Assembly (NCBI GenBank): GCA_903813345.2
Contig: CAIIXF020000009.1
Coordinates: forward strand, 6,070,030 to 6,134,029
Direction: 5' to 3'
Length of the DNA: 64,000 nt
DNA from: Owenia fusiformis
Taxonomy: Eukaryota; Annelida; Polychaeta; Sabellida; Oweniidae
Shown piece by piece: positions 1 through 64,000 of the stretch. Under the pieces are notes generated by a model, which made no database searches, was not told where the DNA came from, and saw nothing but the letters and a program-made list of their open reading frames with translations. How positions within the stretch are numbered: position 1 is the first letter of the stretch; every line of letters begins with the position of its first letter. The position numbers were made by a program, and so were the translations under genes.

Positions 1-3000
1 CCCAATCTCCCATTTCTGGGATCCATTGGAGACTAAACTACTGGTCTGTGAGACTAAATCATTACCTAACCAACAGAGCAAGCTGAACCAAAGTATTTCT
101 CTTACATCATCCATGTCTAGGGCTACTCTAGAACAACCGGTAGGTTCAGTTTAATTGCCTAAATATACTATTACATTTACTCTATAACCCCTTTATAGAC
201 CCCGTGTTATTCACATATACAAATGTAGTTCATTTCACAGATATGAATGAATATGTATTTTCCTCTTTTAGAGATATTTATACCGACAGAAAAACTAATG
301 TTAATTTGTATCTGAGATTTGATCAGTTTTCTTTAAAAAAAAACTGAAAGGGATTCAGGCTTTTCATAAGCAGAACAACTTTGTATGTCTCTTGCATCAT
401 CAATGTTTTGGTCTACCTCAGGCTCATCACTGAACAATTATTGAACAACCCTCGTAATTTTTAAACAAAATGACCGTTATTATTTGCACTGTTGAGAAAT
501 GATCGTGTTATTTTTTATTTCAGCCAGAAATGATGATCGTTTCTCTGTTCGTAACACCAGAGAATGGGGTCCTCATTCAAGACAGTTTCTCTATGAAGAA
601 GTCTCACAGCTCTATGCTTGGTATGCAGGTGCCCTATTACTACTTTGCTAGAAAGGTAAGTGATGCCAGGGTATCAGCTTTTGTAAATGGTCTGGTGGGT
701 TATTTGAATAAAACCTGTTCAGTTAAATACCTCTCCAAGTGGAACACTTTTCAAACTCATGTTACCCATAAACTTGTAAGTATAAAATAAACCTTTAAAA
801 ACAATATATATTAAACATTAGCAGACTTTGATAGGCCAAGGTCACCTTTGAAAATGTTAACTCATCTTCTTTTTGAAAATTAACCTTGTTTAGAATTTTA
901 CTCTCAGAACTGGCAAATACCCGTACGGGTGAAATAACGACATCTTTGTATACAGTTTAGTTGGGAAAACAGAAAACTAATATAAAACCATTTTATAGGC
1001 TGAAGATACAGACAAAGCCGATGCCAATGCTGCACTAGACGAGAGCATGAACCGTCCACAGACCACTGCAGCGCCATCTTTCACATCAAAGGCTGTTTCA
1101 CGACGTACTATGCGTGATTTCATTGGTCTAGAGGATGCAGATAAGAATGCGCGTGATGCCATGATGAACTTTAGCTTCTATCTGACTATAGGGAATATGG
1201 ATGAAGCATTCAAGGCTATTAAATTGATCAGGAGGTATGCATGCTTTTTATGTCCCCACCACATCACCACATAGTGTTTACTTGTAAAACTTGTGAGGGA
1301 GGGGGGGATTAGACACTGTTTTCTTTTTTGTGTTCTGTAACCATTTTGGGTACTTTCCCATCGACACTTGTGCTGATACATATTGTTAAAATCATAGACA
1401 TTTTTTAGAAATTGAGGTATGACACACCATGTAACATTAAGTACTCTTTGCTGTAGGGGGGGTGCCGTTGTTTTTTGACACCCTGTATAATTGTTTTATA
1501 ATATTTAGTAATTTACGATAACCAAACTGTCAGTATATCTCATAAATAATATCAGAATAGAATAATCTAATTAGAGTCTGTGTGACTAATCTAAATTAAA
1601 ATGTTTTTTCAAAATGCTGTTTTTGTAGTTTGATATCATAGAATCATATAAATAACTTTGCACCGTAGTCTTAATAGCAAATTAACTATTTCTCAGTAAA
1701 CATAATGATAACATTGTTCAAGATGGTCAATCAGTTAACTGCTAACACCTATTTGAAGCAACAACAGAAGATGGGGTATTCCTATGATGTATTCATATCA
1801 GATAACTGTAAATTACTGTTTTAAATTCTTGCTTTTGATTAGTTTATTGTTATCTATTCATAGTCCATGTATCAATGCTGAGGTCATATCCATGTTAACA
1901 TTTCATATTGCCGTTTGTATACATGTTAACAATTCATATATCAGTACTATAGCTATTCATATCCATGTTGATATTCATGTCCAATTACTGCTTATACCTG
2001 ATGACGAACAGGTCTCCACTGTACTGGTCTCCAACAATAAGATTACCTTCATTGTTTATTATAACATTATGTGGATACTTCATACCATCCTCTGATACAA
2101 GCAAGTACTTGATGAATTTACAGTTCTTGTCAACTAATACAACTCTTTGGTTGTTTCTGTCAGCAATGATAAGGTTGTTATCAGGATCAATGCAGACACA
2201 TTCTGGAGCACAAAGTTGGTCAGGTCCTCCACCTTTTGTACCACCATACTGATTGACTTCTTCTCCCCGCATTGTGAATCCTTTCACACAATGTGCACCC
2301 AATTCTGATATAAACACAGTGCTTTTACTATTTATTGTAACATAGTATGGGTTTGTGAGGTGACCCTTGCCAATAGTAGCTTGTATCTTTCCATCATTGT
2401 AATCAACAAGATATACACACTTGTCAGTGATGTCAACAACTAGCAGTCCTTTACCTGGTGCTTCACATATACCCCAGGGGTATTTGAATTTCCCTATATT
2501 CTTCTGGTGGACAAGGTTGTGATTGTAAATGCTGATACATTTGTTACTGTAATCAGTTGCTGCATATAAGTTACCCTGTATACAACATACATCATAGAAA
2601 TTACCATTGGCTGTGTGCTGTTTGGTGAAGGTGTCAGCAGTATAGCTGGACATACCAGCTGATAATTCATGGCATAATACAATGGTATTGTTGTACCCTT
2701 TTGTGACACCATATATTTCCTTTACACCTGGATTCTTGTCACCTAGATTAACTTTTCTTGTTACCTTGGGATCACAATATCTAGTTTTCTTTACTATGCA
2801 CCTTGTATCTAGGGTTTCAGGAATGACTCTATGGTGTAATTGCACCATGTTAGCAGGATCTAATGTTCCAGGTTGATACGTGTATTTGTCCACAGGGTCC
2901 TCATCTTCTTCAGGTATTCTTCCCCAATCTTGGAGCTTCTTCGCTGTATCAGTGCTTGAATTCATGATGTCAACAGGATGACCGTGTTTTATCAGAGCTG

Positions 3001-6000
3001 TAAGATGAAGAAGGGTACTTTCAGCTATTCCCTTTTCTAGCTCATGTTGGTCTTGGTTGGCTTGAATCTTCTTTGTTTTCTCATTGGCTACAGCTTTAGC
3101 TTCATTAAGAAGTTTTGCATGATTTTCATTTTGTTCTTTTAGTTGTTTTGCCAACTGTTCATCTAGTTCTTTATGAAGCTTTGTGAAGTACTCACCCAGT
3201 TGTTTACATTTTGCAGCATGATCTGTATCAATATCTTTGATTAGAGACTGTCTGTTTCCCTCGTATGATTGGAGATTGTCACTTGAATCCTGGATGAATT
3301 TCTCGAACAATTCCTTTCTTTGATTGGCTAGTCCAAATAGGGCAGAAATGTTGCGTTTCTCTTTATCAGCTGCTTCTTCGATGGCTTGGCAAGCATGCCC
3401 TGGATGTTCCGTGATACAGCAATGTGTGCATACGATGGCTTTATCTTTTGAACAGAAAAACTTTAGTGGCTGATCCTGATGCTTCGGGCATTGAATGTTG
3501 CGTTTGACATAGTTGTCCAGCGCTAGTCTTGCATCTTTCTCTGGATCTCCAGTCAAATCATACATGTTGTGGGATCGGGTACCTTGGGAACGCTTATGTG
3601 ACTTGTTACATGCCTGGCATAGGTTTTCAGCACACTCGACACAACGTGATACGGCTGGCACATCATCACCTTCCTGGGCACAGATATCGCAATTAGCCTT
3701 CGAGTTCTTATCGCGTGACAGTTGGTTTTCGAGGATTTCAACCATAGAGTTGATGGTAATATTAGTATGGTAGTCATCAACACCATTCTTTGGAATTTCA
3801 TGTTTGGCATTGCATATTGGACATGGAAATGTTTTATCTCTTTTCCCCTTATTTTTCTCGATCCAAGATTTAAGACAGTTCTTACAGTAGGAGTGTCCAC
3901 AGCTGAGAGATTTTGCATTTTTCAATGTCCCAGTGCAGATAATACAGGTCAACAACTCTTGATATTCATCAATCAAAGCATTTTTTGGACTCGAAGATGC
4001 CATTTTATCTTTTTTGGACAGTCACGATTGTACTCAAGAAGTTGAGGTGTTGGAGTTTGCTTTTATCTATAAGTACATAATCATTTATTTTTAAGATGAT
4101 AAGTAGACAGCACTTGAAATAAGTTATTTATGATGTCATGAGGCGATGTGACTAAAATGTTCTAGAAAAATAAGCACTTGAACTTCACTTGAATGCTGAG
4201 ACAGTCCTTGACATCTTATTTATAAATGATTGCCTACAAACATAAATCAGTTTTAAATGATATAAAGATTAATTATGCAGGAGCACCCTTTCCTCTCCTT
4301 GACATAAACTGACATTATCTTGGACTAGCAGTTCATTACAGTTCCATGCCATATTCCAGGGTTCAAATGATGCACCATCCAAAGAATAAATTGCTAGCTA
4401 CTATACCTACCTTCATATTTCAAATGCATTTGAATTTAATAGCAATTTTAGGCACATAATATTATTGTTGATTGAAACAAAAGAAAGATTTTGGGCATTT
4501 TGATTGTGATTAAAAGTAACTGATACTTTTTGAAAGTAACAATTCTGGAAAAGATTAGATAGATGTAACATTATACAGGGTGGGCCAAAAAACGCCACTT
4601 TTTTAAGACACTACAACTTTTTTATTTTCCAACCTACATACCCCAAATTTTGCCAAGTGCCAAGGGTTCTTAGTAATAATATAATGTAACAAGTCCTTCA
4701 ACTTGAATTATATTTGATCTAAAAGGGGAGTTCAATTGGTCCGCCACCCTAGTTGATGATATATTTTAGTTTTAGTCGCCTTGCTGACATTGCAGTATCA
4801 ATGAAATGTTAGCTAAGTTTTTTTCAACCTGTCTTAATTGCCAGCTTTAGTTGAGCAATTTTCTAGATTGGATGCCTCATACAATCTTCTGGAGACCTTC
4901 CCATACCCTATACTCACTGGGGTTTGCAACAGGGCTATTAGCTTGGCGATCATCAGGCTGTATAAGTTCAGGAACATTTTGCAAATTATGCTTATTTCTC
5001 ATGGCACACCAAATGTTTAAGTGAGATGCTGGTGACATATTTTATTCAAGTAAAAGTGTATAATTTATGATCCATGGCTAGATAACAACCTCAAGTCTCA
5101 TTTGGTATGCAAATTATGAAAATATATTAAAAATGAAAAAGTTATAGCATTTTGAAAAAAGTGGCATTTTTTGGCCCACTCTGTACATAGGAGGAGATCA
5201 GGGTTTTACTTGTCGTTGCATATTAACCTCAAATGGTAAGATCAATTGAAGAAGTTAAATAGCACTCATTTCCATGTTTCAACCTCCTTGACTAGCATGT
5301 CTCTACATCCCTTTGGCATAAACACTATTAATGGGAAGTGCCTTATTTGTATTTTCACTCCTTATTCAGAATTGTAGGCTCTTTCTATTGATGAAAGAAA
5401 GTATATATGTGAATTTAACAAATAGATTCGTTTTTGCAATGGAGGAGAATGGTCACCATTTGATACCCTGTATATGAATATTTTTAATATTGTAACCACC
5501 CTAAACCTACATGAGAGCTTAAAGGAATAAAACCAGAGCTTAGTTCAAGTATTGTACTTCAAATTATATTACTATCCAAATCCTTTAATTACAGCCATGT
5601 TATGCATCATTCAATACACATAAAAGTAAAATGAGAGGAACTCACTTATTCATTTTTCTCTATTTTGACACATATTAACAATGATCAAAAGTAATTAATC
5701 AGAAGTAAATAAATTAGTCAAATAATGAATTATATTTATTTGTTTATTTAATTGAAATTTGGGGAAATGAAATACTAAGCTGAGGCCTACCTTATTTCAT
5801 ATGCAGCAAGTGACTACCACAATGGCGATGTCACATTTGCTCCGTCATGATCGATGTCTCCTTGAATCTTCAAATAAATTCTTTGTCGATGGCCTAAATC
5901 TTTTATATCATTCCAAAGTGTATACATGTAGTTGGAGACTTGCCAAACTTGAGGATGTATATTCAAGTGTTAGATTACGTACTAGCCTGGGACATGCTGA

Positions 6001-9000
6001 AAATGAAATATATTCACATTATTTTGAACAAGATAAGAGTTTCTTCGAAGTTCTTAATTTATATGTGACATTGATGGTACTTTTTCAAGGTGAAATGAGA
6101 TGATTTATTTTCATTTTATGTCCTAACCACTTAAGCTCTCAATCTGTCAATTCTTTCAGTCATGATCTCCTTCATTAAATAGAATATAATGATGAAAAGC
6201 CCCATATGATAAATGCAGTGAATTGTTTAGAAGCAGTTACATTCTGATTCTTTAATAGTCTTATTTTGATTCCAGTGAAAGTGTTTGGGAGAACATGGCT
6301 AAGATGTGTGTGAAGACAAGAAGGTTAGATGTCGCCACTGTCTGTCTGGGCAACATGGGGCATGCTAGAGGGGCTAAAGCTTTACGTGAGTCAGTTGCTG
6401 AACCAGAATTAGATGCCAGGGTTGCTTGCTTGGCAGTGCAACTGGATTTACATGTAAGTAAAATAAAACATTTACATATCATGATATTAACTTGGTAAAA
6501 ATATTAAGGGAATATTTCAGTTAGGAGTGTGTATTGTTTTGTGTAACTTCCCAAATAATATGAGGTCATATCAAGGGCTTATTTAATACCTGGGGCTAAG
6601 TTGTGTACCAAACGAAACGAGAAACGACACAACATCCGGGGCTTTGTTTGGTCTTCATTAGACAATGGTGTATAGAGGGGTAGGTTTTCTCTTTTTTTAC
6701 CTTTCTCTGTACCGTTTTGCGGTTATTTTACTCCATGACATTGCAATCCATTCACATCAATAGTTACATAATTGATTGACTTAAATATATGATATGTAAA
6801 TAAGGGTTAATACGAACAGAATAAACAGGGAAATGTACTTGAAGTGGAGATTGTGTTTTCTGTCAGTCAGTCTTACCCCCCTTACCCAGCTCTATAGCGC
6901 AGTATAAGGTGACCTGATTATTCAAATGAGAAGACCCGGATGCGGACAATCTTCGTTTTAACTGTTGTTTCCAAACGGCTCCTGACCATAATTCACTAAA
7001 CTATTGAAAATATGTTACGTTATAAGGATAGATTGTTTTTACTTACCAATCATCAACATGTGCTGACATATTCAGCTCTGGACTTTAGACACATTGTCAG
7101 AAAAAATTTCAAGTTCTCGCACCCCTATCATTTATTGGCTAATTCAAATCGGATGTGGTAAAAAAACGAACGCCAATTTGCGAACGTTCCGGGTATTACG
7201 TTTGCCCTTGGTTGGCTCCTTGCAATTATTCGTTTACAATATTTCTGATCAATGTGACCCAATAATCACTATTTTACGTCTTTGACTTCTCAGCAATATA
7301 TACTATTATCCCTGCCCTCCCTCACTTCAAGTGTCTATAAACCACTTCAGATTTATAGATTTTGAGAATTAATTAGTCTACAAAGTTGCGTACTTATCAC
7401 GAGGCACATATGGGTCAGATGTTGTTTTTTAAGTCTCACAGCATATCACATGTCTCTATTTGCACATGTCACATACCAGTAATTTATTGATCTAACAAAT
7501 CTGATAGTGGTAGTTGAATCACATGTGTTATCAAAATGAGACAATTTACTGTATCTATATTTAACTGGGTCCTATGGAGATCAAATTAGACTTATTCCAA
7601 ATGTCATTGGTCCTGAGAGATTTTATTGAGTTGATTGCTGTAAATTGAGAAATTGTTGATGAAATATTCCAGAAAAATATATTAGTGATGTTCTGTTCCC
7701 ACTGTTACTTAAGGGAAATACATATAGGCTCCTTATTAACATACCTTTTATTTTGTAACATTATATGAAAGTCACCAATGTAATGTGTTATTAATACAGT
7801 AACCATGTATGATATATCAATTAAATATTTATTTTTGTTGCAGGAAGATGCAGTGAGGCTACTGAAAAATTGTAAACGGTATGATCTTTTGAATGACTTC
7901 TACCAGAGCAATGGCCAATGGGGCAAGGCCATGGAGACAGCTGAGATGTATGACAGGGTACATCTGAGGACAACGTACTACAACTATGGCAAACATCTAG
8001 AGACCAAAGGAGACGTCAATGGGGCCATTCCAAAGTAAATATATTTTTTTATTGGGTTTATTACTACAAGATATTACATACTAGGAAAGCCCAGATCAAT
8101 GCTAATAAATGCCAACAAGTTAATACATTTCTATCCTAAATTACTGTGGTGAAATAAACTATTTAATGTTTTAAAGATGTCATACATGCATGGAGGGATA
8201 TGATAATCCTTATTGGTCAAATTCCAAACACACTGGTGAACTTTGAGAAAAAATTACATTTTTATTTAAAACAAAGAAAGAATGGATCCACTTGGGCAGT
8301 TTTCTATCATATATGTACTTTACAATTGTTTAAAACATAGCTTCCTTATGCCATAATATATTGTGACATTATGAAGTTCATGATTTTCAGCTATGAAAAA
8401 TCTGAGACGCACAGGTTTGAGGTTCCAAGGATGTTGTTTGATGACACACAGATGTTAGAGAACTATATTGTCAAGAATAAAGACAAGTAAGCAATAATGG
8501 GACTATATTTTTTAGTTTTTTTATGTTCAAGAAATCATTAATCATGGATTGTATTTTAGAAAGGTTTAAAATTGTGTCAGGCCAAACTAAATGAAAATTT
8601 GATTATTTATGAATGTTTTTTAAGAAAATAAAGTCAAATATTAGTCGAAGTACAGTCACAAAATTCGATAATGAAGCAAATGACATTAAACCTTGATGTT
8701 TTTTAGGCAATTACGTAAATGGTGGGCCCAATACATGGAGAGTGCAGGTGAGATGGAGACAGCTTTGCAGTTCTATGAGGCTGCAGCCGACTATCTCTCT
8801 CTAGTCAGAGTCTACTGTTACTGTGGCAACCTGGACAAGGTATGTTCAAGTTGCTATAGAGATAAATATTATCATGCTATTAAAACCTACAGAGTACCCA
8901 AAATGTCTTTGAACCATCAATTATCACACATTATTTTATCACTGTCATATTCCTTATTTACTGATTGGTCTATATCTTTCGTACAAGGGAATGGGAAATA

Positions 9001-12000
9001 AGAATAGATATTCAACGGCTGTACGCATGACTACGAAATATCAAATGATATTCACCAGTTGCAACTTAGTCCAGTATTATTTTAATTTTATATTTCCCCA
9101 AGATTGAGCTAGTACAGTGTAATTTTACTTTTAAATATCGATAGTTTGTTGTTTGATTGTGGAATATCACTTGATAAATATGCAAAGGTATTCCCCTTAA
9201 CAGAATTAAATATATATAAAATATCAGTCATTACACATTTCAGCATGTGATACGGGAAATATTCCTCGAAAGTAAAAATTGTATCACCACGAAAGCGCAG
9301 CTTGAGTGGTGATACTTTTTTACTGAGTGGAATATTTCCCATATCACATACGCTATAAATGCTGATGACAATTTTATCACATACTATGTAGAATTTAAGT
9401 GATTTGATTGGTAGCTTTCTTTGACGTTCTAACTTCTAGTTCCCCAAATGAAGAATTTCGTCATTTCTAAGAAATAATGACATAGGCTATATGTGACGTC
9501 ATTATGAATTAGGAAAGGATAGAATGAAGTTGTACAACGTGGGGTATGTGTGCTCGTATCATATGAAATTTATGTGATACTGGAAAGCAACCAATCAAAT
9601 CACTAGATTTCTACATAGTATGTGATAATAGTGAATGTTGAAGACAAGACTCGACTAAAATCTGTACTGTATGTTTTGTTATCGTACATTATAGGCAGCT
9701 GAGATCTGTAATGAGACTGGGGACAGAGCAGCGTGCTATCATCTAGCAAGACAATATGAGAACAACAATGAAATCAAACAAGCCATTCACTTCTTCACCA
9801 GAGCCCAGGCCTATGGAAATGCCATACGACTATGCAAGGTATGAAGAAATTTTAAAATATCGAAATGTCACATCCTTTGTGATTTCAATAAACGAATACA
9901 ATAGATATGTATACTAAACCTGACAAATAAAAACTAATTTCTTATGGCAAATAAAAACTCTTACTTTTATATTCAAGTCTTACTTTTATATTCATATTTG
10001 AATTTTGTTCATAAGAGGATGTAGATGAGAGCATGGGTGTTAATTTAGACATCATATTTTAGGAGAACGAGTATGAAGACCAGTTGATGAATCTGGCCCT
10101 TGTTAGCAGCCCAGTGCATATGATAGAGGCAGCAAGGTACTATGAGAACAAACACGATGGCATGGACAAAGCAGTAATGCTATATCATAAGGTAACTAAT
10201 TAAACACTGTAGAAAAGCATCATATGCTTATGATTTCATCACTTATTCAAGAAAATGGTAGAGGTCATACTTTACTAAGTAAAATAGGTAGAAAAACACT
10301 TAATTTACAAATGATCATATATTTAATAGCTTATCCGAGATATTGGTAAAGCCATATATAATCTATTTTCCATGCAAATAATTCCCTTTTATTGATTACT
10401 TTAGGGTGGTAATTTTGCCAAAGCACTAGATCTTGCATTCCAAAGTCGTCAGTTAGGGGCTCTCCAACACATTGCAGAGGACCTCACTGACACTACTGAC
10501 CCTGAACTGCTGCAGAGGTGTGCTGACTTCTTCATGGAGAATGGACAGTTCGATAAAGCAGTGGATCTGCTTGCAGTAGGCAAAAAGGTAAGACAAAATA
10601 GTGTACCATTCTGTCATAGATTATGAAGCTTGATGCTGCTTTTCAAATTGTGGTGTGTACAGGGTTCATATGCATGTATTTTTATCTAGAAATGTTATAT
10701 CAGTACCATTCACTATTATTTCTGGGAAAATATAGAAAAAAAGAATTTTCATTACAACATTCATCAACCATGATTTTGATTATGCTATGAATTAGTTATC
10801 CTCCTTATCCATTGTTACTTTAAATTGTTTATCAATGGTGTGGCTAAAGATGCCCAAATAATCCCCAGTATACTGGACTGTATTTTGTACATCTGTGATT
10901 TCTAGTACATTGAGGCCCTAAAACTATGCCACCAACACCAAGTGCCAATGACAGAGGAACTAGTGGAGAAACTGACACCTGCTAAAGGGGTGGCTGAGAA
11001 TGAAACTGATGAGAGAAACAGGTAGGTGATCTATTAATTCTTCTATTATTCCACAACATGCAAGGGTTATATTTAGGAAATAAAGTATCTGGCTTTGTTC
11101 TATCCTTAAGCTCAAAGAATGCTGAAGGCATTGGAGTTGGTTTTTGGTTTTAAACTGAAGGCAGCATTTTCTTCAGATGATTTAAGCTATCATAACCTTG
11201 ATTTATTTGTCGTGTTTTGTCCACGCTATCACTATAACATTTGTTTTATTTTAAAAATTATACTGGTTTTCTTGAAGAAAGATGGCATGATCTTAATTGA
11301 AGTTTTTCTTTACACTCTAGGATATTAGAAGGAATAGCTGAAGTGTGTATGAACCAAAGACAATACCATTTAGCAACTAAGAAGTTCACACAGGCTGGAA
11401 ATAAAATGAAGGTACATTGTGCATTGTATTTACAACCTTACCCACTTATAAGTAAAACAATCTGGGTTGATGTTTGTGTGATAAAAATGCTGAAAAATAA
11501 TTAAATACGGGTTAATGCTAGTTCCATTGATTTCTAATTTGATTCTCTTTTTCTCTTTGTTTCATGACAATAGTCCGAAACAAGTTATATTTTTTTTATT
11601 AATCATATTTTTTATTTCAAGTTCATATATTATAACATTTAATATCATACAATCAAAATTCAACAAATTTAATCAATTTAACATTTGTTAAACAAGTTAT
11701 ATCAATAGATAAACCCTGCTGTTAGTATTTTATTTTGATTTAGAGTACAAAATCATGTTTTTGCTGAATTAGATTAGATGTAACATGTACAGTGCTGCCC
11801 TCTATTGATACTATTCTTCTCTTGTTATATGAATTATATATTTCATCAAACATATCTGTTTATATGCTTTTTATGCCACTTTCAAAAGTATTAAATTTAT
11901 ATATATGACATATTAAATGTTAATAAAAAATGTTTTTTTCCTTGTAATTTCCAGGCTATGAAATCTCTATTAAAATCAGGGGATACAGAAAAGATCATTT

Positions 12001-13739
12001 TCTTCGCTGGGGTGTCTCGTCAGAAGGAGATCTATGTAATGGCTGCTAATTATCTCCAATCGTTGGACTGGCGAAAAGATCCCGAGATCATGAAAAACAT
12101 TATAGGGTTTTATACCAAGGGACGTGCCCTAGACTCACTTTCGGGATTTTATGACGCCTGTGCAATGGTATGTTATTTTGTATAAATTATTCTTGTCAAA
12201 ATAGAGAAATATTGTGGTATTTTTGATCACATGTTATTACATTGACCAATCAGAATATTGGGATTCCAGAAATGATATAATACTTGTATATACTGTATAT
12301 GTGCAATATTTCCAGGTTGAAGTAGACGAATACCAGAACTATGACAAAGCACTTGGGGCCCTGACTGAAGCCTACAAATGTCTCACTAAAGCCAAGATGA
12401 AGAATCAGACTCAACAAGAGGAGAAACTGGCAGCCTTGAAGACGAGGATCACACTCATGAAGAAGTTTGTCACTGCACGAAGGTAAATTTTGATCCAAAA
12501 TGCTATACTGTATATACTGAAAATTGATTTGCATTTAATTGAAATTTATATTTGTTTACTACAGTAAAATCTGTAAATTTAAAAGTGGAACACCTTTGGT
12601 ACCTCTAAAAAGTGTTCCGCTTGGGACCCAAGTTGAGAGATATTCCACTATTCCACAGGTTCATTCAACATTAAGTCAATTGGTCTCTGAAAAGTGATCC
12701 ACTTGGAGAGGTGTTCCACTTTACAGGTTTCACTTTATTTTGATATCTAGACCTCTCTTTGTGTTAGTGCTCGATCAATGGAATAGCACTTATAAAAAAA
12801 CAAATACATTCAGTAAAGCCTACATCCACACATTATGGTTGCTTTATGATATAAAACAATAAATTCTGGTTCTAGAGCCTATGATGAGGATAAAGATGAA
12901 GCTGTTAAAGCCTGTCAGGTCTTACTTGAAGAGCCAGAACTGGATTCAGCTGTTAGAGTAGGAGACGTTTTTGGATTCATGATTGAACATTATGCCAAGA
13001 AGGAGCATTGGAAAGCTGTAAGTGTTTTATTCCTATTAGAGATGGCGATATTTTGTTATGGTCTCAAACTTTTTGTGGTCGCTGTGAGGTGGTTGGTATT
13101 CAGCATCTGTAACAAGTGGCAGATTGTGCTCAAAATTGTTGACCGAGTAAAATATGTGCTATCATTAATAATTTAGAAAAAATATGTTTCTGTTGGATAA
13201 CTAGTATGAACAAAAGATATCACATCATTTCATTCTTATATTTGGTAATTCCTATATTCATAGTAACACAAATACAAAAGATGACAGGTGACATCTATTT
13301 TGTAAAAGTAGATTATTCTATGTATACATTTATTTAGTATTTTGAAAGATTAGACTCTAGATTTCTGTTCGAGTCATTAATTCTGCAAGACTATTTTCAA
13401 AGTCTCAGGTGGGTGCTGCACCCAATTGCTTTAATGATGGGGAGATCGCTGCTATTATTCTTTAATCACAGACAAGTCCATCATTATTCCAATTAATTCA
13501 TCTTTCAGGCATATGCATGTATGGAGGAGATGAGAGCCAAGATCCCTAAAGTGAACCTAGGTTACTATGTTAACATGAGGACTATAGAACAAGTGCATAG
13601 TGCCCTACAGATCCCGCTGGGTCGGGGTACGGGGGCAGAGATAAATGGCTTCCGGGCAGGCTCCCCGGGAGATGAGGAAACAGGCGAAGAAGTTGAAGAG
13701 GATGTCATCGATGACTTTGCTGATGATTCTACATGTTGA
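1..13739 (+). CDS. IFT140: IFT140, copy 1 (3' 16 exons; 5' end outside window)
   Basis: Intraflagellar transport protein 140, a subunit of the IFT-A complex that drives retrograde transport in cilia and helps import membrane receptors. Exons seen: 1-139, 524-655, 999-1234, 6276-6453, 7844-8034, 8391-8486, 8707-8839, 9695-9838, 10063-10191, 10405-10587, 10906-11021, 11321-11411, 11955-12167, 12316-12482, 12876-13017, 13509-13739. All introns are GT-AG and the phases join without a break, giving 839 residues before TGA. The protein has the end of the second WD40 propeller ([17 protein letters not shown]) followed by the TPR-like helical region. Recognisable IFT140 stretches include [47 protein letters not shown] and [15 protein letters not shown]. 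The C-terminus is acidic ([14 protein letters not shown]), as in the family. A TRIM gene is nested on the opposite strand in the third intron. The family assignment rests on strong sequence memory; exon edges were read by eye and checked against copy 2. Confidence 0.96.
1985..4003 (-). CDS. TRIM-family RING/B-box/NHL protein, intronless, copy 1
   Basis: A 672-residue tripartite-motif protein, a probable RING E3 ubiquitin ligase. Domains in order: C3HC4 RING at about residues 20-64 ([21 protein letters not shown], then PCPICN); B-box 1 at about 103-150 ([18 protein letters not shown]); B-box 2 at about 170-216 ([25 protein letters not shown]); a Lys/Glu-rich coiled coil at about 217-330; and a C-terminal beta-propeller of NHL-like repeats from about 415 to the end ([36 protein letters not shown]). 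The architecture resembles the TRIM2/3/56/71 group, but the orthologue cannot be named. The single uninterrupted ORF inside an intron of another gene suggests a retrocopy-type origin. ATG at 4003 opens just before the RING. A T/A-rich TATA-like patch lies about 70 bp upstream near 4070, and an AATAAA on the - strand lies near 1842, so it may be an expressed nested gene. An intact second copy lies at 30679-32676. Confidence 0.9.
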   Translation of the reverse strand: MASSSPKNALIDEYQELLTCIICTGTLKNAKSLSCGHSYCKNCLKSWIEKNKGKRDKTFPCPICNAKHEIPKNGVDDYHTNITINSMVEILENQLSRDKNSKANCDICAQEGDDVPAVSRCVECAENLCQACNKSHKRSQGTRSHNMYDLTGDPEKDARLALDNYVKRNIQCPKHQDQPLKFFCSKDKAIVCTHCCITEHPGHACQAIEEAADKEKRNISALFGLANQRKELFEKFIQDSSDNLQSYEGNRQSLIKDIDTDHAAKCKQLGEYFTKLHKELDEQLAKQLKEQNENHAKLLNEAKAVANEKTKKIQANQDQHELEKGIAESTLLHLTALIKHGHPVDIMNSSTDTAKKLQDWGRIPEEDEDPVDKYTYQPGTLDPANMVQLHHRVIPETLDTRCIVKKTRYCDPKVTRKVNLGDKNPGVKEIYGVTKGYNNTIVLCHELSAGMSSYTADTFTKQHTANGNFYDVCCIQGNLYAATDYSNKCISIYNHNLVHQKNIGKFKYPWGICEAPGKGLLVVDITDKCVYLVDYNDGKIQATIGKGHLTNPYYVTINSKSTVFISELGAHCVKGFTMRGEEVNQYGGTKGGGPDQLCAPECVCIDPDNNLIIADRNNQRVVLVDKNCKFIKYLLVSEDGMKYPHNVIINNEGNLIVGDQYSGDLFVIRYKQ
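4576..5183. mobile_element. TIR MITE (Tc1/mariner-like, TA target site)
   Basis: The left end CAGGGTGGGCCAAAAAA and the right end TTTTTTGGCCCACTCTG are inverted repeats about 30 bp long. TA flanks both sides (4574-4575, 5184-5185). The matching intron position in copy 2 (near 37851) reads TTATACATAG with no element, a clean empty site. There is no transposase ORF. A close relative lies at 52090-52709. Confidence 0.88.
6454..7843 (+). other. IFT140 copy 1 intron 4, with a copy-specific block
   Basis: About 0.65 kb (roughly 6560-7225) is absent from the matching intron of copy 2, which instead carries a TIR element at 39440-40267. The flanks align (TTTCTGATC near 7244 and 39079). No gene is seen. 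The ends of the block could not be resolved into clear TIRs. Confidence 0.6.
9246..9352. repeat. Long hairpin within a foldback element
   Basis: The arm starting GTGATACGGGAAATATTCC at 9246 pairs imperfectly with the arm ending GGAATATTTCCCATATCAC, around a short GC-rich loop. A second inverted pair encloses part of the same intron: CACATACTATGTAG near 9376 and CTACATAGTATGTGA near 9611. This suggests a foldback-type or nested MITE insertion specific to copy 1. Confidence 0.7.
11591..11689 (-). mobile_element. Short 5'-truncated LINE 3' end, antisense, shared by both copies
   Basis: A T-run followed by the reverse complement of the 3' UTR of the LINE fragment at 59413-60507 (compare TTTATTTCAAGTTCATATAT here with its complement near 60473-60488). 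It is flanked by perfect 13 bp repeats AAACAAGTTATAT at 11578-11590 and 11690-11702, read as a target site duplication. The same insertion is at 59243-59340 in copy 2, so it predates the split of the two copies. Confidence 0.88.
12562..12736. mobile_element. Small MITE-like element, copy 1
   Basis: The left end ACAGTAAAATCTGTAAATTT and the right end with CTTTACAGGTTTCACTTTAT are imperfect inverted repeats, each containing a GTGGAACACC-type motif. The same element lies at 62174-62374 in copy 2, where an internal 18 bp motif has expanded. Confidence 0.6.
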
Positions 13740-13799
13740 GATCTCATACAAGGACTTATGAATATTGGCACCCTTGAATCTGGTCCTGGTGATTCTTCA

Positions 13800-14160
13800 T
13801 GTTTAGATGTGGTATCAGGGTCCTAGAAATTGGAAATACAGACTTGTAAATATGTATCTCTGTATATCAGGCCCCTTGAATCAAATACTATACTGCACTT
13901 ATGGTTCTACCTGCTCAGAGATCTTTATGTGATATCAGAGTCCTAGAAATTGGAAATATGGACTTGTAAATAAGTATCTCTGTATATCAGGACCCTTGAA
14001 TCAAATACTATACTTATGGTTCTATCTGCTCAGAGATCTTTATGTGATATCAGAGTCCTAGAAATTGGAAATATGGACTTGTAAATAAGTATCTCTGTAT
14101 ATCAGGACCCTTGAATCAAATACTATACTTATGGTTCTACCTGCTCAGAGATCTTTAAAC
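13800..14160 (+). repeat. 3' UTR tandem repeat, about 115 bp x 3 (copy 1)
   Basis: Three consecutive units just after the IFT140 stop contain TCCTAGAAATTGGAAATA, TCTCTGTATATCAGG and CTGCTCAGAGATCTTTA. The same three-unit structure follows the stop of copy 2. Confidence 0.9.
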
Positions 14161-17130
14161 ATATCTGCCTTATGTAGGATGTCTTTGATAAACCAGAAAT
14201 CTGATACAGGAGTGCTCATCTTGGAACCTTTGATTTCTTGTTAATTTCATATTAGGACCCATGAATTCATCTATTTTTGTGGAACTTGTGAATGCATTTG
14301 TCTGAATTCAATATCAGCACTCATATTTTCAATTTATATTTTGTGAGTATCAGAGCCTATGAATTCAGGTGTGGAATTAGGTCCATGATGGTTAATTGAG
14401 CTAATCAAGCAAGTCGTACAAAATATGTTTCTATGGCAACATATAATATATTATATATATATTTACATCTCACCTTGAATTTTTCAAAACGCCCCACTTT
14501 AGGGTTCACATAATGGTAACAAAATGAGACCGTCCATCACTTTTATGAAGAATAGATTTTGAAATATTTATACAGAATGTCACGTCATATTTCTTTGAAC
14601 AAGGTAGCATACATTATAGGCTATTATTGATAAATGTACTTCTTGAATATATGAATGGACATCACCACTTCATATGAATCTCATCAAAATACAAATGTGT
14701 TAAAATTGTACAATGTACAAATCAAATGCCCTTCAATAACTTACACTATGACACTCTCAGTAGAATGTACATGAACCCATTCTTTATGAAATGTACCCAA
14801 TATGAAAATGTATTTTACATGTATATATGATAGCTTGCACTGGTTATTAAAACCAAAATGAATGAGGATTATTTAAAGGAAGAATCACAGAAAGTGAGCA
14901 AATTTTGTAAAACTTCAATTTCAGAGATTTTCTCCCTGATTTTTACACTTTATTCCAGAGTTATCAGAGATATTATTTATTTCGAAAAAATTGATGCATC
15001 GATTACTGCATTTTAAATCTTACATAACTTTATGGTTTTATAATGCATATCATATTACATCATATATTATGGAATTGTAATTGGTCAATTTTATATATTG
15101 CTTGCAATTTGTCACCCCCTACATCTCTGATTTTAGCTTTAATAATTGAATCTGCTTTGACAACAGCTAATAAGTTGAGAATACAATTCAATATGAGTGT
15201 ATTATGATTGCGTAAATTATGATATTCGTGGTGTTATGAAATGTAAAAGTGATGTAAGATCAGTCCATTTCATTAGATGATTGTGTATTGGTACATTGCT
15301 ATAGAAACCATTAAATAAGCATGTTTACTTGACTCCCTTATTACAACACTTTGGAGGTAATATAATTAGGCCATTAGGTAATACAATAAGGCCATTATTC
15401 CAGTTATAAAACATTTAATTGGATGTTACACAACAGTCAATTTTTTATTATCTCCCCACCACAAGTGGTGACATATTGTTATGGTCTCCAACTTTTTTGT
15501 TGGTGGTGTTTGGCGATTGATGTTTGGCGGTAGCCATCTGTAAGAATTGCAGGTTGGGACAGTTTGCATGTTGCCTTGTTTTACCATATTATTCTATTGT
15601 ATCATATTTTCAAATTCAAATCTTTACAAAGTGCATCTAGCATGATATTTGTGCTTTAAATTGGTATATACCAAAATAGAGGGATGACAATATTAAATAA
15701 ATGAGCTAAAAAAATATGCCCAGAACTATTATTTTCAGGAACATATCAAAAAGCTATTCTTTTGAGTAGACTACATGTAGTACTACACATGTTGATGAGT
15801 TTATGTAAATAAGCCACCGCTAACCTGACGCAAGGAGGAAATAGTTTTTTAGCAAATACATACAATATTTTTGAAATAATATACCTAAAAGGTTTATATT
15901 TGCTAATGCTCATACAGTGTATAACATAAAGATGAAATACTCATTCTTAAAAGTAATCCCACTGAAAAAATACAATGAATTTCATAGCAAGAGAAATCTC
16001 AAAATGACCTTCGTCCAGAAAGACTGACATATATTTTTTTTATGATATTCTGAAGATAAATATCAAGTCTAATATCAATGTTTTTTGTGAAATTAATTTT
16101 GTTGGGGATGGGAGGGGGAAATTCATTTTGTTTAGAAAAGAAACATTGGTTATTTTGATATAGTTAGACTTCAGTTGTCTATTATTTAAATAAAGTCTAA
16201 GAACAGTAGTATTTGTGAGCCTTTGTTGGCAGATTAACAGCCAACAATATTTACACAACTCCAAAGAATATGTCTTATGAGTATTTTTAATATCAGTTAT
16301 TTACCACACTGAAGAAGGTATTTGAAGATAAATTAGGCCTAAATATGTATTTGAAAGATGAAAATGTTCATGCATACAACGTAAAATCACACTATGAATA
16401 GGAAATGATCTTCAAAAGGGTGTATAGCACAATCAGACAAAATACACCAGGAAACTTCAAGCCCTCAATTTTGCTAATTTTTTTATTTCATGTACTACTT
16501 AGTGATTGGGAAATATTCAAAATCACCAAATCCATTTTATTGTCTTTAAGATCAATTTCAATGTACAGAACTGTTGTTACATATTTAGAAGATTTTAAAA
16601 TTAGAAGAGAATTTGATTCAGATTGATTTTTGACATCATTTGTATTGTACAATGAATAAAATTGTATTGTTGTTTATTAATGTAAATAAACTGAACAGTG
16701 AACACTAACATATCAGTGAGCCATATGTGACACACACCTGTTAGTTCGTTATATAACCTATTATATTGTATAAAAATGTAAATAAATATTAAGATGTGAA
16801 TATTATGACAAAGCTAATTACATAATGTGTCTTTATGTTTGTATGTTACCAATACCAGTGACTACAAGTGGTGACATATTGTTAAGTCTCCAACTTCTCG
16901 AACAAGTAAACTACAAGACAACATTTAATTTAATTCATTTAATTTTAGCCCTCTGGGAATTATCACCTGATTAAGTCTGTAAGTACAGTGTAATCCTTAT
17001 TTTCTTATATTGTCTAGATCACTGTCTTGCTGAATTAACCATTACCAGTTTATTACCACTGATTAATTACCCTGCGTGCAGTCTAGTTAAACTACACTCT
17101 GCCTAGTAGAGAACATATTGCAGTTTAGTA
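14161..17130. other. Downstream/intergenic DNA, no gene recognised
   Basis: AT-rich sequence with scattered AATAAA signals (for example near 15696 and 16653), any of which could end IFT140 transcripts. Segments at 15455-15600 and 16858-16900 belong to a dispersed repeat recognised by AAGTGGTGACATATTGTTA followed by GTCTCCAAC. ORFs here look random. None encodes the missing N-terminal WD40 exons of IFT140 copy 2. Confidence 0.7.
15455..15600 (+). repeat. Dispersed GTGGTGACATATTG-type repeat
   Basis: Contains AAGTGGTGACATATTGTTA, GGTCTCCAACTTTTTTGTT and GTTTGGCG motifs. Related pieces lie at 13046-13150, 16858-16900, 18771-18870, 54600-54660 and 62680-62790. No coding capacity or clear ends were seen. 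Confidence 0.6.
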
Positions 17131-17320
17131 GCCCCGCCCCACGATTGGTACTGTTGACAGTTTGGGTAATAAATCACACATAAATAAACATACGCCAAAT
17201 GCGTTCTAATTAAATATGTGCATGTCATTGGTCAATTCCGGGCTCAATGATGACGTCAGAAGGAATGGCCATATATAGAACGTCGGTCAAATTTGGCCGA
17301 CGAACACTGATTGGCGCGGT
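17131..17320 (+). promoter_or_regulatory. Promoter-like patch with first-exon splice donor (candidate)
   Basis: In order: a GC box (GCCCCGCCCC, 17131-17140), ATTGG (reverse CCAAT), a perfect CRE (TGACGTCA, 17251-17258), a TATA-like ATATATAGAA (17271-17280), then a near-palindrome GTCGGTCAAATTTGGCCGAC, and a strong donor GCG|GTGAGT at 17319. It is the only GC-rich patch between the two IFT140 copies and faces copy 2. It may supply a noncoding first exon for the truncated copy 2 or for an unseen transcript. No transcript evidence is available here. Confidence 0.45.
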
Positions 17321-17527
17321 GAGTTCACAGCTTTATTTTAGTTTGAAAGAGTGAAAACGAAGCTCTCTTTTAAGAAGTGAAATCAAACGAATGCAAAGGG
17401 TACTGATTAATTGGTCTCTTAGTTAATCATACATGCACGTTTTCTACATGGAAAAGGATTTTGTACTGTTCAGTAGCTTGTAACATACATTGTGACATAC
17501 ATGTTCTATGCACAATTTTATGTTATA

Positions 17528-18780
17528 CAGTGCGTCCCAAAAAAAACGCTACAAAGACTTTGTAAAATTACAAAACCAGTGATGGTAACTTGATTTAGTT
17601 TAGCAGGAAGCCACATGTCTCCTCTTTCCAATGGTATGTCAATTATTTATATATGAATACAGAACACTGAATAATCATTCCTTTTGCACAACCTGCTAAA
17701 ATCTGCTCTGGACCATTGCATTTAGACATTGCAACAGTTAAAGTGTGCGCCAAAGTTTAAAACTGCGCAGGTGCAGCGCTCTCGCTAACCTATATAAAGA
17801 GATTACAGGGTACAGGCTTCAGAGGTAAGCCAGGAAGGTGTACAACTATTGTCCCGTGTTGATTTCCCTATAATCATTACCAGGCAAGTTTCACCATTGG
17901 AATTGAAAATGACTATTAGATATACTTTGTAGATGTTTATATATGAAGGTATTAAGTGTATGCATCAAACAAATGGCTCATTTTGAACATATAAAAAGCA
18001 TATGTGTTTTGTTTCCCAGGGAATTGTAGTCCCATGTAGTTCGTATACACACATAAATAGTGTACATTATGTTGTACTTGAATAGCCTGGCTTATATAAT
18101 ATTGAAGGGCATGCTGATTGTACACACGAGTACATGCATGAAGGCCTAATATTGATATTGCTTGCATACCTAAGTAAAAATAAACTCTTCTAATCCCCTA
18201 ATGTAAACACGGCTGTATAGGTAGCCCGATTTATCGGGGGCTTTAACAAAGAGTCACCAATGAGGTTGCTGCTCTCCGCCTGAACCCAGATGATTCACAG
18301 AGATGTGTGACATGGACACACAAGCCAGTCTCTGTGTGTAGAGAAATAGTGCTCACGTGAAAAGGCTTGGAATGTTATCTTTCATGAATAATCTTTCATA
18401 AAATGACAGACAATGACTGAACACTTAAAGTTAAATATTCTTTTCTTTTTTCCTTTTTTCTTAATAAATCTAAATCAGAAACTTGTGTTATGTAAATCTT
18501 GTGACAAGAATTTAATCACCAGTACCAATTACATAATGATTAACCTGATTGCACAATAAGGATCAGTTGATTGATATTTCATTTCTTGGCACAGAGGCCT
18601 TTTCACCCATGTATGAAAAAACAATGATTTTTCAGTGGTCCATAATCAGATATGAACAAATGACATATTATTGGAAAGGAGAGACACATGGCTTCATGAT
18701 AAACTAAATGAAATTGATGTAATCATCCCTGGTTTTGTGATTTAACAATGATTTTCTTTGTTGTTTTTTTGGACGCATGG
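17528..18780. mobile_element. Long-TIR element, TA target site
   Basis: Imperfect TIRs of about 100 bp: the left end begins CAGTGCGTCCCAAAAAAAAC and the right end finishes TTTTTTTGGACGCATGG. Both contain ACAAAACCAG, TTTAGTTTA and GAAGCCA blocks in mirrored order. TA flanks each end. The interior of about 1 kb has no transposase, so it is non-autonomous and probably Tc1/mariner-like. Confidence 0.8.
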
Positions 18781-19171
18781 TAGTATCCAACTTTTATGTG
18801 TTCAGTGGTTGGTGTTTGGCGGTCAGTGTCTCTACCAAATGGCATGGGTGACATTTTGCATGTAAATGCTTTGTCTAATATATTCTGCTAAAATATCTTG
18901 CCAATGTAATATAAAATATACATGTGCATAAAGGTCTAGAAAGTTCAAAATCCAAAATATTTTGAGTATTTTATTGTTTTTAAATTGGATAGTATAGATA
19001 ACAGCAACAGGATATCTTGAAAAAGTGTACAATTCTAGGTAAAGTACTTGTACTGAGAGTAATAGGAAAAATGTTATTATTTACAGATGAAATGGAATGC
19101 TTGAATTATCTTGTGTTTCTAATAACTTGGTGTACAGTTCAGGCTTAAATAATTTAATTGCTTATTTTCAG

Positions 19172-22100
19172 TGTGTTGTAGTGCAGACTGGCCCAAGCAA
19201 CCTCTCTATAGACCCTATAGACAACTTTGCTACAAGCACACACCAAGATCTCAAAACTGACATACAAATTAAAGGCACCTACACTACAGGGGTATGAACT
19301 GTTAGTTAGTAGACTCATTCAGAAAATATGGGATAAAACAAAAATTCAATGCTATATTACCATTTTACATATGCTGACACTTACAATGGGTTAAAATGCT
19401 AAGATTTTTAGAAAGTCAGTGCCCTGAGAGAATATCATCTGTAAGAGTATGTTGGATAATGTCTATTAGATTTTACTTCAATAATAATTCCACCTTATAC
19501 CCGCTAGGATAATAAAAAGTACCTCTAACTGACAATACAAAAGCTCTAACTGAAAATTCAAAAGCTCATACTGACAATACAAATGCTCAAACTGAAAATA
19601 CAAAAGCTCAAACTTACAATTACAATGTCATTGGTCATTTTTAGGAAATATTTCAATGTTAACTAATAACTAGATTTGTGAAATTGAACAAGTTCAATTT
19701 AAGACTCCAGATTTATTTGACCTAGATAGATCAGTAAAGAGCTGAGTAAGTAACTGAGTAATTAGCTGAGTAAGTACCTTAGTAGTAGTTGAGTAAGTAG
19801 CTGAGTAAGTAACTTGGTAAAAATCTGAGTAGGTAGCTGAGTAAGTAGCTGAGTAAGTACCTGAGTTAGTAGCTGAGTAAGTAGCTAAGTAAGTAATAAC
19901 TAATTAAGCAATTGAGTAAGTAGTCAAATAAGTAGTAGGTAGGGAGGTAAAGTAGGGTATGTAGGAATTTTTGAAAGTTTATTTGATCAATCTGCATTGT
20001 GAATACTGGCAAGTGCGAATCGGATTGCAATTTTAATTTCAGATCCGGATTCCTGAGGAAATTCTACCCCTAATTCATAACTCATACGTTAAATTTGGAG
20101 AACTTTTTATTTTGACCTACATTTCGATCACCATATCTTTAAAGTGGGTCAAAAAACTTCTTGACGGCAAAAAGTTAACATAATAGTATAGTTTCCATAT
20201 AGCCTTTGAAATCTCGCTAAATCTCGTTTTTCGTGAGATTTTAAGAGACTTGCATATTAGACCTCTAATGACTTACATTACCTTCTTTTAAATGGCATAT
20301 TTGAATTCAGTGAAAAGTTTTCTCCTATAATAGCTTTGATTTACACAGTTATGTAATTTGAATAATTTTCTATAACAATTTAAAAAAACTTGGGCCAAAT
20401 GTCCATAGATGCAATGCTAAAATTCTTTAAATCCGTGGATTATTTGTATGTCAATCAACATTTGCATGTTTAATCACAACATGTACGTAAACAGGGTCAT
20501 CATATGGTATATCATTCAGGTTTTATACAGATTCAACAAACACACTTTGATAAATCATGAAATTAAGCCACTTTTCCAAGATTTTAGCATGTAAATGAAT
20601 GGAGCTCTGGCCCGAGTTAAAAGATGAATAAAATATGGCAGCACGAGATTTCATTGATTTTTCTGCTATTTAGAAACTATCCTATTAGCACACTCTTTGC
20701 TACATGTATACAAAATTTCGAAGAATATCATTGAAGTGTAGTGTCCGAATTGCAAAAATAAGAAAAAACTATGAATTTGACCTAGATTTTGAGCTAGGTA
20801 TTTTGGTGTCCAAATTTTGAAGGAAAGTAACTTTTGAGGTCCCCTTCTTGTATGGGCTTTCATTATGTTTAGCTGTACTCATTCTATATCTTGTATTTTT
20901 ACACTTCAAAAAATTATTCGCTCCCATTGATTTAACATGGGGCACCAAATATAGCGATTTTTGAGCTTTCAAAACGCCATAACTTCTGAACAAGATGTCA
21001 AATCGAAATTTAGTTTGCAGATTCGGATACCTGACAAAATTCTACCCCTAATTCATAACTCATCCGTTAAATTTAGAATTTTTTTATTTTGACCTACTTT
21101 TTTGACACGCCATAACTTCCGTACTGGAAGTGGGATCGAAATTTGGTTTGCAGATTCAGATTCCTGACAAAATTCTACCCCTGATTCATAACTCATAAGT
21201 TAAATTTGAAGAATTTTCTATTTTGACCTACTTTTGGGACACCATATCTCAAAAGTGGGTCAAAATACTTCCTGATGGCAAAAGGCTAACACTATTAGCA
21301 CACTCTTGGCTACATGTATACACAATTTCGAAGAATATAATTAAAGTGTAGTGTCAGAATTGCAAAAATAAGGAAAAACTTTGAATTTGACCTAGATTTT
21401 GACCTTGGCATTTTTGTGTCCAAATTTTTAAGCTAGATGGCTTTTGAGGTCCCCTTCTTTTAAAAGCGTCCATTATATTAAGCTGAACTCAGTCTATATT
21501 TCGTATTTTTCACTTCAAAAAAATCTTTTTTCCCATTGACTTAACATGGGCACCAAATTTAGCGATTTTTGAGCTTTCAAAACGCCATAACTTCCGTACT
21601 AGATGTCGGATCAAAATTTGGTTTGCAGATTCAGGTTCCTGAGATCATTCTACACTTATTTCATAGCTCACATGTTGAATTTGGAGAACTTTCTGTTCTG
21701 ACCTACTTTCCGGACGCCATATCTCAAAATCGGTACGAGTAATTAAAATTCTGATGGCATATCTTTGAAAGAGCTGTTTCTAAGCTACATGATGAAAAAA
21801 AGACAAAGTTGTTTCAATAAATAACGACGAAGATAATTGAAAGAATGTTGAAAATGCAAGATTTGACCTAGTTCTTGACCTTTGACCTAGATAAAAAATT
21901 GACCTAATTTCCCATCATCCCAGATACATTCCCTAGTTAATCATGTAAGCAGCTTAAGGTAAGCTCTTCTAGTTGGTGAGAAATCTGGGAAGGAGGAAGA
22001 GGAAGAAAGAATAATAATAAAAAGAAAACTGGCAAAAGCAATAGACTCCAGATTTTCATCTGGAGTCTAATTACAAGGGTACGAAACAGGAACAATAGCT

Positions 22101-25100
22101 GAAAAGCAAGCCAAGAATATATGGGTACAAACTGACAATAATTTTGAATACTTTCAGGAAAATGTTGCAATATGGAATGGCAGGAAGCTAGTCGTGTATG
22201 AAATAACAGGAGACAAATCTACTATACGCGCAGCAGGGACATTTTCCACTGAATCAACAATATGCAGCTTATATGAGCAAAATGTCTACACAATAGAACA
22301 GGGCAAAGTACAAGTTCGAACATTCCAGGTGGGTATTCTTTTTCTCTTGGTTATTTTGGGTTAGATATAGGTGCATTGTACATTGTACGCTTTCCTTGGC
22401 TGAGTTCTTTATGGAGTGGATTTAGATTTAAGTTCCATTCCATGGTTTTATTTTAATTCTTTGCTTTAAGTGTACATTTTAAGGGTCTCCCGAACTATGT
22501 CAAAATTTTACACAATTTGTTAACATCTTTTGTGATACAATGTCCCTATTCCTTTTGGTTGAATACTTATTTTTAATAGCATGCTTGTCCAAAATCATGG
22601 AGTGAAAATGTTCAAGAAATACAGAATGTACCATGCCCTTAAATAAATAATAAAATAAGGTTTGTAATGTCATGCTTTTGAAAAGAATGCTTCCAACATT
22701 TTTACTCTTTATTCTTTCCTATCACTTAACATAAAAAAAATTGATTGATTCTCAAGCAGTAAATAAGAAGGTATATTATTGGTTATGATATATAGAACCC
22801 ATCGTAAGCATATCATAATCATATCGCACTGTCCTACCAAAGGTAATCCTATAATCCTAGATGTAATTAAGTTCCATCTGTTTTTTATCAAACTTAAAAG
22901 GCAATACATTGTTGTCCTTTGCAAAAGGGCATGTATCTGTCATGAGTGAATTGAAGTCATTATTTGATGTGTTTTTATGTCTACAGGGCACCGTAAAGCA
23001 GCTGATTAGTTTCACAGAGGTAGAGGGTCAACCTGTAACACTGGAAGTCTGTTCACCACATTTCCTCATAGTCGGCACAGAGAATGGAATCATTAAACTA
23101 TTTGACTTATCCAGAAGGTATGGTATAAGAAAAACTATGTTCTTTATATTTATTGCTTGAGGCCAATGATTGATATGAAAGTTGAGGTTTTATTACACTA
23201 GTCTGAGATTGAATTTTTCAAATACTGGATTCATGTAATGCATATGTGAAGAAGTCAGTGTTTGATGAAAATCTGACTTAAAATTTTGGTTTTTAGTGTT
23301 TCAACTTAAAGAATTAATAGCTGACATCTCTTTTCACCATATTATTTTCTGATCATCATTCAGCATCGATGTACTTACACTTTTGTAATTCCTATCAAAT
23401 GGTTACATTTTGACATGTTAATGCACTCCTACCAAATGGTCACATAGTGACATGTTAATGCATTCCTACCAAATGGTCACATTTTGACATGTTAATGCAT
23501 TCCTACCAAATGGTCACATTTTGACATGTTAATGCCTTGTTCTTTTTAATTTTGGATGAAATCACCTGATTTGTCTCATATGTGTTCCAGGGAGGCCAAG
23601 CAGATAGGAACTGCAAAGAATATGACTGACGTCATCTCACATTTTGGAGGATTTGTATCACTCAGGTGTAACTGTGCTGGAAATAAAGTCAGTCTTTGTA
23701 TTAAAAAGGTGAATATTTTCAGAAATATATTCATAAATGTTCCTGTATATTAGAATCCAATAAAATACACATTTGTCTTATGTTAGAAAATATGTATGTA
23801 TCTAATGTAAGAACAAATGTATGCAAAACTTAACTTATAATCTGTGTATGTTCATATGTTCTCCAGCCCAATGGTAGCACAGACAGTAAACTGTATATTT
23901 GGAACACTGAACTAGACACTCTACAGTACTTTAACTTTGAGACTGGTAAAGGAGAACAAGATGACTTCGCTCCTGGTACAATGGAAAGTGATCAGGAAAC
24001 TGCAGAAGAGAGGTATGCTGTCAAAAATATGTTTCAAATACAAAATGTACTTGTATTTACAAATTATGACTTATTAGTGTATTGCTCATGCTTCTGTTTA
24101 TAACATACCTTATTGTCTGTGTAACTCAGGTATCCCCTCATGAAATTTAGATTTTATTGGGCACCTTATTTTCTGTAATCTTTTTACAGTCTGTTGTGAG
24201 AAATATGTTTCAAATACTTATATTTTCAAGTTATGGCAAATAAAGTACAGTATTTTATTCAATGATAGTGCTGGCAGTCTGGAGATCATTAACAGATCTT
24301 GTTCTGAATGGTTAAAAATTCCTAAATGAGTTGTATCCATGGATATAATGATGTCATAGTAAAAGAACAATGCACTTTACACCAGTGTAGGACTCGGTAG
24401 CAATTCATGAAGTACAGATTTTCTTGGGCGCGCTATTTTCTGAATCATTAACTAACTAACATTAAAGATACTTTCAGGTGATCTTTATATATCAAAACCT
24501 TGTATGTTTTCATACCTTATTTGTTGTATTCTTCTTATTTTTTTGTATTATTCTTTAAATGTAATGTGTCTTTATTTAACATATTTCTATCATCATTATT
24601 GTTGACTTCTGTTAACTACCTCTTTTAACCTCATTTATTTAATATATAACAAATGTTGTATCATATATGAATTAATTCTTTTACTCTATTTTATTTGAGA
24701 TTTTGTTGTCCTAAACATTTTTGAATTTTCCATTATTTTTCCATTTAATTGTGTATTACCTGATGTCCCTTGTATGAATGTGTCTCACTTGTAGAAGAGC
24801 TAAACCTGCCAGGTCACATAAGTATATGCTGTTTAGACCAGGGTCGCATAAACCCCCTGGCTCTAAGAAGCCCTCTAGGTACTACATAATGTATATTGTT
24901 ATCCCAACACCACCCAGCATGAATTTGAAATGTTTCCCACCTCCTTCCCTGTTGAACCACCTTGCATGCCCTCGTTGACTGAGTTATATTTCCCTTCTTT
25001 CTGATGAGTGGAATGAAACGTTTCCCACCTCCATCCCCATCGAACCACCTTGCATGTCCTCGTTGACTGAGTATATTTCCCTTCATTCTGATGAGTGGAA

Positions 25101-28100
25101 TGAAATGTTTCCCACCTCCATCCCTGTTGAACCACCTTGCATGTCCCCACTGACTGATTATATTTCCCTCTTTCTGATGAGTGGAATGAAACGTTTCCCA
25201 CCACCTTCCCCATTGAACCCCCTTGCATGTCCTCGTTGACTGAGTATATTTCCCTTCATTCTGATGAGTGGAATGAAATGTTTCCCACCTCCATCCCTGT
25301 TGAACCACCTTGCATGTCCCCACTGACTGATTATATTTCCCTCTTTCTGATGAGTGGAATGAAACGTTTCCCACCTCCATCCCCATCGAACCACCTTGAA
25401 TGTCCCCACTGACTGATTATATTTCCCTCTTTCTGATGAGTGGAATGAAACGTTTCCCACCACCTTCCCCATTGAACCCCCTTGCATGTCCTCGTTGACT
25501 GAGTTATATTTCCCTTCATTCTGATGAGTGGAATGAAATGTTTCCCACCTCCTTCCCTGTTGAACCACCTTGCATTTCCTCGTTGACTGAGTATATTTCC
25601 CTTCTTTCTGATGAGTGGAATGAAATGTTTCCCACCTCCTTCCCTGTTGAACCACCTTGCATTTCCTCGTTGACTGAGTATAGTTCCCTTCTTTCTGATG
25701 AGTGGAATGAAATGTTTCCCACCTCCTTCCCTGTGGAACCACCTTGCATGTCCCCACTGACTGAGTATATTTCCCTTCTTTCTGATGAGTGGAATGAAAT
25801 GTTTCCCACCTCCTTCCCTGTTGAACCACCTTTCATGTCCTCGTTGACTGAGTATATTTCCCTTCATTTTGATGAGTGGAATGAAATGTTTCCCACTTCC
25901 ATCCCCATCGAACCACCTTGCATGTCCCCACTGACTGAGTATATTTCGCTTCTTTCTGATGAGTGGAATGAAACGTTTCCCGCCTCCTTCCCTGTTGAAC
26001 CACCTTGCATGTCCCCACTGACTGAGTATATTTCCCTTCTTTCTGATGAGTGGAATGAAATGTTTCCCACCTCCTTCCCTGTTGAACCACCTTTCATGTC
26101 CTCGTTGACTGAGTATATTTCCCTTCTTTCTGATGAGTGGAATGAAATGTTTCCCACTTCCATCCCCATCGAACCACCTTGCATGTCCCCACTGACTGAG
26201 TATATTTCCCTTCTTTCTGATTAGTGGAATGAAATGTTTCCCACCTCCTTCCCTGTTTAACCACCTTGCATTTCCTCGTTGACTGAGTATATTTCCCTTC
26301 TTTCTGATGAGTTGAATGAAACGTTTCCCACTTCCATCCCCATCGAACCACCTTGCATGTCCCCACTGACTGAGTATATTTCCCTTCTTTCTGATGAGTG
26401 GAATGAAATGTTTCCCACTTCCATCCCCATTGAAACCACCTTGCATGTTACTGTTGACTTCCCCTTTTCCTCACGTAACACAGCATTTATTATAGGTGAC
26501 TTTAGGAAATTGTAACACATACATACCAAACCCTAGAATTAGTAAAACCCAAATATCAACAAAACTCTAATATTCCCCAGGCTTAATCTTGGATTATTGC
26601 TGTCTGGCAGTTTCAAACATAGACTGGTTTAAGATTTGTGATTGATTGAAATTATTCAGCACTAACCATTTACATACAGTCGTACTTGAAAATCCCATAT
26701 TATAATAAGTCTGGATGGATGTACACAAATTCAAATGATCTGGCAAATCTGATTTTGTTCTCTGAGAGGAGAAAACTGAAAGTGTCAAGTGGCTAAAAGA
26801 GAAATATTCTAGCAGGCTCCATGATTTTTTCTGTCATGACTTATTTGTCGGTATTATGATGAAATCATTCAAATATTTGAAACAATTGGAAAAATCTTGA
26901 TCTTTATCCATTCAATGCTGGATTAATATAAAATTCCTCTGCATGCTTGATTGATTTTAGGATTGGCATCTGTATACAATCAATTTATGATTAAAATTAG
27001 CTTCATGTTTTCCCTTGTTATTTTTTATTTTGACAGAACATTTTTTAATTTAATTTTAATTTGATTTAATGCGTTATACATGTATGCACATGCACCATTT
27101 TATATAATGTAATGTATAAGATGCATTTATAGTAGGTCTAGGTAAATGTACATTCTAAATTTTACATCCACAATTTCACAATATTTATTTGTATAAATTC
27201 AATTGTAATTCAGGGTACAGACCCTTCAATACCAGATTATATTACATCCCTCTTTTAAATGAGGCCAATTTTTTCAAAAGCGCAATTCCCATTGGCTTTG
27301 GGTCTCAGAGCACTTGCAATGTTCTAGAGTAGTTCTTTGTGCCTGGGTAAATGGCCAGACCTTTCAAAAAACCTTGATGAATGCTTTATTTTTGGTCAAA
27401 AGCAAGGAGCACACTAAGTCTCTTTTGTCAAAACTCAGACTATGAAATCAGTTAGTTTAAATGTCTCCTAGTCCCTTGTTATGGCCTCATCTGCCACATT
27501 GACTCGTTACAATTTCATTATGCATACTATATATTGTTCTTTTGAGACATTGTTTATTCCAATTTCAGAGGAAAGAACCAAGCAGCTCGTGATATTGCAG
27601 GTAGATTCCCAATCTCCCATTTCTGGGATCCATTGGAGACTAAACTACTGGTGTGTGAGACTAAATCATTGCCTAACCAACAGAGCAAGCTGAACCAAAG
27701 TATTTCTCTTACATCATCCATGTCTAGGGCTACTCTAGAACAACCGGTAAGTACAGTTAAGCTCTTGACTGCCTGAATTCATTATTACATTTTGGACCCC
27801 CTTTATAGACCCTATGTTATTCAAAGCTGTATTTTCCTGTTCAAGGAATATTTATAATTACGGAAAACTAGAATTATGTTTTCTAAGATTTGATCAGTTT
27901 TCTTTTATAAAAACTGAGGGGGATTCAGGCTCTTCATAAGCAGAACAACTTTGTATGTCTCTTGCATCATCAATGTTTTGGACTGCCTCAGGCTCATCAC
28001 TGAACAATATTTGAACAATCCTCGTAATTTCTTAACAAAATGACCGGTATTATTTGCACTGTTGAGAAATGATCGTGTTATTTGTTATTTCAGCCAGAGG

Positions 28101-31100
28101 TGATGATTGTTTCTCTGTTCGTAACACCAGAGAATGGGGTCCTCATTCAAGACAGTTTCTCTATGAAGAAGTCTCACAGCTCTATGCTTGGTATGCAGGT
28201 GCCCTATTACTACTTTGCTAGGAAGGTAAGTGATGCCAGGCTATCAGCTATTGTCAATGGCCTTATGTATTGGTTGAATGACAATTAAATATATTCAGTG
28301 GAATACCTCTGTAAGTGGAACATCTCTGTAAGTTGAACACTTCAAAGTCATATTACCAATTTACCATCCTCCGATCACAGGGCTTCAAAATCCAGAATAT
28401 ATTCTTTCTTTTTACCCCCTGCGATAAGCAGTTAGCATTTCCCCGATTAAGAACTCACAATCTGATTGGCTGTCGCAACACTGCGACAGAAATCATGTAT
28501 AAGTCATTGCGCATAATTAGATCACCTGATTCAGTTAAATCGGGCGCTTCCGAATTGGTTATAGCAGGGGGAAGAAGGAGGTACGGATTCTGGATACCCG
28601 CTTAGGAGGATGCCAATTTACTTAATGTAAAATTAACCTTAAAACTTGAATATTAGTAGACTTTGATCAGTGATGTATTATTTGTCCCTCCAAGATCACT
28701 CATGAAAATGCTTACTCATCTTCTTTTTGAAAATAACCTTGTTTAGAATTTTATTTTCAGAACTAGCAAATATATGTACTTAATCTAACTTAAATAAGGA
28801 CATCTCTGTACACAGTTTAGTTGGGAAAACGGAAAACTAATATAAAATCATTTTATAGGCAGAGGATACAGACAAAGCCGATGCCAATGCCGCACTAGAC
28901 GAGAGCATGAATCGTCCACAGACCACTGCAGCGCCATCTTTCACATCAAAGGCTGTTTCACGACGTACTATGCGTGATTTCATTGGTCTAGAGGATGCAG
29001 ATAAGAATGCGCGTGATGCCATGATGAACTTTAGCTTCTATCTGACTATAGGGAATATGGATGAAGCATTCAAGGCTATTAAATTAATCAGGAGGTATGC
29101 ATGCTTTTTATGTCCCATCACATTACCATATAGTGTTTACTTATAAAACTTGTGAGGGAGGGGGGATTAGACACTGTTTTCTTTTTGTGTTCTGTAACCA
29201 TTTTGGGTACTTTCCCATTGACACTTGCGCTGATACATATTGTTAAAATCATAGACATTTTATTAGAAATTGAGGTAAATCAATTCTCAAATCATTTTAT
29301 TTGTAAAAAAGTTACATATGATCTTTATCTACCATATCGTTTGAGACACATTTTCATATTCCTTTGATAGAGAATGGGATGCACTTTCAAGATTAATTCC
29401 CTTCTATTCTATTTTGGATAACATGCAATTTCTTTTAATTTTTTTTATTTTGAAATACCCCATTGTCTTAGTATAATGTGCATGAGCCAAAGTGAATAAC
29501 TATTAGATAAGGGGAGGTTTCAAAAGTGTGATGTCAGATCGAAAACTAAGTAAATCTGGTTAGGGGGGGGGGGGGGGTTCAAAGCCACTTCAGCTTGCTA
29601 TCTGACATATCTTCAAATTCTCAAAGCGGAAGTCAGTGATCAACTTTCATGATATTTAGTTTTTTTTGGGGGGAGGGGGGGGGGGGGTCAAAGTCAAAAC
29701 TAGATTTATTTAGTTTCCGATCCGACATCAAACTTTTGATGCCTCCCATAAGGAAATTGAATGTCATAAGATAGTAGAACATCATAAAAACATTTAGTAC
29801 TGCCACCCATTATCAATAACAAAACATGGTCATTGTTTTTATTCATATTATATTACAAGCATTATATTTTAATTCATGATATCATTTAATATAATTTGAA
29901 TTTTTAACATTGATAACTTATCTAAAGATACAGCATACCAAAACATTAACAGTACACTGTACATTGAAAATATTAGATTTTTTAGCATCTCTCAGTTTAT
30001 CTCATTTCACATTTTTTATATAACATGTTTTTATCTATACTGGTATGTAATGCAATTGATTTATAATTTTGAAAAACTGTCAGTATATCTCATAAATAAT
30101 GTCAGAATAGAATAATCTATTTGGAGTCTGTGTGACTAATCTAAATTAAAATGGTTTTTAAAATTGCTGTTTTTGTGGTTTGATACCATAGAATCATATA
30201 CATAACTTTGACCTGTAGTCTTAACAGCAAATTAACTATTGCTCAGTAAACACAATTATAACATTGTTCAACATAGTTAATAACCAGTTATACTGCTGAC
30301 ACCTATATGAAGCAACAACCAAAGATGGGGTATTCCTATGATGTATCTATAGATATTCAGATTGTATCAGATAACTGTAAATTAGTGTTTTAAATTCTTT
30401 CTTTTGATTAGTTTATTGTTATCTATTCATAGTCCGTGTATCAATGCTGAGGTCATATCCATGTTAACATTTCACTATCTTTATATCAAAGCCTTAGTCC
30501 CTATCCATGTTAACAATTAATATAGCTATTTGTATCCATGTTGATATTCATTGTTCAATTACGATTCATATATCAGTCCTATTGCTATTTGTATCCATGT
30601 TGATATTCATTGTTCAATTACAATTTATATATCAGTCCTATGGCTGGTTATAGTCCCATGCAGACATTCCATTTTCAGTTACTGTCTATACCTAATGACG
30701 AACAGGTCTCTACTGTCCTGATCTCCAACAATAAGATCACCTTCATTGTTTATTATAACACTTCGTGGAGACTTCATACCATCCTCAGGTTCAAGCAAGT
30801 ACTTGATGAATTTACAGTTCTGGTCAAGCAGTACAACTCTATGGTTGTCTCTGTCAGCAATGATAAGGTTGTTATCAGGATCAATGCAGACACATTCTGG
30901 AGCATCAAGCTGTTCAGGTCCTCCACCATATGTACCATACTTATTGACTTCTTCTCCCTGCATTGTGAATCCTTTCACACAATGTGCACCATATTCTGAT
31001 ATAAACACAGTACTATTATTATTTATTGTAACATAGTATGGGTCTGTGAGGTGACCCTTGCCAATAGTATCTTGTATCTTTCCATCATTGTAATCAACAA

Positions 31101-34100
31101 GATAAACACACTTGTCAGTGTTGTCAACAACTAGCAGTCCTTTACCTGGTGCTTCACATATACCCCAGGGGTCTTTGCATTTCCCTATGTTCTTCTGGTG
31201 GACAAGGTTGTGGTTGTGAATACTGATACATTTGTTACTGTAATCAGTTGCTGCATATAAGTTGCCCTGCATACAACATACATCAATGAAATTACCTTTT
31301 GCTGTGTGCAGTTTGGTGAAGGTGTCAGCAGCATAGCTAGACATACCACCTGATGGCTCATGGCATAATACAATGGTATTGTTGTACCCTTTTGTGGCAC
31401 CATATATTTTCTTTACACCTGGATTCTTGTCACCTAGTTTAACTTCTCTTGTTACATTGCTCTTATGTATTCGCCCCATTTTAGCGCTGTCTAGGGTTTC
31501 AGGTTGCTGTAATTTCACCATGTTGGCAGGATCTAATGTTCCAGGTTGATACGTGTATTTGTCCACAGGGTCCTCATCTTCTTCAGGTATTCTTCCCCAA
31601 TCTTGGAGCTTCTTCGCTGTATCAGTGCTTGAATTCATGATGTCAACAGGATGACCGTGTTTTATAAGAGCTGTAAGGTGAAGAAGGGTACTTTCAGCAA
31701 TTCCCTTTTCTAACTCATGCTGGTTTTGCTTGGCCTGAATCACCTTTGTTTTCTCGTGAGCCACAGCTTTAGCTTCATTTTGAAGTTTTTTATGATTCTC
31801 ATTTTGTTCTTTATGTCGCCTCGCCAACTGTTCATCTAGTTCTTTATGGAGCTTTGCAAAATGTTCATCCAGTTCTTTACATTTTGCAGCATGATCTGTA
31901 TCAATCTCTTTAAGTAAAGACTCTCTGTTTCCCTGATATGATTGAAGCATGTCACTTGAATCTTGGATGAACTTCTCGAACAATTCCTTTCTTTGATTGG
32001 CAAGTCCAAAAAGGGCAGAAATATTTTGTTTCTCCTTATCAGCTGCTTCTTCAATGGCTTCACACTTATGTCCTGGATGTTCTGTAATACAGCAATGTGT
32101 GCATACGATGGCTTTATCTTTTGAACAGAAAAACTTAAGCGGCTGATCCTGATGTTTCGGGCATTGTATGTTGCGTTTGACATAGTTGTCCAGCGCTAGT
32201 CTGGCATCTTTCTCTGGATCTCCAGTTAAATCATACATGTTGTGGGATCTGGTACCTTGAGACCGCTTATGCGACTTGTTACATGCCTGGCATAGGTTTT
32301 CAGCACATTCAACACAACGTGATACAGCTGGCACATCATCACCTTCCTGGGCACAGATGTCGCAATTAGCCTTCAAGTTCTTATCACGTGACAGTTGATT
32401 TTCGAGGATTTCAACCATAGAGTTGATGGTAATATTAGTATGGTAGTCATCAACACAATTCTTTGGAATTTCATGTTTGGCATTGCATATTGGACATGGA
32501 AATGTTTTATCTCTTTTCCCCTTATTTTTCTCGATCCAAGTTTTAAGACAGTTCTTACAGTAGGAGTGTCCACAGCTAAGGGATTTGGCATTTTTCAATG
32601 TCCCAGTGCAGATAATACAGGTCAACAGCTCTTGGTATTCATCAATCAAAGCATTTTTTGGACTCAAATATGCCATTTTATCTTTTTTGGACAGTCACGA
32701 TTGTACTCAAGAAGTTGAGGTGTTGGAGTTTGCTTTTATCTATAAGTACACAACAATTTATTTTTAAGATAAGTAGACAGCACTTGAAATAAATTATTAC
32801 ACAATGTCATGAGGCGATGTGACTAAAAATATTCTAGAAAAATAAGCACTTGAACTTCACTTGCAATGTAGAGTCAGTCCTTGACAACATATTGATAAAT
32901 GATTGCCTACAAAAATAAATCAATTTTTAATGATATAAAATTAATTATGCAGCAGCACCCTTTCCTCTCCTGTCCTTGATATAAACTGACATTATCTTGG
33001 AGTAGCAGTTCAGTACAGTTCCATGCCATTTTCCAGGGTTCAAATGATGCACCATCCAAAGAATAAATTGCTAGCTACTATACATGTTGCTGATTGTTAT
33101 ATGGACAACCACTGAACACTGTTATATTTAAACTCCATGTCTGTTGCTTTATTTTGATTCATTTCTTATCATAAATGCCAAATCACACAAACAATTGTTG
33201 TGACTATTTTACCCATCTGTGGACATTGATTCCTGTTTTAAATGTGTCTAAAATATGTGGCACACTCATTTATTTTGCCTTTAAGGTGGATCCACGTGGT
33301 GTTTTAATAAAAACTCATAGGATCACCAATATATTTCTTGAATTAGAAAACACTTGAACATTAAATGAAAATTTGAATATCATAAGACACAGAACTTAAT
33401 GTCAAAAACATTTTGATAAATAAGTTGGAATTATAACAAATTGGTTCTAAATCTATTTCACACATACAGAACTACCTTAAACCTATAATTTAATTTGATT
33501 TTAATTGAAACATTTTCTTGTCACCTTAGAGTTCAGCCCTAACTGTAATAATGATACCAAAACTTGCATATTCTATGTGTACATGTGAAATATGCCATTA
33601 ATTATGATTGCCTTAACAATTTTCTTTTAAATTCCAACTAACAAATAAGTGTGGTATTACTGAGCTGCAAATTCTTCAAACCATCAATGCAAAATCTCTC
33701 TGACAATAATGTAACAATTGCTGGGTCCTTGTGGGTAATGGTGCTGATGGCAAATGATTTTAATGGGGATTAATATAGTTCAATGGAGGTCGAGCATAGG
33801 TACCTTTAATACTTTACATATTTCATCTTCAAAAGATCCCTCATCCCGGAAAATACCCTGTTGCTGTCCACCCATAATTAAGATTTTATGCATTGTGATC
33901 CTCTCACTTTTCACTGCATATTACTTACTTGATAACTGGTTTTCTCCCATGGTAGAGAAACACCTTAATTCAATATTTATCATCATCGCAGCTGGAGGTT
34001 TACTTCTAAACCAAGTGCTTCAGGTACTCATTTCCATGAGTATTTTTGTTAACTTAATTAAACATAGAAACAATACCATAAATCCAAGATTTATCTTAAC

Positions 34101-37100
34101 AAACTCATTTGTTTATACTATAACGGCTTGTTTAACTCCTGGACTTGCCATTTACTTTTATCAGCCAAACACCATTCAGTTAACTCTACTTTTATCAGGA
34201 GACATCCATATGAATCCTGGTCCAACCAGTCCTCTAGGAGTAAACATACTTTTCTCCAATATCAGAAGCATAGGGGCTAATTATGGGGCTCGCTTTCAAG
34301 CATTAGACCACAGAATCATGGAAAATAATGCAAATATTATAGGACTCTGTGAGGTAGGAAACCTTTCTGATTCAAAAATTACTGAAGAATTTTCAATTAC
34401 AGGTTTCCATAAGCCTTACTATTCCTCCAAACATAGAGGCCTTATGATTTATGCCCACAATAATCTTCTCATTAAAGAAAGACCAGATCTTGATTTCCCT
34501 GAACTGGGTGGTCTTTGGCTTGAAGTAAAGGTGAAGGGTAGGAAAATAATGTATGGTGTTTTTTATAGGTCTCCAAGCCAGACTGCACAAGAACGCTTTG
34601 AATTTTGCCAAGCTCTTGAAAGAAATATATCTCTAGTCAAGGCTGATAAACCTAATCTTATCATTTTTAATGGTGATTTTAACGCGAAATCCAAAACCTG
34701 GTGGCTAGATGGCACTGAGGATGCCATTGGCCAGAATTTAAATGATATATTTTTCCAAAATGGTTTCGACCAACTTGTTAAAGGTCCAACACGTGTTACT
34801 ACCTCTTCAAAATCATGTATCGATCTGACCTGTACAAATGATAGATTGCTTGTAGGTGATGTTCAAATTCTGGACCCAATTGGGAATACTGACCATAGTA
34901 CCTTATTATTTAAAGTTGATTTACCTGGTTATGCTTCTACACCTGCACTTAAAACCATATGGAAATATGACCAAGCAGATACTCATATGTTAAATCAAGC
35001 TATAACTAATCATGATTGGAATAATTTCTTTAATAACTATCGAAATCTAGACTCTCTTACAAAAGACTTTACCAGTTTTTTGCTCAAAATTTTTAGGAAA
35101 CATATTCCCAACAAGTTGAAACGTATTAAGGAAAATGACAGACCCTGGTTTAATAGTAAACTTTCCCATGAATTAGGCAAGAAAGCTAAACTTTATAAAA
35201 GATTTCAACATCAGAACACTGATCAAAATAACAATGCATATAAGACTCAGTCAAATTTATGTAAAACCTTGATTTGTGACGCTAAGGTAAACTACACAAA
35301 TTCAATAATCTCCCACCTATCTGAAGAAAAATCTTCTAGCATTGGTTTTTGGTCCAATATCAAGAAACTCCTGGGTAAAAATGTTAAAAATCCAATTCCA
35401 ACAATCCTCAATCAACAACTTGACAAAATTGCCGAAACTAAAGAAGAAAAAGCAGAAATGTTCTTGCACTATTTTTCTCAGACTTATCATTCTGGTACCC
35501 AAAATCAAACCCTTGATGTTAACTTTCCTCTTCGTACCAACAACCTTGTTGAAATCTCTCTCACAACTGTCGAAGAAGTTAAAACTATCATTCAAAACCT
35601 TGACTCCTCGAAAGCATGCGGAGCTGATGATATCACTGTCAAAATGCTACAACTGTGCTCTGAATCTATTTCCATTCCTTTATGCACCTTATTTAACAAA
35701 ATCATTGAAACTGGAATTTTCCCTGATTATTGGAAACTTGGGATAATATGTCCTATCTTTAAAAAGGGTGATAAAAATAACATTAAGAATTACAGACCTA
35801 TAACTCTGCTTAGTATTGTATCTAAAATTTTGGAAAGAATAATTCACAAGCAAATGATGGACCACCTCCTTAAACATGACCTTTTCTTCAAACACCAATC
35901 AGGATTTTTAAAGGGCCACAGTACAGAACACCAGTTACTTGCAATAAATCATTTAATTTCATCAAATTTTGAAAATGGACTAGACACTCGCGGAATATTC
36001 CTTGACATTTCGGCCGCGTTTGATCGCGTACCGCACAACCTAATGGTCAGAAAACTTAAGGCATATGGTTTTAATGGAAATTTCCTAGAGCTTTTTAAAT
36101 CATACCTTTCAAACAGACAAATTAAAGTTAATGTGGAAGGACAACTTTCAAATTCATCAGATGAACACTTCATTGATCTATCTGTACCTCAAGGAAGTAT
36201 AATTGGGCCAATTATGTTTCTCCTTTATATAAATGATCTGCCTGATAGGTTAAATTCAAAATCATTCATCTATGCTGATGACACATCTTTATATGTGCCC
36301 TGTACTCCAAATGACCCAGTCTCTCATCAAATTTTACAATCTGATCTTCAGACAGTTGAAGAATGGTCAAAATTATGGAAACTTGACTTTAAACCGGAAA
36401 AATCAGTTGAAATTGTTTTCTCAAAAGTAAAAAATGAAAATTATCCATTTTTGACTCTTAACAATGCAAAAATCCAAAGAAAAAATCATCATAAACACCT
36501 TGGCTATATTCTTGACTCAACCTTATCAGGATCCCCACACATCTCTTATATCTGCGACAAAGTCCAAACTGCACTAAATCCTTTAAAATCCCTTAAATTC
36601 AAATTAAACTCAAAAATACTCGAAACAATGTATAAATCATATATAAAACCCCTTTTTGAATATTGTGATATATTATATCACAATAGTAATCTAAAAGATC
36701 TCAAAAATCTTGACCGGCTGCAATACCAGGCTGCCCTCATATGCTCTGGAGCACTACATGGCTCCAGCACATCTAAGACATTAAATATTTTAAATTGGCC
36801 TGATCTAACTTTCATAAGAGATTACCACTTTAAGAAAACTATGTACAATATCCAAAATGATAGGGCACCCTCCTATGTAACTGATATATTTCGACCATTC
36901 AAAAACCACAACCCAAGACAACTCCGATATATTCGTGATTACCAAATTCCTCTTAATATATCTACAAAATTCAGAAGATCACCATGTATACAGTTGATGG
37001 AAAAATGGGACTCAGTCCCCAGCAATATCAAAAATAGCCCATCTTCTTATTCATTCAAAAATGAGATCAAATATAAAAACAAAATTATATCAACTTCCAA

Positions 37101-40100
37101 TTTGACCCTGTCACGATCTCAAGAAATCATTCTTAACAGAATGAGAGTGGACTTATTTTTAAAATCACAAATGTACGCTCATAACTTCACAAATGTAGAC
37201 TCACCAAACTGTCAATGTGGCGAAGTCGAAACTGTCAAGCACATATTTTTCAATTGTGGTCTCAACCTGAACTCTCATAATCTAAATGTCAACATCCTCC
37301 ACTTATTAGGTAACCTTCAAATGGACAAAAATGGTCTAATCAAAACATTTTTATTTGGTCATCCTGATCTTTCAACTGAACAGAACATTATGATTTTCAA
37401 ACTAGTTACAAATTTTTTATCAGACAATTCCACTTAATGCTCAAGATGGCCTCCTTATGCTCCAACAGATCATCTTATCACCTTGCCCCAGCACCATTGC
37501 CCAGCAAAGACCAGCAAACCCCTTTGTCAGGAAAATACATCTTTTTCACATACTCAATGTTCTTTTTATATTTAAAGTGAACCTATAATGCTATCCTTCC
37601 ATAGCGATTGGTCACTTATATCAGAAACTATTTGTACTTGTATATAATGAAATAAAACAGATTATAAAAAAAAAATACATGTAGCTACCTACATATTCCA
37701 CATGCATTTGAAGGGAATAACAATTTTAGGCACCCAATATTATCTATTCTCTTCTGAGAGAACAAAAGAAAGATATTTGACATTTTGATTGTGATTCAAG
37801 GTAACTGTTACTTTTTGAAAGTAACAGTTCTGGAAAAGATTAGATTATACATAGCAGGGGATTTTATTTAGTTAGTGAGATTTTAGGGTTTTGGTTGTTG
37901 TTGCATATAAACCTCAAATAATAAGATCAAATGTAGAAGTTAAATAGTACTCATTTCCATGTTTCAACCTCCTTGCATGACTAGCATGTCTGTATATTAC
38001 TTTGGCATACACACTATTAATTGGAAGTGCCTTATTTGTAGTTTCACTCCTTATTCAGAATTGGATGCTCTTTCTATTGATGAAAGAAAGTATATACAGT
38101 ACATGTATGTGAATTTAACAAATAGATTAGTTTTTGCAATGGAGGAGAACAGTCACCATTTGACACCCTGTATAAGAATATTTTTAACATTGTAACCCTA
38201 AACCTACATGAGAGCTTAAAGGAATAAAACCAGAGCTTAGATCAAGTATTGCACTTCAAAGTATATTACTATCCAAAATCCGTAGTTACAGCCATGTTAT
38301 GCATTATTCAATACATATAAAAGTAAAAAGAGATGAACTCACTTATTCATTTTTCTCTATTTTGACACATATTAACAATGATCAAAAGTAATTAATCAGA
38401 AGTAAATAAATTAGTCAATAAATAATGAATTATATTTATTTGTTTTTTTTAATTGAATTTTGGGAAATAAAATACTAAGCTGAGGCCTACCTTATTTCAT
38501 ATGCAGCAAGTGAATACACAATGGCGATGTCACATTTGCTCCCTCATGTTTAATGTCTCCTTGAATCTTCAAATAAATTCTTTGTCGATGGCCTCAATCT
38601 TTTATATCATTCGAAAGTGTATAGTTGGAGACTTGCCAAATTTGAGGATGTTTATTCACGTGTTAGATTACGTTCTAGCCTGGGACGTGCTGCAAATAAA
38701 ATATATTCACATTATTCTGAACTAGATAGTTGTAAAGCCACATACAATAATTGGAATTGGAATGTACTCGAATATGTTTAGAAACAATAACATTCTGATC
38801 CTTTAATGGTCTGTCATATTTTGATTCCAGTGAAAGTGTTTGGGAGAACATGGCTAAGATGTGTGTGAAGACTAGAAGGTTAGATGTCGCCACTGTCTGT
38901 CTGGGCAACATGGGGCATGCTAGAGGGGCTAAAGCTTTACGTGAGTCAGTTGCTGAACCACAATTAGATGCCAGGGTTGCTTGCTTGGCAGTGCAACTGG
39001 ATTTACATGTACGTTTAGTTTACATTTAATGTTCTCATGTATTGTTTTTTGTAACTTCCAAAAAAGATCTGTACAACATTTCTGATCCATTTTATGTCAT
39101 TGGCCTTTGACTTTTCAAGAATATATTTAGGATATCCTATGATTTTTGATGGATACCATTTTTATCCATGAGGGGATATCACCCATCTCCAGGAGTGAGC
39201 ACAGCGATTGAGTGGAGATTAGAGATATCCAAGAGTAGATAAAAATCATAGCCCTAGAAAATCATAGGATATCATATTTATCCTATGGTCCCTATTTTTG
39301 TATGGACTTAAAATAATTTGACCTAAAAGGTCGGAAACGATTTTAGTGGTGCACATCAAAATTATCTTGTGTCATTATCCCCATATATATTTAGTATCCA
39401 TCGCATAAATTGAGGTATCTCATCCTTTAAGTGTATATATAGCCTTGCCCAAGTCGGTATTTTTTACTTATCTGATCTTGAATTATTACCGCCTTGTACA
39501 ATCCAATACACCTGCGCTGATATTATGCAGAGTTATTCAACGGTTTCGAGATTTCCATAATACCTACGCTATCAGGGGTATCGCGAAACCTTATGGATTA
39601 ACAGATATACGCGTGGACAGTCTGGACACGACGTGTGACTTCAGGCTGATTGACCAATCAAAAACGTTATCAGGTTGACCTGCATAAGCAAAGCAATCTT
39701 CCCGATTTGAAATTCAATGCCGATGATCTGATCGATCGTTTCTTTAGAGTTACAATATATTATGTAATTAAATGTACATAGGGAATGTAAGAGTCATTAA
39801 TATAAATTAGATATATAAATTAAATCATGCAATAGATTTAAAACTGATTTCGCGATGAAAATGCAAGACCGAGTCCAATGTAGCGGGTCATGTAGATTGA
39901 ATCTCAGCCTACATATTCATTTGAATTCAGCGATCGTTTTAACGTTTATTGTTGAAATCTTCTCACCTCCGGTTACCGATCGATGCTCCGGCATCCACTA
40001 AACTCTGATTGATATTTAACTGATAAAATATTTGTATTTTCATGATGAATTCATGCAAGTTTGTTCGTGAAAAGTCCCGGCGAAAAGTAAAAAGTGTACT

Positions 40101-43100
40101 TGTTTTTGACCTTGCATAATAATGAGCTAACGCTGTAGGGCCGTCGCTGATTGGTCAAATTTTACCGACATAAATATTGAGTCGGTAAAGCACGTGGCTT
40201 TCTCTTTGGTACAAGGCGGTCATAATAGAAATCAAGATAGTAAAAGAGACCGACTTGGGCAAGGCTAGTGTATATAAAGCAGATCAGATCTATAATTTTT
40301 TGAGAATTAGTCTACAGATTGTTGAGATATTCAAGTAAATTGTAATGGACTCTCCTGTTCCAACTTTGAATATTTATAGGCTACTTATCAACATTTTATT
40401 TTGTGACAGAAAATGAAATTTGAATATTTGAGAAAGTACAATATGTTTTGGATGCGAACCATGATATATAATCTGTCAGCTATAAAGTGAAAATGGTATG
40501 TTTGAAATGTTGCAGGAAGATGCAGTGAGGCTACTGAAAAATTGTAAACGGTATGACCTTTTGAATGACTTCTACCAGAGCAATGGCCAATGGGGCAAGG
40601 CCATGGAGACAGCTGAGATGTATGACAGGGTACACCTGAGGACAACGTACTACAACTATGGCAAACATCTAGAGACCAAAGGAGACGTCAATGGAGCAAT
40701 TCCAAAGTAAGTCTATTTCATTAGGTTTAGGATTATTTTACAAAATATCACTCAATAAGAAGGCTTAGGTAAATGCTAATTTAATTGCTAACAAGTAAGT
40801 TCATTTCTATCTGATATTGCTTTGGTGAAATAAACTATTTACGTTTAAAAGGTGTCATACATGTATGGAAGGAACACAATGATCATTCTGGATTCTAAAT
40901 ATATGCAAATGATCATTATTAGCAAAGAATATCAAATAAGAATGGACCCACTGGAGCAGTTTTCTGTGTTATATGTACTTTACAATTGTCTAAAACATAC
41001 TGTACGCCCGGTATTATTCGCGTGCGATTTAGTTTCGCGCTTTTCGCGAGGGTGTTAAAATCATGAAAAATTATCGTCACGAAATTGCCAATTAAATCCC
41101 CGGGAATTTCGTTTTACCCGGGGCTCTGATGCATTTTGCTTGGTTTAATGCGCAAATATCCGAATCTCAAAATCGAACCTGCGCAGATTTCCCCTAGTGT
41201 ACTACTAGTACTCTTTGCTTTATATTTTTTTTTTTATACATTATCAATTTATTTCATCATAATCATGTTTTACAAGAATGGCTTGCCAATCGCTTATAAA
41301 GCATTATAGGCTAAGCTAGAAAATACATAAATTTAATTACAAATGTAAATGCATGTAATATGGAAGAATAGCAGCAATTTGGATAAGAAATGGGAAATAG
41401 GACAGGCTGGGGTCATGTGTCATAGTCTCAGTGAGGGAATAGTAGGCATAGTTGATACTTGCTTGGAGGGTCCCATAGAGAATTATGATTATGTTAAGAG
41501 TTCTCCAGCAAAAAGTTCATTATTTTGTGCCAGCGATAAATCTTCACTGCCATGTTTCAGAAAATCTATAAATTGGCTTTTGTTCCTTATAGCTAAAGGC
41601 TTGTAAGTCTCTACAAGTGCAAGAAAAGTGTTCCTATTTTGTGCTTTATTTGGACAATAAAAGAATAAATGTTTTGGAGTTTCAGGCACACCACAAGCGC
41701 AGTTTGGTGTTTCAATATAAGTAAAATTATGGCCATATAGCTGAGCTTTAGTGAGCAAGTCAACTCTGAATCTATTGAGAATTATTTCTTGATTTCTTTT
41801 TAACTTTAATTTAGTAGTTGGTAAAAAGGAGGGCTTAGGGATTTTATTTTTTTGTAAGTTATTGAAGCTGGTAATTGTTGTGCTTTCTCGAATATACTTT
41901 GGTAGCTTATTCCAGTGGGAGATAGCATTGAGGACAGAAGAGTTTCTAAATTTGGTTGAGCTTTTGGCAGGTATTTTGAAATCAGGATTTGATCTGAGTT
42001 CTCGGGGATTTTGAATCCTCAGAGGTTCAAAGATATCTTTCACATAGCTTGGAGTGAGATTATTTTTAACTCTAAACATGAATTTATTTATTTGCATTGA
42101 CCGCCTTGTTTCTAGATCAGGCCATGTGAGTGTATTCTTTACCTTAATTGAACTACTACCATGTAAACATCCACTGCATATAAGAGTAGCTTGATAGAAT
42201 AATTTATTTAATATGTTAAGGACACTTTGAGTAGAGGAATCGTAGAGTATTGCGCCATATTCAAAGTGTGGTCGAATGAAAGACATGAAAATAGTTTCGA
42301 GGACATTGGAATTTAGTTTCTTTTGCAGTGATCTGAGAGGATTCAGGAGCTTGTTTACTTTGTTTCTTATGGCAATTATATGCTGTTTGTTAGACATGTG
42401 CTCATCAAAGGTATAGCCTAAATGTTTATGCGATGTTTCCCTTTTTATTAAAGCATTATTCATAAAGGAATTGTTCACTTGGCCAAGTTTAATCCTGGAA
42501 TTATGAAAAATTATTTCGACACTTTTTTCAGGTTTAAAGTTGAGTTTCCATTTAATAGACCATGATTCAATTCTTTCTATTGCTTGGGTTACTTTGTTAT
42601 CAATTTCTGAAGGATTTTTAGTACTAAACGGGAAGTATATAGACGTATCATCTGCATATATAAAGCAATCAGTATTCATATTATCGGGTAGGTCGTTTAT
42701 ATATAGTAAGAAGAGAAGGGGACCTAGTATTGATCCTTGTGGCACTCCACTTTTGATAGCATGTGTTTGTGATAAAGATGATGAGGATCCTGAAATGTTC
42801 ACTCTGACTCTTCTTTCGTAAAGATAGGATTTAAGGAGATTTAGAACTTGTCCCTGCAGACCATATGATTTTGATTTAAGTAGTAGAAGATTGTGAGGTA
42901 CGCAGTCAAAGGCGGAGGCAATATCAAGAAAAAGAGCTTTAACTCCCTTACCTTGATCAAGATTTGATTGGATAAGATGTTCAATGGCAACAAGTTGGGA
43001 TTGGGTACTGTGACCCGGCAAAAATCCAGATTGAAATTTGAATAACAGGTCATTTGAAATGAGATGTTGTTTTATTCTGTTTGCAATTATTCTTTCAAAA

Positions 43101-46100
43101 AGTTTTGATATACAGTCCAAAAGAGTTATAGGTCTATAATTTGACAGGTCTGACTTGTTATTTTTCTTGTGGATTGGGCAAATGCTACCAATCTTCCAAG
43201 ATTTTGGAAATACGCTTTGCTGTAATAACATGTTAAATAATTTAGTCAAAGGATAAGAGATTGAAGGAGCGGATAAATGGAGCATTTTATTAGTAATGAG
43301 ATCAGGGCCACAAGCCTTGGATGTGTCTAAACCTAGGATCAATTTCATAACTTCGGATACATCTGTTCTAATCGAAACAAGAAGGGAATTTGTTCGCATT
43401 GGAAAGGTGGGTTTGTAATCATCGGGGATATTGTTGTCATATTTATTCACAAAAAAATTAAGAAAGCCATTTGCCTTGTCAGTGTTTGTATTTAAGGTTT
43501 TTCCATTTGTATCATAAAGAGCTGGAATACTACTTGAAGTGTTATTTCTCCCTATTAATTTGGTTACCAATTTCCAAAAGTTTTTATCATTCTTATTTAA
43601 GGATTCAACTTTTTGTATGGCATTTTTTTCATGTTGAATTTTAGCTGAGGATATAAGATTTGAAACTTTAAGGGCCTGGTTTCTGTAGAGTTCAAAATTT
43701 AAAGGACATGGGTTTTTTTCATTACGTTTATATAACTGTCGTTTTTTATTCATTTCAACCTTTAAATGCTCATTATACCATGGTTGATCATTTGATTTTA
43801 TTGTTTTAGTGTGATTTGGGATTTTCTCATGATATATACATTTGAGTTTCTCTATGAAATCAGAAGTGCATTTATCCAAATCATTTGAACTTGTCAAGAT
43901 ACTATCCCAGTCAGTTTGTCTAATTTCATTATTTAAATTTGCTATATTTGTTTTGTCATATTGATACAGAGTTCTTTTAAATGGAGGATTCCTTGTAAAG
44001 TTGAGATTTAAAGTTGTAAAAAGGGTACCATGATCAGATCTTCCAATAGGAGCATCGATTGACCAAGAATCAATAGAGTTTGGTGAATTTGTAAAGATAT
44101 GATCGATGCAAGTTTTTGAAGTGCTAGTTATCCGTGTTGGTTTGTCAACTATTTGTATAAAATTATGTGCATCAAGACAGTCTAAAAGTAATTCACCAGC
44201 AAGATTTTCATCATTCTGAAACCAAGCTGGATTTTTTGCATTGAGATCTCCCATGAGTAAAACTTGATCATATTTATTTGCATCGTTTTTAATGATATCA
44301 AGTTGCTGATGTAAACGGTTAAAATAAATTCGAGTTTCTTCTGCAGATTGACTTGGTGATCTATAACAAATGCCGAAAATGATCTTTTTGTGGTCAACAG
44401 AGATTTCAGCTAATAAGATATCAAGATTATTAATGTAGAGATTATGATTATAAGGCTTAACAGAAATATCTTCATGAGAATAAATGACAAGTCCTCGACC
44501 TAGTGGAGTGAAAAGTGGATTCCGGTAGTGTTCTAACTTTAAATCGGGAAGATCAAGGCTATTTTCAATATTTCCAGTTTCACACAACCCTACAAAGCTT
44601 GGATTCAAGTCAGTCACTCTTTGCTTCAGGTCTTCAAATCTGGAGCCTGAATCCGCAAGTAAGCTATTAATGTTTTAAAAGAGGAAGGAAATCTTTTCAC
44701 ATGTTTTGGGACCTGGGTTAGGATGTACGTCACCCGCTAGAATAAGTAGACAAACAAGTGATGGATTCAGTAGGTATATTGCTGAGCCTGGTACCAATAA
44801 GAATAGGCTAAATAATGCAGTAGCTTGAATCATGGCAAGTGGATTGAAATGTTTAACATTTTTAATAATGAAGAGAATAATACTTACTGGTAGAGCACAA
44901 AAGAAGAGCACAAAATGTGACATGAATAGCAGTGTTATTACCACTACGTAGCAGTATGCAAAATGTTTCAGAGTTACTATCAGAATTGTAGATAGTATAC
45001 CCATTACCATTAGCATGAGAATGAAAATAATCATTGACCTCATATTAGTTGGGGTGTGGTCTGTCTTAAGTTTGGATGAAGGGGCATAAGTAGAACTGTT
45101 GTAGGATCCTATACGGGCCCTCCATAATTGCAATGTTATACCTGCACCTTTAACCTATACCATCCCTCACTGGAGAGTTGACTAGACACAAGAATAAAAG
45201 ATGTATGAAAAATGAACCCCAAATGCCTATTCCAATATTCATGTCAAAGATATTTAGAGTTCTTATCATTGTATGCTAAGTAAGTCAGACACTGGAATGA
45301 AGCTGCTTCCATACTTTAACAGTAAGAATAAAATGCATTAAATAAATTCTATATACACACAGTACTGTAAAAATTATTTCTCAAATTAGTACTCCCTGGT
45401 AAAAACAAAACAAAATGGGAGATCAAAGTATAATCATATATTGCAAGATAAAGCATAGTCCACACTGATTGTATTTGCTAAAATACAATTAGATGGGACA
45501 TACTCCACACTGGTGTGGAATAAGATGTGAGATCTTATGTAGCAACGTATTGTAATTGGTATAGAGATACAGTAAGATGGAACATGCTCCACAATGGTGA
45601 TGCATGAGATAAGAGATCAAATTGAAAGATCAAGTGGCAAAGACTGTATTTGATATAATAAAACAGTAACATGGAACATGCTCAATACTGGTGAAAAACA
45701 ACTGGATAAGAGATAAATTAGCAAGGTGCGGTACTGAGTATTATATACCAAGACACCACTTGCACATAATGCATAGTAGGGAAAAACAAGATGAGAAATA
45801 AGGTAGAAATGTACTATATTTGGTAAAATATAGCAAGATCAATACGAATAATTAATCACTTATTCTTTAATGAAATTGATGTTGTATCTTTCTCAGTTAC
45901 AACTCTAGTCCTAGTGATTTCACACTGGAAAGAAAAACAATAGCTGATAGTATGAGTAAGTTAATAAGAAAATGTTTCAGCCAGATTAGGCTATTCACTT
46001 GAGTGAGTGATTTACTCAAAGTCATATAAGGCAATTGTGATCTTGTAATGACATGAGTAGAAACAGTGATATTTGATTTTCAAGGCTGACTGTTGTTATA

Positions 46101-49100
46101 GTCCCAAAGTTACTACATCTAAATTATTACTGTATTCATGAAAAAATAATACCGTTACTCCTCATGTCAAGACTAGAAAAACTGACCTTGCCAATAGAAA
46201 ATGTACAATAGCTGTATAGCTACAGCTCTACATATGTCAATAGTTCATGGGGACCTGTCATTATTAATTTTGAGGATCCAATATGTCATGGGCTTGAGCC
46301 TCAGTTACAAGAATTTTGCTATCAGTTAAGGCCTCTACTGAAATTTCCTTGATAGCATTAAGTTTGTCTTGAAAGTATACATTACGTGGGCCCTTCCATA
46401 TGGTTATGATGACAATGGCATTTTCCACATTAGCCCCCTTGAGAAGAGTGTTAATATGAGTCCCAGTACCATACGATCCATCATCATCGTGGCCTTCTGT
46501 GGTCGGTTTGCCAGGGGGTGATACACGGTAGGAATACACATTGTGGGTGGCAGTTGCAAGGCTTCTGTCTTGGTAGATCTTGGCAAGAGCGGTTTTGGCT
46601 TCAGCTTCAGATTTAACCTCCATTACGTGGGCCTTAAGCCTTGTGCCATTAATGTTTCTGACCGTAGACTGATGCAGCTTTCTGTCCAGGATGGCACTAT
46701 CAAGTAGGGTATCTACTGGCAGAGTGTTCTTGTTGAAGTTTGGGTTAACAACACAGTTGTTAAGGTAGAGAGTATCATTTTTCAGAGATACCTTCTCTTT
46801 CTTTTCCTTTAACTCCTTAAAGAGTGGGTATTGGGCATTCCTTCTGCTTGACATGTCAGCTGGCAACTGGTCTTGGATAGAGAAATTACTGCCTCGCAGA
46901 TTTCTGGCATAAGACATGACCAGTTCCTTACTCGATCGGTCCTTGAAGACAACAACTATTGGCTTGTTGCCTTGAATTGGGGCACCAAAACGATGGGCAA
47001 TGTCCACTTTAATTTTGCCGTTTAGGAATTCTTCAGATTCAATTAGTGGACGGGGGATTTTCATATCCTCACAGAGAAATCGTATTACGATGGCCTTACT
47101 CTGGTTCATATCCTCATGGGTGGAGGGCTGGGGTAGGTTTTTAATAATAGCATTTCTCTTCATGCTCCTGAATCTGATATCGCATATATCATCCTTGACT
47201 TCAGATTGAGATGTCTCCAATCTTGCAGATCGACCATCAAGCGTTGATATTAAGTCCATCAAGTGCTTATTTTCGTTTTCAAGCTCTGTAATTTTCACAT
47301 TTTGTTTTTTGTTACAGGCTTTTAGTGATTTCATTTCCTGCTCCAGTGCAATAACTCTGGCTTCCATACTGGTGGCTTGTGGACTTCCTGAAAACTTGCG
47401 TTTTTTCTGTACTTTAGGTGTAGACATACAGAATGATCAGTCCCCAGTTGACAAAATGGCAAAAAGTTATGTGGGATATATCCTCAATATTTATGTGTAG
47501 AGTTCAGCTTGTATATTGGCAGTTTACCTATGCCTTGTTCATGACTATAATCCTAGTATATTCATAGACAATCCAGTGGTAGTTTGATATAGTGTAAACT
47601 GTGCTAATCCATATAAAATACTGTATAAGCAGGAGCAACTATTTATCCAACTTCACATATCACATGCTATATCAAATTTGCTTTATATCAGGGGGGATTT
47701 CCCATAGATTTTTTGACCTTTGCTATTGGCACGTTAGATAACCAATTTTATAAACTGACCTCATTTGCCATTGAAATGATACTAGTACTGTATCCCAATG
47801 TTTGCTGTTGCTTTATGAGTTTTCTTTACAAGTTTGGATCGAGTTATAGTACTTCAATAGTACTGTGCAACTCCATGACTTTACTATGCGCATGCGCGGT
47901 AATGAAAGAGCATGTGCGCATGATTGTTCACGTGATCGTCGCCTGCAATTTGATTGGACATCATATACTGGGGAATCCCCGAATACGATAAAATACAGTA
48001 TGAAGTACTATTGGCTTGTTGCCTTGAATTGGGGCACCAAAACGATGGGCATGCAATGTCCACTTTAATTTTGCCGTTTAGGAATTCTTCAGATTCAATT
48101 AGTGGACGGGGGATTTTCATATCCTCACAGAGAAATCGTATTACGATGGCCTTACTCTGGTTCATATCCTCATGGGTGGAGGGCTGCACAGCGCTGCCAC
48201 AGCGCTGTCGCAGCGCTGTGACAGCATATAGGCTTAAACTGATGGCTGGATCAATTTCAGCGACAATGCTCTCACATCCATACGCTGCGAGAACGCTGTG
48301 AGAGCGCTGTCACAGCATTGTATTTCCATCCATCGCTGCGAGAGGGATGTGACAGTAATTAAGTGGCTGGATCAATTACAGCAACATGCTATCTTAGCCA
48401 GAGTTTGTGGCAGCGCTCTCACAGCGCTCTCACAGCCCTCTCACAGCAGGAAGTACCAATGCATTGTGGGTTAAAAAATTCAAACTGAAAATCAGTTAGA
48501 GCAGGAAGTTTGTAGGAGGAAAAAGCAAAGGAATTATGCTGAAATGGCCATCATATCATTACTGATTTATAAAGCACATGTAAGGTATTGTACTACTGAT
48601 TATTTATAGATACCTTTGGAATGTTTTAGTGATCTAAGGAAAAGGATCAAATGATATGAATTTTGTGCAAGTTAGTACTGGTTAAACTAGAAGTCTGAAA
48701 TATCAATGTATATAGTCCATATAAACTATATGTCCATATAAAGACTTGCAGATGAACTTTGTAATTTCAGAAAATTCCAGGTTGGTTCACATTTGATAAG
48801 TTGAATGGGTTAAATGACTTTAAATATGTATGCAAAAATGCCAAAGGAAAGGACCAAAAATTGTTGCAGAACCCACCCAGACATAAGAAAAAAACATGTT
48901 GGGCCTGAAGCCAATGAGGGGGTCACCTTTCAGAAAATTCACAGTTGGTTCACCCCTCCTCCCTCTCCTGCCAGTCATAAGGAAAACAAACTCCAGCTAA
49001 TTTCATGGCCAGTTCATTTAAATATGAATATAAATGAGTTGGTCATGAATTAGTAGGTTAATCCATCAGCCAACAACCAGCAGTTGGATTGGCAAATGTA

Positions 49101-52100
49101 AGCTAAGTCGATCAAGTCAAAGAGAGTAATTGTTTATGAAACTTGTCAAATAAATATAGTACAATAACGTCATTTCTAAGGGCAATATAGTGAAATATTG
49201 GGCCGAGGGTATGTATGCAGCAAAAATAGTGACTGGCCAGGTTTAACAGTGTGACTGGTAAGATGTAACAGCTATTTTTTAATTTTGATTACCTATTACT
49301 AGTATTACAAGCCTAGAATCTACTTTTTCCATGCTGAATTTGAAATTTATAATTTGGAACGTTTTAAAGATATTTAAATTTATAGGCTATAGGTAATTAA
49401 GATTTATGTGTATGAAGGATACATAATCAATGCCATATATGGCAATGCTGTGACAGCGCTGTCGCAGCCTCATTTGCATGGTACATTCCGATGGGCTGTC
49501 ACAGCGCTTTGAGAGCGCTGTCACAGCGCTGTGAGAGCGCTGTCGCAGCGCTGTGACAGCGGGCTGTGAGAGCGCTGTGAGAGCGGGCTGCGAGAGCGCT
49601 GTGACAGCGTGCTGCGGGAGCGCTGTGACAGCAGGCTGTGAGAGCGCTGTGACAGCGGGCTGTGACAGCCAGTAAATTTGTATAAGGGTGGGGTAGGTTT
49701 TTAATAATAGCATTTCTCTTCATGCTCCTGAATCTGATATCGCATATATCATCCTTGACTTCAGATTGAGATGTCTCCAATCTTGCAGATCGACCATCAA
49801 GCGTTGATATTAAGTCCATCAAGTGCTTATTTTCGTTTTCAAGCTCTGTAATTTTCACATTTTGTTTTTTGTTACAGGCTTTTAGTGATTTCATTTCCTG
49901 CTCCAGTGCAATAACTCTGGCTTCCATACTGGTGGCTTGTGGACTTCCTGAAAACTTGCGTTTTTTCTGTACTTTAGGTGTAGACATACAGAATGATCAG
50001 TCCCCAGTTGACAAAATGGCAAAAAGTTATGTGGGATATATCCTCAATATTTATGTGTAGAGTTCAGCTTGTATATTGGCAGTTTACCTATGCCTTGTTC
50101 ATGACTATAATCCTAGTATATTCATAGACAATCCAGTGGTAGTTTGATATAGTGTAAACTGTGCTAATCCATATAAAATACTGTATAAGCAGGAGCAACT
50201 ATTTATCCAACTTCACATATCACATGCTATATCAAATTTGCTTTATATCAGGGGGGATTTCCCATAGATTTTTTGACCTTTGCTATTGGCACGTTAGATA
50301 ACCAATTTTATAAACTGACCTCATTTGCCATTGAAATGATACTAGTACTGTATCCCAATGTTTGCTGTTGCTTTATGAGTTTTCTTTACAAGTTTGGATC
50401 GAGTTATAGTACTTCAATAGTACTGTGCAACTCCATGACTTTACTATGCGCATGCGCGGTAATGAAAGAGCATGTGCGCATGATTGTTCACGTGATCGTC
50501 GCCTGCAATTTGATTGGACATCATATACTGGGGAATCCCCGAATACGATAAAATACAGTATGAAGTACGGTAAAGTTATTATGGGAGCTACGCACTTTTG
50601 CTTTAATATTAAAAATGACGATGCAATAGAGGTTGATATGCAGCTTGCCGATGATAAAGATCCCAGTTATTGTAAATCTCATCCAAATATGACATCAGGT
50701 AAGTGCAATGCCTGTACATCTAACTTAATTTACACACGAGTAGCTCGAGAATTCCTGGAATAGTAATGAATTTCCAACTTGTGAAATTCGCGAAATTTAA
50801 TAGCCGCGAAATCGTGTTTTCGCAAAATTCGCGAAATTAAATCTCGCGAATAATACCGGGCGTACAGTAGCTTCTTTATGCCATGATGAAATGTGACACA
50901 TGAATTTATTTATGATTTTCAGCTATGAGAAGTCTGAGACTCACAGGTTTGAGGTTCCAAGGATGTTGTTTGATGACACACAGATGTTAGAGAACTATAT
51001 TGTCAAGAATAAAGACAAGTAAGCATTTACAGATCATCCAGATTTGTTGATGGGTTTGATTTGTTAGTTAAATCATTTAATAAATCATGAAGTACATTTA
51101 CCAAACAAGTACAAAAAAATGAAGTACATTTCAGAAAAAAGTAAAGCCAGGCCCCAAAAATAGAATATGTACAAATGTTTGCTGAACTTGTATTCCTGAC
51201 AAATAAATCTTATAATCTTTAGGCAGTTGCGTAAATGGTGGGCCCAATATATGGAGAGTGCAGGAGAAATGGAGACAGCTTTACAGTTCTACGAGGCTGC
51301 AGCCGACTATCTCTCTCTAGTGAGAGTCTACTGTTACTGTGGCAACCTTGACAAGGTACGTAACTGCTTATAATTCTAAACCTATAGACTTTCCAATATG
51401 GCTGCTTAATTCAAAATGGCAACAACTGTTTCATAAAAATAGAATTTTTGATAACTCAAATACCAATGTCAGATTTTATGTGCTCAAGAAGAAATTTTCA
51501 ATATTGCTACTGAATTCAAAATGACCACCATTATTTAGAAGAAATGATTGTTGAAATCAAAACCTTATGGGCATAAACCTCTTCTTGACAACGAATGCCT
51601 TGTCAAGGGTGTAGATTTTGAAAAAAGGAGACAATACTACAGTCTGGTTATTTCTAACATGAAATATTCAAAATGATGTCATTGATTTGTGATATGTCAT
51701 TGTCAGGATAAAATACGTTTTTTTGCTGCTATTTAATATGTTGAAAGGTTGATAATCTGATTTAATTATATTGGATGTGTAGCAGTTGGTCAACATAATG
51801 GAACAAAAATCATGTCTTGTAGGCAGCTGAGATCTGTAATGAGACTGGGGACAGGGCAGCGTGCTATCATCTAGCCAGACAATATGAGAACAACAATGAA
51901 ATCAAACAAGCCATTCACTTCTTCACTAGGGCCCAGGCTTATGGAAATGCCATACGACTATGCAAGGTCGGTAAAAATATTATAGCCTTTGTTAGGACTA
52001 GATAGTTAATTAAATAGAATTTACAATTTAAGATATCTTTATCATCTATGAAAACAAACCAGAATACTGCTTGCACAATTTTGCTTATACAGGGTGGGCC

Positions 52101-55100
52101 AAAAAAACGCCACTTTTTTTTCAAGACACTACAACTTTTTTTATTATTTATTTTTCAACCTACATACCCAAAATTTTGCAGTTATATAGTGCCAAGGGTT
52201 CTTAGTAATAATATAATGTATCAAGTCCTTCAACTTGGATTATATTTTATCTAAAAAGGGGAGTACAATTGGTCCGCCACCCTAATTAATGATATATTTT
52301 AGTTTTAGTCGCATTGCTGATATTGCAGTATCAATGAAATGTTTTTTTCAACCTGTCTTAATTGCCAGCTTTAGTTGAGCAATTTTCTAGATTGGGTGCC
52401 TTCATACAATCTCCTGGAGACCTTCCCATACCCTATACTCACTGGGGTTTGCATCAGGGCTATTAGCTTGGCGATCATCAGGCCGTATCAGTTCAGGAAC
52501 ATTTTGCAAATTATGCTTATTTCTCATGGCACACCACATGTTTAAGTGAGACGCTGGTGACATATTTTATTCAAGTAAAAGTGTATAATTCATGATCCAT
52601 GGTAGATAACAACCTCAAGTTTCATTTGGTATGCAAATTATGATTAAATATCAAAAATTAAAAAAGTTATAGCATTTTGAAAAAAAGTGGCATTTTTTGG
52701 CCCACCCTGTATTTTCTAATTTAACCAATATTTCAAACATCTTCATGTAATCTGTTAAAGACAATAAATATAACTTGGGGTAAAAAATACAGCACATGTA
52801 AATTGTGTTATAATGATACATAGATGATAAAACATCACTTTATTGCATATTTCTTATTTCTATCTATAGGGCCCTTCATATATTTGATATCTCAAAAAAC
52901 AGTTGTCAAATTTATGAACAGAGTAGATTGCAAATATTGATTTTCAGATTTGTGCCTATAATAAGCGCCAAAATAGTCGCTCAATGTGGAATGCATCTCA
53001 CTGTTTCGCCTTGATTCCGGATTGAAAGGCATGTGAGAGCGTGAATTTAAAACAGTAATTTGTATATCTCTTCAATATATGGCTATATTATACTCAAATC
53101 AATGCTTACTGATTTAATGAGTAGAACAGAATGGACAGTTGGACAGAATGTCAGTACAAATGCACACACCTTTTGTTCGTGCTTTGTATGACATTCTGTC
53201 CAACTCATGCTGAATTTCACCATATTGAATGGCCTATCATCATATCCAAAAAATAAAAATGTGAATCATAAAGTAGCTAATAATTACAAAAATATTAAAG
53301 AATGGATTTGAATCCCTAGGAATGATGGGGATTCTTGTAACTGTAACTGTTCTGTTTGAAATAGAATTGAAACTTTAAATTTGCACGAGATGCGCAGCAG
53401 GGAGTGTTTTAAGAAACATCACCTGAAAGGAATGTTCATTCCACAATGCATTGGTTCTTGGGCTTAAATTCTTTTCACACATTGCAAAATATCTACTAAT
53501 ATTGTCACTTAAAATACACGCAATCACTAAAAGAACATATTTTCAATGAAACTTTTTGCAAGGGTCAAGTTGGCAAAGTATCAATTTCAATATGTAGAGT
53601 TGAGTTGTCACCTTTATAACCACATAGATATTGGATGTGGTGATTAGTTATATTATGTACTGCAGTTATATGAATTACTGTGTTTGGATTGGCTGGAATC
53701 GGACACACCTTACCTAGCTATGTGTGAATAATAATTAATAAAATGGTTAATATATTTAAAAATTTCATGTGGATAATAATCTGTTCTGTAGAGTGCTTTG
53801 TTCAAAATCTATTTTTGCTAAAATTATGTTGGAATTACATTACTCCATTTTTTCTGAAAGTTAATTATAACTTCCTTTTTAGTTCTTGGGTCATCTTTTC
53901 CTGCTTTCTTAGATATATAGATCACGATCAGATGAAAACGTTTCTATATGAATACTCTTGTAATCATTATGCTCTAGTGTGCTCTAATTTTGACTGTAAA
54001 TCTAAACTGTGATTTTTATAAAAACTATACCTCCTGAGTACGTACCTGTGCTCTTTGTGACAGCCTTAGGCTTCACTAATGCAAAGCAACCAACGCCTTT
54101 TTGTAAGTGAACAAACACATAATTATGTGATGGTGAGATTCTCAGAACTCACAGACTTGTTACCTTATAAGGTAACAAATACACATTGAGTTCATGACAT
54201 TCAACTTCTCAGAAGCAGGAAGTAAGTTGAGAATAACAGCTATAAAACTTGATTTAATGGTTCATGTTAAAATATAGATTCTCTTTTGTTTAGGAACCTC
54301 CTCTGTATTGATCTTTATGGATTTGTATGAATTATCAATGTTGCTAAGTTGAATTGATTTTCTGAATGTCTAGCTCAGTAAGCTGAAATTGTTTAGTCTC
54401 ATGTATATTTTTTTAATGGTTGTCAATCAGGTTATAACTTTTTGTGAATTTGATAAAAATAGTTTCCTTTACAGGAATGTATTTCCAACTATTCTGACCC
54501 TAAAGACATGGCTGCGCTGACCGCTTCTACTGACAGGTTGTCAGGCCTTCTCATAGCTTCAACTTTTAATAAATTTCCCCTTTTTTAATTACTCTTTTTA
54601 TGTCACCACCAAAACGTGGTGACATATTTTTATGGTCTCCGTTTTTTTCAAGTTTTTTAAAATCATATACAAGTTTTCAAGTTTTCAAAAATTTGACCTT
54701 CACTGACCTTCAAGGTAAAAAAAGTTAAAAAAGTTATTTTTCAACTTGCTCCAAATTGCCTAATTTTCTTTCAAATCATCTACAAGTTATCAGAAATTCA
54801 AATCTAACTTTATATTTGAGATTTGACCTTCAGTGGCCTTCTCAAGGTCAGAAGGGACAAAAAGTTCTTTTTTCAACTTGCTTCAGATTGACTAATTTTT
54901 TTCAAAATCATCTACAAGTTCTTAGAAATTCAAATCTGACTTAAGATTGAACTAATAATATTGTAAGAAACTAGGTGGTGACATTTTGTCATATTAATGC
55001 CTTGTTCAAAATTCTATATTTTTGTTATCTTGTCCTGATAGGCAACTGGACATTTGAACAGAAGGACATAAATCTCGTAATCAAAATTTCAGGATAAGAA

Positions 55101-58100
55101 CTTATCAGGTTCAACTTGAAATTTTTACAGATATCACAGCATACTAGTGCCAAGATCTGCTTAGGTTTTGGGCATGCTGGGCAAGTTACATGGGGGCCAT
55201 TCTGATATTTAGCACTGTGTGTCTTGTTTGATAACATCTTTGAGTACTTAGCATCGCAAAGTTGACTGGAGTCATCTTGTTCCATCTCAAAATGCATTTG
55301 ACCATAAAAAATCTCTAATGAGTATTGAAATTTAATTCATTATATTAATCGAATATAGAAGAGAACTGAGAATGACAAGTGGTATTTTAGCATATTTATA
55401 CAGGCATCACAAATATTTAGTTAGTGCTTTCTTAGGTTTTGAAAAGATTTTTGAATAAGAAGTCAAACCAGCCTTTAACCTTGATGTGTATTTTAGTGTG
55501 CACTTTTCAATGAACTATTTCAATGAAGTATTTTTTAATACAAATAACATCAGAGTCAGAGTTTTATGTTTACTTCTATTCAACAAAGGTAATTTTCTTT
55601 TACACAATTCTCTCAATGATAGTTAAGATGTTCCTGCTTATTTTTATTGCACCCTTGGGTACTATATTGTAATCAGTTTGCCAGGCTTAGGGGTGGGCGG
55701 TTGGGCGGGCATCCCAATAAATCTCATCTACAGGTTTCCATCCAAACCATTACTGGGATTCATCTGAAATGTTCAGGTATGTTTCAGCATATGAAAGCTT
55801 AGAACTGATTACTTTTGGGGCATTCTGGGTAAATGTTGTTAAGGAGGCCTTTTCGGATTTTCTGTCCTTAAATCTTGTTTGCTGATGCTTGTCTTCAGGC
55901 TTCCAGCCAAATCGTCTCATGGATTCAACTGAAATTTTCAGGGATGTTTCTAGGTATGAATGTTTTGAACTGAATAATTTTTGGGCATTCTGGGTAAATG
56001 CCAAGGTGGTCATTTTGGATTTGATGAGTTTTTTTGGGGCAATCTGGGTAGGTAAATGTTAGGGTGGCTATTTTGAATTTTCCATCTGAAAGCTGTATTC
56101 TATTCTAGGGTGCGATCCTGTTCACTCTGTGTCTTGTTTTTTACACCTGAAGCCAGATAGTTTCCCAGCAGTTTAGGAGGCTGCCTTGGTATCGAATGAC
56201 CCTTGACATGCAAGGTGACTTTTGCTTTTGACTTTAAATTGACAGACCTTCTACAGAATTACCAGATACAATAGTTGTAAGTTATCTTGGTGTAAAATAC
56301 TTGAGATAAGATCCTTAGTGAAGATTCTAGTAGTTGAACAAATGGTCAAAATTTGATGAAAATAAATGTAGATTCAGTTTTAGTTCAGTAAAAGAAATGC
56401 ATCGGCCTCTCAGGTAATTAGAAAAACAAATCCCAGGGGATTTAATTGAATTTTTGCCATTTTACCAAAATCACAAAGTGGGCAAAATTAAATCATACAT
56501 GAAAAATGAACTTGATTCTCAGTTATGATCCTTGACCTTCAACACATATTTTGATACACATACATTTAATAAGCCATAACCTTGACTGCGTCTGTAACAA
56601 ATTCTTAAAACTTCCAAACTTAACAAATACTGTTTAGACTGTCTTCAATTTTTTTCAAAATCATCTACAAGTTATCAGAAATTCAAATCTGACTATACAT
56701 TTAATATTTGACCTTCTGTGACCTTTTCAAGGTCAAAAAAGGTCAGAAAGGTATTTTTCAACTTGCTTCAAACATCTACATGTACAAGTACAAGTTATCA
56801 GAAGTTCAGTACTGACTTTGAATTCAAATTTGACCTCCAATGTCTTTCTCGAGGTCAAGAAAAGGTCAAAAAGATATATTTTCAACTTGCTTCAAATTGA
56901 CCAATTTCTTTTTTCAAAATCATCTATAGGTTCTCAAAAGTTCAAATCTGACTATAGATTTGACCTTCAATGACATTCTTAAGGTCAAAAAAGATTTGAC
57001 CTTCAATGACCTTCTCAAGGTCAAAAAGGTCTTTTTCAACTCCCTTCAAATTGACAAATTTTTTTCAAAATCATCTACAGAGTTCTCAGAAATTCAAACC
57101 TGACTTAAGATAGAACTACATGTAATAATATTGTTAGCAACTAGGTGGTGACATTTTGTCATGTTAATGCCTTGTTAAATCTGCCATTAACTTCCTTGAA
57201 ATATGAACACCTGCCAATCTGAACACTTTTGGCCTGCTCCAGTTGTCTTTGGACTAGACGAGTCTTACTATATTTTTTGCTCTCATATTTAAGGAGAACG
57301 AGTATGAAGACCAGTTGATGAACCTGGCCCTTGTTAGCAGCCCAGTGCACATGATAGAGGCAGCTAGGTACTATGAGAACAAACACGATGGCATGGACAA
57401 AGCAGTAATGCTATATCATAAGGTAACTATTACTAAAGTGTAAAGCTTCATGGAGTTTTGAAAAACTGGACTTACATAATGTCTGAGTTTTGATTCTTTT
57501 TTTTATTTTATTTTTATTTCTGTTTATTAAGTCATGTTACAAATACATGTTACATTATATGATAGTGTCACATATTTTCCAAAATTGACGGTAAAATACA
57601 TTTTTTCTTATAGCTCATTTCCTTCTTCAAAGAGTGTAATATAACATCTAAATTTCTGACATTATTGTCATTTATCTGTCCTAGGTATGATTCTAAGTTC
57701 ATCTAGAGTTGAGGTCAAAGTTTCTGTAGTTTTGTTTTTGGATAGTCTGTAAAATTAGCAGTAAACTTGTGGCTATTTCACCAATGCATGTTTAGAGAAT
57801 ATAATTTTCTAATTTAAACAATGTCGAAAAGCATCATATGCAAATGATTTTATCACTTATCCAACAAAATGGTTAAGTCATATTCTGTTTTATACAGTAA
57901 TAAGTCCCTATACTATCCATTGTTTATTTCAGGGTGGGAATTTTGCCAAAGCACTAGATCTTGCATTCCAAAGTCGTCAGTTAGGGGCTCTCCAACACAT
58001 TGCAGAGGACCTCACTGACACTACTGACCCTGAACTGCTGCAGAGGTGTGCTGACTTCTTCATGGAGAATGGACAGTTCGATAAAGCAGTGGATCTGCTT

Positions 58101-61100
58101 GCAGTAGGCAAAAAGGTAAGACAATATAGTGTACCATTCTGTTATAGATTATGAAGCTTGATGCTGCTTTTCAAATCGGAAATTGTGGTGTGTACACCCC
58201 CAAAATGCAATCTGATTTTCGACACGGTTTCGGCACCAAATGGACTGACTAGTCCGGTGGCAAATTTTGGTGTTGAAAGGTTTCAGTGCCGGAACAGTGT
58301 CGAAACGTTGCAGGAACAGCGCCAAATTTTTTTGATGCCGACGGCGCCGAATTTTATTGGCTGTGTAGCAGGGAGAATAGAATGTCATAAAATTCTAGAA
58401 ATGTTAGATCAGTTCCATTCACTATTATTTTTGGGAAAATATAAAAAAACTGAATTTTCATTACAACATACATCAACCATAATTTTGATTATACAATGTA
58501 CTTTGAATTAGATATCATCCTTATCCATCGTTAGTTTAAATTGTTTATAAATGGTGTGGCTAAAGATGCCCAAATAATCCCCAGTATACTGGGCTGTATT
58601 TTGTACATCTGTGATTTCTAGTACATCGAGGCCCTAAAACTATGCCACCAACACCAAGTGCCAATGACAGAGGAACTAGTAGAGAAACTGACACCTGCTA
58701 AAGGGGTGGCTGAGAATGAAACTGATGAGAGAAACAGGTAGGTGATCTATTAATGCTTCATCTAATCATTTAGTTCTAGCTTTTTCTTCAGATGATTTAA
58801 TCTATTAGTCTAACATTGATTTATTTGTAATGTTTTGTCCACATTATCATTGAATTAGAACAATTTAGGTTTTGATTAGTATTAGAAATACTAGTATATG
58901 TTTTATTTTAAAAATTATACTGGTTTTCTTGAAGAAAGATGGCATGATCTTAATTGAACTTTTTCTTTACACTCTAGGATATTAGAAGGAATAGCTGAAG
59001 TGTGTATGAACCAAAGACAATACCATTTAGCAACTAAGAAGTTCACACAGGCTGGAAATAAAATGAAGGTACATTGTGCATTGTATTTACAACCTTACCC
59101 ACAAGTAAAACAATCTGGATTGATGTTTGTGTGATAAAAATGCTGAAAAATAATTTAAAATGGATTAATGCTAGTTCAACTGATTTCTGATTTGATTCTC
59201 TTTCTCTCTTTTTTCATGACAATAGTCCGAAACAAGTTATATTTTTTTATTAATCATATTTTTTATTTCAAGTTCATATATTATAACATTTAATATCATA
59301 CAATGAAAAATCAACAAGGTTAATCAATTTAACATTTGTTAAATAAGTTATATCAATAGATAAACCTTGCTGTTAGTTTCTTATTTTGATTTAGAGTATA
59401 ACATCATGTTTTATTCTAAGTAAAATTGATTATGCTGATATAATTTACAATAGTGCTCCAAATATAGCTACCAGCAAACTTGAAAGACTGCATTATAATG
59501 CAGCTTGTCTAATTTCCGGTGCTCTGCATGGTTCAAGCACCTATAAGGTCTTGAAGACATTAAATTGGATTACTTTGTCTGAGAGAAGAAGAAGCCATCT
59601 TTGCTCATTTCTATTTAAAAATAGAATCAATTTTTCAGCTTCATATGTCACTGAATTATTTAATAAATACTTACATGAACCAAATAGAATTCTAAGGGCT
59701 GTCAGAGAGTATATTGTGCCTCTAAATATCAGCATTTCATTTAGAAAAACTACATATTTTGCTGCGATTGAAGAATGGAATGGTCTGCCTAATGATTTAA
59801 GAAATTGTAATAGAATATCAACTTTTAAAGGCAAACTTAGAAAGCATTTCGGGAATGAAAAATGTATAAATATAATAGCATCACTTGATATCACTAGAAA
59901 AACTGAAATTATATTTAACAGGTTAAAAGTGGACCTATTTCTAAAAAGTCAATTATTTGCTCATCACTTTACAAACATTGACTCACCAGCCTGTAACTGT
60001 GGTCATGAAAATGAAACCCCTACTCATTTTTTCCTCAAATGCCCTCAATTTGTAAATGATAGAATCCAACTACTTATAGATCTCCATAGTATTGGTTGTT
60101 TAGAAAAATTCTTAGATGCTAACTCTGTTAGCAAACTAAATATGCTCTTGCATGGTAACAGTGAACTTAGTAATGAAGATAATACACTTCTGCTGAAAGC
60201 AACTTTAAAATTCCTACAAGCAACCAAGATCGACTAACATGTATATTACACCATCCCATAATTTACACCACTGCACACCTTTTTTTGTAAAGCATTCCAA
60301 TATCAGCTTTAATTGTACTTTTTCCTTTTTGTTTATATATGAATAGTTACGAATAATTGTAACAAATTTGTATTGCATATAAGTGTATGGTATATTTACT
60401 GCGAAGTTCAACACAAATGTTAAATTGATTAACCTTGTTGAATTTTCATTGTATGAAATTAAATGTTATAATATATGAACTTGAAATAAAAATGATTAAT
60501 AAAAAAAAACATCATGTTTTTGCTGAATTAGATTAAATTAAATGCTATATGTACAGTGCTTTCCTCTATTGATACTGTATTTATCTAGTAATTTGAACTA
60601 TGTATTTCATCAAATATATATCTGTTTATATGCTTTTTATGCCACTTTCAATAGCATTAAATTTATATACAGTGAAACCTGTCCGATGGAATACCTCTCT
60701 GTAGGGAAAACCTATGAACAAGGAATGCTTTTCAAAAGAACCAAATATTTTTCCATTGACTTACATGTTAACGGACCTTCTCTGTAGGGAAAACCTATGA
60801 ACAGGGAACAAGGAGCACTATTTTGGGGCAAATTATGAAAATTCACCTGTGAACAAGGAATATGGAATATTGGTGACACTGTATATTCCATTATTTTTCA
60901 GAGGTGTGAAAGTTTTAAGCCAATATCTGAATATAAAAAGCTTGGATTAATATGATTGAGATTAAGATGAGCAATTGTTTACATGATGTAGCATCCCACC
61001 CACTGTTAATTACCCGGATTTATATTAAAACTAATACTAATCTGTTTGTTACTTATTATCATGACACTAATTCTTACTTTCAAAAACCTAATTACATCAA

Positions 61101-63374
61101 ATCAGTTGTGATAATCTAGGGACTGACACAATTGTTTTATGGAGATAACAGATAGTAAGTACATGGTCATGTTGAGCTAAATCTCTTTAAATCTTTTACT
61201 GATCCAACTACTAGATTATCAACGATATAAAATGGGGTTGATGAAATTTGAAATTCAGTTCTTAGCAATAAATCTCTACACATCATATCAATAATTACAT
61301 CAACTAGACACCATCAGACGCTAGCAGCAGCTAAAATCAACATGGGGAGAATGTAACCAAGTATGGAGCCGGCATTTGTACAATCAATCAATATATATAC
61401 AAATATGCTTATTCGGCAACTTTGAGTTTGCTGAAAGTGCGGCCCCTCTCTGTAGGGAAAACCTCTGAACAAGGAAACTTTTCTTCAGTCCCAAGAGTAA
61501 ACCTGTTCGCAGGTTTTACTGTATATGACATATTAAATGTCAATAAAAAAATTTTTTTCCTTGTATTTTCCAGGCTATGAAATCTCTATTAAAATCAGGT
61601 GATACAGAGAAGATCATATTTTTCGCTGGGGTGTCTCGTCAGAAGGAGATCTATGTAATGGCTGCTAATTATCTCCAATCGTTGGACTGGCGAAAAGATC
61701 CTGAGATCATGAAAAACATTATAGGGTTCTATACCAAGGGACGTGCCCTAGACTCACTATCAGGCTTCTATGATGCTTGCGCAATGGTATGTTATTTTGT
61801 ATAAATTATTCTTGTCAAAATAGAAATATGTTGTGGTATTTTTGATCACATGGTACTACATTGACCAATCAGAATACTGGGATTCCAGAAATGATATATT
61901 ACTTATATATACTGTATATGTGCAATATTTCCAGGTTGAAGTAGACGAATACCAGAACTATGACAAAGCACTCGGGGCCCTGACTGAAGCCTACAAATGT
62001 CTCACTAAAGCCAAGATGAAGAATCAGACTCAACAAGAAGAGAAACTGGCAGCCTTGAAGACGAGGATCACACTCATGAAGAAGTTTGTCACTGCACGAA
62101 GGTACATTTTCATCTAAAATGCTATATATACTGAAAATTGATTTGCATTGAATTGAAAATATTTGTCTACTACAGTAAAACCTGTCAATTTGAAAGTGGA
62201 ACAACTTTGGACTCTAGTTGAGAGGTGTTCCTCTTATCAGAGGTTCATTCAACATTAAGTCAATTGATCTCTGAAAAGTGCTCCACTTGTAGAGGTGGTC
62301 CACTTGTAGAGGTGTTCCACTTGTAGAGATGTTCCACTTGTAGAGGTGTTCCACTTTACAGGTTCCACTTTATTTTGTTATCGAGACCTCTCTTTGTGTT
62401 AGTGCTTGATCAATGTAGTAGCACTTATAAAAGAACAAATACAGTCAGTAAAACCTACATCCACACATTATGGTTGCTTTATGATATAAAACAAAAAATT
62501 CTGCTTCTAGAGCCTATGATGAGGATAAAGATGAAGCTGTTAAAGCCTGTCAGGTCTTACTTGAAGAACCAGAACTGGATTCAGCTGTTAGAGTTGGAGA
62601 CGTTTTTGGATTCATGATTGAACATTATGCCAAGAAGGAGCATTGGAAAGCTGTAAGTGTTTTATTCCTATTAGAGATGGCGATATTTTGTTATGGTCTC
62701 AAACTTTTTGTGGTCGCTGTGAGGCGGTTGGTATTCAGCATCTGTAACAAGTGGCAGATTGTGCTCAAAATTGTTGACCGAGTAAAATATGTGCTATCAT
62801 TAATAATTTAGAAAAAATATGTTTCTGTTGGATAACTAGTATGAACAAAAGATATCACATCATTTCATTCTTATATTTGGTAATTCCTATATTCATAGTA
62901 ACACAAATACAAAAGATGACAGGTGACATCTATTTTGTAAAAGTAGATTATTCTATGTATACATTTATTTAGTATTTTGAAAGATTAGACTCTAGATTTC
63001 TGTTCGAGTCATTAATTCTGCAAGACTATTTTCAAAATCTCAGGTGGGTGCTGCACCCAATTGCTTTAATGATGGGGAGATCGCTGCTATTATTCTTTAA
63101 TCACAGACAAGTCCATCATTATTCCAATTAATTCATCTTTCAGGCATATGCATGTATGGAGGAGATGAGAGCCAAGATCCCTAAAGTGAACCTAGGTTAC
63201 TATGTTAACATGAGGACTATAGAACAAGTGCATAGTGCCCTACAGATCCCGCTGGGTCGGGGTACGGGGGCAGAGATAAATGGCTTCTGGGCAGGCTCCC
63301 CGGGAGATGAGGAAACAGGCGAAGAAGTTGAAGAGGATGTCATCGATGACTTTGCTGATGATTCTACATGTTGA
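19172..63374 (+). CDS. IFT140: IFT140, copy 2 (21 exons; N-terminal exons not found)
   Basis: Second copy of the IFT-A subunit. Exons: 19172-19291, 22158-22328, 22987-23117, 23591-23708, 23867-24012, 27569-27746, 28094-28225, 28859-29094, 38831-39008, 40516-40706, 50923-51018, 51223-51355, 51823-51966, 57294-57422, 57933-58115, 58622-58737, 58978-59068, 61574-61786, 61935-62101, 62511-62652, 63144-63374. Together they encode 1081 residues with no stop. The first five exons are late blades of the second WD40 propeller ([50 protein letters not shown]); the remainder is the TPR-like region matching copy 1. Coding changes from copy 1 are few, for example GFRAG to GFWAG and EPELD to EPQLD. The exons for roughly the first 400 residues of the family are absent between 13740 and 19171. 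An in-frame ATG at 19097 reads through the first acceptor. Copy 2 is therefore a partial duplicate, or a joined haplotype. Confidence 0.94.
19538..19622 (+). repeat. Short tandem repeat (about 20 bp unit)
   Basis: Four to five copies of a motif like GCTCAAACTGAAAATACAAAA in the first intron of copy 2, with small variations between units. Confidence 0.75.
19738..19945 (+). repeat. 12 bp minisatellite of GAGTAAGTAGCT
   Basis: An imperfect array of GAGTAAGTAGCT units. Most units contain GTAAGT, the consensus 5' splice-site hexamer, on the sense strand of the IFT140 intron. Confidence 0.85.
20000..21900 (+). repeat. Complex higher-order repeat array
   Basis: Alternating blocks recur about every 130-600 bp. 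One block has GCCATAACTTCCGTACT, TTGGTTTGCAGATTCAG and AAATTCTACCCCTGATTCAT; another has GCACACTCTTTGCTACATGT, AATTTCGAAGAATAT and AATTTGACCTAGATTTTGA. Both copies of the second block (about 20690 and 21296) are followed by the same downstream order, so this is a duplicated composite unit. No ORF of note. Confidence 0.8.
23389..23536 (+). repeat. 37 bp tandem repeat x 4
   Basis: Units begin TTCCTACCAAATGGTCACAT at 23389 (variant), 23426, 23463 and 23500, and end TGACATGTTAATGC. It sits in the intron between WD40 exons of copy 2. Confidence 0.9.
24795..24878 (+). other. Candidate cassette exon of IFT140 (84 bp, phase 2-2)
   Basis: Preceded by CTTGTAG and followed by GTACTA, a plausible splice-site pair. 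Its 84 bases keep phase 2 at both ends, so inserting it between the exons ending at 24012 and starting at 27569 adds 28 residues without a frameshift or stop. The peptide is strongly basic ([16 protein letters not shown], then [11 protein letters not shown]). Reading it as an exon is inference. Confidence 0.4.
24925..26447 (+). repeat. 87 bp minisatellite, about 17 copies
   Basis: Unit landmarks are TGATGAGTGGAATGAAATGT, TTCCCACCTCCTTCCCTGTT, GAACCACCTTGCAT and GACTGAGTATATTTCCCTT. The period of 87 is a multiple of three, so several frames stay open on both strands. The + frame reads a 29-residue unit containing [13 protein letters not shown] for 228 codons (25538-26224). A few units carry a one-base insertion (GAGTTATATTT near 24981 and 25501) or a stop. 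It is probably intronic and noncoding. Confidence 0.93.
26448..27568 (+). other. Rest of IFT140 copy 2 intron 5
   Basis: AT-rich intron with no recognised gene or element. It ends in the acceptor AATTTCAG before the exon at 27569. Confidence 0.7.
28365..28612. mobile_element. MITE with 9 bp target duplication (MULE-like)
   Basis: Imperfect TIRs of about 60 bp: CATCCTCC at the left and GGAGGATG at the right, with mirrored CCAGAAT and CCCCCTGC blocks. It is flanked by the 9 bp direct repeat CCAATTTAC (28356-28364 and 28613-28621). The aligned stretch of copy 1 (around 770) lacks the insert. No transposase. Confidence 0.85.
29508..29752. mobile_element. Foldback/MITE with poly-G tracts
   Basis: The left arm GGGGAGGTTTCAAAAG, with GATGTCAGATCGAAAACTAA, mirrors the right arm TTAGTTTCCGATCCGACATC, with CTTTTGATGCCTCCC. 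Two G-runs of more than 8 bases lie inside (near 29563 and 29670). Absent from the matching intron of copy 1. Confidence 0.78.
30679..32676 (-). CDS. TRIM-family RING/B-box/NHL protein, intronless, copy 2
   Basis: A 665-residue paralogue (or allele) of the gene at 1985-4003, in the same intron of IFT140 copy 2 and also intronless. RING, two B-boxes, coiled coil and NHL propeller are all intact ([69 protein letters not shown]). The RING and B-boxes are almost identical to copy 1. Differences concentrate in the late coiled coil ([18 protein letters not shown]) and in the linker before the propeller, where copy 2 is shorter and reads [16 protein letters not shown]. It is probably a ubiquitin ligase; its target would be bound by the propeller and cannot be guessed. 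Confidence 0.9.
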   Translation of the reverse strand: MAYLSPKNALIDEYQELLTCIICTGTLKNAKSLSCGHSYCKNCLKTWIEKNKGKRDKTFPCPICNAKHEIPKNCVDDYHTNITINSMVEILENQLSRDKNLKANCDICAQEGDDVPAVSRCVECAENLCQACNKSHKRSQGTRSHNMYDLTGDPEKDARLALDNYVKRNIQCPKHQDQPLKFFCSKDKAIVCTHCCITEHPGHKCEAIEEAADKEKQNISALFGLANQRKELFEKFIQDSSDMLQSYQGNRESLLKEIDTDHAAKCKELDEHFAKLHKELDEQLARRHKEQNENHKKLQNEAKAVAHEKTKVIQAKQNQHELEKGIAESTLLHLTALIKHGHPVDIMNSSTDTAKKLQDWGRIPEEDEDPVDKYTYQPGTLDPANMVKLQQPETLDSAKMGRIHKSNVTREVKLGDKNPGVKKIYGATKGYNNTIVLCHEPSGGMSSYAADTFTKLHTAKGNFIDVCCMQGNLYAATDYSNKCISIHNHNLVHQKNIGKCKDPWGICEAPGKGLLVVDNTDKCVYLVDYNDGKIQDTIGKGHLTDPYYVTINNNSTVFISEYGAHCVKGFTMQGEEVNKYGTYGGGPEQLDAPECVCIDPDNNLIIADRDNHRVVLLDQNCKFIKYLLEPEDGMKSPRSVIINNEGDLIVGDQDSRDLFVIRYRQ
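33088..37674 (+). mobile_element. CR1/L2-like LINE with intact ORF2 (LINE-A)
   Basis: The insertion separates copy 2 from the copy 1 intron at GCTACTATAC. It ends in an A-run at 37666-37675. A short repeat ATACATGT flanks it (33080-33087, 37675-37682), a plausible 8 bp target duplication. The 666 bp before ORF2 lack an ORF1, so the element is either single-ORF or truncated in the ORF1-ORF2 spacer. Copy 1 lacks it. Confidence 0.87.
33754..37437 (+). CDS. LINE-A ORF2: hydrophobic N-terminus, 2A-like motif, APE endonuclease, reverse transcriptase
   Basis: An uninterrupted 1227-residue non-LTR retrotransposon protein. The N-terminus has WRSSIGTFN (about residue 11) and three or four hydrophobic segments (about 40-60, 73-100, 113-137), then GDIHMNPGP at residues 149-157, resembling the 2A ribosome-skipping signal but with His at the usual Glu. 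The AP-type endonuclease follows ([32 protein letters not shown]). The reverse transcriptase has [31 protein letters not shown] and the catalytic YADD at about residue 840 (36271-36282). A C-terminal Cys/His cluster ([16 protein letters not shown]) is typical of the CR1/L2 group. The lack of stops suggests recent activity. The first ATG is 33754; a second in-frame ATG at 33763 lies nearer the conserved block. Confidence 0.93.
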   Translation: MILMGINIVQWRSSIGTFNTLHISSSKDPSSRKIPCCCPPIIKILCIVILSLFTAYYLLDNWFSPMVEKHLNSIFIIIAAGGLLLNQVLQVLISMSIFVNLIKHRNNTINPRFILTNSFVYTITACLTPGLAIYFYQPNTIQLTLLLSGDIHMNPGPTSPLGVNILFSNIRSIGANYGARFQALDHRIMENNANIIGLCEVGNLSDSKITEEFSITGFHKPYYSSKHRGLMIYAHNNLLIKERPDLDFPELGGLWLEVKVKGRKIMYGVFYRSPSQTAQERFEFCQALERNISLVKADKPNLIIFNGDFNAKSKTWWLDGTEDAIGQNLNDIFFQNGFDQLVKGPTRVTTSSKSCIDLTCTNDRLLVGDVQILDPIGNTDHSTLLFKVDLPGYASTPALKTIWKYDQADTHMLNQAITNHDWNNFFNNYRNLDSLTKDFTSFLLKIFRKHIPNKLKRIKENDRPWFNSKLSHELGKKAKLYKRFQHQNTDQNNNAYKTQSNLCKTLICDAKVNYTNSIISHLSEEKSSSIGFWSNIKKLLGKNVKNPIPTILNQQLDKIAETKEEKAEMFLHYFSQTYHSGTQNQTLDVNFPLRTNNLVEISLTTVEEVKTIIQNLDSSKACGADDITVKMLQLCSESISIPLCTLFNKIIETGIFPDYWKLGIICPIFKKGDKNNIKNYRPITLLSIVSKILERIIHKQMMDHLLKHDLFFKHQSGFLKGHSTEHQLLAINHLISSNFENGLDTRGIFLDISAAFDRVPHNLMVRKLKAYGFNGNFLELFKSYLSNRQIKVNVEGQLSNSSDEHFIDLSVPQGSIIGPIMFLLYINDLPDRLNSKSFIYADDTSLYVPCTPNDPVSHQILQSDLQTVEEWSKLWKLDFKPEKSVEIVFSKVKNENYPFLTLNNAKIQRKNHHKHLGYILDSTLSGSPHISYICDKVQTALNPLKSLKFKLNSKILETMYKSYIKPLFEYCDILYHNSNLKDLKNLDRLQYQAALICSGALHGSSTSKTLNILNWPDLTFIRDYHFKKTMYNIQNDRAPSYVTDIFRPFKNHNPRQLRYIRDYQIPLNISTKFRRSPCIQLMEKWDSVPSNIKNSPSSYSFKNEIKYKNKIISTSNLTLSRSQEIILNRMRVDLFLKSQMYAHNFTNVDSPNCQCGEVETVKHIFFNCGLNLNSHNLNVNILHLLGNLQMDKNGLIKTFLFGHPDLSTEQNIMIFKLVTNFLSDNST
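39125..39290. repeat. Foldback hairpin repeat
   Basis: ATCCTATGATTTTTGATGG at the left is mirrored by AAAATCATAGGATATCAT at the right, around a centre with GGGGATATCACCCATCTCC. A small inverted-repeat element in the copy 2 intron. No target duplication was established. Confidence 0.6.
39440..40267. mobile_element. TIR element with 9 bp target duplication
   Basis: Inverted ends TAGCCTTGCCCAAGTCGGT and ACCGACTTGGGCAAGGCTA are perfect for 19 bp and continue imperfectly through CCGCCTTGTAC and GTACAAGGCGG. The direct repeat GTGTATATA flanks it (39431-39439, 40268-40276). About 0.83 kb with no transposase; the duplication length suggests a MULE-like or hAT-like family. Specific to copy 2. Confidence 0.87.
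41489..45133 (-). pseudogene. LINE-B ORF2, endonuclease/reverse transcriptase with one nonsense codon
   Basis: Homologous throughout to LINE-A ORF2. The N-terminal part (45133-44678) has WRARIGSYN, several hydrophobic segments and the 2A-like GDVHPNPGP (44734-44708). It then meets a single TAA at 44677-44675, in the same frame as the rest; the LINE-A protein has Ser at this place. Downstream the frame is open for over 1000 codons: endonuclease ([21 protein letters not shown]), reverse transcriptase ([32 protein letters not shown] at 42658-42647) and a Cys/His tail ([16 protein letters not shown]). No ATG precedes the conserved N-terminus after the upstream in-frame TAG, so the start is also doubtful. 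Apart from these two points it looks young. Confidence 0.9.
46264..47427 (-). CDS. LINE-B ORF1: coiled coil + RRM-like + IMPACT/UPF0029-like domain
   Basis: An intact 387-residue ORF starting at ATG 47427. Residues about 20-85 form a heptad-rich coiled coil ([33 protein letters not shown]). Residues about 90-230 resemble the RRM plus C-terminal domain of L1-type ORF1 proteins ([55 protein letters not shown]). Residues about 258-365 (46656-46333) match the IMPACT/YIH1 (UPF0029) pattern: [20 protein letters not shown], then THNVYSYRV, an [12 protein letters not shown] loop and [11 protein letters not shown]. In that family the loop reads like DDDGE-GAG and the strand like VVVSRWYGG. ORF1 proteins bind LINE RNA; a role for the extra domain is unknown. 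I call the LINE nature certain, and the IMPACT match strong but made without a search. Confidence 0.85.
   Translation of the reverse strand: MSTPKVQKKRKFSGSPQATSMEARVIALEQEMKSLKACNKKQNVKITELENENKHLMDLISTLDGRSARLETSQSEVKDDICDIRFRSMKRNAIIKNLPQPSTHEDMNQSKAIVIRFLCEDMKIPRPLIESEEFLNGKIKVDIAHRFGAPIQGNKPIVVVFKDRSSKELVMSYARNLRGSNFSIQDQLPADMSSRRNAQYPLFKELKEKKEKVSLKNDTLYLNNCVVNPNFNKNTLPVDTLLDSAILDRKLHQSTVRNINGTRLKAHVMEVKSEAEAKTALAKIYQDRSLATATHNVYSYRVSPPGKPTTEGHDDDGSYGTGTHINTLLKGANVENAIVIITIWKGPRNVYFQDKLNAIKEISVEALTDSKILVTEAQAHDILDPQN
48009..48186 (-). pseudogene. LINE-B ORF1 internal fragment (duplicate)
   Basis: A copy of 46955-47130 with a 4 bp insertion (GGGCATGCAATG versus GGGCAATG), so it is frameshifted as well as cut off. 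It is one half of the interrupted duplicate ORF1. Confidence 0.9.
48187..49687. mobile_element. 1.5 kb insert with terminal CGCTGT(G/C)ACAG arrays
   Basis: Interrupts the duplicated ORF1 between GGGCTG and GGGTAGG. Both ends are built from near-palindromic 11-13 bp units such as CGCTGTGACAGCG and CGCTGTGAGAGCG (48187-48450 and about 49446-49672), enclosing about 1 kb of AT-rich DNA without a convincing gene. The short ORF at 48814-49053 is unsupported. An exact target duplication was not resolved (AGGGCTG on the left, AGGGTG on the right). It resembles a foldback-type non-autonomous element. Confidence 0.75.
49688..49987 (-). pseudogene. LINE-B ORF1 N-terminal fragment (duplicate)
   Basis: A second copy of the ORF1 start: ATG at 49987 with the same [14 protein letters not shown] opening and coiled coil. 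It runs into the CGCTGTGACAG array after KNLP, giving an artificial Ala/Ser/His-rich tail. It lacks most of the RRM and the IMPACT-like region. Confidence 0.9.
50560..50698 (+). other. Exon-like ORF next to a promoter-like patch inside the TIR element
   Basis: ATG at 50560 opens [13 protein letters not shown] and, further on, [19 protein letters not shown]. It runs 46 codons plus one base to a consensus donor CATCAG|GTAAGT at 50699. About 105 bp upstream is the palindrome TGCGCATGCGC (50447-50457), an NRF1-type promoter motif. The protein was not recognised. It could be the first exon of the element's own lost gene or a captured host exon; no downstream exon was found. Confidence 0.35.
52090..52709. 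mobile_element. TIR MITE, same family as 4576-5183
   Basis: Ends CAGGGTGGGCCAAAAAAAC and TTTTTTGGCCCACCCTG, with TA on both sides (52088-52089, 52710-52711). The interior is very similar to the element at 4576-5183, including GTCCGCCACCCTA and CTGGAGACCTTCCCATACCC. It lies in a different intron, so it moved independently. Confidence 0.9.
52710..54600 (+). other. Copy 2 intron 13 DNA without gene, with one hairpin
   Basis: AT-rich sequence absent from the 224 bp matching intron of copy 1 (9839-10062). One strong hairpin lies at 53138-53204. The ORF at 53743-54012 has no recognisable domain. No other gene seen. Confidence 0.65.
53138..53204. ncRNA. miRNA-like hairpin (candidate)
   Basis: The arm GTTGGACAGAATGTCAGTAC (continuing AAA) pairs with the arm TTTGTATGACATTCTGTCCA (continuing AC) over 22 base pairs, with one bulged G and a 22-base loop. 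The geometry resembles a microRNA precursor, but no lower stem extends beyond the arms. A MITE remnant is equally possible. Confidence 0.25.
54600..57175. repeat. Repeat-rich block with GACCTTC...AAGGTCA motifs
   Basis: Two related segments (54603-55010 and 56640-57180) carry many TTGACCTTCAATGACCTTC and CAAGGTCAAAAAGGTC motifs plus ATCATCTACAAGTTCTCAG. Each finishes with CTAGGTGGTGACATTTTGTC and TTAATGCCTTGTT. Between them (about 55690-56060) a second motif, TTTGGGGCATTCTGGGTAAA, recurs. No gene was recognised; the block is specific to copy 2. Confidence 0.75.
59243..59340 (-). mobile_element. Short antisense LINE 3' end, copy 2 counterpart of 11591-11689
   Basis: The same 5'-truncated insertion as in copy 1, flanked by AAACAAGTTATAT (59230-59242) and its one-base variant AAATAAGTTATAT (59341-59353). 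Confidence 0.87.
59413..60507 (+). mobile_element. 5'-truncated CR1/L2-like LINE with 13 bp target duplication
   Basis: Starts inside reverse transcriptase coding sequence at 59413 and keeps an open frame to TAA at 60237 ([23 protein letters not shown]-type block, [34 protein letters not shown]). The 3' UTR and an A-run end at about 60507. AACATCATGTTTT flanks it at 59400-59412 and 60508-60520. The matching site of copy 1 (AAAATCATGTTTTTGC near 11748) is empty. Confidence 0.93.
60670..61521. mobile_element. TIR MITE, TA target site
   Basis: Ends CAGTGAAACCTGTC and GCAGGTTTTACTG, with TA at 60668-60669 and 61522-61523. Subterminal CTCTGTAGGGAAAACCT motifs recur near both ends. Copy 1 reads TTTATATATATGACATATT near 11897 with no insert. 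About 0.85 kb, no transposase. Confidence 0.87.
62174..62374. mobile_element. Small MITE-like element with internal 18 bp expansion, copy 2
   Basis: Counterpart of 12562-12736. The unit CCACTTGTAGAGGTGTTC is repeated about four times (62283-62355) here but not in copy 1. It is the main length difference between otherwise near-identical 3' introns. Confidence 0.65.
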
Positions 63375-63434
63375 GATCTCATACAAGGACTTATGAATAT
63401 TGGCACCCTTGAATCTGGTCCTGGTGATTCTTCA

Positions 63435-63795
63435 TGTTTAGATGTGGTATCAGGGTCCTAGAAATTGGAAATACAGACTTGTAAATATGTATCTCTGTAT
63501 ATCAGGCCCCTTGAATCAAATACTATACTGCACTTATGGTTCTACCTGCTCAGAGATCTTTATGTGATATCAGAGTCCTAGAAATTGGAAATATGGACTT
63601 GTAAATAAGTATCTCTGTATATCAGGACCCTTGAATCAAATACTATACTTATGGTTCTATCTGCTCAGAGATCTTTATGTGATATCAGAGTCCTAGAAAT
63701 TGGAAATATGGACTTGTAAATAAGTATCTCTGTATATCAGGACCCTTGAATCAAATACTATACTTATGGTTCTACCTGCTCAGAGATCTTTAAAC
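63435..63795 (+). repeat. 3' UTR tandem repeat, about 115 bp x 3 (copy 2)
   Basis: Same three units as at 13800-14160, with almost no differences. Homology to copy 1 continues to the window end. Confidence 0.9.
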
Positions 63796-64000
63796 ATATC
63801 TGCCTTATGTAGGATGTCTGTGATATACCAGAAATCTGATACAGGAGTGCTCATCTTGGAACCTTTGATTTCTTGTTAATTTCATATTAGGACCCATGAA
63901 TTCATCTATTTTTGTGGAACTTGTGAATGCATTTGTCTGAATTCAATATCAGCACTCATATTTTCAATTTATATTTTGTGAGTATCAGAGCCTATGAATT

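Follow-up and report, generated by a model that had tools for sequence, protein, structure and literature searches.

Results

The locus and its surroundings

The window, that is, the whole stretch of 64,000 nt that was analysed, holds two duplicate units (1524-14365 and 30074-64000), whose matching blocks are 82-97% identical and which contain a TRIM-NHL gene, IFT140 exons and their flanks; to judge by the IFT140 and TRIM-NHL genes, it is animal DNA. An IFT140 intron of the second unit is occupied by an insertion of 9,868 bp bounded by terminal inverted repeats (TIRs), for which the paralogous first unit shows an empty site at about 8337-8340, and a retrotransposon, LINE-B, is nested within this TIR transposon. 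Rfam and tRNA scans of the whole window gave no matches. The larger features of the locus are the following.

41000-50867, unstranded: TIR transposon in the IFT140 intron, with 22-bp perfect TIRs and a TA duplication, including the nested LINE-B and later rearrangements
41226-47676, minus strand: LINE-B retrotransposed unit of 6,451 bp, comprising a 249-nt 5'UTR, ORF1, a spacer of about 1.1 kb, ORF2 and an A-tail
47677-47688, minus strand: 5' target-site duplication of LINE-B, with a further copy at 50237-50248 in the tandem duplicate
41214-41225, minus strand: 3' copy of the LINE-B target-site duplication, immediately following the A-run
41489-45133, minus strand: ORF2 frame of LINE-B, with an N-terminal hydrophobic region, a GDVHPNPGP motif, an APE endonuclease and a reverse transcriptase
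48007-50568, minus strand: tandem duplicate comprising the 5' flank and 5'UTR of LINE-B together with part of ORF1, interrupted by a 1.5-kb insertion at 48187-49685

The stretches 47126-48008 and 49686-50568 agree at 882 of 883 bases, and the tandem duplicate may be recent or an assembly artefact; it leaves the intact ORF1 and the ORF1-ORF2 spacer untouched. The 1.5-kb insertion carries, near its ends, arrays of an 11/24-bp palindromic unit resembling GCTGTGACAGC.

Across the window, LINE-A, LINE-B and a LINE-C fragment sit in gaps of the duplicate match, and in the second unit only. Comparison of the units (33083/37682 versus 4404-4406) marks LINE-A, whose ORF2 lies at 33754-37437, as another insertion; no ORF1 was seen upstream of this ORF2, so that LINE-A is probably 5'-truncated and hence uninformative on ORF1. 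At 59395-60207 the C-terminal part of a third LINE ORF2 was noticed, which shares 34 and 38% identity with the two others, and 17.5 copies of an 87-bp unit form an array at 24926-26448 with frames open on both strands.

LINE-B as a single element

Both ends of LINE-B carry a 12-bp duplication, ATATAAAGCAAA; its 3' copy directly abuts the A-run, and its upstream copy lies 250 bases before the ORF1 start. When 46264-48008 was dinucleotide-shuffled 2000 times, a flank match of at least 12 bases arose 6 times, and a 10-base match is also present in the flanks, 13 bases further on and further from the A-run than the 12-base match. Since the 12-bp duplication encloses ORF1 and ORF2 together, LINE-B is taken as 41226-47676, with both ORFs in one insertion, and the linkage of the two ORFs, which the earlier note had assumed, thereby gains its support. 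A different account would make ORF1 foreign to LINE-B, either as a gene of the TIR transposon or as a frame joined to the endonuclease and reverse transcriptase by assembly or nesting; it could draw on the position of ORF1 inside the TIR-bounded 9.9-kb insertion, about 1.1 kb from ORF2, and on the adjoining 99.9% duplicate, which could be an assembly artefact. We find this account scarcely credible, as the enclosing duplication leads us to reject ORF1 as a gene of the surrounding transposon, the duplicate does not touch the ORF1-ORF2 stretch, and ORF1 is of the L1 type.

Pfam searches of 41489-44617 within ORF2 recovered RVT_1 (2.8e-34) and Exo_endo_phos_2 (4.3e-15), and as read from its sequence LINE-B is a full-length APE-type non-LTR retrotransposon. 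ORF2 contains one in-frame stop (44675-44677), suggesting that this copy may be inactive, with read-through of the stop as another conceivable reading, and its N-terminus is without an in-frame ATG where LINE-A has one. In both LINE-A and LINE-B, ORF2 begins with a hydrophobic, possibly membrane-spanning region which ends in a 2A-like motif (44708-44731 on the minus strand in LINE-B; residues 150-157 of the plus-strand ORF2 in LINE-A), followed by the endonuclease; the motif differs in both where the canonical one has E, and 2A-like motifs in LINEs have already been published (PMC4981915). The long spacer between ORF1 and ORF2 displays, at 45468-45838, a degenerate direct repeat which is 66% identical at an offset of about 81-85 bases.

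A UPF0029/IMPACT domain in ORF1

ORF1 was found as the earlier note had read it, and its parts are arranged as follows.

46264-47427, minus strand: ORF1, 387 aa, intact, without internal stop
47176-47379, minus strand: predicted coiled coil, within residues 17-84, from sub-cut-off Pfam models and a heptad pattern
46741-47175, minus strand: L1-type RRM and CTD region, about residues 85-229
46387-46641, minus strand: UPF0029/IMPACT domain, residues 263-347, Pfam PF01205
46477-46488, minus strand: DDDG motif, kept, residues 314-317
46390-46401, minus strand: IWKG, degraded (RWFGG in Yih1), residues 343-346

That a LINE ORF1 carries an IMPACT/UPF0029-like domain had been proposed from the letters, and the profile search bore it out far above chance: Pfam UPF0029 (PF01205) matched the whole ORF1 at E=2.4e-11, scoring 44 bits where the cut-off is 27, and matched the quoted stretch at E=2.3e-12. 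The NCBIfam YigZ/IMPACT model reached E=1.5e-4, but its 21 bits stay far under the full-length cut-off, which is 168. Among PDB sequences, phmmer paired ORF1 residues 261-361 with Yih1 (6bqi) at E=3.6e-4, and the C-terminal 134 residues gave Yih1 at E=5.5e-5, in a test whose noise is marked by a designed repeat protein at E=6.3e-5, the sum of six insignificant 18-residue stretches. By local alignment, ORF1 and the Yih1 segment, which is 27% identical to the ORF1 domain, score 16 SD over shuffles, and none of 1000 shuffles reached that score.

The quoted motifs are present, and the DDDG is kept. In the second conserved loop of the family, ORF1 reads IWKG and then PRNVYF where Yih1 has RWFGG, and we accordingly judge its RW-GG loop degraded, as had been proposed; the RW/RY-x-GG loop, in the form of Yih1 or of the YigZ type (RYFGG or RYYGG), is not encountered in ORF1, and the Pfam UPF0029 cut-off does not demand it. 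The acidic last 37 residues lie outside the Pfam match. No RWD domain was detected in ORF1 among Pfam matches up to E=10, and Pfam found no DUF1949-type second domain.

The L1-type part of ORF1 and its relatives

The earlier note had also described an L1-type coiled coil and RRM-like region. The coil is weakly indicated by several coiled-coil Pfam models in residues 17-84, every one under its cut-off, and by a leucine-rich heptad pattern. The RRM part emerged once two relatives were added: ORF1 alone gave no L1-ORF1 match at E<=10 by Pfam or phmmer, with HMMER filters that drop most weak matches, while a joint profile of ORF1 with the two relatives (L015 and L016) matched LINE-1 ORF1p structures (2ykp 1.0e-4, 2ldy 1.7e-4, 2yko 1.8e-4), and for this reason residues ~85-229 are assigned to the L1-type RRM/CTD.

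These relatives came from searches of bacterial assemblies. A reverse-transcriptase motif pattern picked out five contigs in bacterial assemblies, by appearance host contamination, two of which (L004 and L006) had a readable ORF1, and the search with our ORF1 in those five assemblies gave matches in two at E<=0.01. The six-frame protein search placed L015 at E=1.9e-10 (residues 38-226, 28% identity) and L016 at E=0.007; their scores against ORF1 stand 24 and 13 SD over shuffles, respectively, with 0 of 1000 shuffles reaching either. Both come from assemblies of mollusc symbionts: L015 lies on a contig in the assembly of the Bathymodiolus brooksi gill symbiont, the assembly to which L005 also belongs, and L016 on one in the assembly of the Alviniconcha boucheti endosymbiont, to which L003 also belongs; both contigs are presumably host DNA, mussel in the case of L015. 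Each ORF1 sits just upstream of an endonuclease-type ORF, with Exo_endo_phos over the Pfam cut-off for L015 and just under it for L016. No Pfam match to UPF0029 was detected in the ORF1s of L004, L006, L015 or L016, that of L016 being cut at its 5' end, and the L004 and L006 ORF1s appear unrelated to ours by hhalign (E=0.62), with 59 and 206 of 300 shuffles, respectively, reaching the score.

No second ORF1-UPF0029 fusion was found in the bacterial assemblies, viral contigs, plasmids and phages searched. Around assembly G004, ORF1 matched in 1 of 83 at E<=0.001 in the family and 1 of 83 in the order, both being L015 again; none of 298 assemblies in the order of G002 matched at E<=1e-4, and none of 84 in the phylum of G003. 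Nothing useful was returned from plasmids and phages by tblastn of ORF1, from viral contigs with ORF1, ORF2 or the domain alignment, or from genome contigs with ORF2, and the reverse-transcriptase pattern had no match in viral contigs. Because the bacterial assemblies were searched only for stray host DNA, the empty ORF1 searches say little. PF01205 was detected in two of the five motif-bearing assemblies (L017 and L018), and we presume these to be bacterial YigZ genes.

Predicted fold of the domain

A model of ORF1 residues 246-387 reached pLDDT 78.7 and pTM 0.78, with pLDDT >=70 in 115 of the 142 modelled residues. Foldseek returned 917 PDB matches at E<=10, only three of them below 0.001 and all three UPF0029 structures: Yih1 (3.2e-8), TT1547 (2cve, 1.6e-6) and YigZ (1vi7, 1.1e-5). 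The alignment rows behind the model were four Pfam-confirmed, bacterial-type UPF0029 proteins from viral contigs (L007-L010), so the predicted fold leans in part on the homology already assigned; yet the closest structure was the eukaryotic Yih1 although those four rows were bacterial-type. They were taken from eight viral-contig loci picked by motif, and L011-L014 were left out: L011 and L014 gave no Pfam match to UPF0029, and L012 and L013 carry nearly the protein of L011. In that alignment the DDDG loop is shifted by two columns relative to the Yih1/YigZ loop comparison given below. Folded from its single sequence, whole ORF1 gave a poor model (pLDDT 37.8). The structure prediction thus returned a UPF0029-type fold, in support, not proof, of residues 246-387 adopting the YigZ/Yih1 ancient-domain fold.

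Origin of the domain

In ORF1 the loop that follows DDDG is as long as that of Yih1, and E. coli YigZ has two residues more there. Over shuffles, the ORF1 domain scored 7.8 SD against L009, a bacterial-type protein from a viral contig (0 of 1000 reaching the score) and 2.1 SD against YigZ (47 of 1000), and BLASTP of ORF1 against YigZ was insignificant (E=0.085). Loop spacing and shuffle scores support a domain of the eukaryotic IMPACT kind. Given this spacing and the higher score of Yih1, we read the domain as an animal IMPACT domain acquired by the LINE; the source was probably an animal IMPACT gene, and the capture probably an old one.

Discussion

Possible role of the module

We are highly confident of the anatomy, in which the ORF1 of the APE-type LINE-B is L1-type and carries at its C-terminus a UPF0029/IMPACT module of the eukaryotic kind. 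The domain, its position within ORF1 and the joint insertion of ORF1 and ORF2 can be read from the sequence itself. To the whole explanation, which joins this anatomy and the origin of the domain to an accessory-binding mechanism, we give a rough probability of 0.55. The mechanism taken singly, in which the IMPACT module serves an RNA chaperone as an accessory binding part, is a tentative choice that we place slightly below even odds.

L1 ORF1p forms trimers, and the ORF1p of LINE-B would trimerise through its predicted coil, while its basic RRM/CTD would coat the LINE RNA. The near-neutral IMPACT module would then bind a partner from the host, which is most likely associated with ribosomes, and this binding might hold the particle close to the LINE RNA under translation or aid its assembly. 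In the literature, L1 ORF1p chaperones nucleic acid (PMC4120745), Yih1 and IMPACT associate with ribosomes (PMC7140605), and the invariant residues of Yih1 and YigZ, which cluster in loops on one side, are read as a binding face (PMC4503747).

The earlier note had gone from the domain to GCN1/GCN2 translational control, and this step was not borne out. It is true that Yih1 and IMPACT inhibit GCN2 by competing for GCN1 (PMC7140605, PMC4503747) and associate with ribosomes, and that the module belongs to the eukaryotic IMPACT type, so that a LINE restraining the host GCN1/GCN2 stress response, and thereby keeping its RNA translated, can be pictured. However, the contact with Gcn1 is ascribed to the RWD domain (PMC7140605, PMC4503747), which is absent from ORF1, and the RW-GG loop is degraded; the ancient domain itself is present in all kingdoms with its function given as unknown in those two sources, and the sole partner hinted at is Cdc28, for which Yih1 residues 133-258 are a possible contact (PMC4503747). 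With the RWD absent and the Gcn1 contact ascribed to it, the accessory module remains our best guess and GCN2 control a minor one, with little to commend it. A fuller version, in which the captured host module docks LINE particles on ribosomes or the GCN1 complex, keeps hold of its own translating RNA and locally quietens the stress response, is also improbable, if marginally less so.

The UPF0029 fold is related to domain 2 of ribosomal protein S5, and this kinship would suit a module which equips the chaperone with a surface for binding RNA or ribosomes, in the manner of the CCHC knuckles of type I ORF1s. Residues 255-350 are slightly basic (pI 9.35, net charge +3), and transcript binding and chaperoning are seen as the tasks of the RRM, esterase and CCHC parts in ORF1s (PMC4120745). 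On the other side, the net charge is +10 for residues 85-250 and -4 for residues 351-387, which leaves residues 255-387 near neutral at -1, and this near-neutral charge makes the added part no obvious RNA-binding extension; RNA binding by the UPF0029 family was likewise not found in the literature consulted. We hold such a surface to be possible though unlikely, and continue to prefer an accessory module that binds a host partner.

It could also be that the module is a passenger, a captured fragment tolerated at the ORF1 C-terminus and now decaying, as may be suggested by the loss of one of its two conserved loops (the RW-GG motif), by the acidic tail outside the Pfam match and by the single known copy of the fusion. 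An open frame, with a Pfam score well over its cut-off, at only 27% identity to Yih1 is hard to square with a passenger free to decay, and the confidently modelled share of the C-terminal part speaks on the same side; we therefore rate a decaying passenger as rather unlikely, and below the added binding surface, and retain the accessory module as the preferred reading.

Comparison with known systems

With reference to the literature, the varied ORF1 domains (PHD, esterase, CCHC, RRM) have been proposed to act on RNA, chromatin or membranes (PMC4120745), and an ORF1 addition that stems from a translation-associated host family would be of a new type. Metcalfe and Casane (2014) recorded CCHC, RRM, PHD, esterase, zinc-finger, leucine-zipper, coiled-coil and transposase-22 domains among 448 elements, and UPF0029/IMPACT is absent from Table 1 and from the text of that survey (PMC4120745). 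In the full text of open-licence literature, UPF0029 was not found together with a retrotransposon or transposable element, which is weak evidence of absence, and no IMPACT-ORF1 fusion is described among the titles and abstract openings of the matches listed; where UPF0029 and 'reverse transcriptase' occur in one paper (PMC6822775), coupled bacterial domains are concerned and not this fusion. The statement that no well-described LINE class has this layout therefore agrees with the open-licence literature searched. The combination of an L1-type ORF1 with a C-terminal IMPACT-type domain is new to that literature, and copies may well exist elsewhere; with LINE-B ORF1 there is a definite subtype for which animal genomes can be screened. 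As the ancient domain is widespread and its function is given as unknown, a LINE that keeps it on an RNA-binding protein would provide an independent handle on its partners.

Among retrotransposons, the type II (L1-type) ORF1s of CR1/L2-lineage LINEs are alike in having an RRM and CTD ahead of an APE-RT ORF2, and also a coiled coil, which in LINE-B is weakly predicted, and some of their subgroups bear extra domains such as PHD, whereas the addition in LINE-B is C-terminal and not a PHD (PMC4120745). The esterase ORF1s (PMC3905857) resemble LINE-B in being LINE proteins with an extra domain, and the viral helicase in TRAS and Jockey LINEs (PMC6338049) is a captured domain as in LINE-B, but in both cases the domain and the hosts are others. 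The nearest ORF1 found, that of L015, ends about 45 residues past the CTD without UPF0029, unlike that of LINE-B. On the side of the domain, YigZ and TT1547 (1vi7, 2cve) share the fold through their N-terminal UPF0029 part, but they match ORF1 more weakly in sequence, the YigZ loop is two residues longer, and the DUF1949-type second domain, present in two family members, was not found in ORF1. Yih1/IMPACT (6bqi) is the best match in sequence and in fold, with the ancient UPF0029 domain and an equal DDDG-loop spacing; it differs in that ORF1 has no RWD and a degraded RW-GG, and in that LINE-B has the domain joined to a retrotransposon protein of a predicted RNA-binding type.
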